Source: a virus | Virus record (IMG/VR): IMGVR_UViG_3300044765_000155 | Location: 1 to 40,781 of that record | Length of the DNA stretch: 40,781 nt | Direction: 5' to 3' (one strand) | Shown here: piece after piece, positions 1 through 40,781 of the stretch | How positions within the stretch are numbered: the stretch's first letter is position 1 | Layout: every line of letters begins with the position of its first letter | Translations under genes and position numbers: made by a program | Notes under the pieces: model-generated | Told to the model about the DNA's origin: nothing | Seen by the model: only the letters and a program-made list of their open reading frames with translations | Databases searched by the model: none

Positions 1-163
1 GCTCCACTGCCAGGTCCTGGTCGGGTTGCGACAAGGCATCTGATGTGGAGAGAGCACGAGCTAGCAGTCCCGCTGTGTCGAACCCTTCATGATGATCGAA
101 GTTGATCCACAAGTCGTACTGTGTGAAGGGATCGTAGGGATTGGCAGCCAACGACAACATCAT
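1..163 (-). CDS. Conserved phage protein of unknown function, N-terminal part only
   Basis: The reading frame starts at a tandem ATG ATG (158-163) and stays open to the window edge, so only the first 54 or so residues are present. They include a run of the form NPYDPF, then a Tyr/Trp/Asp-His-His stretch and LLARALSTS. I have an impression of similar short proteins in actinobacterial phages, but no function is known to me. The start lies 8 bases after the stop of the RNA polymerase gene, so both are probably on one message. A weak GGGGTGA lies upstream inside the polymerase 3' end. The rest of the gene is outside the window. Confidence 0.7.
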   Translation of the reverse strand, partial: MMLSLAANPYDPFTQYDLWINFDHHEGFDTAGLLARALSTSDALSQPDQDLAVE

Positions 164-171
164 GTCAGCCA

Positions 172-2901
172 CTACACGTCACCCCTTTGCTGGGCGGCCT
201 TGAGTGTGCTCACACTGATGCCCAATGCAGCAGCTACATCAGCAGTGGTAGCACCAGCAGCCAGCATGGACTTGGCCCTGCTGGTGATGGCAGTAGTCAT
301 GACTGTGTTGGTGCGTGGCATGCTCAGCTCAGCCACCCGCTTGGGATCGACATAGCCAAGGATGTCACGCAGTCTGCTACTACTCACAGCACCAGCCTGG
401 ATTGCATCCCACTGTCGATCACTGATCTCAATGGTTGGGCGCTCCAGACCAAGCCTTGCTCTGGCTGCAGCCAAGGCCTGACGTTCTACCTTCTTGAGCC
501 TGTCCTGATCGACACGCAGAGTCGGATCCTCCTGGCGCTTGGCCTTGACCACTACACCAGCAGCGATCTGGGCCTTCCTGTCCAGGGGCTTCTGTTTCTG
601 CGCCGCCCTCAGCTGAGACACAAGGTCATCGACCTCAGCCTTGTAGATCTCCCTGGCCTTGGGGTTGATCGGAGGGTTCGGTGTACGATCGGACTTGAGA
701 CGAGCTGCATTGGCCATAGCCTTCATGGCATTAGCGTGCTCTGCATAGAGCTTCTCCACAGGATCGTTCTTGTCCCGTACCAAAGAGAAAGCGTCCTGAG
801 TATCGGCCAGACGCTTGATCTTGGACGTGACCGGAACCTTCTGATCCGTATAGGTCTGAGTCTTGGGATCGTACTTGTTTCTGGTACGACCCGTTTCCTC
901 AAACTGGAGAACACCCGTCTCCTTGTCGATTGCTCCACCCTTAGCCGCACTCCGAAGCTTGCGCTCAGGAACACGAATCTCAGCAGTGGCCTTGGACAGC
1001 AGAGTCGTAGCACCAGCATCCGGTCGACCCTGATACAGAGTCTTGAGCTGCTTGATGCCGTTGTCGATCTCTGACTGCTTGTAATCGAGCTTGTGCTTCT
1101 CAGCATCGATGACCACCATGGAATGGCGGACAGCTCGGACCACATGCTCAGGCTTAGCACCCTGGATCTGCATGTCGGTGATGAGGTTGGTGATCATCCC
1201 CATCTCGAGACCCGTGTTCGTCATCAACTTGAAGTTGCCGACGGGACGGCCCTTAGAATCCACACCGGTCTGCTCGAAGCCGCCGTACTTACGCTTCGGG
1301 TCGAAGTTGTTCAGACCCTCTTCGTAGACCTTGGCTGCGGACCCCATGGACTGAGATCCCTTGATCTTTCCGGCTCGGTTGGGGATGACGATGACGGTAT
1401 CGCCGTCGAAGTCAGCTCCTGAAAGGCGCTCTGCCACCGAGGGGTGGATTCCAATCGCGTCCGTGGCATTGCCGAGAAGACGCTTAGCCGTCCTGTTATT
1501 GTTGTTGACAGTGACTTCCGGAATCTCGAAACGGCCTCCGTGAGGATACCGAATGAGGACAACTCTCTCTCCCGTCTCAAAGTTGGGTGCGTAGATCTCG
1601 TTCTTCGCCATCTTAGGCATCGGGATGATGACCTGAGTCCTCTGACGAGGGAAGGCTGCAGCACGAAGGTCCACAGCGTCGGAGTCGATCTGATCAGCGA
1701 AGGATTCGAGCTCCTTCTTACGAACAACGGGGTTCGTGATCTTGTTGATCTCGTCCAGACGGCTCTGAACCTGAGCACGAGTTTCGGCCAGCTGAGACTT
1801 GATGAGCGAGTGCGGCTGCTTGGCCAGCATCTGACTCGGGACCGACTTTCGCCAATCCTCCCAGTCGCCTTCCTCATTGACGATGTTGATGGCCGACTTG
1901 ACCTTCTCCTTGCCCGTCTTCGGGTCAATGGTGACGATCTGCCGCTTGATCTGAGAACCAAACGGATTGTCGGAGTCAGCCTTCATCGGCTTGAGAGCGC
2001 CCATCTTCCCAACGGACGGACTCTTGCTCGAGTGGACCTCGAGATCGACACCGGGCGGGAGATCCGGGTTGAGAACCGCCACACCCTTGATGAAGTGCGT
2101 TCCGTCGACAGCAATGCGAGCCTGAGCGTAGGTGTTCTTACCCATATCCAGATCCGCAACACCAGGACGAACGTATACGATTCCGTCCTGATCGCTGTTG
2201 AACTTCACGTCGACTCGAGACGAGTTGACCGAAATCGGCGGGTGAATGCCGAAATATGTCAACCCATCGTCCTCTGTCCACTCACCCATGGTGTGGATCT
2301 TGTCCACCATCTTCTTGGCCTGACCGAACGTGACATCCGGACCCACGATGACCTTGTGATTGATCAGGTGGTTGGTGCCCGGAAGCTTGACCTGAAGGTT
2401 GTAGGTGTTGTAACCCTCATCCCGCAGAACCGCGACTGCCGACTTGAGTTTGGTGTCAGCAATGCCGAGATGATGCTCGACACCCTTACCAATATCGACA
2501 ATCTCATGCTCATCCACATTCTTACGAATGATTTCGGCCGTCTTACGAAGAGACGACTCCTTCATGTTCTCGCTGTTCTTCAGACGAAGACGAACGGTCG
2601 GGGCTGGGATCCCCATCTGATCGGCAATGGCCTGAATCGCCGTTCCCTTGTCTCGGAGAGCAACCGCACGACGAGTTTCCTCGAGAACGATCTGCTCCTT
2701 GGCGATGGTCGTGGTCGAACGAAGGTCCTGAACCGACAAACCGACAGCCTTGGCGATCTCGACCTGACTCAGGCCCTGGGCCTTCATCGAATCTACCGTC
2801 TGGTAGAACTGGAGAGAACGAGCGTACTCATCCTTCCCTGAACCCCACGGGTATCGCCCCGACTTGCGGAGGATGCCGTAATGCAGAAGTTCGTCGCTCA
2901 C
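172..2901 (-). CDS. DFDGD-type single-chain RNA polymerase with helix-turn-helix segments
   Basis: This 909-residue protein carries ADFDGD at 496-501, the metal-binding signature of the beta-prime double-psi barrel of multisubunit RNA polymerases and of the phage YonO/QDE-1-like single-chain enzymes. The context also fits: IHPSVAERLSGADFDGD resembles the beta-prime HPLVCxAxNADFDGD stretch, and VVLIRYPHGG (447-456) resembles the conserved NRxPTLHR region. A segment near 265-300 (KGVAVLNPDLPPGVD) may be the partner barrel. Three helix-turn-helix-like segments stand out: LSQVEIAKAVGLS (44-56), IQAIADQMGIPAPTV (89-103) and, at the C-terminus, TADVAAALGISVSTL. The N-terminus has HYG then GRYPWGSG (7-22), a tag-like motif seen in phage virion-associated proteins. 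The start is GTG, overlapping the upstream stop as GTGA, with GGAGGAG upstream. The likely role is transcription of phage genes; template type and partner factors are unknown. The family call rests on motifs only. Confidence 0.8.
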   Translation of the reverse strand: MSDELLHYGILRKSGRYPWGSGKDEYARSLQFYQTVDSMKAQGLSQVEIAKAVGLSVQDLRSTTTIAKEQIVLEETRRAVALRDKGTAIQAIADQMGIPAPTVRLRLKNSENMKESSLRKTAEIIRKNVDEHEIVDIGKGVEHHLGIADTKLKSAVAVLRDEGYNTYNLQVKLPGTNHLINHKVIVGPDVTFGQAKKMVDKIHTMGEWTEDDGLTYFGIHPPISVNSSRVDVKFNSDQDGIVYVRPGVADLDMGKNTYAQARIAVDGTHFIKGVAVLNPDLPPGVDLEVHSSKSPSVGKMGALKPMKADSDNPFGSQIKRQIVTIDPKTGKEKVKSAINIVNEEGDWEDWRKSVPSQMLAKQPHSLIKSQLAETRAQVQSRLDEINKITNPVVRKKELESFADQIDSDAVDLRAAAFPRQRTQVIIPMPKMAKNEIYAPNFETGERVVLIRYPHGGRFEIPEVTVNNNNRTAKRLLGNATDAIGIHPSVAERLSGADFDGDTVIVIPNRAGKIKGSQSMGSAAKVYEEGLNNFDPKRKYGGFEQTGVDSKGRPVGNFKLMTNTGLEMGMITNLITDMQIQGAKPEHVVRAVRHSMVVIDAEKHKLDYKQSEIDNGIKQLKTLYQGRPDAGATTLLSKATAEIRVPERKLRSAAKGGAIDKETGVLQFEETGRTRNKYDPKTQTYTDQKVPVTSKIKRLADTQDAFSLVRDKNDPVEKLYAEHANAMKAMANAARLKSDRTPNPPINPKAREIYKAEVDDLVSQLRAAQKQKPLDRKAQIAAGVVVKAKRQEDPTLRVDQDRLKKVERQALAAARARLGLERPTIEISDRQWDAIQAGAVSSSRLRDILGYVDPKRVAELSMPRTNTVMTTAITSRAKSMLAAGATTADVAAALGISVSTLKAAQQRGDV

Positions 2902-3455
2902 AACATCTCCTCCTTCATCGATTCGACCAGCTTGTCGAACTGCTGGATCTTCTCCATGATCTCCTTGACCTTGCTCGGCTCACCCGTGAACTCGAGAACC
3001 TCGTCGTTCTGGTAGATACGACCGATCATCTCGATGTCATACGGGTTGACCTTGTACTCGAGGCAGAACAGCGCGAAGTAGATCAAGATCTGACGAACAT
3101 CGCCCGGGTGAACGCCAGTCTTCAGGTCATGAACCCGAAGGATGCCCTTCTCGAAGGAAATGGCGTCCGCAGTGCCGAAGCAGTTGTCGCTGTAGTACAG
3201 GACCTGCTCGGGCGTCATACGGAAACCAATGGCATCGTTGACGTAGGCATTGATCGTCTGCTTGTTCCGCTGCATGCGGTGCTTGAGCCTGATGGCCTCT
3301 GCGGCGAAGTTGTGTTTCCTGGTTCCGAGCTCGGAAGCGAAGCTGTTCGCAAATATGCGACGCATCTTGGCTTCGTCGTACTCGATCCAGTGACACTTGG
3401 ATGCGCCCATGAAGGCATGCTTGCCCTCAACGCGCCAGTGATCGTTGAAGTGCAC
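2898..3455 (-). CDS. RecB/Cas4-like PD-(D/E)XK exonuclease
   Basis: The 185-residue protein has GTADAISF (about 94-101), then VHDLKTG (108-114) and a downstream Gln in DVRQILIYFALF. This is the D-(D/E)XK-Q layout of RecB/Cas4-family nucleases. It lacks the clustered cysteines of iron-sulphur Cas4 proteins. I chose the GTG at 3455 because GAGGAGG sits about 7 bases before it; this start overlaps the upstream nuclease gene by 29 bases, which suggests translational coupling. It lies between a second PD-(D/E)XK protein and the RNA polymerase gene, so it is probably part of a recombination or DNA-processing module. The fold is likely; the substrate is inferred. Confidence 0.75.
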   Translation of the reverse strand: MHFNDHWRVEGKHAFMGASKCHWIEYDEAKMRRIFANSFASELGTRKHNFAAEAIRLKHRMQRNKQTINAYVNDAIGFRMTPEQVLYYSDNCFGTADAISFEKGILRVHDLKTGVHPGDVRQILIYFALFCLEYKVNPYDIEMIGRIYQNDEVLEFTGEPSKVKEIMEKIQQFDKLVESMKEEML

Positions 3456-3723
3456 GCAACACCTCCTCTTCGTTCTCAGGGTAGATGAAAGACGAGAAAC
3501 AGCACTTCGTCCCCCACAACTTGACGTAGTAGTCTTGGTTCGGGCGCTTCTTGGACTTCTCCGACGCCTTTACCTCAAGGACTGCCCACCTACCGTTCGG
3601 AGCAAGGATCAACAAATCCGGGATCCCCTGAACGACATTCGGGTCCAGACACACAATCTCGCAGCCAGGAATCAGGTTCTTGATTCGCTTCACGAGTTGA
3701 CTCTGGTATTCCCTTTCGAGCAT
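3427..3723 (-). CDS. VRR-NUC-like / resolvase-type nuclease
   Basis: This 98-residue protein has QGIPDLLIL (32-40) followed by WAVLEVKAS (46-54), the D...ExK core of small VRR-NUC or Holliday-junction-resolvase-like nucleases, then KKRPNQ and a Tyr that often packs next to the active site. A strong AAAGGAGGTG precedes the ATG. It is the first gene after promoter-like element E1 and a leader with two hairpins, and it heads a three-gene run: this nuclease, the RecB-like nuclease and the RNA polymerase. A role in resolving replication or recombination intermediates fits the family, but specificity cannot be read here. Confidence 0.75.
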   Translation of the reverse strand: MLEREYQSQLVKRIKNLIPGCEIVCLDPNVVQGIPDLLILAPNGRWAVLEVKASEKSKKRPNQDYYVKLWGTKCCFSSFIYPENEEEVLRALQRSLAR

Positions 3724-3747
3724 CTACACCTCCTTTCACAAAAGTCT

Positions 3748-3787
3748 GAGCCCATGTGGGCTCTGTTGGAAGGACATATGGTGTCCT
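3748..3787 (-). promoter_or_regulatory. Leader with two hairpins, possible attenuator
   Basis: Between promoter-like element E1 and the nuclease start are two inverted repeats: AGGACA/TGTCCT (3771-3787) and GAGCCC/GGGCTC (3748-3763). On the transcribed strand the second is followed closely by ACTTTTG, so it could act as a weak terminator or attenuator before the nuclease/RNA polymerase operon. This is inferred from sequence only. Confidence 0.4.
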
Positions 3788-3790
3788 CCT

Positions 3791-3814
3791 CATTATAATA
3801 CGTGTTTTTTCTAC
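3791..3814 (-). promoter_or_regulatory. Promoter-like element E1
   Basis: Minus-strand element with AACACG, three bases, then TATAAT followed by GAGG. It is a diverged member of the repeated family TTACAYG-N3-TATAT-like hexamer. It lies between the SF2 helicase terminator and the nuclease/RecB/RNA polymerase genes and is the best candidate promoter for that operon. Confidence 0.6.
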
Positions 3815-3835
3815 TATCTCATTTACCATATCAGG

Positions 3836-3865
3836 CAAAACTGTAGCCCCATGTAGGAGCTACAG
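3836..3865 (-). terminator. Terminator after the SF2 helicase gene
   Basis: The arms CTGTAGC and GCTACAG (3841-3865) form a 7-bp stem. On the minus strand the hairpin is followed by TTTTG. It lies just after the helicase stop codon at 3871. Confidence 0.6.
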
Positions 3866-3870
3866 CCGCA

Positions 3871-5070
3871 TCAGTTGTATTTGTCCAGTAGCGACGTCGG
3901 CTTCTGGGCTGGTTCCTTCGGCCATGCTTTCTTGGCGAAGGCTGATGCTTGGAAGTTCTTCTTGCGGTGAAGCGACTTCCAAATGCCCTGGTCGATGATG
4001 GCTCTCGACTTCAGGGTGTAGTAGTGCAGGGTCTCGAACTTGGTATTCAGACGGTCGATGCGCCCATGAGCCTGTTCGTAGTTCTTGTACGAGTACGGCA
4101 GGCTGTAGAAGATCATCGTATCCGTTTCCACACAGTTCCACCCCTCGGATCCCGCCTGATACTGAACGAGGTAGATCCACTCCTCAGAGTCAGGGATGCT
4201 CTGATGGACGTGACCGTTCCACTCGGCCAGAGGCCGGTCGAGTTCCCCGTGCAGACATCGTAGGATTTCGAGTTCGTAGTTGTGGGTGTAGAAGATGATG
4301 ACACGCGGGTTCTCCTCGCAAATCTTGACGGTGGCGTTGTAGCGAGAGATGTCACTGTTCGCACTCTTGCGTAGTAGACGCATCAGCTCGGCCACATCCT
4401 TGATGGGCACATCCTCATAGAAGTTCCAGCGATCGCGCCAGAGAAGCTGTTGCTCCTCCATACTGAATTCCACAGGGACGATGTGCTCTTCTCGTACCGC
4501 CTTCTTCATGAACGGCATCTCGACGAAGATCTGGTCTCGATACTTCTCGAGGATCCAAGGGTCGATGTACCGGTCTACCTTCGGGTGCTTGGAGTAGCGG
4601 CTGAAGACGACGTGTTCTCGGTTGAACTGTGCACGGGACTCGAAGAAGCCGTTGGCGATGAAGATCGTGACGAGGTCCATCCATGTATCGGCCGGCGTGG
4701 CTGATAGGACGATCCACTCATTCTTGGCTGCGATCTTGTAGAAGGACTCGGCCCATGCTCCCTTGCCCACCAGCTTCTGTTCGTCGAAGATGAAGAACGC
4801 GCCTTCTACTTCTTCGAACTTGCTGATGTTGTTCCAGCTCTCGACCTGAAGTGGGTTGCGCAGCGACATCTTCATCGCATCTTCCCACCACTCACCATTA
4901 TCCCGCTTCTTGGCGGTCGTGATGGCGTAGATCGGCTTGGTCTCGTCGAGGCCCGTGAAATATGCCAGCGCCGTGATGGTCTTGCCGGAACCGACACCAC
5001 CTACCAACACGCTTCCCGAATGGAGCTTGGCGATGGCGTCGGTCTGATGCTTCTCTAGGGTAATTGCCAC
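3871..5070 (-). CDS. SF2 helicase (SNF2/DEAD-like)
   Basis: The 399-residue protein has the superfamily 2 helicase motif order: Walker A GGVGSGKT (24-31), motif II variant DEQK (96-99) in place of DEAD/DEAH, motif III SATP (123-126) and motif VI QAHGRIDR (333-340). The second RecA lobe contains GSEGWNC, typical of SNF2-type phage helicases. It is short for SNF2 proteins but normal for compact phage helicases used in replication or recombination. The start is GTG at 5070 with GGAAGGAGGTG just upstream. It sits directly after the 5.1-5.5 kb non-coding control region and before the nucleases, with a terminator behind it. Confidence 0.88.
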   Translation of the reverse strand: MAITLEKHQTDAIAKLHSGSVLVGGVGSGKTITALAYFTGLDETKPIYAITTAKKRDNGEWWEDAMKMSLRNPLQVESWNNISKFEEVEGAFFIFDEQKLVGKGAWAESFYKIAAKNEWIVLSATPADTWMDLVTIFIANGFFESRAQFNREHVVFSRYSKHPKVDRYIDPWILEKYRDQIFVEMPFMKKAVREEHIVPVEFSMEEQQLLWRDRWNFYEDVPIKDVAELMRLLRKSANSDISRYNATVKICEENPRVIIFYTHNYELEILRCLHGELDRPLAEWNGHVHQSIPDSEEWIYLVQYQAGSEGWNCVETDTMIFYSLPYSYKNYEQAHGRIDRLNTKFETLHYYTLKSRAIIDQGIWKSLHRKKNFQASAFAKKAWPKEPAQKPTSLLDKYN

Positions 5071-5180
5071 TCTTTCACCTCCTTCCGGGCTATTACACGT
5101 TTACGCGAAAATATGGTCCCCCTTTGCCTGTGAGATTCTACAGAGTATTTCTCTCTCTATTTATACACTTCTTATGTGTA

Positions 5181-5216
5181 ACTACTATTAAAAACGTGTA
5201 AATGTGTAATAGTAGT
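5181..5216. repeat. Perfect 10-bp inverted repeat enclosing TTACAC boxes
   Basis: ACTACTATTA (5181-5190) and TAATAGTAGT (5207-5216) are exact complements. The 16-base loop contains CGTGTAA and TGTG. Read on the minus strand the segment also contains TTTACACG-N4-TAATAG, close to the promoter-like element family. It could be a regulator-binding site. Confidence 0.7.
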
Positions 5217-5280
5217 ATAATAGCAGGTCAGAGAGGGGTCACGCTCCCACAAGATCTTGATCTGAGCGTGCGGAATTTTT
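5216..5280 (+). ncRNA. Candidate short plus-strand transcript
   Basis: A TATAAT hexamer (5216-5221) on the plus strand is followed about 20 bases later by a hairpin (CACGCTC 5240-5246 with GAGCGTG 5264-5270) and then CGGAATTTTT. That is a promoter-like box and a terminator-like hairpin about 50 bases apart with no ORF. No good -35 box is visible. It would be the only plus-strand transcript in the window. Confidence 0.3.
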
Positions 5281-5398
5281 GGGGAGATTTTCACGATTTT
5301 CAGCAAAAAAAGCGATTTCAGGCGTAATTGCCCAAAAACCTCATTACACGATTACACATTTTTGTTCGGTAAAATCTAGGTCCCCAAAACTAATGTAC

Positions 5399-5458
5399 AA
5401 AAAATGGGAGTCGTAGAGGGGGTCTTGAGGCCAGCATAAGCCCCAAAACCCCCTCTAC
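5399..5458 (-). terminator. Strong hairpin terminator behind the 5497-6027 gene
   Basis: An 11-bp perfect stem (GTAGAGGGGGT 5413-5423 with ACCCCCTCTAC 5448-5458) is followed on the minus strand, after a few bases, by six T residues (5399-5404). It closes the transcription unit that comes from the 8-5.5 kb genes. Confidence 0.7.
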
Positions 5459-5496
5459 TTTCCCCTCAACCTCCTAGAAGGAGGTTTGTGTCCGCA

Positions 5497-6027
5497 TCAG
5501 AGCGCGGCGTCCCGGCCGAGGTCCTTGGAACCCTGGAGCGCCAGCTTCTTGGAGATGTCCTCCACGAGCTGAGTGCCGTCCAGCGGACCCTCCGCGGTCA
5601 CGTTGACCACGATGGTCGTTGCCGTCTCCTGCGGCTTCCCCTTGCGGATCGCCTTGTCCAGGTCGACCTCGTCGATGGTGCCCTTCACCGCCGACTTCGG
5701 CTGAGCCCAGGTCGCGTTGATCGCCGCCTCGGGGGTCTCGAAGTAGTTCTTCTCGAAGTAGTCACGCCGGAAGACGGCCCAGGTCTCCTTGATCTCGCCC
5801 TGAACGGTCACGACGAGCCGGCGGGTGATGAACATCCCCGGGAACGCCCAGGAGATCGCGGTCCCCTTCGGGGTGGGCACCCAGACGTACTTGTCCATGC
5901 GGCCGGGGATGCGACGGGACTCGGTCTCAGCGACCTTCCCACCGCACCACTCAGCGACCTCCTGGAGGTTCTGCGGGGTGACCTTCACGACCTCGAGCGG
6001 CGTGGTGAACATGAACTGCTTCTGCAT
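5497..6027 (-). CDS. Conserved phage protein of unknown function
   Basis: This 176-residue protein begins MQKQFMFTTPLEVVKVTPQN and contains EVAEWCGGKV, then AFPGMFITRR and a FRRDYFEKNYFETPE stretch. The N-terminal half resembles, in layout, the small phage family that also includes the 7545-7871 gene (a WI-type helix, then a beta-rich part ending in a D-x-F-E motif). The C-terminal part (from about 110) is hydrophilic and unrecognised. AAAAGGATATTT lies upstream of the ATG, a ribosome site that also carries the recurrent ATATT word. No function is assigned. Confidence 0.8.
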   Translation of the reverse strand: MQKQFMFTTPLEVVKVTPQNLQEVAEWCGGKVAETESRRIPGRMDKYVWVPTPKGTAISWAFPGMFITRRLVVTVQGEIKETWAVFRRDYFEKNYFETPEAAINATWAQPKSAVKGTIDEVDLDKAIRKGKPQETATTIVVNVTAEGPLDGTQLVEDISKKLALQGSKDLGRDAAL

Positions 6028-6075
6028 GATGGCAAATATCCTTTTCGAAGGTTGCGGGGTTGTTTAGTTGTGTGT

Positions 6076-6396
6076 CTACCGACGGCAGAAGTCGTGCTTC
6101 CGTCCGTACTTTTGATCCCAGAACTTCTTGCAGTGACGGTGCCTCACCGTGATGATCCAGAACGAGCGGTTCGGACGCCCCTCCCACTCGGGATGGATGG
6201 TCCGCTGGTTCCAGTAGCAGGGAGCCTGGTGGATCTTGGTTCCCTTACACGGGTAGAGCATGAAGCGCTCCGCATGGGGGACCTGCATGCCCCAGTAACC
6301 GCTGTCCGTGGCGGGACCATCTGCCTTGGCTGCGGAGACGCCGTAGGCCAGGGTTGCGAGGATGCCGATGAGCACCCCGACGAGAAGCTTCTTCAT
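6076..6396 (-). CDS. Small secreted or membrane-anchored cysteine protein
   Basis: The 106-residue protein starts MKKLLVGVLIGILATLAYG, then VSAAKADG, a typical signal peptide with Ala-rich end (cleavage probably near SAAKA/DG). The mature part is short, rich in His, Arg and Trp, with three Cys (in YPCKG, APCYW and HCKKF) and a fourth near the C-terminus (DFCRR), so disulphides are likely outside the cytoplasm. I do not recognise the family. It may act at the cell envelope, for example in host exclusion, but that is a guess. An AAGGA ribosome site with a poly-A spacer precedes the ATG. Confidence 0.75.
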   Translation of the reverse strand: MKKLLVGVLIGILATLAYGVSAAKADGPATDSGYWGMQVPHAERFMLYPCKGTKIHQAPCYWNQRTIHPEWEGRPNRSFWIITVRHRHCKKFWDQKYGRKHDFCRR

Positions 6397-6412
6397 GGTT
6401 TTTTTTTCCTTA

Positions 6413-6667
6413 TCAGTTGAGTGGTGCAGTGTGTGCTTTCCAAACTCTTTCGAGTTCGTCTGTCATGTTGTCGAGAATTTCCCCGTAGAGCTCGGGGTAG
6501 TAACTCAGGTCGATGTTGCTGGCGAAAATGCGGATGCCCATAGTCTCGCCTTCGGTGCTGGTCAACTCGAGCTCGAAGAGAGTGAACTCCTCGTCCCGAA
6601 CAACCCGCCCGAATATGCGTCGACCCCACAGACCCTTAGGAAAGGCCCGTGGGGTCTCAGCGTTCAT
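6413..6667 (-). CDS. Hypothetical protein, 84 residues
   Basis: The ATG overlaps the upstream stop as ATGA, so it is translationally coupled to the 6664-6978 gene. The protein has a beta-strand-like N-terminal half (GRRIFGRVV, FTLFELELTS, GIRIFASN) and an acidic helical tail (YPELYGEILDNM). I do not recognise a family. It belongs to the replication-side operon between the SSB-like gene and the secreted protein. Confidence 0.7.
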   Translation of the reverse strand: MNAETPRAFPKGLWGRRIFGRVVRDEEFTLFELELTSTEGETMGIRIFASNIDLSYYPELYGEILDNMTDELERVWKAHTAPLN

Positions 6668-6978
6668 CCGTTCAGACGGTCACCCGGCTCGACCGTCGAG
6701 GTGATCGTCACGGTTACCTGCTCGGGCCGGCCCATGTCGACCCAGGTCTGGAAGTCGAGATGGACTCCTCGAGTCAGGGTGCGATCCCCGTACTGGTTGA
6801 TGTCGAACAGAGCGAAGATGATCAGGCCGTCGGGACGCCGCGCCTGGAGGTCCAGGACCGTCTGGGTCTGACCGAGAACCCTGGAGCCCTCCGTGTCCAT
6901 GGCTGATCTCTGCTGATCGCCCAGGACCTCGTTGGTCCGCTCGTCGGGGTTGTCGCCCCTGAACATGTTCCTCGGCAT
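6664..6978 (-). CDS. Hypothetical protein, 104 residues
   Basis: The ATG shares one base with the stop of the SSB-like gene (TGATG). The protein has a charged N-terminus (RNMFRGDNPDERTNEV) and a beta-rich C-terminal half (LIIFALFDINQYG, VTVTITSTVEPGD). I see no catalytic motif or membrane segment. Tight coupling to the SSB-like gene suggests a role in DNA metabolism, but this is inferred from position only. Confidence 0.72.
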   Translation of the reverse strand: MPRNMFRGDNPDERTNEVLGDQQRSAMDTEGSRVLGQTQTVLDLQARRPDGLIIFALFDINQYGDRTLTRGVHLDFQTWVDMGRPEQVTVTITSTVEPGDRLNG

Positions 6979-7511
6979 CAGAGCCTCCCGTACTTCTGCT
7001 CCAGGATGTTCGGGCGGATCACGGCGACAAGAGCCACGAGCCGCGCCGACAGTGCGCCCGGGTTCTCGTCCGGGTCGTACTCCCAGCCCCGGACCTCCAG
7101 GTCGAGCTGCTCCACGCGGGAACGGTCGAGGAGACCCACGGTCCGAGAGTTGAGCTTCTCCCGGTTCTCGCCCATGATGATCCAGACGTCGGGACCCTTC
7201 TCCCGAGTGATGTCGGACGGGTTCTGCGGGTCGGGCCGGAAGTCAGCCTTGACCTTCAGCGAAGAGATGGGCTCCTGGTCGGGGAACTCGGGGTCGGGCA
7301 GCCTCGTCTTGACGTTCCACCCCAACGCCCGCAGATCGTCGGCGGCCTCGTTGGGGATGATGACCGTGAACTTGCGGCTGTCGTCCTTGAACCGGTCCAT
7401 CTCCCCGCTGAGGTTCGGTCGCCCCCAGAACTTGGCGTTCTCGATGGTCAGGTTGCCGACCTTCTGCTTGCCGAAGGTCTCTCCGATGGTGACCTTGGTC
7501 TGCTCCGTCAT
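6978..7511 (-). CDS. Probable single-stranded DNA-binding protein (phage type)
   Basis: The 177-residue protein has the layout I associate with a phage ssDNA-binding family: an early NLTIENAKFWGRPNLSGE strand pair, KFTVIIPNEAADDLRALGWNVK, a PDQEPISSLKVKADF segment, a VGLLDRSRVEQLDLEVRGWEYD core, and a C-terminal ALVAVIRPN strand. The family is an OB-fold-like binder rather than the classical Ssb. AGGAG sits before the ATG. It lies just downstream of the helicase-primase-polymerase gene, as expected for a replisome part. The assignment is from remembered family pattern and has not been searched. Confidence 0.55.
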   Translation of the reverse strand: MTEQTKVTIGETFGKQKVGNLTIENAKFWGRPNLSGEMDRFKDDSRKFTVIIPNEAADDLRALGWNVKTRLPDPEFPDQEPISSLKVKADFRPDPQNPSDITREKGPDVWIIMGENREKLNSRTVGLLDRSRVEQLDLEVRGWEYDPDENPGALSARLVALVAVIRPNILEQKYGRL

Positions 7512-7544
7512 GTGATTTTTTCTCCTGTGGATGTGTGGGTTGAA

Positions 7545-7871
7545 CTACTCGGGCAGCACGTACGGCTCGGAAGCGAGCTCGTAAACCTGCTCGAAGACGT
7601 CGGGCTTGCAGGGGTAGAACTCGCCCTTGGCTCCGCGGATGATCCAGTCACCCTTCTTGGCACGCATAATCCCCTCGAGCGTGGAGATCATGAGCTCGCC
7701 GGTTGCCGGATCGATGCTGACACCGTCTCCGGGTGGAACGCTGAACGGATCGAACGAGCCCTTGGTGTTCGCCTCGATCCAGTGGTAGACCTCCATCATC
7801 TCGGCGGGGGTTCCGTCGAGAATCATGGCCTGAACGACGACGGGCTTCTTCTGGTAGTTTCCGGGTTCCAT
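7545..7871 (-). CDS. Conserved phage protein, GDWIIRG/EFYPCKPDVFE family
   Basis: This 108-residue protein carries KGDWIIRGAKGEFYPCKPD (about 77-95) followed by VFEQVYE, a signature of a very widespread small phage protein family with no settled function. The N-terminal KKPVVVQAMILDG strand and HWIEANTKG helix also fit. It has no membrane segment. AAAGGACC lies before the ATG. It sits in the replication-side operon. Confidence 0.8.
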   Translation of the reverse strand: MEPGNYQKKPVVVQAMILDGTPAEMMEVYHWIEANTKGSFDPFSVPPGDGVSIDPATGELMISTLEGIMRAKKGDWIIRGAKGEFYPCKPDVFEQVYELASEPYVLPE

Positions 7872-7880
7872 GTTGGTCCT

Positions 7881-8129
7881 TTACGACTTGAATGTGACGT
7901 TGTCGAACTTCTTGTACGCGTCGAGGTAGGTCTCGCCCATGACCCGGTTGTAGGTCACCTCGTAGTACATGCCGTCGGGCAGTGTGGTGGAGAGCAAGGC
8001 CTTCCAACCACCGAGCACGTAGCAGTACCAGACGACGAAGACGTCGAACTCCTGCTTGGGGTCGGACTTGTCCAGGTGGGCGTTGACCCAGTCCCGCACA
8101 AGTCCCTTGGCCTTCTCTTGTTCCTCCAT
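7881..8129 (-). CDS. DUF6275-like conserved phage protein
   Basis: The 82-residue protein contains VFVVWYCYVLGGWKALLST followed by DGMYYEVTYN and ETYLDAYKKFDNV, the pattern I recall for DUF6275, a common short phage protein often found near replication or recombination genes. Its role is unknown. A GGAAGGACA ribosome site precedes the ATG. It is the gene after the terminator of the small 8193-8339 unit, so it may be read through or have its own promoter. Confidence 0.75.
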   Translation of the reverse strand: MEEQEKAKGLVRDWVNAHLDKSDPKQEFDVFVVWYCYVLGGWKALLSTTLPDGMYYEVTYNRVMGETYLDAYKKFDNVTFKS

Positions 8130-8153
8130 CTATTGTCCTTCCCCCAGACAAGA

Positions 8154-8182
8154 CCCTCAGCACCTGTAGTAGGTACTGAGGG
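8154..8182 (-). terminator. Hairpin terminator behind the 48-residue membrane protein
   Basis: CCCTCAG...ACCT pairs with AGGT...CTGAGGG around a 5-base loop, with one mismatch in the stem. The T-rich tail on the minus strand is weak (TCTTGT). It closes the short unit that begins at element E2. Confidence 0.55.
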
Positions 8183-8192
8183 CCTCGAATGG

Positions 8193-8339
8193 TCAGCTCT
8201 TCTTGCTGTTGATCTTCTGAATCACTGCTCCGACGAGGGCGAGACCGCCGGCGACCATGCCCGCCGTGATGGCAGCCGAGATGGCGCCGGTGGCGAGACA
8301 GGTCTTGACGGCCTCCTTGACGAAGGTGCGGTTGTTCAT
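8193..8339 (-). CDS. Small single-span membrane protein, 48 residues
   Basis: The protein MNNRTFVKEAVKTCLATGAI continues into an Ala/Gly/Val-rich helix (SAAITAGMVAGGLALVGAVI) and a KKS tail. It has one probable membrane helix with a basic end. GGAGA precedes the ATG. It is a single-gene unit with element E2 just upstream and a hairpin just downstream, so it probably has its own message within the replication region. The function is unknown; it resembles the other tiny membrane proteins at 16-19 kb. Confidence 0.8.
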   Translation of the reverse strand: MNNRTFVKEAVKTCLATGAISAAITAGMVAGGLALVGAVIQKINSKKS

Positions 8340-8365
8340 GATGTCTCCAATGGTTGAGGGTGATT

Positions 8366-8393
8366 CTTCATATAGGGGCGTGTAAAACCTGCC
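8366..8393 (-). promoter_or_regulatory. Promoter-like element E2
   Basis: On the minus strand it reads GCAGG, then TTTTACACG, three bases, CTATAT and GAAG. It overlaps the 3' end of the polymerase gene and precedes the 48-residue membrane protein gene by about 27 bases. It is one of the best-conserved members of the element family. Confidence 0.65.
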
Positions 8394-8394
8394 C

Positions 8395-11300
8395 CTACGG
8401 CGCGATGAATGCCTCGAAGTCGCCGTACTTGGAGATGTTGATGACGGCGTCGTTGACCAACTTCTGGTAGTAGGACATGTCGATTTCCATGTCCTCACCA
8501 ATGGCCAACTCGTCGATCTCCCACAGCCAGTCCTTGGTTCCAGTGACAGCGCCTTCCTTGTCGCCGTCGACCCGCACCAGGTACCGACCACCGATGACCG
8601 GGATGAACGCACCGAAGCGACCGACGAACTGACGGATGCCAGTCTCGACCGTCTCCAGGTACATCGCTCCCTTGGCCACCTGCTTCACCTCGACGTAGTC
8701 CTTCGTCGTGATGTCCTCCTTGGAGAACAGCGTCTTGAAGACGATCGGGTGTTGGAACTGTGCTCCCGTTGCGGACCACTTGCCATCCTTGCGGCAGACG
8801 TACACCGCGTCGTTGACAAGGCAGAAGCGCTCATAAGTCGCTTCGTGCTCGAAGTCGTAGCCGTACTTCTTCCCGAACTCCATGACCTTCTCGATGATCT
8901 CCGGAGTTGCGTTGGGGATCTTGACCGAGTCGGTCTTGATGTGGATGATCTCGAAGCCGAGGGACTCGACGTACTCTCGAAGATCCAGCATGAACAAGGC
9001 CCCACGCTTGGCGACGATGTTGTCGATGTTGCGCGGGTCCTTGAACTTGTTCGGGAAGGTTGCTGCTGTGAACCCGTAGATGCTGTTGATGACGATCTTG
9101 AGGGCGTCCGACAGGTTCTTCAGGTGTTCCTCCGCCAAATATGGCTTAAGCTTCCCGTCGAACATCTGGCCGGCAGCCTCCAGATCCTTGCGCTTGATGG
9201 CCAGCCGTGCATCCATCAAGGCCTTGAACTTGGGCGTGTACTCCCCGAACAGATTGAGCTCGATGATGCTCGTGGGGTGCATGGACGCCACATCCAGAAG
9301 GGCTACGTTCTCGTACATCCCTGGCTTGGAACGTACGAGCCCTCCTTCGCCGACCTTCTCGCCCTTGTAAGTGGACTTTTCCTTCCCACTGGCGAACTGG
9401 TCGAAGGTGTATCCAGGGAACATCTCAGACAGGTCCGTGTACACAAGATCCGGCTGAGTATCCCAGGGCACGTCGCCGAAGATGATCTTCTCGGCGTGCT
9501 GGCGGGTGGTGTTGATGACCTCCAGCCCGGAGAGATCCGCAAGGATCTGCCGAGCGAAGAAGTCCGCTTCGATGTGCTTGCAGACAGCCCGAGTCGAACG
9601 AACGTCGTTCTCGAGGTACTCCATCACGTCCATGATCCGATCCTCCGGAACCGGCTGGTCCCAGGGAAGGTCCATCTCCATGTGGGGCAGACCGAGGTCG
9701 ATCTCCCACTTCTTCAGAGACTTCTTGTTGGGCGTGCTGGCGTACTCGTACGCATCGGCGTAGCAGGCCTTGTAAGCCGGCAGGAAGCCAGCCCTCCGGT
9801 CGTGTTCCACGATGATGCGCTGACTCAGGTCGTACAGCGCCTGGTTGTCGTACCCGAGCGTCCGGGCCCACAGAATATGGGCGTCGTAGCCACGGTTGTT
9901 CCAGCCGATCAGCTTGAGGCGGAAGAGCTCCTCGCACTGTTCCGGCGTGGGGTTGATCAGCTTGACAACCTCAGCATCGTCCCGGTCGTACATGTATCCG
10001 ACGGCGAAGAGGTTCGGGTAAACCTCCAGGTCGAAATATACGATGGGGGCGTTGTCGTCCTCAGGACTCTCGGCCTCCACCTCGATCTCGCTCTTGAGCG
10101 GCAAAGCCAGGGCGATCTCGATGCACTTGCTGGACTGGTTCGATGCCGACATGGCGAACTGCAGGATGTCGTCCCACATGTCGCTGACGTCGTAGACCAT
10201 GCCCTGGTTCTGGGCATCGGTCAGCACCTTCATGATGAAATCCATGTGGATCTTGGTACCGTATCCGTGGATTTCCTTTTTGAGTGCACGGACAATGAGC
10301 TCCCGCAGACCCTTCTCACTGGACATCGTCTTCTGTGAGAGCACCTTCTCCTCCTTGAGAGGCAGCCCCGAGTCAATCGAGGCCACCGGAATGTTGTTGC
10401 ACAGACTCACCCGACGCCGAAGCGAAGAGTTACCGAGCAGCGTCTTGACTTCGAACTGACCCTTGGGGTCGGCTCCTGCCAGCTTCTCGACGTCTCCCTC
10501 GTAGTCGTAGTGGAGATGCAGACCCTTACCGGACTTGGAGACCTCCACATACGTAGGAGGCCATGCTGCCGCGGCCTTGAGGTTGGCCTCGAGGTCTTTC
10601 TCACCCAACGCGTTCTTGAGGTCGAAGTCGATGACGATGTGCTGCTTCGGAACCTTGACATAGTGCTCTTCGGAAGTGTCGATGGTCTTCAGAGTGTCGA
10701 CCACCTGCTCCCACGGCTTCTTCAAGGGGTGATCCGGGTTGCCAGAATATAGCTGGGCCTTCTCGTCCTTGAGAACCTCGTCCAGCAGCGAGGGCTGTGA
10801 CTCCAATTCCAACCACGTTCTGGTCGGCTTCGGGGCTTCACCCTTCCAGCTGAACTTCTCGAGCTCCCTCAGGTGCATGAAATATGAACGGTGCCTTACG
10901 CCGTCCACCATGATCTCGCTGTGGAACTCCTTGAAGTAGTCCATCAGCAAGTCTCGGAACTGGTACTGCTTGTAGACGTTCCGAGTGTCCGTCTCCACGC
11001 ACCAGTCCGCATACATCTTGTGCGCCTGCTTCAGCGTCACGTTCTTCTCCAGGATCAAGCGGTTGTCCTGGACGAAGTTGAAGATGTCGTTGGTCCGATA
11101 CATCATGTCGGTGCTCCTGTAAGAGGACAAATATGTCGGACCCATCATGTTGAACACGTCGATGCATCGGGTTGCGATGGCGCCGAGTTCGAACTTGACC
11201 TGGGCAGTGAGGTTGTGGTACTCGTCCTCGGGGATGAGGTTCCCCGTCGGCTGAATATCCACCAGTCGCCGGAACAGACCAGACTTACGGTTGCTGATCT

Positions 11301-12132
11301 TGACCGGCTCGTTGGAACCGATGAACAGACAAGCCCTCGGTGTGATGGCGTAGAGGTTCTTGCCCTTACTGTTGATGAGAACCCGATCGTGCGAGACCAC
11401 ACTGTTCAGGTTCTTGTTGAGCTCCAACCTCGAGAGATCCCCGTCCTGGTCAATGGCGACGAGCGGGTTTCGAGCGAACGGCTCAAGTGAGAACTGAGCG
11501 TCCGCCTTACCCATCTCGAAGGCACTGAACGTCGCGGTATGTCCCTCGAAGAGGAGCTCGATGATGTCCATGATGGTGGACTTACCGGTTCCCGGCGGAC
11601 CGAAGAACACGTAGAACTTCTGCATGTTCTTGGCCGACGCTCCCGTGAAAATCGAGCCAATGGCGTACTCGATCTTGATCCTCTGCTCCGGGTCATACAG
11701 AGTGTTGAGAATCTTGTCCCAGGCCGGGTGGGGCTTGGTTGAGAGAGAATATGGCATCTTGAAGGTTGCCGCATCCGCCTTCGTAGGAGTCTGGTCCGCA
11801 AACACGATGGTCTGGTCCAGCTCCGGTCCCATGTCGCCAATCGAACGAATCAGCGCCAAGAACTTGGTGTAGAGCTGATTGTCGAAGACGCGCATCTTCT
11901 TTACCGTGTCACCCGGCCGGAGACGCTCCCCGACCATCTTCGCGAACGCCCTGTCGATGATGTCGGGAACGTGCGACTGCCGACGGCTGTACAAGCCCGT
12001 CTCTTCGTCCCAAATAGCTACGAACTGGCCTCCCCGGATAACGAGGTCCTGGCTCTCGAGTGCCTGCAAGGACGGATAGAACTCGCGGGTCCCATCCTTG
12101 TTGTCCTTGTAAGCAACACGAATGAAGTCCAT
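8395..12132 (-). CDS. SF3 helicase - AEP primase - family B DNA polymerase fusion
   Basis: This single 1245-residue protein holds three replication enzymes. (1) SF3/D5-type helicase, about 130-330: Walker A GPPGTGKS (178-185), Walker B VAIDQD (225-230), motif C FIGSNEP (270-276), arginine finger FRR (287-289). (2) Archaeo-eukaryotic-type primase, about 480-600: metal motif VIDFDL (500-505) and SKSGKGLHLHY (532-542). (3) Family B polymerase with proofreading: Exo I FDLE (700-703), Exo II NNRGYD (745-750), Exo III YLEND (839-843), motif A DVASMHP (947-953), motif B KIVINSIYG (1012-1020), motif C KTDS (1066-1069). Motif A has His in place of the usual Tyr, and motif C has Lys for the first Asp; the essential second Asp is kept. 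I start it at 12132, where GAGGAGG lies upstream, rather than at an upstream in-frame codon at 12186. It probably provides the whole replication fork core. Confidence 0.88.
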   Translation of the reverse strand: MDFIRVAYKDNKDGTREFYPSLQALESQDLVIRGGQFVAIWDEETGLYSRRQSHVPDIIDRAFAKMVGERLRPGDTVKKMRVFDNQLYTKFLALIRSIGDMGPELDQTIVFADQTPTKADAATFKMPYSLSTKPHPAWDKILNTLYDPEQRIKIEYAIGSIFTGASAKNMQKFYVFFGPPGTGKSTIMDIIELLFEGHTATFSAFEMGKADAQFSLEPFARNPLVAIDQDGDLSRLELNKNLNSVVSHDRVLINSKGKNLYAITPRACLFIGSNEPVKISNRKSGLFRRLVDIQPTGNLIPEDEYHNLTAQVKFELGAIATRCIDVFNMMGPTYLSSYRSTDMMYRTNDIFNFVQDNRLILEKNVTLKQAHKMYADWCVETDTRNVYKQYQFRDLLMDYFKEFHSEIMVDGVRHRSYFMHLRELEKFSWKGEAPKPTRTWLELESQPSLLDEVLKDEKAQLYSGNPDHPLKKPWEQVVDTLKTIDTSEEHYVKVPKQHIVIDFDLKNALGEKDLEANLKAAAAWPPTYVEVSKSGKGLHLHYDYEGDVEKLAGADPKGQFEVKTLLGNSSLRRRVSLCNNIPVASIDSGLPLKEEKVLSQKTMSSEKGLRELIVRALKKEIHGYGTKIHMDFIMKVLTDAQNQGMVYDVSDMWDDILQFAMSASNQSSKCIEIALALPLKSEIEVEAESPEDDNAPIVYFDLEVYPNLFAVGYMYDRDDAEVVKLINPTPEQCEELFRLKLIGWNNRGYDAHILWARTLGYDNQALYDLSQRIIVEHDRRAGFLPAYKACYADAYEYASTPNKKSLKKWEIDLGLPHMEMDLPWDQPVPEDRIMDVMEYLENDVRSTRAVCKHIEADFFARQILADLSGLEVINTTRQHAEKIIFGDVPWDTQPDLVYTDLSEMFPGYTFDQFASGKEKSTYKGEKVGEGGLVRSKPGMYENVALLDVASMHPTSIIELNLFGEYTPKFKALMDARLAIKRKDLEAAGQMFDGKLKPYLAEEHLKNLSDALKIVINSIYGFTAATFPNKFKDPRNIDNIVAKRGALFMLDLREYVESLGFEIIHIKTDSVKIPNATPEIIEKVMEFGKKYGYDFEHEATYERFCLVNDAVYVCRKDGKWSATGAQFQHPIVFKTLFSKEDITTKDYVEVKQVAKGAMYLETVETGIRQFVGRFGAFIPVIGGRYLVRVDGDKEGAVTGTKDWLWEIDELAIGEDMEIDMSYYQKLVNDAVINISKYGDFEAFIAP

Positions 12133-12143
12133 TGGACCTCCTC

Positions 12144-12704
12144 TCACTGAAAGTGTTCTGCGCTGTAGGCGTTCATCTGGCCCCAAATATCGAGCTGTCT
12201 CATGTCAACGACATCGAGGGCATGAACGACGGGGAACGGCGAACCGTGTCCGTCGGACTGGAACTGTCGACTCATCCAGTCGTCCGTGATGTTGCGGATC
12301 GACTCCTTCGCGGATGAGGTCAACACCCTCCCGGGGTATCGGTCGTAGCCCATGTTGCGGAACATGTGACCGAAGTAGTAGGACGGAGCTCCCTCGTAGT
12401 AGAAGCTGAACCTACGTGCCATCCCGAGGAGAACCTCGAGGACGGACGGTGCTGCTGTGGCCCATTGACCGAGCCACACCTGGTCGAGACTCTCCAGGTC
12501 TTGCTGGAACCCGAGGAAGTCAGACTGGCGGAAAGCCAGCGCATCTCCTGCCCTGTTCTCATCGGACCAGATGGTCCAGAAGAACGGGATGTCGTGGAGC
12601 TCCCGCAGGACGCCCTCGTACACCTTCCTCTCTCCGTGATCGGTGAAGCATTCCTGACGGAGCCAGTTGAAATATGTCTCCGTCAGCCAGACATCCGCGC
12701 TCAC
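12144..12704 (-). CDS. Hypothetical protein, 186 residues
   Basis: The GTG start overlaps the upstream stop as GTGA. The protein is aromatic-rich (WLTETYFNWLRQECF, DIPFFWTIWSDENR, YYEGAPSYYFGHMF) and appears soluble. I have seen similar sequences in actinobacterial phages without an assigned role. Its stop lies 11 bases before the polymerase start, so it is the gene translated just before the replication fusion protein. No catalytic motif is recognised. Confidence 0.75.
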   Translation of the reverse strand: MSADVWLTETYFNWLRQECFTDHGERKVYEGVLRELHDIPFFWTIWSDENRAGDALAFRQSDFLGFQQDLESLDQVWLGQWATAAPSVLEVLLGMARRFSFYYEGAPSYYFGHMFRNMGYDRYPGRVLTSSAKESIRNITDDWMSRQFQSDGHGSPFPVVHALDVVDMRQLDIWGQMNAYSAEHFQ

Positions 12705-13342
12705 GGTTCCTGCCGGATTACCTCGTAGTCGACGCCGGTTCGGTGGTTCCGGACGTAGAGCACGGGCTCCACTCCGGGCGGCACCAGCCGGTAGAAGTCG
12801 ACGATGATGCTGTCGCCGATCTTCTCCGCCCAGTCATCGATGGGCTGCCCTGCCTCGAGGAAGACGGGGTTGTACTCGTCCATGAAGACGAGGATCTGCT
12901 CCTTGAGCCGACCATCGTCGTCCTGGTACTCCTCCTCCTCGATGTAGCTCACGCCGTAGTCGGTGATGGCCCCATCGACGAACTTCTCGACGGGGGTTTC
13001 CGTGGCGGAGAGCGCCTTGTGGTAGGCGTTCTGGACGGGCTCATGCTCGATAGGAGTGATGATGACGGCTTCCTCCAGCTTCGGAACCGTCGGGAACTCG
13101 ATGACCTCTCCACCAGAGTTGGGCTCCGAGTCGATCGAAACGGGCACGATCTTCTCGTTGATCAACGTCCTCGCGTACTCGTTCTTGTCCAGGGACTTGA
13201 CGAACTCGTACGTCTGCTGCAGGTCGGCAGCCTTCTGGTCGTAGATCTTGCGGAACCTCGCCTCCAACGCCAAATATGCAGCGCTGAAGCCGAGCAGACC
13301 GCCGGCGACGAGGCCTCCCATGGCCTCCGTGGAGAGCCTCAT
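12701..13342 (-). CDS. Membrane-anchored conserved phage protein, 213 residues
   Basis: It has an N-terminal membrane helix (GGLVAGGLLGFSAAYLALEA, about 9-28), then a charged helical region and a C-terminal domain with an acidic EEEEYQDDD loop and VLYVRNHRTGVDYEVIRQE at the end. The end matches a phage family that pairs with DUF6353-like proteins in many Gram-positive phages, and indeed the neighbour is of that kind. ATGA overlaps link it to the upstream gene. The function is unknown; topology suggests a cytoplasmic domain tethered to the membrane. Confidence 0.75.
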   Translation of the reverse strand: MRLSTEAMGGLVAGGLLGFSAAYLALEARFRKIYDQKAADLQQTYEFVKSLDKNEYARTLINEKIVPVSIDSEPNSGGEVIEFPTVPKLEEAVIITPIEHEPVQNAYHKALSATETPVEKFVDGAITDYGVSYIEEEEYQDDDGRLKEQILVFMDEYNPVFLEAGQPIDDWAEKIGDSIIVDFYRLVPPGVEPVLYVRNHRTGVDYEVIRQEP

Positions 13343-14256
13343 CGCTGCTCCAGGAGCTTCTGGACCTTGCCGCCCACGATCAGACCCTGGCAGTTGAAGT
13401 CCAGGTAGACCGCGTGCTCCCGGTTGTACTTCCAGTCGTCCGGCATCGGCTTGTCGAGACCGAAGTCGACGAACGGAACGTCCTTCGTACCGTCGGGAAG
13501 ACGGGTGACCTTCCAGCCGACGACGCGGCTGATGTCGGACTCCTCGAAGCCGAGGGCCTTGTAGACGTCCGAGAGGTACAGGTAGCCCTGCCGGTTCAGA
13601 CGCTGCTGAGCGAACCGCTGCTGGTTGGCGATGAACATCTTGTTGATGCCCAGGTCCGGCTGCCACTCGCTCGAGGCACCCTGCTCGAAGACCCGGTTGT
13701 ACGGGTCCTGACCGGACGCCTCCCAGTCACGAGTCGAGATCTCCTCCACCTTGCCGGTCTCGGGGTCGATGACCTCCTTGTTGACCGCTCCGTGGAAGAA
13801 CGCCTGGTCCGCGTCGTGACCGATCTTCTCGACGACGCGCTTGCGGTAGCTCTCGAACGACTCGTTCAGAGCCGTGAAGGCGAGCGCCAGAGTGGCGTTG
13901 CGCTTGAGCATGACACGGTGGCCACTGAATACGAGAGCAGCACCCCCGACGAACAGGACGCCCGGAACGGCGTACAGCTTGGTCAGGTCGTAGGCGGCAC
14001 GGCCGTAGACGACACCCCGGTCCTTCGCAGCCTTCTTCTCGTCGTACTGCGACATGGCCTTGTTGTCGAGCGTTTCCTTGATGGCCTCCAGCTCGACGAC
14101 ATGGGTCCCGAGGACCTCTTCGAGGTGGAGGGTCTTCTTGCTGGCGAAGACCGCAGCAGCACCCATCGAGGTGACGCCGGCGACGACCATGATGGTCGGA
14201 GCGTTGGCCTTGAGGGCGAGCTTGGTTGCGCCGTAAGCGCGAGTGATGAAGCTCAT
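13339..14256 (-). CDS. DUF6353-like membrane protein, first paralogue
   Basis: The 305-residue protein has two membrane segments in its N-terminal half: APTIMVVAGVTSMGAAAVFAS (about 19-39) and YAVPGVLFVGGAALVFSG (about 92-109), each followed by a charged stretch, then a long helical and beta-rich soluble part that ends in VYLDFNCQGLIVGG. This layout and the KxxxxxALAxAxxAL stretch after the second helix are those of DUF6353 phage proteins. A second, more diverged copy lies at 17186-18001. GAAGGAAAG precedes the ATG. It heads a coupled run with the 12701 and 12144 genes. The role is unknown. Confidence 0.75.
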   Translation of the reverse strand: MSFITRAYGATKLALKANAPTIMVVAGVTSMGAAAVFASKKTLHLEEVLGTHVVELEAIKETLDNKAMSQYDEKKAAKDRGVVYGRAAYDLTKLYAVPGVLFVGGAALVFSGHRVMLKRNATLALAFTALNESFESYRKRVVEKIGHDADQAFFHGAVNKEVIDPETGKVEEISTRDWEASGQDPYNRVFEQGASSEWQPDLGINKMFIANQQRFAQQRLNRQGYLYLSDVYKALGFEESDISRVVGWKVTRLPDGTKDVPFVDFGLDKPMPDDWKYNREHAVYLDFNCQGLIVGGKVQKLLEQR

Positions 14257-14387
14257 CGAATCTTTCCTTCTTTCTGGAACTTGCGGTAGATGGCGACGAC
14301 CTGAACGTCCGACATCTTGAGGACCTTTTCCTTCCACGAGGCGGCGTACATGCGAGCCAGCTCTCGTCTCATCTGCTCGACCTTCAT
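14253..14387 (-). CDS. Hypothetical protein, 44 residues
   Basis: A short ORF with both ends coupled: its ATG overlaps the stop of the XRE regulator (ATGA) and its stop overlaps the ATG of the DUF6353-like gene. The protein MKVEQMRRELARMYAASWKE continues as a basic helix and ends GKIR. GAGAGG precedes the ATG. It looks like a small helical protein; the function is unknown. Confidence 0.75.
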   Translation of the reverse strand: MKVEQMRRELARMYAASWKEKVLKMSDVQVVAIYRKFQKEGKIR

Positions 14388-14653
14388 CCGAACACCTCTC
14401 CGAGGCTGTCCTCAAAGGACATGGGAACGAAGTTGACCTCGACCTTGTAGCCGAGACCACGGGCCCAAGCCTGGATAGTGCTGAGCTTGAGCCCGTCGAA
14501 CCCTCGCTCGACTCGTACGAAGTTTCCCTGTGCGATGCCGATCTCGGATCCGAGTTGCCGCTGGCTGATGCCCTGACTTACGCGAAGCTCCTTGAGCTGG
14601 GCGCAAATATCGAGCTGCTGCTGGCGGTCTGCTTCGGTATTCTGCAATGCCAT
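14384..14653 (-). CDS. XRE-family helix-turn-helix regulator
   Basis: The 89-residue protein contains a full Cro/CI-type helix-turn-helix: LKELRVSQGISQRQLGSEIG (20-39), then IAQGNFVRVERG (40-51) and SFEDSL near the end. The size fits a DNA-binding domain alone, with no ligand domain, as in phage Cro-like repressors or antitoxin-type regulators. AAAGG lies upstream. It is inside the accessory operon, not divergent from another gene, so its operators are probably elsewhere; the TTACAC boxes and E elements are natural candidates to test. Confidence 0.88.
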   Translation of the reverse strand: MALQNTEADRQQQLDICAQLKELRVSQGISQRQLGSEIGIAQGNFVRVERGFDGLKLSTIQAWARGLGYKVEVNFVPMSFEDSLGEVFG

Positions 14654-14669
14654 TGATGAACGAGCCTTT

Positions 14670-15278
14670 CTAGATGAGAGTGGGGCGGGGCAGTTCCAGC
14701 AAATATCCTTCGCGGACCTTGCTGATCCTGGCGCCCTCCAGGGAGGTCCAGCCGTACGCGTTGTCCGACGGCTGGGGAGAGATGTTGACGATCTCGTACA
14801 GGTCCGCAACAGCGACGATGCGGTACTGATTGAGAAGGTCGTACATGTTGGCGAGAACCATCTCCGCGTACTGCTGGGTGGGGAGAGTGAGGTCCTGGTA
14901 GTTGCCGTGAGACCTCGGCTGCGACGCCTGCATCGCCTGGGTCATGGGGTTCCCCGAGACGGAGATGCCAGAGTAGTTGACACCTCCGCCTCGCATGGCG
15001 GCCTGACGCACGATGTTGGACACCGGGCGACCGCCGTCATTTCCCCAGAGCATCCCCGCGAGGAAGCTGTTGGCAGCCTCCTCGAACCCGGCCTTGATCC
15101 GCGGGACGATGATGTCCCGACCGATCTTGGAACCGAGCTGCTTCGGGGACTCGGCGAACAGGAAGTCGAAGAACCTCCGAGATGCCGGCCTTTTGACCTG
15201 CACCGCTGCGCCGACAGGTATGATCGGCTCGATCTTCTTCTTGGGCTGCTCGGGCTTGCTCTTGTCGGGGAGATCCAT
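14670..15278 (-). CDS. Hypothetical protein, 202 residues
   Basis: The start overlaps the upstream stop as TAATG. The N-terminus is Lys/Pro-rich (KSKPEQPKKKIEP), then a region FFDFLFAESPKQLGSKIGRD and a helix with LAGMLWGNDGG, and a C-terminal half with YAEMVLANMYDLLNQY and VAVADLYEIVNI. I do not recognise it with confidence. It may be soluble. It forms a coupled run with the two genes upstream (15278 and 15565). Confidence 0.72.
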   Translation of the reverse strand: MDLPDKSKPEQPKKKIEPIIPVGAAVQVKRPASRRFFDFLFAESPKQLGSKIGRDIIVPRIKAGFEEAANSFLAGMLWGNDGGRPVSNIVRQAAMRGGGVNYSGISVSGNPMTQAMQASQPRSHGNYQDLTLPTQQYAEMVLANMYDLLNQYRIVAVADLYEIVNISPQPSDNAYGWTSLEGARISKVREGYLLELPRPTLI

Positions 15279-15568
15279 TACAGCTCGTCCGTTCCGATCG
15301 AATATCCCGCCTGGTCCGACAGGTCACCGATCTTGTCCTTGGCCCACTGTGGGGCGTTGTCGTCGATGATCACCCCGATGGTGCCGTCGTCGTAGATCTG
15401 AGCGACACCCACGGTGATGCCATCGACCTTCGCCGGGACCTCCTTGATGACCTCCTTCTCGTCAGGCGGTGCGCTGACGAACGAGGCGATCCCCTGCTCC
15501 TCCACCGGCGTACGGCCTCCGAGCTTCCTGAGCCAGGGGGCCTTGGGCTTCTTGCGGTTCCCCATCAC
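15278..15568 (-). CDS. Hypothetical protein, 96 residues
   Basis: The frame can start at GTG 15568 (GTGA overlap with the upstream stop) or at the next codon, ATG 15565. The N-terminus is very basic (RKKPKAPWLRKLGGR), followed by an acidic, beta-rich part with VDGITVGVAQIYDDGTIGVI. No family is recognised. The basic head could bind nucleic acid, which is only a composition-based guess. Confidence 0.68.
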   Translation of the reverse strand: MMGNRKKPKAPWLRKLGGRTPVEEQGIASFVSAPPDEKEVIKEVPAKVDGITVGVAQIYDDGTIGVIIDDNAPQWAKDKIGDLSDQAGYSIGTDEL

Positions 15569-16149
15569 GCCTCCTGCGAGGTCTCGAGGGCCGCCATCTC
15601 GGCCTGGAGCCGGGCACGACGCTCCTCGACGGACTCCTGCGAGAGGTCCGGAACGACGAAGATGTTCTCCATCTGGGTGAGCATCTTCTGGAAGTCGGCC
15701 ACGTCCTTGGAGGAGTTGCTCGGGTCCGCCGACGCGTAGCGCACGAAGGCCCGGAACGGCTCCAGGATGACCTTCTCGGCGAACTCCCGACGGTCACCGT
15801 CGCTCGAGGCCAGCTTGGTCAGGAACGCCTTGCCGGCGAGGGTCTCCTCGAAGTCCTCGAAGGGGGTCCAGTTCTCGCCGTCAAGGCTCGGGGTGCCGGC
15901 CGCCTTGGTCGCCAGCTCCCGGACGAACTTCAGCTGCTCGCCCTCGTCCCACTCCTCCTGGCCACGCTTGGCCGGGTTGCCAGAACGAGACGTCTTGGGC
16001 TTGAAGCCGGCGATCTGCTGCATGAGCGCCAGCGGGTCCAGCGCGAAGAAGAGCTCGACGGTGTTGATCTCACCCTTGAAGTTCTTGTAGCTCACGGTCT
16101 TGGAGAAGACGGAGGCCTCGTAGATGAGCTCGGTGGTGCTGTTCGACAT
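15565..16149 (-). CDS. Hypothetical protein, 194 residues, acidic
   Basis: The protein begins MSNSTTELIYEASVFSKTVS and has LFFALDPLALMQQIAGF, then a charged linker, FEETLAGKAFLTKLASSDGD, an aromatic EPFRAFVRYASAD and a C-terminal helical tail. The layout recalls phage tail-assembly-chaperone-like or scaffolding proteins, but it lies far from the tape measure gene, so I keep it as unknown. Its ribosome site is AGAAGGATATTTTC, which again carries ATATT. It is the first gene after the 18-bp terminator. Confidence 0.7.
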   Translation of the reverse strand: MSNSTTELIYEASVFSKTVSYKNFKGEINTVELFFALDPLALMQQIAGFKPKTSRSGNPAKRGQEEWDEGEQLKFVRELATKAAGTPSLDGENWTPFEDFEETLAGKAFLTKLASSDGDRREFAEKVILEPFRAFVRYASADPSNSSKDVADFQKMLTQMENIFVVPDLSQESVEERRARLQAEMAALETSQEA

Positions 16150-16188
16150 GAAAATATCCTTCTGTTGGTTGTGTGGGAAAAGCGAAAC

Positions 16189-16231
16189 AAAAGCAGGAAC
16201 CTATGTGTGGGGTACATAGGTTCCTGCTTTT
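16189..16231 (-). terminator. Perfect 18-bp hairpin terminator
   Basis: Arms 16189-16206 and 16214-16231 are exact complements with a 7-base loop, and both ends are AAAA/TTTT, so it can act in either direction. On the minus strand it closes the 16244-16459 unit, and TTTTG follows the stem. Confidence 0.85.
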
Positions 16232-16243
16232 GCGAGGTTGGTG

Positions 16244-16459
16244 TCAGCTCTCGGGGGTGAGGCTGACCTCGTCGTCGGACTCCTCCGCCGGGGCGTCGAG
16301 CGGGTCGTTCTTCGTGAGCAGCGCCGTGCCGGCCACCAGGGTCACACCGGCCGCGATCGCGATGGCGATCTTGGGGTGCTTCTTGATGGGGGCGAGGACG
16401 CGCTCCTTGAGCGACTTCTTCTCGACGGTCTCGGGGTTGGTGTTCTCGGACTTGGTCAT
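16244..16459 (-). CDS. Small single-span membrane protein, 71 residues
   Basis: I use ATG 16459, where CAGGAGAAATC lies before it; an upstream in-frame ATG lacks such a site. The protein has a charged N-terminal third (about residues 1-24), a membrane helix KIAIAIAAGVTLVAGTALL and an acidic tail (EESDDEVS). It is a one-gene unit between element E3 and an 18-bp terminator. The function is unknown. Confidence 0.82.
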   Translation of the reverse strand: MTKSENTNPETVEKKSLKERVLAPIKKHPKIAIAIAAGVTLVAGTALLTKNDPLDAPAEESDDEVSLTPES

Positions 16460-16488
16460 GATTTCTCCTGTTGAGGTTGAGGGTTGTT

Positions 16489-16516
16489 CCTGCATTAAGA
16501 GACGTGTAATTTCTAC
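16489..16516 (-). promoter_or_regulatory. Promoter-like element E3
   Basis: On the minus strand: GTAG, AAATTACACG, three bases, CTTAAT, then GCAGG. It overlaps the 3' end of the 16513-16980 gene and lies about 30 bases before the 71-residue membrane protein gene. Confidence 0.65.
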
Positions 16517-16980
16517 CCGTCGATCTTCGCAGTGGGGAACCTGCCGGCACGGATCTCCGACAAGTGGGGCATGCAGTTGTTGGCGTGGAAGGAGACGATC
16601 TCCTCGAGGTCCCTAGCGCGAGCTTGTGCCGCCTCCATCATGGCGGCCGCCGTCGTGATGTCGTGGTTCTTCTCGGCGAGAAGTTTCGAGAAAATCTCGG
16701 TGTTGCTCTTGAGCTCCTCGATCGTGGCCTTGGCTGATACGATGTCCAGCACGTAGTTCTCGCACTGGCCTGTCAGGTTCCCACGGATCCCCTCGAGCTC
16801 CTCGATGTTCTCCCTCAGGGTGAGGAGATCCATCTCGTAGTTCTCCTCGATCTCCAGGTGTCCCTGCTCGATGGCTCGTACGTTCTCCTCGGCCTTCTTC
16901 TTGGTCTGATCGAGCTCCCGGGCAAACCACCCGATGAGCACGCTCATGAAACCGATGATGGTGATGTAGATGACGTGCAC
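16513..16980 (-). CDS. Membrane-anchored coiled-coil protein, 155 residues
   Basis: The GTG start at 16980 has GAAAGG upstream. The protein has an N-terminal membrane helix (VIYITIIGFMSVLIGWFA) followed by about 120 residues of highly charged helix with heptad-like spacing (RELDQTKKKAEENVRAIEQG onward), so it is a membrane-anchored coiled coil. This recalls phage spanin-like or Rz-like proteins, but the position outside a lysis cassette argues against that. The function is unknown. Confidence 0.75.
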   Translation of the reverse strand: MHVIYITIIGFMSVLIGWFARELDQTKKKAEENVRAIEQGHLEIEENYEMDLLTLRENIEELEGIRGNLTGQCENYVLDIVSAKATIEELKSNTEIFSKLLAEKNHDITTAAAMMEAAQARARDLEEIVSFHANNCMPHLSEIRAGRFPTAKIDG

Positions 16981-17185
16981 AACAAACCTTTCGTTGAAAG
17001 AATATGAACCAGGCGGGGGAGGAGTGGCAGGGTGGTGTTCCGGTGCACCCAGCTTGGCGGATAACTCAACTCCCCCGCCCGGGGTCTTACTCGTAAGCCA
17101 ACCGCCAGAACATCCAATCCTCAGAATATGGATTCAGAACTGACATGAGCTCACTTCGGCTGGGTCCCACATGAGGACCAGGCCT
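16981..17185 (-). other. 205-base gap, possible 19-residue ORF and hairpins
   Basis: There is no gene I can defend. A 19-codon minus-strand ORF (17087-17146, starting MSVLNPYSED) has only a weak GAAGTGAG site. GC-rich partial inverted repeats lie around 17055-17080 (GGCGG with CCGCC). Two ATATT words occur here, at about 17002 and 17124. The segment could be a leader for the coiled-coil protein gene. Confidence 0.35.
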
Positions 17186-18001
17186 TCATCCGTGCGCGCT
17201 GTTATAGCCCTTCTCGGGTTCGGACCGAAACGTGAAGCGACGGACCGGCCGACCGTCGTCCCGCACGGTCACGTCCCAGTGCAGGCTGACGAGGTTGCCC
17301 GACCACCCGTAGTCGTCGCCATCCGGAAGAAGTCCGAAGCCGGCCAGCGAGTAGAACAGGTTCAGCTCGCAGTCGCCCTGCCGAGTGATGACGGCGTTGA
17401 CCTCGTTCATGGCGTCCTCGATGCGACGCTCGTTGGACCAGATGTCCCGACCGGTCTTGCCGTCCCGGACGAGATACATCTCCTCCACCATACCGTCGGA
17501 GTCGTAGACGAGAGCACGACCGTTGTTGCGGTCCGCGTTCCGCTCCATGAGCCGCTCGTTGATCTCGTCCTTCTCCTCCTGAGTGGGGTTCAGAACCTCC
17601 TTGACGGTGTCGGAGAGGTCGTCAGCGTACTGGCTGGCCTGACGCTGCACCTCGTCGATGGCCGACATGGCTGCCAGAGCGATCTGCTTCTTCTCCTTGA
17701 TGTGGACCAGGTGCAGACCCGTGGTCGACCCGAGGCTGGTGGCGAGGACTGCTCCGGCCGGAACGTAGTTCCGCCAGGTCAGGTCCACCTTCTCCTGGGT
17801 GGTCATCTTGGTGTCGGCCTCGAGCTCGGCGATGAGGACCTGCTGACCCGACTTGTAGCCGGCCTTGGCAGACAGCCCGCAGGCTGCGACGGTCGAGACG
17901 ACCGAGGTGCCGAAGAGGATCTCCGGACGATTGGCGGCAACGAAGTTCTTGCCGATCTTGACGAGGCCCTTCAAACGGGGGGCGATGGCGCTGATGTTCA
18001 C
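17186..18001 (-). CDS. DUF6353-like membrane protein, second paralogue
   Basis: The 271-residue protein starts at GTG 18001, overlapping the upstream stop as GTGA. It has the same plan as the 13339-14256 protein: membrane helix after a basic start (RPEILFGTSVVSTVAACGLS), a charged stretch, a second helix (YVPAGAVLATSLGSTTGL), then KEKKQIALAAMSAIDEVQ and a soluble C-terminal domain with LNLFYSLAGFGLLP. Identity between the two is low, so they are old duplicates or separate gains. It ends a coupled four-gene run of membrane proteins (18487 down to 17186). The role is unknown. Confidence 0.72.
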   Translation of the reverse strand: MNISAIAPRLKGLVKIGKNFVAANRPEILFGTSVVSTVAACGLSAKAGYKSGQQVLIAELEADTKMTTQEKVDLTWRNYVPAGAVLATSLGSTTGLHLVHIKEKKQIALAAMSAIDEVQRQASQYADDLSDTVKEVLNPTQEEKDEINERLMERNADRNNGRALVYDSDGMVEEMYLVRDGKTGRDIWSNERRIEDAMNEVNAVITRQGDCELNLFYSLAGFGLLPDGDDYGWSGNLVSLHWDVTVRDDGRPVRRFTFRSEPEKGYNSAHG

Positions 18002-18171
18002 TGGGTGAAGTCCTTCTGGTTCTCCTCGCGGATGTTGCGAGGACGGTTGTTGACGGTGGGCTTGCGGAGGCTCTCCGCGAAGGCGAAGCCGCCGATGAAG
18101 CCGGCGACTCCAGAGACGATGACGGAAGACGTGAGAACCACGCCCGTCACAAGACCTGCTGAGAATTTCAC
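17998..18171 (-). CDS. Small membrane protein, 57 residues
   Basis: The GTG start at 18171 overlaps the upstream stop. The protein begins MKFSAGLVTGVVLTSSVIVS and continues as a Gly/Ala-rich membrane helix, then a basic tail (ESLRKPTVNNRPRNIREENQ). It has one or two short membrane passes and a cytoplasmic basic tail if oriented as the sequence suggests. Its stop overlaps the next start. The function is unknown. Confidence 0.8.
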   Translation of the reverse strand: MKFSAGLVTGVVLTSSVIVSGVAGFIGGFAFAESLRKPTVNNRPRNIREENQKDFTQ

Positions 18172-18314
18172 TGGTTGACCTCTTCCTGCTGCTGGGACTT
18201 GTAGTCCCGGATGGTGTCGAAGGCCTTCCAGACGCCTACCAGAGCGCCGGCACAGGCCATGATGATGTCCGTCTTGGTAGTCGGACCCTTGGTGAAGATG
18301 TTCTTGAGGTTCAT
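18168..18314 (-). CDS. Small protein, 48 residues
   Basis: Its ATG overlaps the upstream stop as ATGA and its stop overlaps the next GTG. The protein begins MNLKNIFTKGPTTKTDIIMA, then a weakly hydrophobic stretch (CAGALVGVWKAF) and a Gln/Glu-rich end. It is probably membrane-associated. Both-sided coupling supports it as a real gene despite its size. Confidence 0.8.
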   Translation of the reverse strand: MNLKNIFTKGPTTKTDIIMACAGALVGVWKAFDTIRDYKSQQQEEVNQ

Positions 18315-18487
18315 CGGTAGTCCTCAAGGTTCTCGACGTCGTCCTCGGAGGGCGAGCTCGGCTCTCCGAAGATGAAATCGTGGGCCTCGATGGCGACGAT
18401 CGCGAAGAGCGCCAGCCAGAAAACGATAACCACAAGTCCTGCGGTAAACAGGATCAGGTGGCTGAAGAACGACAGGATGGTGTCCAT
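18311..18487 (-). CDS. Small single-span membrane protein, 58 residues
   Basis: The protein begins MDTILSFFSHLILFTAGLVV and continues to IVFWLALFAIVAI, one long hydrophobic segment, followed by an acidic tail (SSPSEDDVENLEDYR). AAAGGAAACC precedes the ATG. It is the first gene of a four-gene coupled membrane-protein run, behind element E4 and a leader with a small hairpin (CTGTCA/TGACAG, 18525-18542). The function is unknown. Confidence 0.82.
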   Translation of the reverse strand: MDTILSFFSHLILFTAGLVVIVFWLALFAIVAIEAHDFIFGEPSSPSEDDVENLEDYR

Positions 18488-18558
18488 GGTTTCCTTTCAC
18501 TGGTTGACAAAATATGGAAGAGCTGTCATCTCGGTGACAGGCTAGACCACTAGCTTCT

Positions 18559-18584
18559 CTTCATATAGGGACATGTTTTTTCTA
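18559..18584 (-). promoter_or_regulatory. Promoter-like element E4
   Basis: On the minus strand: GTAGAAAAAACATG, three bases, CTATAT, GAAG. It lies about 70 bases before the four-gene membrane protein run and directly after the terminator at 18597-18622. Confidence 0.65.
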
Positions 18585-18596
18585 CCCAAAGAGAAA

Positions 18597-18622
18597 CCCA
18601 ACCACCTGTTGGGGTGATTGGG
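18597..18622 (-). terminator. Hairpin terminator behind the 37-residue ORF
   Basis: A 10-bp stem (18597-18606 with 18613-18622, one G-T pair) with a 6-base loop, followed on the minus strand by TTTCTCTTT. It lies 16 bases after the stop of the 18639-18752 gene. Confidence 0.7.
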
Positions 18623-18638
18623 CTCTGCTGGACCTAAC

Positions 18639-18752
18639 TCAGCTGAGAGGGATGTACTCGGTCACGATCTGCCACTCGTACCCGCTGATGAACACGCCAC
18701 TGGGGTGGCGGACGGTCACGGGCACGAGCTTGACGAACGTGCGAACGAGCAT
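18639..18752 (-). CDS. Very small protein, 37 residues
   Basis: The ATG at 18752 has TAGGAGAAACCC before it. The protein begins MLVRTFVKLVPVTVRHPSGV and ends in YIPLS, a beta-rich, non-membrane sequence. It is a complete single-gene unit, with element E5 upstream and a hairpin terminator downstream, which is the main evidence that it is expressed. I do not recognise the family. Confidence 0.75.
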   Translation of the reverse strand: MLVRTFVKLVPVTVRHPSGVFISGYEWQIVTEYIPLS

Positions 18753-18779
18753 GGGTTTCTCCTAGGGTTGAGGGTTAGT

Positions 18780-18807
18780 CCTGCATATAAGCACGTGTAA
18801 AAGTTGC
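18780..18807 (-). promoter_or_regulatory. Promoter-like element E5
   Basis: On the minus strand: GGCAAC, TTTTACACG, three bases, TTATAT, GCAGG. It precedes the 37-residue gene by about 28 bases and abuts the terminator of the next unit. Confidence 0.65.
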
Positions 18808-18836
18808 CAAAACCCGAGACCCTTGTAGGGCCTGGG
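18807..18836 (-). terminator. Hairpin terminator behind the 70-residue protein
   Basis: CCCGAGACCCT (18813-18823) pairs with AGGGCCTGGG (18827-18836) with a bulge and a G-T pair, followed on the minus strand by TTTTGG. Confidence 0.6.
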
Positions 18837-18857
18837 CTTGAGGACGTTGACTTGGTG

Positions 18858-19070
18858 TCAGTCTTCGGACTTCTTGGGCTGCTGGGCTTTCGCGTCGATG
18901 AGCGCAACGGCTGCGCGTCCGGCGACGGCGATACCAACGATGGCCGCGTAGGTCTTGATGACGGTCTTTGCGGTCTTCTTGGCGTCGACGTCAACCTTGA
19001 CGGTGACAGTGACGTTGTGCTCCGTCTCGGCGACGGCGTCCTTCAGCTCATTGATGGTCTTCTTGAACAT
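18858..19070 (-). CDS. Small membrane-associated protein, 70 residues
   Basis: The protein begins MFKKTINELKDAVAETEHNV, has a Val/Asp-rich strand region (TVTVKVDVDAKK), then a hydrophobic helix (YAAIVGIAVAGRAAVALI) and a KKSED tail. TTGGAGAAATC precedes the ATG. It is a single-gene unit, with element E6 before it and a hairpin after it. The function is unknown. Confidence 0.8.
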   Translation of the reverse strand: MFKKTINELKDAVAETEHNVTVTVKVDVDAKKTAKTVIKTYAAIVGIAVAGRAAVALIDAKAQQPKKSED

Positions 19071-19092
19071 GATTTCTCCAATGGTTGATGGT

Positions 19093-19119
19093 CTTCATAT
19101 AGACCCATGTAAATCCTGC
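19093..19119 (-). promoter_or_regulatory. Promoter-like element E6
   Basis: On the minus strand: GCAGG, ATTTACATG, three bases, CTATAT, GAAG. It is identical over about 31 bases to element E7 exactly 110 bases away, and precedes the 70-residue gene by about 23 bases. Confidence 0.68.
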
Positions 19120-19120
19120 G

Positions 19121-19200
19121 AAAAAATGAAGAGGATGTGCATCCGTGACAGACTCGAACTGGAATTTGCTATCGTCATAGTAGTGATTGTGGCCTTGCGC
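19121..19200 (-). ncRNA. Candidate small RNA, about 80 bases
   Basis: Element E7 would start a minus-strand transcript near 19200. About 55 bases later comes GGATG-CA-CATCC (19133-19144) and then a T-run (19121-19126). No ORF with a ribosome site lies between. An internal CTAT/ATAG hairpin is present. It is either a small RNA or the long leader of the 70-residue gene with a second promoter. Confidence 0.4.
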
Positions 19201-19202
19201 CT

Positions 19203-19229
19203 CTTCATATAGACCCATGTAAATCCTGC
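19203..19229 (-). promoter_or_regulatory. Promoter-like element E7
   Basis: An exact repeat of element E6, at 110 bases distance. It follows the strong terminator at 19241-19284, so transcription would begin afresh here. No protein gene lies before the next element. Confidence 0.65.
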
Positions 19230-19240
19230 GAAATATGACA

Positions 19241-19284
19241 AAACACAAACCCAGGTATTGAAGGTATTACCTGGGTTTGTGTTT
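19241..19284 (-). terminator. Perfect 17-bp hairpin terminator
   Basis: Arms 19241-19257 and 19268-19284 are exact complements with AAA/TTT ends and a 10-base loop; on the minus strand TTTTG runs out of the stem. It closes the 19304-19594 unit. Confidence 0.85.
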
Positions 19285-19303
19285 TTCAGAATTCTTTCGA
19301 ACT

Positions 19304-19594
19304 CTAGTCCTTCTGCGATGAACGGCTGGCGAGGGCCTCAAGGGCCTTCGGGACGATCACGCCGGCGAACTGCTGGAGGGCGTAGATACCGCCCACACTG
19401 GCGACGGTTCCCAGCGCGGGGATGAGGGTCTTCTTGAACTCGGAGGTCCTGTTGAGGATCTTGTCGAGTCGGTCGAGTTCCGTCAGCACCTTGCTGTAGT
19501 CGTCGTTCGTGGGGTCGATGTCTGCGAGCCTCTCCAACAGCCGCTGACGCTCCGCCTCGTAGGGCTTGGGCTCAGGGTTCAGAGGGTTCTTCAC
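19304..19594 (-). CDS. Small protein with coiled coil and membrane helix, 96 residues
   Basis: The GTG start at 19594 has AAGGAGATTCC before it. The first 55 residues are charged and helical (EAERQRLLERLADIDP, VLTELDRLDKILN), then a hydrophobic helix (LIPALGTVASVGGIYALQQF) and a short tail. The Glu/Arg-rich helix next to one membrane span recalls small phage membrane proteins of lysis regions, and the holin gene is next door. The unit is bounded by element E8 and a 17-bp terminator. The function is unknown. Confidence 0.78.
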   Translation of the reverse strand: MKNPLNPEPKPYEAERQRLLERLADIDPTNDDYSKVLTELDRLDKILNRTSEFKKTLIPALGTVASVGGIYALQQFAGVIVPKALEALASRSSQKD

Positions 19595-19620
19595 GGAATC
19601 TCCTTAGAGGTTGATGGGTT

Positions 19621-19647
19621 CTGCACTCTAAGGCATGTAAAACCTGC
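19621..19647 (-). promoter_or_regulatory. Promoter-like element E8
   Basis: On the minus strand: GCAGG, TTTTACATG, three bases, TAGAGT, GCAG. The hexamer is the weakest of the family. It sits between the holin stop (19650) and the 19304-19594 gene. Confidence 0.55.
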
Positions 19648-19649
19648 CC

Positions 19650-20009
19650 TCACTGGTGAGCGGCCGGGTCATCGGGGACCGGGATGGGCTCCACCTTGAG
19701 GACGACCTTCTTCTTGCCCCGGGCCTCATACGCATCCGGAATATCCAGAGCGGAAGGCGTCGTCACTCCGTCGGCGTAGACCGGATCGATGGTCCCGTCG
19801 TACTGGTCGTCGGAGTTGTCGTACTGCTTCTTCTGGATGATGAGCAGGGTGCCCAGGAGGACATCCACTGCGGTGATCGTTGCGCCGATGTCCGCGCTGT
19901 GGTCGATGTGCCAGATCTGGCCGAAAGCGATCACGAACGTTGCGACAGCGGGCAGCGCTACCTTGGCCACGTAGTTGGCTACGTCATAGGCCTTGTTGCT
20001 GACCTTCAT
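19650..20009 (-). CDS. Holin, r1t-like two-helix type
   Basis: I start it at ATG 20009, which has TAGGAGAAC upstream, giving 119 residues. Two membrane helices are visible: VAKVALPAVATFVIAFGQIW (about 14-33) and ATITAVDVLLGTLLII (about 42-57), joined by a short loop with an IWHIDHSAD stretch. The LPAxATxxxAxxxIW and TITAVDxxLGxLL patterns are those of r1t-type holins of Gram-positive phages. The rest is a long hydrophilic, acidic and Pro-rich C-terminal tail. It would form membrane lesions that release the endolysin. The position at the end of the virion genes fits; the endolysin gene is far upstream at 38.7 kb. Confidence 0.78.
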   Translation of the reverse strand: MKVSNKAYDVANYVAKVALPAVATFVIAFGQIWHIDHSADIGATITAVDVLLGTLLIIQKKQYDNSDDQYDGTIDPVYADGVTTPSALDIPDAYEARGKKKVVLKVEPIPVPDDPAAHQ

Positions 20010-20016
20010 TGTTCTC

Positions 20017-21120
20017 CTACTGGTCGAGGGTGACGAGGGTCGGATACCGCTTGATTCCCGTGGCGTCTTTGGCCCGAATGAACTCAGTGACTCGAGCCCT
20101 CTCACTCAAGCCATAGTCGCCAATCAGGTTGACAATATCCCCGAGGAAGTAGTCCACCCCGAACGTATAGGGGTTGATGTCCTCGTTGATGGAGCCGTCA
20201 AATATGGCGGTCTCGTGAGCCTCAGCGAGGCTGGTGTTGCCCTGAGCTTGCAAGGCACTTCCGTCAGTGATGGTGCTGCTCGTTGCGTCCACGAGAATAA
20301 CGCGACGATTGATCCCCGAGGCCGGCGAGGTGCTCTTGCTCATGTTGTACGTCAAGGAAGGTCCCAGAACGTACGCATCCGTGGCCGATCCGACCTTGCT
20401 GAACAAATATGTTCCGTCATTCAGCAGACGACGGTTGGCATCGAAGCGAATCGTCGCGGTACGGTCGGTTCCGGTGTAGAGCTCGATGGCCATGGCCCCA
20501 GCGCTTGCCGGCCTACGACCCCGGATTCCGTGCTGCACGACAGCAGGAGTTGCCGGGGTAGTCGACGGGTCCGCCTTCGCCTCGGTTTGCAGGAGAGTCA
20601 GCACCTGACTGAGCAAGTTTCCCCTCGGGACCAAGAAGTTGCGGTTCGGCCCCGTACTCGTCAGGTAGTCCGCCGGAGTCGGAAACTGCACGATGGACGG
20701 CTCGAAAATATCGCGCGAATCCAGCATGCCGTCGACGCAGATCTTCTTCATGATGTAGTATGCGACATCCGAAGGGGTCTTTGCGACGACTGCCCAGTCC
20801 GAGGTACTTCCGGGAGTCAGCGAAGACAGTGCCTGACGCCTGTCCAGAAGAGATTCCATACCTCGACCTTGAATGGTCAAGACTGCTGGGGAGTTCTTCT
20901 TCCGCTCGATCTGATGGGTCTCGACCACCATGGGTTCGGTGGACTCGCGAAGAGAAAGCCACGTTCCTTCGGGAAGAAGGTCCATGAACTCCTCGACGAG
21001 ACCCGTCTTGATCTGAAACTCGCTGACGGTATTGAAACGCTCAGTCCAGATGAGGCTGTCGTACTGCTCCACCATCTTGGCAGGCATGAAGGTTGCGGGG
21101 TCCAGAGTCACAAGATCCAT
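20017..21120 (-). CDS. ReqiPepy6 gp37-like tail protein
   Basis: I start at ATG 21120 (TAATG overlap, AGAGGA upstream), giving 367 residues. The N-terminal half has YDSLIWTERFNTVSEFQIK, WLSLRESTEPMVVETHQIER and ILTIQGRG-like text (VLTIQGRGMESLLDRR), the signature of the siphovirus ReqiPepy6 gp37-like family, related to tail baseplate hub proteins. The C-terminal end has a YFLGDIVNL hinge and an ERARVTEFIRAKD strand typical of that fold. It is the last gene of the tail cluster and probably forms part of the tail tip. Confidence 0.8.
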   Translation of the reverse strand: MDLVTLDPATFMPAKMVEQYDSLIWTERFNTVSEFQIKTGLVEEFMDLLPEGTWLSLRESTEPMVVETHQIERKKNSPAVLTIQGRGMESLLDRRQALSSLTPGSTSDWAVVAKTPSDVAYYIMKKICVDGMLDSRDIFEPSIVQFPTPADYLTSTGPNRNFLVPRGNLLSQVLTLLQTEAKADPSTTPATPAVVQHGIRGRRPASAGAMAIELYTGTDRTATIRFDANRRLLNDGTYLFSKVGSATDAYVLGPSLTYNMSKSTSPASGINRRVILVDATSSTITDGSALQAQGNTSLAEAHETAIFDGSINEDINPYTFGVDYFLGDIVNLIGDYGLSERARVTEFIRAKDATGIKRYPTLVTLDQ

Positions 21121-21662
21121 TAAGCAGTCCTCTTCCACATGTAGCACGTGATGTACGGCTGCAGGTTGTTATGAGCTCCGTTACCGCCCGTCTGACCGGT
21201 GTTTCCTGTCACTGGGTGAGTGTGTGCACCATCGGTACTCGTGACTCGGTTGTTGCCGTCAGATGCGTTGGTGAATCGGTTCGCAGTGCCTCCGGTCGTG
21301 GTATTGCTCAGAATACCGATCGTCCAGTTGGCGTCAACGTTGTGGTTATGACCTCCAGCACTGCCCGTAGCCAGAGTGCCCGCTGCGTGAAGGTGCTGAG
21401 GCATCTCTGCAGCGGTCAAGACGTGAGTCTTCTCTCCACCCGTCTCTTCCACCGTGTCGAACTCGGTCTGGGCCGTATCGACTCCCACGGGAACTCGTCC
21501 GGATCCCCAGGCAACCCAGGTGCCCCCGAACTGAGCCGAGGGGTTCACGTTGGTCACAGACATGTGGATGGAACCCACGGGGTACACGGCCGCGAAAATA
21601 TCGGCCATGGACAGCCCCGAGATTCGAGTCGTTCCATCCTTCATCTTCTCGCGAAACGACAT
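21120..21662 (-). CDS. Tail-collar-type tip protein
   Basis: I start at ATG 21662, giving 180 residues. YPVGSIHMSVTNVNPSAQFG (about residues 26-45) followed by GTWVAWGSGRVPVGVD is the phage tail-collar/microcystin-type motif, and the C-terminus HNNLQPYITCYMWKRTA is the usual end of such proteins. Between are repeated Gly-His pairs (GGHNHN, GAHTHP, GAHNNL) that would bind metal ions along a fibre axis, as in trimeric receptor-binding fibres. The likely role is host contact at the tail tip. Confidence 0.85.
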   Translation of the reverse strand: MSFREKMKDGTTRISGLSMADIFAAVYPVGSIHMSVTNVNPSAQFGGTWVAWGSGRVPVGVDTAQTEFDTVEETGGEKTHVLTAAEMPQHLHAAGTLATGSAGGHNHNVDANWTIGILSNTTTGGTANRFTNASDGNNRVTSTDGAHTHPVTGNTGQTGGNGAHNNLQPYITCYMWKRTA

Positions 21663-22477
21663 CAGAGCCCCCAATACTTCGGAGTGTAGGCGTACGAGGT
21701 GATGGAGGTCTTGCCGTCGCCCGAAGCATTACCCCAGGTAGCCAATGTGTTGGCACCCGGGGCCAGAGTGACCCACTGAGAGGCCGCCGAGAGACCTCCC
21801 AGAGCGTCCACGCCATTCTTCTTGATGAAGAGGTTTCCCTCCTCGGTACCGATGGTGAAAATATCGTTGGCTGCGATCGCGCCAACCCAGGTCATGGTCT
21901 TGTTTGCGATCTGTACGGAGAATTGTGTGCCTGCCGAAGCTGCCTTGATCTGCAGGGAGTCGAATCCGGCGGGAGCCGATCCTGCATAGGTGATCGGAAC
22001 GGAAATGGCGTTCGGGGTAGCCGAAACCTGAGGGCCCATGAGGAACGCTTCCATGCACTGGGTGCTGATCTGAACCGAGGTGTCCTGACTGAACATGTCG
22101 TTCTGAGTCTTGTCGGCGTAGACCTTCATCGAGACCTTACCGATCTCATCGTCGAAAATATCGACCTGAAGACCGTTGTCGTTGTACGTGGGCTCGTAGA
22201 ACATGGCGTACAACTCGCGCCGGAGACTCGAAACGGATCGGCCTCCGGTAGTAGAAAAACTGGGGTTGAGCTTGAAGGTGAAGACGGGGTTTCTCCCCGG
22301 GACACGGCGACCCTGGTAGTAGCCGCCGTTCCCCGCGAAGTCTCCGGTGAAGAGCGTGACGTCGGACGGGGAAAGGCCCGAGATGCTCTTCAGGATGATG
22401 GTGTCATCCGGGTTCACACCTCCGATAGTGAAGGTGCGAGGTACCGCAATGGCAGTCATGTCGACATGCGTGAGCAT
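21662..22477 (-). CDS. Distal tail protein (Dit-like)
   Basis: The 271-residue protein follows the tape measure gene, where Dit is expected. The N-terminal half has GLSPSDVTLFTGDFAGNGGY then GRRVPGRNPVFTFKLNP and a LRRELYAMFYEPTY helix, as in Dit-type baseplate ring proteins. The C-terminal half (from about 160) is beta-rich with VPITYAGSAPAGF and ends in YTPKYWGL, probably a galectin-like or carbohydrate-binding lobe. TTAGGAGAAAGG precedes the ATG. It would form the hexameric ring joining tail tube and tip. Confidence 0.8.
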   Translation of the reverse strand: MLTHVDMTAIAVPRTFTIGGVNPDDTIILKSISGLSPSDVTLFTGDFAGNGGYYQGRRVPGRNPVFTFKLNPSFSTTGGRSVSSLRRELYAMFYEPTYNDNGLQVDIFDDEIGKVSMKVYADKTQNDMFSQDTSVQISTQCMEAFLMGPQVSATPNAISVPITYAGSAPAGFDSLQIKAASAGTQFSVQIANKTMTWVGAIAANDIFTIGTEEGNLFIKKNGVDALGGLSAASQWVTLAPGANTLATWGNASGDGKTSITSYAYTPKYWGL

Positions 22478-22491
22478 CTCGGGCCTTTCTC

Positions 22492-25400
22492 CTAAGCCGC
22501 GGGCTGCAACTTCTCTGCAGCGAACGCGATCTGGTTGTTGGTGTTCCGGTAGATCTCGATGTCGCTGAGAGCTTCCGGACTGGTGTTGTACTGGTTGAAC
22601 ACGACATCGCCCTTGCCTGCCGCAGCAGCCGTAGCCATGTCATAAAGGTTGCTGTAGTTGTTGAATGCCTGAGCAGCAGCATCGGTCGGACCAACGTCCA
22701 CGACCTGCCCATTGCCAGCCGATGCCCCAGTTCCCTGGGCCGCCTGGTTGGCATAGTTCTCTGCGTCGGTCAGGTACTGACGTGCCTGGTCCGCCTCCTC
22801 CAAGGCCTGCTTGGCGAGGTCGTTCGCCGCATCGAGATCCGTGAAGGCAAGCTTCTTGGCAGCCTCGAGATCCTCGACCGACTTGGCCTGAAGATCTGCA
22901 GCGTCTTGACGGCGCTTAGCAGCCTTCTCCTCATCGGTCATTGCGTCGAACTTGGCCTGTTCGTCAGCGGCCTTCTGCTCCGCGTCGAACTGTTGCTGGA
23001 ACGCGTCCGCAGCTTCCTGGCCGGCCTTCTTCTGAAGAGCCAATGCCTGTCCTGCAGAGATCTTGCTCTGCGCGAGGAGCTTATTCGCACGCTCAGCTTC
23101 TTCCTTGGCCTGCTTCTTAAGCTTATCGGCCTCGTCCTGAAGCTTCTTCCGCTCAGCATCGCTCACACCCTTGGCATGGCTCTGCTTCTCCAAGGCGGCA
23201 GCAGCGATTCGATCCTTCTCAGCCCGGCCCTCCGCAGCCTTAGCCGCAGCGAGCTGGTTCTGGGCGTCCTCGGACCTCATCTTGGCCTTCTCGATGGTGG
23301 AGGCGTTGGCGAACTCTTCAGCTCGGTCCTGACGGGCCTTCGCTGCTTCCGCCTTCTTCTCCGCCGCATCGGCCTCCTTCTGCTGCTTGTGAGCCTTATT
23401 CGCCAGCTTGTTCGCGGCCTTGTCGTCATCCTTGGACTTGGTCTTCTTGGCTTCCTTCTGCGCCTTCTGAGCAGCCAACGCAAGACCAGCGGCCTTAGCC
23501 TGAGCGGCGATGGCCTTCTGGTCCAAGTTCTGAATGAACTTGTCGACGTACTCATTGGCGACAGCGATCTGCCCGCTGACCATGCTGGCCACGGCCGTGA
23601 TGGCCGAAGCAGCGTTCTTCTGGATTCCGTCAGTAAGACCCATGACAAGGAACTTGCCGATGTCTCGGAAGACTCGCGAGGGCGAGAAGATCTTGAGAAT
23701 CCCCTTCGCCTTACTCACGAGACCCGAAGCAAGGCTACCGATCCTCGAGATGGCCTCCCCAGCCATTGACCCAATACCGGTGATGAGACCCTCGACCATT
23801 GCAGAGCCAAGGTTGCCCATGGCCTTGCCCAGCTCGGGACTCTTCTGCCGGATGGTGTCTGCCAGCTTGTTGATGAAATCGATGATGGCATTGGCGCCGG
23901 CATTAAGCAGACGCTGCTGCTGACTGCTGATCGCGTTGATCAAGTTGACGATGATGTCAACGCCAAGCTTAGCGATCTTCCCGATGTTCTTGTTGATCCC
24001 GTTCAAGAGAGCGATGATCAAGCCAAGACCCAGGTCGACCATTCCGTTGACGTTGGCTCGTGCGATTCGAATGGCAGCCTTAATGGCGTTGTCTACGAGA
24101 CGAGCAAACTTCGGAAGAAGCTTGTTCGCTGCGTCGAGCATGCCACCCACCATGGTGACGAATGCCTTGATGAAGACGGGAGCGTTGGCGGTGATGGTCT
24201 TGACGAAGCTGACCACCATCTCCGCGACACCCTGGCCGATCTCCGGGAGAAGACCCAGGAAAGTCGTCAGGTACTTCGTGAACAAGGAGATGGCCCCGCC
24301 GCCGACAACCACCAGGGTCCCCAATGCGGCAGCAAATGCCGCCACACCAGCTCCCGCGGCCAGGACACCCACACCGATGAGCCCGATGGCTGCACCCAGC
24401 ATAAGAAGACCCGGACCGGCGAGAAGCAACGCTACTCCCGCTACCGACAGAATAGCCAATGCGGCAGCAAGCGTTGTCAACCCCTTGGCAATATCAGCCC
24501 ACGACAACTTACCAAGAATGGTCAGAGTTCCCGCAAGAGCCAGAAGGCCATATGAGGCTACCGTCAGAGCAGCAGCACCAGGCAAAGCGACGATCATCGC
24601 CGTCAGACCCACTGCCAGAATCAGCAGAGAGCCACCCAGGGCTACGAGGCCCTTGGCGACGGCACTCCATGACAAAGAGCCAAGAAGCTTCATCGTCCCA
24701 CCCAACGCCAAGAGCGCAGGAGTGATGATCAGAAGAGCCGCGGCGCCCGGAAGACCCGAAGCGCCGATTCCGCCCAGAGCCAACCCGAGTTCGAGAAGAG
24801 CTCCCCCGAGAACCACGAGGCCCTTGGCGATCTCTTCCCAACTCATGGAGGCCATGATCTTAAGAGCACCCGCCAGGATCGTCAGCGCCGGAGCGATAAC
24901 TAGAATGGCAGCAGCCCCCAGAACTCCGCCCTTCATGGCATTGAGTGCTACGACGAGAATCGCCATAGCGCCCGCCAGACCGACGAGGCCCTTAGCCATC
25001 TCCTCCCACGACATCGTAGCGAAGATCTTCATGACACCGCTGATGAGAACAAGAGATCCGGCAACTGCGGCGAGTCCGACAGACGTACGCAGAAGAATCG
25101 GACCCTTGAGGCTCTGGAGCGCCAGACCGATAACACCGATAGCACCCGCGATCCCAGCAAGACCCTTGCCGATGGTCTCCCACTTCAGTTGACCCATGGC
25201 CGCAATAGCTGCAACCAGAATCAACAACGCACCCGAGAGAAGAATCATCGACGCAGCGATCATCGGAACCTTGACGAACCCGGCCGATCCGCTGATCTTG
25301 ACCAGAATCGCCATAGAACCGAGCAGCTGGGCGAACCCAACAGCGATGGCCGTCAAAGCCTTGGTGAGCTTGGAGGGGTTGACCAACGACAAGGCCACCA

Positions 25401-27138
25401 CCGAAGCAGTGATCAAGCCGATAGCTCCGGCGATCTCGAGAAGAGTCTTGGCCTGCAACTGCTGCTGCATGGCCTTGAAGGTGCCCGTGACGGACTCCCC
25501 GACTTCCTTGATGCTGTCGAACACCCCACCAGTGAGGTCAAGCGACAGACCGTTCTTCATCAGCTTCCGAATCGCCAGGACGAGAGCCCCGATGAGACCC
25601 CCGCTGACGATCGTTGCTGCCGTGTCGAACGAACCGTTGCGGAATCCGTCGATCAGACCGGCGATGAACTGCTGAGCAGCATTGACGCCAGCCTTGACCA
25701 AGCCCTTCGCACCGTTGCCGATGGATTCGAAGAACTTGATGAACCCTCCGGAGGAAGGTGCCTTGATGTTGACCATGCCCATCAGGTTGTGGACGAGGTC
25801 AGAGATCAGGCCGGCAACGTAACTGATGCCGCCGGCTCCCATTTTGACGATCTTGAAGAAAGTTGCCAAAGCCGGAGTGATCTTCGGAATCTGCTTCGCC
25901 AACCAAGCCAGAGGAGTGGTGAGAAGCAGGAAACCGTGGCTCAGAGCAGCGAGAACGCCGCCCGCACCCTTACCTCCACCAGGGAATGCCTGAGCCCAGG
26001 CGTCCCCGACCGCGTGGAACAGTGCCACGAACGGAGAGAGGATGTTCTTGAACCCTTGGACCGTGTCCTTGAGCCCGCCGAGGGACTTCCAGGTCTTGAT
26101 CGTCTGGTTCGCGAACTTGAAGAAGGTCTGGACGGAGTTCCCCACCGTGTTGGAGAGACCGGTCCACAGCGACGTCGACTCCTCCAGGCCACCGATCAGG
26201 GTGGTGAAGATCGCGCTGAAACCCGATCCCACCGATTCCTTAAGGGTGTCCATGAAGGCGGTGAACGATCGGACATCCTGAGCAGCCTTGAAGGACTTCT
26301 TGCCCAGCTTGGTCGTGTTGTCGGCGTACGCCCCCAGGGCCTTGTTGAGTACCTTGGCCGATGCCCACTGGTACTGCAGCGACAGGTCGAATCCCTTGGT
26401 GGCGGTGAGCGTCTTGCCGTTGGCAGTGACGTATTCCTTGCCCCGCTTGGTGAGCGTACCAAGCGAGACAGCCGCGTCAATCAGCGACTGCTTGAAGCCG
26501 ACCGTACCGATCTTGCCTGTGACCGCAGCCTGCCTGAAGTCCTGAAGACCCAGGAAGCCCTGCCCCAAAGCCTGGCCGAATGCCCGGAACGAAGACTGAG
26601 CCTCCATAGTCGAGGCACCCGCCAGCGCCGAAGCGTTGGAGATGCCCTTCATCGCCTGAGCGGCCTGCTTCAGCGGAACACCGGCATTCACGAAGGACGT
26701 CATGCCCTCGGTCATGTCGGAGAAGCTGAAGATGGTCTTGTCCGAGTAGTGGTTCAGATCGTTGAGCACCTTCTTGACCGCAGCGGCAGACTTGCCCGTC
26801 GCGTTCATGATGGTGTTCTGCTTGTTCAGCAGCTGCTCATACTCGGTGAAACCCTGCTTGAGTGGGTCGATGGTGAGCGACTTCGCCAGGTTGAGGCCCG
26901 CGTTGACCACTTTGTTGGTGATCGTGGCGACGGCAGTGGTGACCACCGTCTGCATCTTGGATGCGGAGGCCATCACTCGAGTCATGCCCGAGCTGAGGTT
27001 GAGCAACCCCTTCTTACCGTCAGTGGAGTCGACTGCCTGGTTGACTTCCGTCAGTGACTGCTTGGTCTCGGCGGCCGCCTTCTTGAATTGGGCGTTGTCG
27101 AACACCATCTTAACGATGCGGTTCTCGGTTGAACTCAT
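22492..27138 (-). CDS. Tape measure protein
   Basis: I start at ATG 27138 (ATGA overlap, GGAAGGAGG upstream), giving 1548 residues. The N-terminal part has the phage tape measure pattern: KMVFDNAQFKKAAAETKQSL, then LTKRGKEY and FSFSDMTEGMTSFVNAGVP. The middle is very hydrophobic, with tandem repeats of about 56 residues that each carry an SWxxxAKGL box, then helical stretches typical of membrane-inserting tape measures. From about 1170 to 1480 there is a long charged coiled coil rich in Ala, Lys and Glu. It sets tail length and probably enters the cell envelope at infection. At its size the tail would be roughly 230 nm if the usual 0.15 nm per residue holds. Confidence 0.95.
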   Translation of the reverse strand: MSSTENRIVKMVFDNAQFKKAAAETKQSLTEVNQAVDSTDGKKGLLNLSSGMTRVMASASKMQTVVTTAVATITNKVVNAGLNLAKSLTIDPLKQGFTEYEQLLNKQNTIMNATGKSAAAVKKVLNDLNHYSDKTIFSFSDMTEGMTSFVNAGVPLKQAAQAMKGISNASALAGASTMEAQSSFRAFGQALGQGFLGLQDFRQAAVTGKIGTVGFKQSLIDAAVSLGTLTKRGKEYVTANGKTLTATKGFDLSLQYQWASAKVLNKALGAYADNTTKLGKKSFKAAQDVRSFTAFMDTLKESVGSGFSAIFTTLIGGLEESTSLWTGLSNTVGNSVQTFFKFANQTIKTWKSLGGLKDTVQGFKNILSPFVALFHAVGDAWAQAFPGGGKGAGGVLAALSHGFLLLTTPLAWLAKQIPKITPALATFFKIVKMGAGGISYVAGLISDLVHNLMGMVNIKAPSSGGFIKFFESIGNGAKGLVKAGVNAAQQFIAGLIDGFRNGSFDTAATIVSGGLIGALVLAIRKLMKNGLSLDLTGGVFDSIKEVGESVTGTFKAMQQQLQAKTLLEIAGAIGLITASVVALSLVNPSKLTKALTAIAVGFAQLLGSMAILVKISGSAGFVKVPMIAASMILLSGALLILVAAIAAMGQLKWETIGKGLAGIAGAIGVIGLALQSLKGPILLRTSVGLAAVAGSLVLISGVMKIFATMSWEEMAKGLVGLAGAMAILVVALNAMKGGVLGAAAILVIAPALTILAGALKIMASMSWEEIAKGLVVLGGALLELGLALGGIGASGLPGAAALLIITPALLALGGTMKLLGSLSWSAVAKGLVALGGSLLILAVGLTAMIVALPGAAALTVASYGLLALAGTLTILGKLSWADIAKGLTTLAAALAILSVAGVALLLAGPGLLMLGAAIGLIGVGVLAAGAGVAAFAAALGTLVVVGGGAISLFTKYLTTFLGLLPEIGQGVAEMVVSFVKTITANAPVFIKAFVTMVGGMLDAANKLLPKFARLVDNAIKAAIRIARANVNGMVDLGLGLIIALLNGINKNIGKIAKLGVDIIVNLINAISSQQQRLLNAGANAIIDFINKLADTIRQKSPELGKAMGNLGSAMVEGLITGIGSMAGEAISRIGSLASGLVSKAKGILKIFSPSRVFRDIGKFLVMGLTDGIQKNAASAITAVASMVSGQIAVANEYVDKFIQNLDQKAIAAQAKAAGLALAAQKAQKEAKKTKSKDDDKAANKLANKAHKQQKEADAAEKKAEAAKARQDRAEEFANASTIEKAKMRSEDAQNQLAAAKAAEGRAEKDRIAAAALEKQSHAKGVSDAERKKLQDEADKLKKQAKEEAERANKLLAQSKISAGQALALQKKAGQEAADAFQQQFDAEQKAADEQAKFDAMTDEEKAAKRRQDAADLQAKSVEDLEAAKKLAFTDLDAANDLAKQALEEADQARQYLTDAENYANQAAQGTGASAGNGQVVDVGPTDAAAQAFNNYSNLYDMATAAAAGKGDVVFNQYNTSPEALSDIEIYRNTNNQIAFAAEKLQPAA
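24340..25190 (-). repeat. Tandem 56-57-residue repeats in the tape measure protein
   Basis: The boxes KWETIGKGL, SWEEMAKGL, SWEEIAKGL, SWSAVAKGL and SWADIAKGL recur every 168-171 bases (near 25180, 25005, 24835, 24665, 24495). Each is followed by a hydrophobic Ala/Leu/Gly stretch with GAAALLxxxPALLxLxGxLK. At least five units are seen. Such repeats can change tail length by unit gain or loss. Confidence 0.85.
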
Positions 27139-27512
27139 GCGCTCTGGACCTCCTTCCAAACTCCGTCGGCGATTTCGTCAAATATGGGCCTCAGGGCCTT
27201 GTTGATGTAGTCCTGGCCAGCAACGTAGCCACCGGTTCCGGTACCATGTCCGTACTGGAGGCCGATGGCTACGTTGAATCCGTTGACGATGTGGTTGTTA
27301 ACCCACCAAATATCGACCTTGCCGGCTTCGAACGTGATCTCGTAGTCCCAGGAGGCTGCTGTTTCTCCCGATTCGAGCGGAGTGGCCGCACGGAGGGCAG
27401 CGAGTCCCCTCTCAGCGTAGGCCGTGAGGTTGTCGTAAATATCCCCGTGGATCATCCGCTCCAGGAAGCGCTCAGTCTGACTGGTACTACCCGAAGAGGT
27501 GATCTTGAGCAT
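27135..27512 (-). CDS. HK97 gp10-like tail completion protein
   Basis: I start at ATG 27512, giving 125 residues. ERMIHGDIYDNLTAYAERGL and AATPLESGETAASWDYEI are the typical HK97 gp10-like/minor tail motif (a helix, then TPxxSGxxAxSW), and INKALRPIFDEIADGVWKEV at the end fits too. The family acts at head-tail or tail completion. Here it is placed between the glycine-rich protein and the tape measure, not in the head-tail connector set, so its exact job is uncertain. Confidence 0.75.
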   Translation of the reverse strand: MLKITSSGSTSQTERFLERMIHGDIYDNLTAYAERGLAALRAATPLESGETAASWDYEITFEAGKVDIWWVNNHIVNGFNVAIGLQYGHGTGTGGYVAGQDYINKALRPIFDEIADGVWKEVQSA

Positions 27513-27519
27513 CGCTACC

Positions 27520-28401
27520 TCACGAGAGCTTGAGAACGAAAGCGCCGCTAGAGAAGCGACCCGTCTGACGAGTACCGTAATACTCGTGGACTCCGGTGAT
27601 GGGGAATAGATCCGCTCCGCCGCCTGCTCCGCCCTTGTTGGATACCGAGGAGGCTCCTGTGCACGCGTAAGCGGTGTTGTTACCAGTGGCTCCGGGAGAA
27701 GAAGTGTAAGAAACACCCGTGAAGATTCCGGTCAAGTTTCCTCGACCGCCGCCTCCACCAAACCCTCCACCCACAACGGGAGGGGTTCCCCCGGCTTGGA
27801 AATATCCGGTTCCCGCGTTCGTTCCAGCATACCCCGAAGGAGTGCCCGAGGTGGACCAGGACGCCCCATTGGGATCTGAACCTAAACCGCCAGTGCCTAG
27901 GTTAGCACTGTTTCCTCCACCGTTTCCGCCGCCTCCGCCGGCCGCGTAGCCGTTGGCATTGCCGTTGATTCGGGCTCCGCCGTTCGGGGTAGGAGTTCCC
28001 CCATAGGCGGAATAGCCTCGGAAGGTCGTGTTTCCTCCAGCAGTTCCGATCCCAGCAGTGGTGTTGTCGTTCTTGTCGGCTCCATCTGTACCAGCGTCGC
28101 CCACCACGATCGGTTCTGACGCAGCCATGGCCAGTAGGGTGTCCATCAAGCGCAACGAGCCACCCCCCGAAGCCCCTCCGCCATAAAGAGTGATTCCATC
28201 ACCATTGGTTCCGGACTTGCCGATGGCATTGCCTCCGAAACCGCTTGCAGCGCCCACCAGGAAGGCTTCGTACTTGGTGTAGCCAGCCATGATCGCAAGG
28301 TCTCGGTCCTTGAACGAATATGAACCAGCAGCCTTGAAGGCGTACGTGTCCGATCCGGCATTTACCTGGCTCTTGTCGAGTTTCATGGCCATGAACATCA
28401 T
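27520..28401 (-). CDS. Glycine-rich tail adhesin-like protein
   Basis: I start at ATG 28401 (ATGA overlap), giving 293 residues. The N-terminal 60 residues (KAAGSYSFKDRDLAIMAGYT onward) look like a compact fold. The rest is very rich in Gly with runs such as YGGGASGGGSLR, AAGGGGGNGGGN, GGGFGGGGGRGN and GGAGGGAD, spaced by Thr/Asn-rich loops; this recalls polyglycine-sandwich adhesins of T-even-like tail fibres. It ends in GRFSSGAFVLKLS. It is likely a virion surface protein, possibly receptor-binding. Confidence 0.75.
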   Translation of the reverse strand: MMFMAMKLDKSQVNAGSDTYAFKAAGSYSFKDRDLAIMAGYTKYEAFLVGAASGFGGNAIGKSGTNGDGITLYGGGASGGGSLRLMDTLLAMAASEPIVVGDAGTDGADKNDNTTAGIGTAGGNTTFRGYSAYGGTPTPNGGARINGNANGYAAGGGGGNGGGNSANLGTGGLGSDPNGASWSTSGTPSGYAGTNAGTGYFQAGGTPPVVGGGFGGGGGRGNLTGIFTGVSYTSSPGATGNNTAYACTGASSVSNKGGAGGGADLFPITGVHEYYGTRQTGRFSSGAFVLKLS

Positions 28402-28973
28402 GAGAAGTTCAGCCCCATGGGTCCGGCGTACCAGTTGTCGCCATCGTAGTAGAACGAAATCAGGTCGATCGCGCCAGGAGCGGTCGACAGGGTCAGGATG
28501 CCTTGCGAGCGCTTGATCCCGGTGAGGGTCAAGGTGCGACCGCCCGTAGCGTCCTGAGTGAACCGAATGATGAACTGAGTGCCCGGGGTTCGAGCGACAC
28601 CGTTCAAAGCCGTCGCAGTAATCGAAGAGTTTCCGATGAGCTTGACCTTGAGCGTGGCGTGGATGAGATCCGAGGCCGAAATGTCGTTGAACGACAGTGC
28701 GCCATTCGCATCGGGGCGGGTGTAGATCTTGCCGGGCATCTTGGCCGCGACCTTGGAATCCACGATCCCCGGAGCGATTGAGTTGACCTCGTCCGTGACC
28801 TGCTGGTCCAGGATGCCACTGACGATGGACGTGAAATCGCCTCCGTCGAGCGTAGTGCCGTTGCTCTTCGTCAAGATCAGATGCCCCGAAGTCGAGTCGA
28901 CATGACCCGCCACGACGGACTGACCGAGAATATCGTTGGCCTTGGCGGCCGTGATTCCGGTTACGGAAGCCAT
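28398..28973 (-). CDS. Minor tail protein, 191 residues
   Basis: I use ATG 28973, since the AAAGGAG box is too near the GTG just before it. The sequence has an N-terminal helical part (VTGITAAKANDILGQSVV), a coiled region (FTSIVSGILDQQVTDEVN) and a beta-rich C-terminal half ending in ISFYYDGDNWYAGPMGLNFS, which looks like a small virion decoration or fibre-base fold. It overlaps the glycine-rich gene by 4 bases and likely forms a complex with it. No named family is recognised. Confidence 0.7.
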   Translation of the reverse strand: MASVTGITAAKANDILGQSVVAGHVDSTSGHLILTKSNGTTLDGGDFTSIVSGILDQQVTDEVNSIAPGIVDSKVAAKMPGKIYTRPDANGALSFNDISASDLIHATLKVKLIGNSSITATALNGVARTPGTQFIIRFTQDATGGRTLTLTGIKRSQGILTLSTAPGAIDLISFYYDGDNWYAGPMGLNFS

Positions 28974-28988
28974 CACGACTCCTTTCTG

Positions 28989-29804
28989 TCACACGACGGT
29001 GACGGTGGTATTCCCGCCATCGGACACGACATACTGGCCGTTCGCATCGGGGGCAGTGGCATTGACGTTGTTGATCTGGTATTCGGTTTCGGAGGTGAGG
29101 ACGACGTTGGAGCCCTTACCCCGGTAGGTGATCGTTCCCGCCGCGACGTTGTAGGTCACCTGAATCGCGTCGCCGAAGTTCATGAGGTCGAACAGCTCCA
29201 AAGGAGTAGGCATGCGAGGAGCGGTCGTAGCCGTGCCATACAGAATGTCTTCCAATTCCGCAATGGCTTCCGGGGTCAGAGAACGAGTGTCGATGATGTA
29301 GTGTGCCGAAGGACGGAAACCCTGAAGTTTGACTGGGGTGCACACGAGGTCGAAGGTGAATTCCATCGGAGTGGGCTTGTCCGAGAGGGTCTTGCGCGAG
29401 CGAGTCCCCAAGGAGGCGACGGCATTGTATACCAGATGGATCTGGTATCCGAACATGTCGCCCTCCAGACCCGAGCCCACTAGCGAACGGTAGGTCAGGC
29501 TGAAACGCTTCGGTTTCTGGCTGTCGACGAAGAAGCCATCGGTGGCCTCAGGGATGCCAAGACAGGCATCGAACTCATCGGGCCAGAAGAAGGCCGTGAG
29601 CGTGGCGGTGAAATCACCGGGCTCGACGTCGGCCAAGTAGATCATTCCGTCCATGTACAAGATGGACGACTCACCAGCACTGTTCTCGTCGATGCCTGTG
29701 ATTCCATTCCAGGCGACCGGATTGCCGACCGAAGGATAGAGAACCCCTCGGTCAGTGCCGGTCTGGTAGTAACGCGCATCAGCAGCGTCCCAGGCGACTC
29801 GCAT
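28989..29804 (-). CDS. Tail tube protein paralogue
   Basis: The 271-residue protein is clearly related to the 30335-31219 tail tube protein: shared features are RYYQTGTDRGVLYP/RFFETGADHGVLYH, WNGITGIDE/WNGLITVTE, a GYQIHLVYN/GYILHLAYG strand, PMEFTFDL/PVQFSWTL and LEDILYG/LETILYG. The last 60 residues differ. GAGAGGAGG precedes the ATG. It is the gene right after the chaperone-like gene. It may form a second tube ring type, a tail-tip tube or a tail terminator; this cannot be decided here. Confidence 0.8.
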   Translation of the reverse strand: MRVAWDAADARYYQTGTDRGVLYPSVGNPVAWNGITGIDENSAGESSILYMDGMIYLADVEPGDFTATLTAFFWPDEFDACLGIPEATDGFFVDSQKPKRFSLTYRSLVGSGLEGDMFGYQIHLVYNAVASLGTRSRKTLSDKPTPMEFTFDLVCTPVKLQGFRPSAHYIIDTRSLTPEAIAELEDILYGTATTAPRMPTPLELFDLMNFGDAIQVTYNVAAGTITYRGKGSNVVLTSETEYQINNVNATAPDANGQYVVSDGGNTTVTVV

Positions 29805-29815
29805 CGGGCCTCCTC

Positions 29816-30319
29816 TCAGCCAGACGTTCCGTATTCTTTCTTACGAGCAGCATTTGCCGCCTTCCAATCAGCCATCATCTGACCCACACGCTGCTTCTTA
29901 GCAGGCTGAGCCTTGTAGTTGGCGATACGAACGAGCATCATCAATCGACTCAAGTGCCAAGTTTCCGCAGGATGGAACGGAATCCGAAGCTGAGAGAGCC
30001 AGTAGTAGATGAGTTCGCTGGTGACGGTCTCAGAGTTGCGACTCTTCTCATCTGGGACACGAGAAGCGGTGCGGTTTTCGTTGATGTAGTTCGCTACAGC
30101 ATCGAGTTGCTCCGGGTCCATGAGAGCCACATAGTTCTCACATCCTTCCGGAGACACAACCATGCATTCGAAGTAGTCGATCATCTCGGTGGGAGTCTTG
30201 GCTTCCGCGGTAAGGAACGCCTTTTGGTGTTTCTCCTCCCATTTTGACAGAGAGAGGAGAGAGTGCTCCAGCTTGAGCACAACCTCCCGATCTTGTTCCC
30301 AAACTTTGATCGTGAGCAC
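29816..30319 (-). CDS. Tail assembly chaperone-like protein
   Basis: The GTG start at 30319 has GAGGAGGAGAGA before it. The 167 residues include LEHSLLSLSKWEEKHQKAFL, EMIDYFECMVVSP and an acidic, then basic C-terminus (NYKAQPAKKQRVGQMM). This is the pattern of tail-assembly-chaperone gpG-like proteins, which bind the tape measure before tube polymerisation. It is encoded between two tail tube paralogues, not directly before the tape measure, and I saw no convincing frameshifted second product. Confidence 0.65.
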   Translation of the reverse strand: MLTIKVWEQDREVVLKLEHSLLSLSKWEEKHQKAFLTAEAKTPTEMIDYFECMVVSPEGCENYVALMDPEQLDAVANYINENRTASRVPDEKSRNSETVTSELIYYWLSQLRIPFHPAETWHLSRLMMLVRIANYKAQPAKKQRVGQMMADWKAANAARKKEYGTSG

Positions 30320-30334
30320 TCTCTCCTCCTCTCA

Positions 30335-31219
30335 TCAGTAGGTGTACAGCCAGCGGTCCACGAAGGTGCCGCTGAAGTTGTACCCCGGAGCCGGGCTCGC
30401 CTTGATGACGAGCTTCTGACCGGCGGTGAGGACGATGTTGTTGGAAACGACCGCACCCGTGTCCTGTCGGGTGTAGACGACGCCGGTCTGCGCGGCGTAG
30501 GTGATGGTGTGGGTGGCCGTGTCGTACGCCAGAGCGTTCGGGGTCACGGTCACGATGCCGGCGGACAGGATGGAGTCCACCTCGGCCGGGCTGGGGAGGC
30601 GAGGGGCCACACCGTCCGAACCGTAGAGGATCGTCTCGAGGTCGGCCAGAGCCGTCGGGTCGACGTCCGGGTCGGTCGAGTCGATCTTGATGATCGCCGT
30701 GGGCTTGTAGCCCGGCAGCGTCTCGACGGGGGTCGAGGAGAGCGTCCACGAGAACTGCACCGGAGCCGGCGAGTCGTTGACCGTGGAGTAGGCCTTCTCC
30801 GAGGGGCTGGCCTGCAGGCCGTAGGCCAGGTGCAGGATGTAGCCGAGGTCCTCGTCGAGGGCGTTGCCCTTCTTGGTCCGCCACGAGAAGCCGAAGACCG
30901 GACGCGACTGCATCCCGATCTGCATGCCACCCGCGGTCTTGCGGACACCGTCGTAGGTGAGGAAGCCGTCGGGCGCCGTGAAGCACTCGATGGTCGCGCC
31001 GAACTCCTCGGCAGAGAAGAGGTTGAGGTACGGGATGTTGTCCGCGTACTGCTTGTTGGACTCGGCGCCGCTGGGCGACTCCGTGACCGTGATGAGGCCG
31101 TTCCAGGCCTCACCGTCGTTGTAGACACCGTTGGTCTGGTGGTACAGGACACCGTGATCGGCACCGGTCTCGAAGAACCGCTCCGCCAGGCCGTCCCACA
31201 CGAGGGCTCCTTCAGCCAT
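30335..31219 (-). CDS. Major tail tube protein
   Basis: The 294-residue protein begins MAEGALVWDGLAERFFETGA and carries the WNGLITVTESPSGAES and DLGYILHLAYGLQASPSEKAYS stretches that characterise siphovirus tail tube proteins, then RLPSPAEV. Its last 60 residues form a separate beta-rich domain with GVVYTRQDTGA and SPAPGYNFSG that is related to the C-terminus of the major capsid protein. GAAGGGAAG lies before the ATG. It should form the tail tube, with the extra domain probably on the outside. Confidence 0.85.
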   Translation of the reverse strand: MAEGALVWDGLAERFFETGADHGVLYHQTNGVYNDGEAWNGLITVTESPSGAESNKQYADNIPYLNLFSAEEFGATIECFTAPDGFLTYDGVRKTAGGMQIGMQSRPVFGFSWRTKKGNALDEDLGYILHLAYGLQASPSEKAYSTVNDSPAPVQFSWTLSSTPVETLPGYKPTAIIKIDSTDPDVDPTALADLETILYGSDGVAPRLPSPAEVDSILSAGIVTVTPNALAYDTATHTITYAAQTGVVYTRQDTGAVVSNNIVLTAGQKLVIKASPAPGYNFSGTFVDRWLYTY

Positions 31220-31231
31220 GTTACTTCCCTT

Positions 31232-31534
31232 CTAGAAGTACAGTGTGTAGATCCAGTGATTGAGTCCATCGACTACGAAGAATCGATTGAACTTTGAGTG
31301 TGGAAGAGACTCCACCTGGTCCGGAATGAGACTATCCGGGTCCCGGTCCATCACAGTCACGTCGTAACGCTTCCAGGTCAGGTAACGGGTGTTGTCAGCA
31401 CGAGCGTCGTAGGAGTCACTCCGCTGATACAGGATGCACGGGTACTGCAAGACCGAAGGGGGCTGGAAATATACCTTCGCAGGTCCTTCCACCCCCTCCA
31501 GCAGTTCTTGCAGCTCAGCCTGGGATCGGGCCAT
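31232..31534 (-). CDS. Tail terminator protein
   Basis: The 100-residue protein has an early AELQELLEGVEG helix, KVYFQPPSVLQYPCILYQRS, RYLTWKRYDVTVMDRDPDS, LPHSKFNRFFVVDGLNHWIY and a YTLYF end. This series is a familiar phage tail terminator/tail completion pattern. It lies between head closure and tail tube genes, as expected. It overlaps the upstream gene by 20 bases. The role would be capping the tail tube and joining it to the head connector. Confidence 0.85.
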   Translation of the reverse strand: MARSQAELQELLEGVEGPAKVYFQPPSVLQYPCILYQRSDSYDARADNTRYLTWKRYDVTVMDRDPDSLIPDQVESLPHSKFNRFFVVDGLNHWIYTLYF

Positions 31535-31829
31535 GGTACTCCTCTCCGATGTAGATCACGATCTCGGGATACTGGACGACAACATTGCGTGTCGTCCAGC
31601 GCTTGCCCCGATAAGTGACATACCGGATGTCGAAGTTGTCCGTTTCCCTGCGGAGGACCGAGATGCTGGTCGTCGTCGAATACAGTGGGAGCACTCGATC
31701 GGACGTTTCCAACACCTCGGTCCTCTGCTGGACCGTACCGAGCACATCCAACTCGGTGATGGTCTCCTCCCAGATGCCAGGCTTGATCTCCGTCTGCTGA
31801 GCAACGCCCAGCTTACCGGAGTATCGCAT
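31515..31829 (-). CDS. Head closure protein
   Basis: The 104-residue protein begins MRYSGKLGVAQQTEIKPGIW and has ETITELDVLGTV, ISVLRRETDNFDIRYVTYRG and KRWTTRNVVVQYPEIVIYIG. This is the usual head closure (Hc1/gp16-like) pattern in actinobacterial siphophages. It follows the capsid gene and precedes the tail terminator. It would seal the portal and adaptor channel. Confidence 0.85.
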   Translation of the reverse strand: MRYSGKLGVAQQTEIKPGIWEETITELDVLGTVQQRTEVLETSDRVLPLYSTTTSISVLRRETDNFDIRYVTYRGKRWTTRNVVVQYPEIVIYIGEEYHGPIPG

Positions 31830-31844
31830 ACTGGCTTCTCAGGA

Positions 31845-33902
31845 TCAGGCCTGGTACTCGAACGTCCAGGTGTCGTGCTCGTCCAGGTTGTCCGCGAAGT
31901 AGTAACCCGCGGCCGGACGGGCCTCGATCTCGACGATCGGGAGGACGGTGTCGTCCAGGGTGATGGTGGAGCCGTCGGCGACGAGCGTGTTGGTGTCGGT
32001 ACGGTAGTAGTCGACACCGGCGTCCGTCGGGATGGTGACCACGTTGTTGGCGAAGGCCGGCTGAGCCGGAGTGGCCAGCGTGCTGGTCGAGGCGACCGAC
32101 TTGAAGACCTGCGCGGCGTAGGGCAGCGTGAGCGCACCCGACAGGTAGGTCTCCATCAGGTACTTGTACTGGTTGAAGTCGATGTCGAAGTCGTCGAAGA
32201 GGGTGACCTCACCGCCGGCGTCAGTACCGAAGTTGTAGTCGCGGAGGTCGAGGACGACCGCCAGGACGTCGGCCGGCATGAGCTCGGACGGGACACGCTC
32301 GATGCGCGAGACGTCCATGTCCGCCGCGACCTCGGAGAGGTTCCGGTAGACGCGCTTGCCGAAGTTGTCGCGGATGGTGAGCAGCTTGGTGGCCACCCGG
32401 TACGAGACGAAGGCCGTCTTGTCGCCGGAGCCCCGGTAGAACTCGCCGGCCTCGGTGACCGCGTCCAGCAGGCGGTTCCAGTCGTCGGTGCCGGGGGTGG
32501 CCGGCATCGGGACGTCGAACGTGCCCGTGTAGAGGTCGTTGTCGTTGACGATGGCACGGATGCCGTCGCCCGAGGTGGAGTTGGCGCCCGGGTCCTTGAT
32601 CTTGTCCGGGTTCAGCTCGCCGTTGATCATCGTCGGACGACCGTCGCCGAAGAGGGCCGCACGGGCGAGCTCCTCGTCCAGCTTGCCGCGCATCTCGACC
32701 TTGAGCCACGCGACGACGTTGAAGTCCTTGATGTTGATGATGTCCTCGCGGTCCAGCTTCTGCTTCTTGTAGATCCAGGTCGGACCCGTGGACCGCTTGA
32801 AGACCGGGAAGACCTCCTCGACCTTCTGGTTGCCCTTGATGTAACCGCGGGCGCGGGCCTCGTCGGCGGTGATGTCCGCGTAGGAGGTCTTGACCCGGGC
32901 GAACGGGCTGTGGCTGGTGCCGTTGAGGAAGGTCTTCACCCACTCCTGGCGCCGGTCGATGAACTTCGGGGTGTTCATCAGGGCCTGGGCGTCGGGGAAG
33001 AGGGTCTCGATGTTCTCGACACCGTAGGTGTCGGCGTGCATGAGCTCCTTGCCCTGGTCGCTGCGGACGAACGCTCGGAGCGACGGGACACCGGTGCCAC
33101 CCTCGGGAGCGGAACCCATGGCCGCGGTGAGGACGGACTTCATGTCGTCGTGCTTGAGCTCGGGCTTGGTGCTGACGGCGGTGTTGCCGTCCTGGGTGCG
33201 GTCGAAGACGTTGCGAGGCATCTTGGTTCCCTTCTTGGAGGAATCGAGGTTGTCGTGCTGAATCGAGTCCTCGGTGAGGGCCTCGGTGACTGCTTCCTTG
33301 ACGATGTCGTCAATGACAGCGTTGACAGCGGTCTGCTGCTCTTCGGTGAGGGTGTCCAGAACATCGGACACGGTCTTGTCGCCCTCGTCGGGCTTCGGGT
33401 CCTGCTGCGGCTCGGGAGTCGGCGCAGGCTCCGGGGGAGCAGCGGGCGCCTTGGTGTCGTCGTGGACGAGCTCGCCACCCACGATGAGCAGGTCCTCGGC
33501 GTCGATGCCGGTGTGCATCAGGACGTTCTGGATCTGGGCGCCGGGGTTGGCCCCCGCCAGAACCAGGGAGACCTCCTGGATGACGCCGTCGTGGACCAGG
33601 TAGCCCTGCTCCTCGAGGTCCTTGGCCCAGACGGAGAACTTGTCGAGGTCACCGTTCTGCACCATGAGGTTGGCGTTCTGACCAGCGCCGGTCTTGTTGA
33701 CGTAGGCGTCACCCCAGATGCCGTCGTCCTTGGCCGTGAGGATCACGTGACCCAGGACCTGGTTGACGTCGCTGTGGTTGTGCTGATAGACGAGCGGGAC
33801 CTTCATCCCGTCCTGGTGAGCGAATGCGCCGGGAGCGATGGTTCGACCATCGGCGCACTTCAGGTTCGCCTTGGTGACGTAACCACTGAAGTTCGGTTCC
33901 AT
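31845..33902 (-). CDS. Prohead protease - scaffold - major capsid fusion
   Basis: One 685-residue chain with three parts. (1) Residues 1-145: HK97-type prohead protease, with VYQHNHSD (39-45, catalytic His) and KFSVWAKD (88-95, catalytic Ser). (2) About 150-225: a Pro/Glu/Gln-rich linker and helical delta/scaffold region. (3) From about M228 (MPRNVFDR): HK97-fold major capsid protein with LRAFVRSDQGKELMHADTYG and NDNDLYTGTFDVPMPATPG. A separate C-terminal domain of about 55 residues (from about 630) with VDYYRTDTN and RPAAGYYF ending WTFEYQA matches the tail tube C-terminus. GAAGGGAACCAAG lies directly before M228 (33221), so the capsid part can probably also be made alone from an internal start. 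Confidence 0.9.
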   Translation of the reverse strand: MEPNFSGYVTKANLKCADGRTIAPGAFAHQDGMKVPLVYQHNHSDVNQVLGHVILTAKDDGIWGDAYVNKTGAGQNANLMVQNGDLDKFSVWAKDLEEQGYLVHDGVIQEVSLVLAGANPGAQIQNVLMHTGIDAEDLLIVGGELVHDDTKAPAAPPEPAPTPEPQQDPKPDEGDKTVSDVLDTLTEEQQTAVNAVIDDIVKEAVTEALTEDSIQHDNLDSSKKGTKMPRNVFDRTQDGNTAVSTKPELKHDDMKSVLTAAMGSAPEGGTGVPSLRAFVRSDQGKELMHADTYGVENIETLFPDAQALMNTPKFIDRRQEWVKTFLNGTSHSPFARVKTSYADITADEARARGYIKGNQKVEEVFPVFKRSTGPTWIYKKQKLDREDIINIKDFNVVAWLKVEMRGKLDEELARAALFGDGRPTMINGELNPDKIKDPGANSTSGDGIRAIVNDNDLYTGTFDVPMPATPGTDDWNRLLDAVTEAGEFYRGSGDKTAFVSYRVATKLLTIRDNFGKRVYRNLSEVAADMDVSRIERVPSELMPADVLAVVLDLRDYNFGTDAGGEVTLFDDFDIDFNQYKYLMETYLSGALTLPYAAQVFKSVASTSTLATPAQPAFANNVVTIPTDAGVDYYRTDTNTLVADGSTITLDDTVLPIVEIEARPAAGYYFADNLDEHDTWTFEYQA

Positions 33903-33926
33903 TTTGACCTTCCTTTGGTCGAATCG

Positions 33927-34355
33927 TTACTTAACGGCGCTCTTCGCCGCCGAGACGATCGGACCGCTGATGTAAGCGGCCGCCACCCCTGCTGCGATCT
34001 TGGCGAGCTCCTGGTTGACGGTGTTCTTGAGTGCCTTCTTCGTGGCGTCGGCAACCCAGTTCTTGTTCTGAGCATTGAGTGCCTCGACCTTTTTGATGGC
34101 GTCTGCCCGAGCATTCATGAACTTGAGGTCAGCATCGCTGAGAGCCTTGGCCCCGTGATGCTTGACGTCCTGCTGGAGTCGTTCGTAGCGCTGCTGCGAT
34201 GACTCGCCCGAGACGGGCTTGCTGAGCTCCGGCTTTCCGGCCTTGGCGGCTGCCTGACCGACTCCGTTCCGAATGCCCCACTTCATGCCCTTGACTCCGT
34301 GCTGCAGAGCGTCGTTCTGCTCCACGGTGCGAGAGGCCAGGTAATCCTTCGCCAT
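33927..34355 (-). CDS. Virion-associated protein with HGVKGMKWG motif, 142 residues
   Basis: The protein begins MAKDYLASRTVEQNDALQHG and then VKGMKWGIRNGVG, the HGxKGMKWG motif seen in many phage minor head or virion proteins of Gram-positive hosts. The middle is helical with basic and acidic alternation. The C-terminus has an Ala-rich hydrophobic stretch (AAGVAAAYISGPIVSAAKSA). It is located between portal and capsid genes, so a minor capsid or scaffold-related role is likely. GAGAGGAGG precedes the ATG. Confidence 0.72.
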   Translation of the reverse strand: MAKDYLASRTVEQNDALQHGVKGMKWGIRNGVGQAAAKAGKPELSKPVSGESSQQRYERLQQDVKHHGAKALSDADLKFMNARADAIKKVEALNAQNKNWVADATKKALKNTVNQELAKIAAGVAAAYISGPIVSAAKSAVK

Positions 34356-34358
34356 CAG

Positions 34359-34808
34359 TTAACCTCCTCTCGCCTTGGCGATGGCTTCCTTGAGCTGGAC
34401 GACCGTCCGACGGATCGCAGTCCTGAGTTCATCCACCGACATGCTCTCGTAAGAGCCGCCCGACGAACCTCCCCCAGTTCCGCTAGCCTTCTTGTGGGCC
34501 GCCTTGATCTTCTCACGGTGCTTCTTGTAGTAGTCCTTGTTCTGCTGAGCCTGCTTGAGCTTGTCCGCAGCAGTCTTCGGCTTGTCCTTCTTCGAAGCGT
34601 GAGAAGATGCGATCTTCTTGTTGAGAAGCTCGTGAAGCCGTGCCAACTTGGCCTGGATCTGAGCTACTTTCTGTTGCGCCGCCGCATCGGGCTGCCTGTG
34701 ATGCTGCTGGGGCGGTGGATGAGCCTGGCCTTTGCGTCGACCCTTCAGATGCTTGTGATCCTCATAGTATTGATGAGCTTTCACCGGGTCGTAGTTCGGG
34801 TCAGGCAT
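34359..34808 (-). CDS. Virion morphogenesis-type protein with YDPVKAHQYY motif, 149 residues
   Basis: I use the ATG at 34808, which overlaps the portal stop; a second in-frame ATG lies at 34817. Residues 3-16 (DPNYDPVKAHQYYE) match a motif often found in phage head-associated proteins together with HGxKGMKWG proteins. After a basic stretch (HLKGRRKGQAHPPPQQHH) comes a long helical, Lys/Gln-rich region and a Ser/Gly hinge before a helical end. It may be scaffold-like or a minor head protein; no enzyme motif is seen. Confidence 0.68.
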   Translation of the reverse strand: MPDPNYDPVKAHQYYEDHKHLKGRRKGQAHPPPQQHHRQPDAAAQQKVAQIQAKLARLHELLNKKIASSHASKKDKPKTAADKLKQAQQNKDYYKKHREKIKAAHKKASGTGGGSSGGSYESMSVDELRTAIRRTVVQLKEAIAKARGG

Positions 34809-36138
34809 TGCTCGCATCCAGTTGCTTCAGCGTCTCGTCGAGCATGCTGTTCACCTGGTCCAGCGGGTCGTTGCCGTCAGCCGCAGCAGGATCCGCGGGC
34901 GCGCCCGAGGGAAGGCCCTGGTCCTGGTTCGGCATGTTCGGGTTCTTGAGCTGGTTGGCGGCAGGATCCTTCGAAGGCCGGTAGCCGATCTTGGGTCGGA
35001 ACTCGTTGGTCGTGACGACCGCGTTCCGGATCAGCTTGTCAGCCACCTCGGCCAGCTCACTGATCGGGATCAGCTTCAGCGGGTCGCGGTAGATCTCGAC
35101 GGAGTGGCCCTGCGTGCGAGCCGTCTTGGTGAGGAACTTCCGCTTCATCTCGAGGGCGAACGCGTTGGCGATCGGCTCGATGGTGCGGTCGTAGTAGTTG
35201 TTGATCGTGTCCCGGTTCGCCGTGCCGTTCATGATCTCCAGCGTGAGCCCAAGATCGGCGAAGATCTGCTCCTTGAGGTCCTTGATCTCGTCGGGGAGGG
35301 TGCTGGTGATCGAACGGTTGAGCTGGATGACCTTCTCGGACACATCGATGTAGCCGATGCCGAGCTCGTCCTTCATGAGCTGCTCACGAAGGTCCTGACG
35401 TCGCTTCTCGGCCTGAGCCTTCCGCGATTCACCCCTCACTGCATAGGGCAGCTGGAAGATGATGTCGAGCTTCTTGTTGGACTGCATCTCGTCGATGTCA
35501 TCCAACTGCGCCAACTTCTGCTTCAACCGCTGGAGGGTCCCGTTCGGCTCGTTCATCACGTTGTAGAACGGATTCTCGATGATGGCGACCTGGGCCTTCG
35601 GCAGAGTGATCTGCTTCGTGATGCCGCCGTTGACCGGGTTGCCCTCGTCGTCGAACTCGCGGTCGTCGTAGACTTCCACGATCACGGATCGGGGCTTCCA
35701 TCCCACGATTCGAGCAGCCCGCATCGACTTGATGTCGTAGCTGGTCGTCACGGACGGGTCCAGGTCTGCATCGGTCGGGACGATCGCCACAACGCCCTCT
35801 TCGAACATCGTCAGGCAGGCATCCTGGAACAGAGCCTGGGCCGTCTGGTCGACATTCGCATCGAGAGTGATGCAGTTGTTGAAGTTGTCCTTCTTGATCT
35901 CGATGGCAACATCGTTATCGTCGAGAATGGCATGGTAGAACTGAACCGTGCTGAAGTCGACGCTGAGACGCGTATAGATCGACGCTACGATCGACCGGTC
36001 GTTGAAATATCGAGCGCTGTTGGTGCGCTGCTGGCGGTACGTTGCCGTCTGGCCCCCGGAGTAGAATCCTCCGGTCTCCTTAGGCGGGTTCTTGAAGACG
36101 TTCCAGCCATGCTTCAACTGCCGCACAACTCGTCCCAT
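34801..36138 (-). CDS. Portal protein (HK97-like)
   Basis: The 445-residue protein lies right after the large terminase gene. It begins MGRVVRQLKHGWNVFKNPPK, and has the wing and clip features of Phage_portal proteins: IVASIYTRLSVDFSTVQFYH, KPRSVIVEVYDDREFDDEG, ITLPKAQVAIIENPFYNV, and EQIFADLGLTLEIMNGTAN near the channel helix. The C-terminus is Pro/Ala/Asp-rich. GGAGGTGAAAG precedes the ATG. It forms the 12-mer DNA entry vertex. Confidence 0.92.
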   Translation of the reverse strand: MGRVVRQLKHGWNVFKNPPKETGGFYSGGQTATYRQQRTNSARYFNDRSIVASIYTRLSVDFSTVQFYHAILDDNDVAIEIKKDNFNNCITLDANVDQTAQALFQDACLTMFEEGVVAIVPTDADLDPSVTTSYDIKSMRAARIVGWKPRSVIVEVYDDREFDDEGNPVNGGITKQITLPKAQVAIIENPFYNVMNEPNGTLQRLKQKLAQLDDIDEMQSNKKLDIIFQLPYAVRGESRKAQAEKRRQDLREQLMKDELGIGYIDVSEKVIQLNRSITSTLPDEIKDLKEQIFADLGLTLEIMNGTANRDTINNYYDRTIEPIANAFALEMKRKFLTKTARTQGHSVEIYRDPLKLIPISELAEVADKLIRNAVVTTNEFRPKIGYRPSKDPAANQLKNPNMPNQDQGLPSGAPADPAAADGNDPLDQVNSMLDETLKQLDASNA

Positions 36139-36148
36139 CTTTCACCTC

Positions 36149-37894
36149 CTAGTCGAACTCTTCCGGGTGGGCCTTGTATGCCACATGGGCATCCATCCAG
36201 GCCGACACGTTGTCGATCTTCTCGTCATTGCGACGCTTCACGAGCTTCCGGTTTCCATTGGTGTCTTCCCAAGTAACAGCGTTACCGAGAGTGAACTGCA
36301 TGATCTTCTCGTCGAAAATCATGCGTCGAGCGCTGGTGAGGATCTTCATCTCACCCAGCGGAACAGACTCGGTGCGGGCTCCCTGGATGACCTTTTCCAG
36401 CCCATGGGGACCCCAGTCTGTGATGTAGCGGTTGATGAAGGTCTCGGAGTTGTACACGTCATAGCCGGCGCACCGGATGTCGTACTCCATCGCTTCCCAG
36501 TGGGCACTCACGTCGTCATAGACGTCGTTCATGTCCAGGATGCTTCCCTCCATGATGATCAGCGATCCTTCGTCGATGAACTCCTGGTACTTGACACGCT
36601 TGGCGCCAGGCAAGAGGTCGAGGGTACGACGAGTGATGTAACTGCGGGTCTTCAGCCCGAACCGCTCATAGGGAAGAGGGAACAGGAACGTGAAGGCACA
36701 GAAGTCATCGCCTCGAGAGAGGTCGATGCCGAGCGAGCAGGGCATGCCCTTGAAGCGGTCAGGCCGGCACGGCTCGTGGGTAACGATGGTCTCCTCGTAG
36801 GTGAAGTAGTATGTGTAGCCCTCCATGGGAAGGCCGAACCGCTTCGCGAGGATCTCGTTCCGGTAAGCCGGGAACTGCTCGGCACGCAAGACATCTGCGT
36901 GGTAGACATCGTAGGAGACAGTGAGACCGATGTTGGGGTTAGCCTTCGGCCACATCTCCGGCTTTCCGACTTCGGAAATATCGTCAAGCTTGTAGTGGAA
37001 GATCGAGACATTCCACTGCTCGAGGTCTCCTTTGAGGGTTGCCTTGAGCTCCATCTTGATCGTGTCGCCGACACCGTTACGAACGGTCCCCTCTGAAGAG
37101 ATGGCGACGAGGATCGGGTCCTCAAACTTCCGAGCGCCCTGCATGAGCGCAGTGATGACATCCTCACGAGTGTCACCGGACAGCCACTCATCCACCGAGT
37201 TGTACTTGGTCCTCAGACCCTGCAGCTTGTCGATGGACATGGGGCGAATCTCGATGATGGAGTTGGTGAGGAAGTTTTCGATGCCCTTCTTGGTCGAAGC
37301 CAACTTCTGCCGACCGGACTTGGCTCCGGTGGTGTTATTCAACGACCCTTCGGTGAGGAACTTGAAGAGGGGTCCCTTAGCGCGAGTGATGGCAGTCTTG
37401 ATCGGGTCGAGGACCTCTTCAGCCTGCTTCATCGTCGGGGCCACAGTGATCTGACGCGTCGTCGAGGTGTCGACCGTGAGGAAGTACGCCTGCAAGAACG
37501 CAACGTACATCGACTTGGCCGACCCTCGAGCGACGATCAGGTACTGCATGTCACGGAGGCGCTTCTTCACCATTCGCTTGACGAAGCGGTTGGCCTCCTT
37601 GTCCCAGACTTCCCGCTCGACGAAGATGAACCAACTCAACAGCTGCTCTGCCCACAACTTGAACGAGTCAAGCATGTGAACGTCGCCGCCATCAGTTGTA
37701 GTCAGCTCTTCTTCGACGAACTCGATGAACCCATCGATGGCCTTGTCGTCGTAGTAGACGTGAGGGTTGGCGATGAGTTGATCGATCCGGTTCATCTCCA
37801 GGGAGATCTCTTCACAAACAGGAATCTCCCTGGAGAGAACCTTCTGACGGAATTCGCCGTAGTAGGTCGGGACCGCCGTGTTGCTAAGAACCAC
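36149..37894 (-). CDS. Terminase large subunit
   Basis: The 581-residue protein has an atypical Walker A (VARGSAKS, 121-128), Walker B VDEW (234-237) and a nuclease acidic centre in GIDLSRGDDF (389-398), followed by a late NDEKIDNVSAWMDAH, the usual last metal ligand. It fits the HK97/TerL large family. The start is GTG at 37894 with only a weak GGA site; no better start is seen. It cuts and drives DNA into the head with the small subunit at 40324-40662 and the HNH protein. Confidence 0.93.
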   Translation of the reverse strand: MVLSNTAVPTYYGEFRQKVLSREIPVCEEISLEMNRIDQLIANPHVYYDDKAIDGFIEFVEEELTTTDGGDVHMLDSFKLWAEQLLSWFIFVEREVWDKEANRFVKRMVKKRLRDMQYLIVARGSAKSMYVAFLQAYFLTVDTSTTRQITVAPTMKQAEEVLDPIKTAITRAKGPLFKFLTEGSLNNTTGAKSGRQKLASTKKGIENFLTNSIIEIRPMSIDKLQGLRTKYNSVDEWLSGDTREDVITALMQGARKFEDPILVAISSEGTVRNGVGDTIKMELKATLKGDLEQWNVSIFHYKLDDISEVGKPEMWPKANPNIGLTVSYDVYHADVLRAEQFPAYRNEILAKRFGLPMEGYTYYFTYEETIVTHEPCRPDRFKGMPCSLGIDLSRGDDFCAFTFLFPLPYERFGLKTRSYITRRTLDLLPGAKRVKYQEFIDEGSLIIMEGSILDMNDVYDDVSAHWEAMEYDIRCAGYDVYNSETFINRYITDWGPHGLEKVIQGARTESVPLGEMKILTSARRMIFDEKIMQFTLGNAVTWEDTNGNRKLVKRRNDEKIDNVSAWMDAHVAYKAHPEEFD

Positions 37895-37897
37895 GGA

Positions 37898-38233
37898 TCA
37901 TCCGTAGTCGACGACGACGTTGATACGGTACGTGAGCTCTTCGATCTGACGCTCCATGGCTTGGAGCACGAACCCGGTACCGGGAGGGTCAAACACGAGC
38001 TTCACCTTGAGGTAGACGAACGTCTTGACCGAGTTGAGCCGAGGGTCGTCGGTGAACTGGTCCCAGGTCTCCTGATCGCCCGTGATCTCGAAGCCAGCGA
38101 GCGGACCAACGCCGAGTTGGGTCAGCGTGGCCAGCGCGTTGTTGATGTTGATGATCACGTCGTTGTCGAAAGACGTGTCTTCCGGCATCAGCCCGAGCTG
38201 GTGCTTGGTGTCGTTGAGGATGCTACTGCTCAT
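37898..38233 (-). CDS. Head-tail adaptor protein (gp6-like)
   Basis: The 111-residue protein has the adaptor pattern: MSSSILNDTKHQLGLMPEDT, DNDVIININNALATLTQLGV, DDPRLNSVKTFVYLKVKLVF, DPPGTGFVLQAMERQIEELT. Gly/Phe-rich loops and all-helical layout match HK97 gp6/SPP1 gp15-like adaptors. GGAAGGAGG precedes the ATG. It lies upstream of the terminase, not after the capsid gene as is usual, which is an unusual position but common in some actinobacterial phages. Confidence 0.82.
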   Translation of the reverse strand: MSSSILNDTKHQLGLMPEDTSFDNDVIININNALATLTQLGVGPLAGFEITGDQETWDQFTDDPRLNSVKTFVYLKVKLVFDPPGTGFVLQAMERQIEELTYRINVVVDYG

Positions 38234-38258
38234 GTCATTCTCCTCCTTCCATTTTGAA

Positions 38259-38663
38259 CTAAGTTGAATTGTTGTCTTCAGGCCGCGTCTTGTGGCCGGG
38301 CCGGATCTCCAGATACAGCTCGGCTACTGCCTGATCCATGACCGCACTGTGTTTCAGATGATCATCGAAGTCCTTGCGAAGGTCCTTCATGCTGACCACC
38401 AGAAACTCGGTCATCTCAGTTTGGTACTTGACGTGGTCATTGAGATTCGGATTGGGATCCGACATCCCGCCATTGGTGGAAACCTCGTGAGCAGCTTGAG
38501 CGCTGTTCAGCTTCGCCTCTGCACTGTTGGCTTTCGCTTCATCCGAGTTGTGCTTGGCCGAGCGAGCCCAGAAGGCTGCGAGAGTTGCCGGGATGATGGC
38601 GATTGCCCCGAGAACAACCGAGGTCAGAGAGTCGAAGCGCGCATCAGAGATGAGCGCCAGCAT
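38259..38663 (-). CDS. Membrane protein with coiled coil, possible second holin or antiholin
   Basis: The 134-residue protein has one membrane helix near the start (SVVLGAIAIIPATLAAFWA, about 15-33), then a helical, Asn/Ala-rich heptad region (SDEAKANSAEAKLNSAQAAH) and a charged tail. Its gene begins one base after the stop of the endolysin, a position typical of holin-type lysis proteins; one-helix-plus-coil proteins of this kind are often labelled holins in actinobacterial phages. The r1t-type holin at 19650 could act with it. The assignment is from topology and position. Confidence 0.6.
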   Translation of the reverse strand: MLALISDARFDSLTSVVLGAIAIIPATLAAFWARSAKHNSDEAKANSAEAKLNSAQAAHEVSTNGGMSDPNPNLNDHVKYQTEMTEFLVVSMKDLRKDFDDHLKHSAVMDQAVAELYLEIRPGHKTRPEDNNST

Positions 38664-38664
38664 G

Positions 38665-39906
38665 TCACGCCTTGAGCGTCCTGATGTTGTAGACGCCCTC
38701 GATCATGAAGTGGTCCGAGTTGAGGAAGAACTTCTTGTCGTTGTAGGCGTGAATGCTCTTCGCCTTGACGCGGCGGTCGCCCTTGAAGCGAGCGATCACG
38801 TCGATGTTGCCGTGGCCGGTGTTCTCGTAGTGCTTGAGCTCATCCCACATGCTGATGAGCTTGGCCTGGCCGAGGAACGTGTCGTCGATCTTGTCCGAGA
38901 TGTTCTGGTCTCCGGCGTAGAAGCCGAGCGCCGATCCCTGCGAGACCTCCTTGAGGTAGTCGCCGATCGCCTTGGCGAAGATCCGGTTCTCCTCGAGGTG
39001 CTTGCGGAACTCCGGACTCTTGGCGGACGGACGACCCTTGGTGAGGTAGTGGCCGGGGACCACGTTGATGACACCGAGCTCGTTGTTGCGGAACTGGACC
39101 GCGACGACCCGCTTGGCGGCGTGATCACGAGCCTTGCCGGGGACGACGATCGGACCGAGGTGCGTCTTCCAGCCCCCGTCGATCAGATCCTTGTTGACCG
39201 CGATCATCACGTCGGTACCAGGCGTAGCGAAGGCCTTGAAGTTGTGCTTCTGAGCCTGCTCGAGGAAGTGACGCGTCCAGTTCGAGCCGCCGGCTCCCGG
39301 ACCGCCCTCCGTGGTGGTCACCCAGCCGACATTCTTGGCCTGGGCACGGTTGAAGATCTTGATGGCGTCAGCACCGTGCTGCCCGTCGGTGTCCGAGAAC
39401 TGCCCGGAGGCGTGGATGATTCGTACGTCGGCCGACTTCGGCTTCGGGTTGCGAACGAACGCGTTGAAGCCGGGGATCGGGTGACCGTCGATGGTCTCGG
39501 TCCAGCCCAGGTACTCCAGGCCCATCGAGTTCTCGAGAACGGCGATCTGCTCGGACCGGGTCTTGCCCACGACCGTCGAGGTGTGGCCCGGGGCGTAGTG
39601 GTTGTCGAGCATGTCGGTCGAACGAATGCCGTTGACCAGCGTCGCGGCGCGGTGTCCGTAGCCGTTGCGGTTCCGGTTCTTGAACGCCAGCGGAACCCCC
39701 GGCGGAGGATTGCGATCTCCGGGGTGGCGGGCCTTGGACGGCTCCGAGAGCCAGCCATCGATGGCATCCGCATCACCGTCGTGGTCGACATCGCCGGCGG
39801 AGGGAGCGTTGAACCACCCTCGGACGGTCAGCTGGCAGGTACCGGGCACGTTATGGGTCTGCCTCAACGCGGCGGCGATCATCTGCTTCTGGGTATTGAT
39901 GCTCAT
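38665..39906 (-). CDS. Endolysin-type CHAP-like domain fused to an EEP-family nuclease/phosphoesterase domain
   Basis: The 413-residue protein has two parts. (1) Residues 1-145: a cysteine-peptidase-type cell wall hydrolase, with GTCQL (Cys24), VDHDGDADA (40-48, calcium-loop-like), GDRNPPPGVPLAF and GYGHRAATL (His85), then GIRSTD and LGWTETIDG, the pattern of Streptomyces phage endolysins. (2) Residues 160-413: an exonuclease-endonuclease-phosphatase fold with Glu200 (TTTEGG), His286 (PGHYL), GDQN (332-335), Asp369 (NIDVIARF) and NSDHF (396-400), all the usual catalytic positions. AAAGGACCC lies before the ATG. The first part should cut peptidoglycan; the second might cleave DNA or a phosphodiester such as a lipid. 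The combination is unusual. Confidence 0.78.
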   Translation of the reverse strand: MSINTQKQMIAAALRQTHNVPGTCQLTVRGWFNAPSAGDVDHDGDADAIDGWLSEPSKARHPGDRNPPPGVPLAFKNRNRNGYGHRAATLVNGIRSTDMLDNHYAPGHTSTVVGKTRSEQIAVLENSMGLEYLGWTETIDGHPIPGFNAFVRNPKPKSADVRIIHASGQFSDTDGQHGADAIKIFNRAQAKNVGWVTTTEGGPGAGGSNWTRHFLEQAQKHNFKAFATPGTDVMIAVNKDLIDGGWKTHLGPIVVPGKARDHAAKRVVAVQFRNNELGVINVVPGHYLTKGRPSAKSPEFRKHLEENRIFAKAIGDYLKEVSQGSALGFYAGDQNISDKIDDTFLGQAKLISMWDELKHYENTGHGNIDVIARFKGDRRVKAKSIHAYNDKKFFLNSDHFMIEGVYNIRTLKA

Positions 39907-39919
39907 GTGGGTCCTTTCG

Positions 39920-40324
39920 TCACCAAAGCTTGGTATCGCCAGGCCGTCGTTCGACGAGATCCCGGGGGAGATGGCGCTCGTCGCCGAAGTGGATGGCGTT
40001 GTGGGTTTGTTGGGAAACGCAAATAAGGTACTCCGGATTAAGGATGTCCTCGTTGAAATGCACCAGATCTTGGACCTTTATCGGGTTCATATGGTGCACA
40101 AGAATGCGATCGTGGATCTCTCGACCGGGTATTCCGAGGTCACACCCGTTATCCCGGATGATAACCTCATCACGAATGCGTTTCCACTCGTGACTTGCAT
40201 AGAACGCCTGATTCAGATGACGATCGTAACCGAAAGTGGCTACGCCGAGTTCGCCGCCCAGCATTGCGTACTTGAACCTCGAAAGGAACTCAGTACGCAA
40301 TGCCAGTTCCGAATAAGTGAGCAT
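39920..40324 (-). CDS. HNH endonuclease
   Basis: The 134-residue protein has an HNH centre: HEWKRIRDEVIIRDNG before it, LVHHMNPIKVQDLVHF, then NPEYLICVSQQTHNAIHFGD. One Cys (DNGCDLG) is kept but not the full zinc set. The start overlaps the small terminase stop as TAATG. HNH proteins next to terminases help cos cutting and packaging in many HK97-type phages, so this is probably part of the packaging machinery and not a free homing enzyme. Confidence 0.88.
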   Translation of the reverse strand: MLTYSELALRTEFLSRFKYAMLGGELGVATFGYDRHLNQAFYASHEWKRIRDEVIIRDNGCDLGIPGREIHDRILVHHMNPIKVQDLVHFNEDILNPEYLICVSQQTHNAIHFGDERHLPRDLVERRPGDTKLW

Positions 40325-40662
40325 TACTCTTCATCCCTGCCCTGGTACTTGGCCATCGCAGCCATGGCCTTCGTGAACAGCTCTTCCTTGACCGTTTCGG
40401 ATTCCGCCTTGGCCTTCTGAGCTGCCAGGTAGCCCGTCTGCATCTGAATGCGCTCGATGTTCGCTCGTTCCAGCTCCGATCCAAGGCGCATGATGGCGAC
40501 GGTCTCGGTGGGGGATGCTGTTCCGTTCCGAATCCGTTCCTCGATGAGGTTTTCGGCCTGCATGACGAGTTGCTGGACGCGGCGCTCCCTCGTTCGGGCG
40601 GGGGGCAGCTTTGGCGGCACGTCTTTCGGATCCCTTGCGCCGCTGGAGGCCGACTTTGGCAT
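40324..40662 (-). CDS. Terminase small subunit
   Basis: The 112-residue protein has TRERRVQQLVMQAENLIEER, NGTASPTETVAIMRLGSELE and a helical C-terminal half with KAKAESETVKEELFTKAMAA. This is the layout of small terminases that recognise the packaging site (a helical N-terminal DNA-binding part, then a coiled-coil oligomer part). GAAGGAGGGTAG precedes the ATG. It is the first gene of the virion operon in the direction of transcription, with the HNH and large terminase genes following. Confidence 0.8.
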   Translation of the reverse strand: MPKSASSGARDPKDVPPKLPPARTRERRVQQLVMQAENLIEERIRNGTASPTETVAIMRLGSELERANIERIQMQTGYLAAQKAKAESETVKEELFTKAMAAMAKYQGRDEE

Positions 40663-40781
40663 GCCTTCTACCCTCCTTCGAAAGTTTAATAGTTCAGTTC
40701 AAGTATCCCCCCGGAGATTTTTGCAGGAGGGCCGCGAAGCAGAGGAGGGGTATTTTTTAGGTACCCCTCCCCCCCTATCGC
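40663..40781 (-). other. G-rich end with inverted repeat, possible genome end / cos region
   Basis: Upstream of the small terminase gene the minus strand begins GCGATAGGGGGGGAGGGG, then contains a perfect 8-bp inverted repeat (GAGGGGTA with TACCCCTC, 40742-40766) and further G-runs. Such G-rich tracts at the small terminase side are typical of cohesive ends in actinobacterial phages. The window end may therefore be the physical genome end. No gene lies here. Confidence 0.45.

Follow-up and report, generated by a model that had tools for sequence, protein, structure and literature searches.

A predicted single-chain, two-barrel phage RNA polymerase with helix-turn-helix domains, a tag-like N-terminus and a linked promoter-like motif

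The window analysed here, a 40,781-base stretch of DNA from a virus record, carries the gene set of a tailed phage, including a terminase, a portal protein (34801..36138, minus strand), a protease-major capsid fusion protein (31845..33902, minus strand), tail genes, a primase-polymerase and a helicase. An Rfam search of the window returned no match. An intact ORF at 172..2901 (minus strand; GTG start, no internal stops) encodes a protein of 909 residues, a putative single-chain RNA polymerase. It is adjoined by a gene for a Cas4/RecB-like exonuclease (2898..3455, minus strand; PHROG 3953, 3e-70), and the first gene of this operon encodes an endonuclease of 98 residues (3427..3723, minus strand; VRR-Nuc in relatives). 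The same order, endonuclease-exonuclease-polymerase-small ORF, is found at the genome end in most of the actinophages that we examined. In the window, the start of a small ORF lies directly downstream of the polymerase gene (1-171, minus strand), where it is cut by the contig end; nearly all relatives carry a small ORF of about 85 residues in this place.

The initial annotation had based its assignment on an ADFDGD motif preceded by a beta-prime-like segment, and we find both within the intact ORF. The protein contains IHPSVAERLSGADFDGD, with ADFDGD at residues 496-501 (D497/D499/D501), and VVLIRYPHGG lies upstream, at residues 447-456. The catalytic DFDGD (residues 497-501; 1399..1413, minus strand) was placed by sequence and alignment. 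Its three aspartates are unchanged across 15 aligned polymerase sequences, while residue 498 changes from Phe to Thr in three of them (DTDGD in L015-L017). Also invariant in this alignment are R262, K272, D286, K293, K304, R451, H454 and E459, among which K272, K293 and K304 are candidate basic residues of the second barrel. Based on model beta strands and on the match to QDE-1, the presumed catalytic barrel (DPBB-A) would span residues ~420-507 (1381..1644, minus strand). The presumed first barrel (DPBB-B), which holds R262, K272, D286, K293 and K304, is assigned to residues ~241-345 (1867..2181, minus strand) from conservation and from the whole-length QDE-1 match, with limits estimated from the strands.

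Three helix-turn-helix (HTH) segments had likewise been proposed from the sequence, and Pfam and the helices of the AlphaFold2 model (mean pLDDT 79.5) bear them out. The first (residues 41-57; 2731..2781, minus strand) matches HTH_24 (5e-7; model helices 46-53/57-84), the second (residues 74-108; 2578..2682, minus strand) is sigma-70 region-4-like (Sigma70_r4_2, 1.3e-7; model helices 89-96/100-116) and the third lies at the C-terminus (residues 879-901; 199..267, minus strand; HTH_23, 1.5e-9; model helices 870-881/886-893/897-906). All three matches exceed the curated Pfam cut-offs.

The fold points to a polymerase. When the model was compared with the PDB by Foldseek, QDE-1 filled the top 11 places (E 5e-9 to 1e-7, prob 1.00), followed by P74-26 gp62 (8f5m, E 9e-6), the closest phage structure, and RDR2 (1e-4); multisubunit beta-prime chains appeared lower in the list, with weak E-values. 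P23-45 gp64 was matched in the viral structure library BFVD. TM-scores were modest, about 0.32 when whole models were compared and not barrel by barrel, so that the domains agree better than their arrangement. A sequence search of the PDB found no polymerase, only HTH and unrelated matches, and neither Pfam nor the fold searches placed a non-polymerase family over the catalytic region. The matches to QDE-1, P74-26 gp62 and RDR2 thus support the view that the gene product is a single-chain two-barrel RNA polymerase of the QDE-1 kind, in agreement with the polymerase identity originally put forward.

The initial annotation had further likened the enzyme to YonO of Bacillus phage SPbeta and proposed a comparison with both YonO and QDE-1. 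QDE-1 was recovered by the whole-model fold search, while the likeness to YonO did not hold beyond the general architecture: both are single-chain two-barrel phage enzymes, but the whole-length profile comparison with the YonO family (PHROG 8308) gave a Prob of 0.3%, with only a weak local match over the DFDGD barrel (427-508, E 0.0019), and we rejected membership in that family. In addition, YonO has no Pfam HTH and transcribes late genes. Fold and Pfam both bring the window protein closer to QDE-1 and the eukaryotic cellular RNA-dependent RNA polymerases (RdRPs; PF05183), with which it shares the single chain and the DbDGD signature, at an identity of only 10-12%. It differs from them in being phage-encoded, in having HTHs at both ends and an N-terminal tag, and in its link to a promoter motif on DNA.

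Such a resemblance raises the possibility that the protein is an RNA-dependent enzyme copying phage or host RNA and does not transcribe phage DNA. This is the name it bears in RefSeq and PHROG; QDE-1, the nearest solved fold, has structures with both RNA and DNA templates, and the Pfam RdRP family weakly matches two phage relatives, that of phage 1706 (over the DFDGD region, 7e-5) and that of Oengus. We nevertheless regard this reading as highly improbable. Three HTHs of the DNA-binding type are kept across the family, a promoter motif on DNA is linked to the gene, and YonO, which has the same single-chain two-barrel architecture, depends strictly on a DNA template (PMC5467207). We infer that the template is DNA.

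The polymerase belongs to a family that is already catalogued, mostly under HTH or hypothetical names. The PHROG 4291 profile ('RNA-dependent RNA polymerase') matches residues 2-905 of 909 (E=0), and tblastn against 50,697 phage records retrieved relatives from 250, of which 249 span at least 80% of the length; Mudcat, Scap1, Crocheter and 1706 are among them. The hosts are Arthrobacter (95), Gordonia (55), Streptomyces (54), Lactococcus (13), Curtobacterium (7), Microbacterium (4), Rhodococcus (4), Faecalibacterium (2) and others. Annotations vary between HTH protein ('DNA-binding protein'), hypothetical protein and RNA-dependent RNA polymerase, and the FP_oengus relative is annotated 'putative RNA polymerase'.

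Repeats in the window led us to an element, TTTACAYGNNYCTATATGMAG, that lies between genes and on the gene strand; most of its copies are followed by a Shine-Dalgarno sequence and a start codon. Repeats picked up as generic k-mers, whether in the window or in relatives, proved to be mostly codon-usage noise and were set aside. The copies, all promoter-like and on the minus strand, are AACACGTATTATAATGAGG (3784..3822), which heads the endonuclease-exonuclease-polymerase operon, TTTTACACGCCCCTATATGAAGA (8351..8396), placed before an ATG with a Shine-Dalgarno sequence, ATTACACGTCTCTTAATGCAGG (16475..16512), AAAAACATGTCCCTATATGAAGA (18558..18592), TTTTACACGTGCTTATATGCAGG (18766..18811), TCGCAGGATTTACATGGGTCTATATGAAGA (19092..19127 and again at 19202..19237) and GGGCAGGTTTTACATGCCTTAGAGTGCAG (19617..19655). 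In relatives the element takes a sharper form, TCGCA-N5-TACACGNCCTATAATGAGACCCC, repeated ahead of small genes located between the tail module and the replication module. The motif, TCGCA-N5-TACACGNCCTATAATGA, stands on the sense strand only, ahead of early genes and of the polymerase operon in phages of actinobacteria and of Lactococcus.

A matrix built from Pherobrine and ReqiPoco6 found 13 sites in each of these two phages, counts that are circular because they come from the training set, and 10 in G025 and 6 in Scap1, both of which were then added to a second matrix. All of these sites lie on the gene strand, with none antisense and none in shuffled sequence, and the motif was absent from phiC31, Bennie and ReqiPine5, control actinophages of other lineages. 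The results on the window, on Lactococcus phages and upstream of polymerase genes are independent of matrix training. In the window, the operon-heading element scored 18.7 with a matrix from other phages, and the second matrix picked sites at 3822, 19127, 19655 and 19237, all sense, against an antisense maximum of -9.6. Lactococcus phage P078 has 8 sites of the type TTTTACATACCCTATAATGA and 1706 has 3, all of them scoring higher than any of 20 shuffles. In the 2.5 kb that precede the polymerase gene, an element scoring at least 8 was present on the sense strand at 54 of 91 loci versus 6 of 91 on the antisense strand; in relatives it mostly lies about 1 kb upstream of the polymerase, ahead of the endonuclease gene. 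The strict motif was found in 61 IMG/VR stretches, and each of the 22 contigs that reach at least 44 kb encodes the polymerase. A random 16-mer, taken as a base-rate control, yielded a single contig and was not used.

Who reads this element is the point on which the main alternative turns. The motif often includes TATAAT, a sequence that sigma factors of the host could recognize. The polymerase might accordingly be a non-virion phage enzyme made after infection for later genes, and the motif an early promoter for the host RNA polymerase, perhaps with a small phage factor. There are precedents for such a role: YonO transcribes late genes (PMC5467207), and P23-45 gp64, like P74-26 gp62 a single-chain two-barrel phage polymerase, is a non-virion enzyme (PMC10770324). 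Moreover, as the motif heads the polymerase operon itself, something must read it first. The features of the motif argue in the other direction. The spacing between TCGCA and TATAAT is 14 nt, whereas the hexamers of sigma-70 promoters are separated by 17, and the -10-like part drifts, with CTTTTATGA, CTATTATGA or CTATATGAAG in place of TATAAT in several copies. A sigma-70 scan of the window showed no excess (6 vs 4.7 +/- 2.1), and the motif is common to phages of Actinobacteria and of Lactococcus. We consider host-driven reading of the motif, with a non-virion polymerase that transcribes later genes, to be unlikely. The polymerase itself probably reads the shared promoter and starts early genes without a host sigma factor, as judged from these sequence patterns. 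Built-in promoter reading had been suggested at the outset; the strand specificity of the conserved motif, its place ahead of early genes and the polymerase operon, its presence across two host phyla and the null sigma-70 scan support it indirectly, and recognition by the enzyme is the part that we infer.

A second line of evidence comes from the N-terminus, a feature that the initial annotation did not mention. Ahead of the first HTH, the segment L-x-H-Y-G...SGRYPWGSG (residues 5-22, LLHYGILRKSGRYPWGSG; 2836..2889, minus strand) ranks with the best conserved stretches of the polymerase, with H7, G9, S14, G15, R16, P18, G20 and G22 unchanging in 28 aligned members. Residues 7-22 are nearly invariant, yet residues 1-20 have the lowest AlphaFold2 confidence of the model (28-38), which is the picture of a linear motif on a flexible end. 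In the same phages, ORFs of the head module carry L-x-H-Y-G-V-K-G-M-K-W-G-V-R near their N-terminus, a tag that corresponds to Pfam DUF7211 (PF23847), a family of unknown function. In the window this is represented by a protein of 142 residues (LQHGVKGMKWG; 33927..34355, minus strand), whose DUF7211 match (E 5.7e-5) is below the curated cut-off. All 89 tagged proteins scanned match DUF7211, their genes sit in the terminase-portal-capsid region, and some add a Gln_amidase papain-fold (7) or a GNAT (6) domain.

Profiles of the polymerase N-termini and of the DUF7211 tag aligned over L-x-H-Y-G by hhalign (Prob 95.2, E 2.5e-8), a match that rests on about 11 columns and whose E-value ranged from 8.5e-7 to 2.5e-8 over runs. 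Among 32 protein clusters taken from these phages as a control, the one that holds the polymerase reached a Prob of 91.5 and the 29 clusters that were neither tag nor polymerase stayed at or below 4.1. Pfam scans gave no DUF7211 match at the polymerase N-terminus, so that we speak of resemblance and not of membership. A plasmid search with the N-terminal segment found no match. In an unbiased tblastn search, a DUF7211 peptide was found in 202 phage records, and its counts coincide with those of the polymerase in Gordonia (55), Streptomyces (54), Curtobacterium (7), Microbacterium (4), Rhodococcus (4) and Faecalibacterium (2); the counts differ for Arthrobacter (68 vs 95) and for Lactococcus, which has no tag records and whose tags have diverged. 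Of the 19 IMG/VR contigs that bear the tag and reach at least 40 kb, 16 also encode the polymerase; G006, G007 and G025 appear, by gene order, to end before the usual polymerase region and were hence not counted as counter-examples. This co-occurrence of tag and polymerase could reflect common descent. Indeed, tag, promoter and polymerase all come from one phage lineage, and they may be found together by descent without a functional link.

Public records offer a clue to where the polymerase resides. In the GenBank entry of Lactococcus phage 1706 (EU081845), orf75, which is the polymerase with its tag, was deposited as 'structural protein', as was orf7, which bears two DUF7211-type tags, while most 1706 genes are labelled 'unknown'. 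The ReqiPoco6 record reads 'similar to 1706_gp75 structural protein', and its depositors cite both orf75 and orf7. The virion location in 1706 is the depositors' label, and two small proteins from outside the head region and without an obvious tag, orf62 and orf71, received it as well, which counsels caution. The label reportedly derives from a published LC-MS/MS virion proteome. For the PHROG 4291 family, neither tag nor promoter is on record, and a virion role is noted only in these original 1706 and ReqiPoco6 notes; a limited literature search found no description of the tag, nor of a promoter or virion location for the polymerase family.

Taken with the likeness of the tags, the shared label of orf75 and the doubly tagged orf7 suggests a virion polymerase with a capsid-cargo tag, that is, an enzyme that may travel inside the virus particle, loaded by its N-terminus. 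Both the label and the tag resemblance weigh against a polymerase made only after infection. They would also suit a pilot or DNA-binding protein of the virion that keeps the polymerase fold as an inactive relic, and the three HTHs would fit such a protein too. To this last reading we give a very slim chance: the catalytic aspartates and candidate lysines are kept in relatives down to 38% identity, which argues for selection on catalysis. Virion polymerases of this architecture have a precedent in P23-45 gp96, a single-chain two-barrel enzyme that starts pre-early genes (PMC10770324). It is fused to the tape measure, whereas the window polymerase is separate and tagged, and the term 'helix-turn-helix' is absent from that report on the P23-45/P74-26 enzymes.

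The explanation that we favour, and hold to be rather probable, is that of a virion polymerase packaged by its tag, ejected with the DNA and reading its own promoters through built-in HTHs. The strongest single facts behind it are the polymerase fold, the label given in 1706 and the conservation of the motif in two phyla. The flexible L-x-H-Y-G...SGRYPWGSG peptide, as a variant of the DUF7211 tag, would load the polymerase into the procapsid built from the protease-capsid fusion, along with other tagged proteins, and the enzyme would enter the new cell together with the phage DNA. There, its HTHs would bind the lineage-specific promoter, TCGCA-N5-TACACGNCCTATAATGA (in the window TTTACAYGNNYCTATATGMAG), and would thus initiate transcription of the early genes, and of the operon that encodes it, independently of a host sigma factor, with early transcripts expected to begin just downstream of CTATAATGA. 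A virion role would also explain how the polymerase could be the first to act when its gene is placed behind the promoter that it reads.

More tentatively, and with somewhat less than even confidence, we propose that the HYG tag (DUF7211 and the SGRYPWGSG variant) is a general cargo signal for HK97-type protease-fusion capsids, loading a sigma-free polymerase and effectors with GNAT or papain-fold domains, and that the polymerase reads one promoter common to phages of Actinobacteria and Bacillota. If the favoured explanation is true, about 0.5% of sequenced phages, many of them infecting Arthrobacter, Gordonia and Streptomyces, would carry a transcription starter in the capsid that most annotations conceal as an 'HTH protein', and the tag would serve to load cargo proteins into the capsid. 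The enzyme would represent a compact relative of cellular RNA polymerase, able to read promoters as a single chain and paired with a defined candidate promoter, and would bear on how promoters can be recognized without a separate sigma factor.

Parts of this system may also occur apart. Separate ORFs of 107 residues in three genomes (G085:C1:28657-28905, G015:C1:6418-6666 and G082:C1:18166-18414) match only positions 131-214 of the polymerase profile and are possibly a free N-terminal domain. In G035, which also encodes the full enzyme, an ORF of 360 residues (G035:C1:16720-17520) matches the HTH part (positions 45-218) and is a possible promoter-binding regulator. The DUF7211-tagged proteins with GNAT acetyltransferase or papain-fold glutamine-deamidase domains, at L109:10206-12080 and other tagged loci, are candidate ejected effectors. 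The head protease and major capsid are joined in one chain in relatives as well (1706 orf10, Pherobrine gp21). Finally, upstream of the terminase, where relatives carry a DUF7211-tagged protein, the window encodes a protein of 413 residues (38665-39906, minus strand) in which we saw no tag; it weakly matches PHROG 12298, and its C-terminal part looks nuclease/phosphatase-like by eye.

Follow-up and report, generated by a model that had tools for sequence, protein, structure and literature searches.

What function resides in a gene-free, AT-rich region embedded among the replication genes of a tailed phage? This question is raised by positions 5071–5496 (the gap) of the viral record IMGVR_UViG_3300044765_000155, whose complete 40,781 bases are referred to here as the window (Table 1). 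We favour, with moderate confidence and from sequence comparison, the reading that the gap serves as a replication origin of the iteron type and, in addition, holds promoter elements of the helicase operon downstream. The evidence for this reading, and for its alternatives, is described below.

The replication gene block

The genes of the window read as those of an actinophage-like tailed phage, i.e., terminase, portal, head protease and tail genes followed by a replication block, and all the genes named in this analysis lie on the minus strand. Along the direction of transcription, the block runs from the fusion of an SF3-type helicase with a family B DNA polymerase (SF3-PolB) through the ssDNA-annealing protein and several small genes to the gap, and continues 3' of it with the SF2 helicase, a VRR nuclease, a Cas4-like nuclease and the RNA polymerase. 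It had been stated that the gap separates the SF2 helicase gene from the SSB-side operon; the helicase does adjoin it, but its direct neighbour on the other side is the gene at 5497–6027, and the annealing/SSB-like gene is located further away. The SF3-PolB fusion is encoded approx. 2.9 kb upstream of the gap, and a dedicated initiator was not found. The SF3-type domain matched Pfam DUF5906 (E 5.5e-12), the PDB 'Primase' entries 6k9c and 6k9e (E 0.001) and, weakly and below the curated cut-off, the papillomavirus E1 family (E 0.004). Relatives were also sought through the ssDNA-annealing protein and through the DNA polymerase, and neither search found any; likewise, Rfam gave no match in the window. 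Elsewhere in the window, PHROG 2152 occurs twice, at 13339–14460 (also Pfam DUF6353) and at 17186–18001, and the AT skew is strongly positive at 24001–26000, within the tape-measure gene, nearly all the rest of the window showing the opposite sign.

Composition and repeated sites of the gap

No open reading frame of at least 50 amino acids, in any frame, overlaps 5071–5487, and the GC content of the gap is 43% versus 59% for the contig, in agreement with its previous description as gene-free and AT-rich. The lowest-GC 250 bp of the window (5156–5405, 36%) and its least stable 100 bp, i.e., the most easily melted DNA of the sequence, both fall inside the gap. The claim of six TTACAC/GTGTAA boxes in approx. 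270 bases was borne out: of 11 copies in the whole window, six are located in one span of 265 bp, at 5093, 5344 and 5352 on the plus strand and at 5176, 5196 and 5204 on the minus strand, when 5000 dinucleotide shuffles of 5071–5496 gave a mean of 0.21 and a maximum of 4. Five of these boxes, together with the one-base variant TTACGC at 5101–5106, form three bipartite 14-bp sites TTACACnnTTACrC with halves 8 bp apart (boxes A, B and C); the box at 5176–5181 stays single. The bipartite form TTACACnnTTAC[AG]C was thus observed three times versus 0.0002 expected. Within the window, the bipartite site is confined to 5071–5496, where three copies cluster with half-sites, and a 21-bp weight matrix of this site gave no other comparable score in the window. 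A genome-wide operator/stoperator system was discarded, given that the bipartite box is found only in the gap and not at several operons. Because the boxes vary, a blind scan of the window for clusters of 8-mers did not single out the gap.

The perfect 10-bp inverted repeat described in the original prediction exists, but only one of the two boxes assigned to its loop (5196–5201) is wholly within it, the other (5204–5209) overlapping the right arm. Approx. 2% of the gap shuffles hold such a repeat. It is not kept in the related contig L002, and conservation thus lends no support to it as the organising feature of the gap. At 5400–5458, a hairpin followed by a T run is the probable terminator of the upstream operon; its loop exceeds the length limit of the hairpin scan and it was identified by eye, and hairpins are present at the matching place in the relatives L002 and L003. 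A scan for sigma-70 promoters detected a single weak site, no more than expected by chance.

Table 1. Coordinates of the gap, its elements and the genes discussed
Feature	Position	Strand	Remark
Gene-free AT-rich locus, candidate replication origin and promoter region	5071..5496	.	426 bases
Bipartite box A TTACACATTTACACGTTTTTA	5189..5209	-	same strand as the genes; best conserved
Bipartite box B TTACACGTTTACGC	5093..5106	+	inverted with respect to box A
Bipartite box C TTACACGATTACAC	5344..5357	+	
Single TTACAC half-box	5176..5181	-	
TATAAATAGAGAG element	5153..5165	-	flanked by boxes A and B; identical copy in L003
TCTGACCTGC element	5223..5232	-	once in the window
Perfect 10-bp inverted repeat ACTACTATTA / TAATAGTAGT	5181-5190 / 5207-5216	.	
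Hairpin GTAGAGGGGGT...ACCCCCTCTAC and T run	5400..5458	-	read by eye
SF2 helicase gene	3871..5070	-	directly downstream of the gap
ssDNA-annealing/SSB-like gene	6978-7511	-	
SF3-type helicase fused to family B DNA polymerase	8395..12186	-	candidate initiator
YonO-type RNA polymerase	172..2901	-	DFDGD signature; PHROG 4291
Phage-type promoter motif AAAAACACGTATTATAATGAGGAG	3786..3809	-	before the VRR-Nuc/Cas4/RNAP operon

Conservation of the boxes in close relatives

An equivalent gap upstream of the helicase was found in three viral contigs (L002/L058, L003 and L039) whose helicases are 63–67% identical; the region preceding the helicase is not covered by L040 and L041. The absence of the boxes from relatives had been set beforehand as an argument against the prediction; the sites recur at the same place in the three contigs, with two to four bipartite sites in each. 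Boxes A–C are the conserved islands of the gap alignment: among the window, L002 and L003, 52/67 columns (78%) are invariant in the boxes versus 68/283 (24%) outside them, and in the closest alignment, which covers four viruses, 18 of the 22 columns of box A are invariant. When the entire IMG/VR collection was scanned for the exact pattern, the box was detected only in the contigs of L002 and L003. This conservation argues against a non-functional AT-rich spacer. A different cis-acting site, related to partition or packaging, would share with centromere-like sites the combination of repeats and AT-rich DNA; nevertheless, no ParA-like gene was detected among the proteins scanned, and in the related Rhodococcus phage Poco6 the annotated cos end is approx. 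4.7 kb away. Spacer and other cis site together are regarded as very improbable.

In all four viruses, a TATAAATA-like element is located between the upstream box and the inverted downstream box; the element TATAAATAGAGAG of the window has TATAWAWA-like counterparts in L002 and L039. This arrangement, in which the inverted boxes A and B flank a TATA element, speaks for an early-promoter control region, the main rival to an origin. According to this proposal, a phage DNA-binding protein, either a repressor or, by means of its HTH domains, the RNA polymerase itself, would bind the inverted boxes around TATAAATA and repress or activate the helicase operon. A promoter is indeed needed in the gap, because a terminator precedes it and a gene starts directly after it. 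On the other hand, a conserved regulator gene was not found, and repressor operators usually occur at more than one operon, which differs from a box restricted to one locus. A role limited to such control is considered possible, but rather unlikely.

A more specific version of this idea was contained in the original prediction, which pointed to the XRE-family (HTH_3) protein encoded at 14384–14653 as a reader of the boxes. As operators of this protein in a lysis/lysogeny-type switch, the boxes would be suitably repeated and partly inverted; however, the bipartite box is present at no other operon, the gene of the regulator has no box nearby, and no integrase was found among the window proteins scanned. 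Furthermore, no XRE homologue was found at the matching place in L058, which carries the boxes, although this absence is weak evidence since L058, like L003, is a partial contig. We therefore give this switch hardly any credence; from the dual prediction of an origin or a switch, it is the origin that was strengthened, by the boxes of the close relatives and by the family-wide locus described in the next section (from which the phage Camille departs).

A small gene for a membrane-protein-like product, absent from the window, separates the box cluster from the helicase in L002 (5204–5368), L003 (510–680) and L039 (1024–1194), where it has its own promoter motif.

The equivalent locus in the wider phage family

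A relative of the RNA polymerase, matching at least 80% of its length, is encoded in 249 or more deposited phage genomes. Twelve of these or related genomes, six of them complete, were read around the helicase; several family entries are genome segments and not whole genomes. The gene block of the family includes the SF3-helicase/PolB fusion, the helicase, the VRR and Cas4 nucleases and the YonO-type RNA polymerase, and in 11 of the 12 genomes an AT-rich gene-free locus adjoins the helicase or immediately precedes the VRR nuclease. Most of these loci hold a lineage-specific box, in three to eight copies, that is nearly absent elsewhere in the sequence examined: TGCCACTTT (seven to eight copies) in Madamato and Psst4, CTGTCAAA (six copies) and TTAATACGTA in Schwartz33, TTAATACACGG and CTGCCAAA in Artorias and Roney, CTTAATACCCTATA (four copies) in Poco6, and TTTGACA in Scap1. 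In Artorias, all the clusters from a blind 8-mer scan fall in the gap; in Kardesai, the same type of scan placed all five genomic copies of GTGGCCAA in the locus, where they form the only cluster of this repeat. The weakest case is RosaAsantewaa, where no repeat in the locus reaches four copies, and Microbacterium phage Camille shows no repeat cluster in the gap that was read close to its helicase.

The least stable 100 bp is within the locus in 14 of 15 sequences, including six of the seven complete or near-complete genomes, and in these same six the lowest-GC 250 bp is found there as well. The sole exception to the pattern of least stable DNA is Kardesai, whose genome is AT-rich overall. Two elements tie the lineages together: AAAAACTTTT, with one copy in each of seven genomes or segments, without exception in the gap, and TCTGACCTGC, which joins the window with L002, Scap1 and Psst4 and is found once in each of L002/L058, Scap1 and Psst4, always within the equivalent locus. 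As the sampled phages are related, the shared features of the locus do not represent independent events.

The gap is upstream of the helicase in the lineage of the window and downstream of it in most other lineages. The first of these positions keeps a promoter-region role in play, and the second speaks against control of the helicase operon as the general function of the locus; in addition, the extreme AT-richness and the seven to eight repeats of Madamato and Psst4 exceed the needs of one promoter. A point in favour of the control region comes from Artorias, in which one copy of the box adjoins the RNA polymerase operon promoter.

Regarding the surrounding genes, an HNH endonuclease gene separates the AT-rich locus from the VRR nuclease in most of the reference phages (comparison set L060, L062, L055, L057, L067–L070 and L072), and none is present in the lineage of the window; in Schwartz33 this gene is annotated as a DNA helicase. 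In Kardesai, the small annotated gene gp96 (L053 7794–7931) overlaps the GTGGCCAA cluster and is perhaps spurious.

The YonO-type RNA polymerase and a probable phage promoter motif

The RNA polymerase has two HTH motifs in its N-terminal part and one in its C-terminal part. A PDB profile search with this protein gave no full-length match, and some of the weak matches obtained were HTH-like and located at the N-terminus. Its relatives have been deposited as 'RNA-dependent RNA polymerase', 'HTH DNA-binding protein' or 'structural protein'; the last label, which in Poco6 rests on similarity to gp75 of Lactococcus phage 1706, raises the question of whether the polymerase travels in the virion.

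A second motif, of approx. 24 bp (window consensus AGRWWTWACAYGYSYYTWWATGMAGA; family form ACAnG-N2-4-TATAATR), precedes the minus-strand gene starts at 3809, 8387, 16511, 18580, 18802, 19114, 19224 and 19642. De novo motif searches recovered the same core in RosaAsantewaa, Yotsuba, Artorias and Poco6, i.e., in five genomes including the window; for Kardesai and Scap1 these searches found terminator-like sequences and no promoters. In seven genomes, the relaxed pattern has 46 matches on the coding strand versus one on the opposite strand. The hosts of these phages belong to different genera while the polymerase is common to the phages, and the motif is therefore probably the promoter of the YonO-type enzyme. 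The promoter sequence of YonO itself was stated to be undetermined (PMC5467207), and the motif addresses that question.

That the promoters share the core of the boxes had also been anticipated, and rightly so: WTTTACAYG is part of the motif, whose upstream half, TTTACACG, is identical to half of the window box and overlaps most of the TTAATACACGG box of Artorias. Leaving promoters aside, some of the best matches to the motif are gap boxes: with the half motif they rank 12th and 14th genome-wide in the window, and in Artorias 10th and 14th. This is suggestive of a shared reader of boxes and promoters, the RNA polymerase being a candidate reader of the TTTACACG core, and a core common to both is also compatible with the control region considered above. 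One could go further and regard the boxes as promoters of the YonO-type polymerase and nothing more. The second half of box A, ACACGTTTTTAATAG, is promoter-like, and box A extended by its right flank (ACACGTTTTTAATAGTAG) conforms to the relaxed family pattern and is the best match of the window outside the training sites; its score, however, is 14.0 and clear promoters score 23–32. Boxes B and C have no TATAAT-like half and point in the opposite direction, and the first TTACAC half is absent from promoters elsewhere. Taken as a complete explanation, promoters are therefore improbable.

A putative replication origin and known systems

The origin reading is based on the easily melted DNA, the cluster of sites at one locus, the position in the replication block and the fast turnover of the repeats between lineages; the gap is a single-copy AT-rich gene-free locus in that block with clustered sites resembling those bound by proteins. 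In the mechanism envisaged, an initiator, most likely the SF3-PolB fusion or a partner of it, would bind the boxes, melt the adjacent AT-rich DNA around 5130–5230 and load the SF3 helicase-polymerase; through the phage-type promoter core in the boxes, initiation may be coupled to transcription by the phage RNA polymerase. The SF3 class includes origin-binding initiators, and since SF3 proteins often bind their own origins we infer that the fusion protein is the leading candidate. A DnaA-dependent origin was discarded, as no TTRTCCACA sequence with up to one mismatch is present in the window gap. Counting against an origin are this absence of DnaA boxes, the turning points of the GC skew, which do not coincide with the gap, and the deviations of Kardesai and Camille; SF3-driven origins need no DnaA boxes.

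Searches of the literature gave no account of this locus, and no origin is marked in the annotated family regions examined; mycobacteriophage replication systems were described in 2020 as not well characterised (PMC7157519). As one locus is predicted per genome, origin mapping would be directly testable in cultured phages of Gordonia, Streptomyces and Arthrobacter, such as Roney, Scap1 and Kardesai, respectively.

The closest parallels to the proposed origin are lambda ori, with its O iterons, and the RepA-type origins of P1 and F, which also combine a cluster of short sites with meltable AT-rich DNA at one locus within a replication gene block. The gap differs from them in that its boxes are bipartite and in both orientations, in that the phage has no O or RepA gene and SF3-PolB is the only initiator candidate, and in that the putative iterons of this family differ completely between lineages. 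P4 alpha/ori, pRN1 ORF904 and papillomavirus E1 are SF3-helicase initiator systems with an SF3-type ATPase in a multidomain replication protein and repeated or inverted origin sites, as in the window; in the window the SF3-type domain is instead fused to a family B polymerase, and its origin binding is a prediction.

In a primary origin of the T7 type, promoters of the phage RNA polymerase precede a stretch of AT-rich DNA. The gap resembles it in having a promoter-like core for the phage's own RNA polymerase in an AT-rich replication locus, but the window polymerase belongs to the unrelated YonO type, a plausible complete promoter exists in only one gap box, and the boxes are in both orientations. 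That the YonO-type polymerase reads TTTACACG in promoters and in origin boxes, starting both transcription and replication, is a speculative and rather doubtful extension of the sequence resemblance; if true, a T7-like arrangement would have evolved independently, with a single-chain relative of the cellular RNA polymerases. Finally, the stoperators of mycobacteriophage L5 are, like the gap boxes, short repeated asymmetric sites related to promoter sequences; they are spread over the genome, whereas the gap sites are gathered at one locus.
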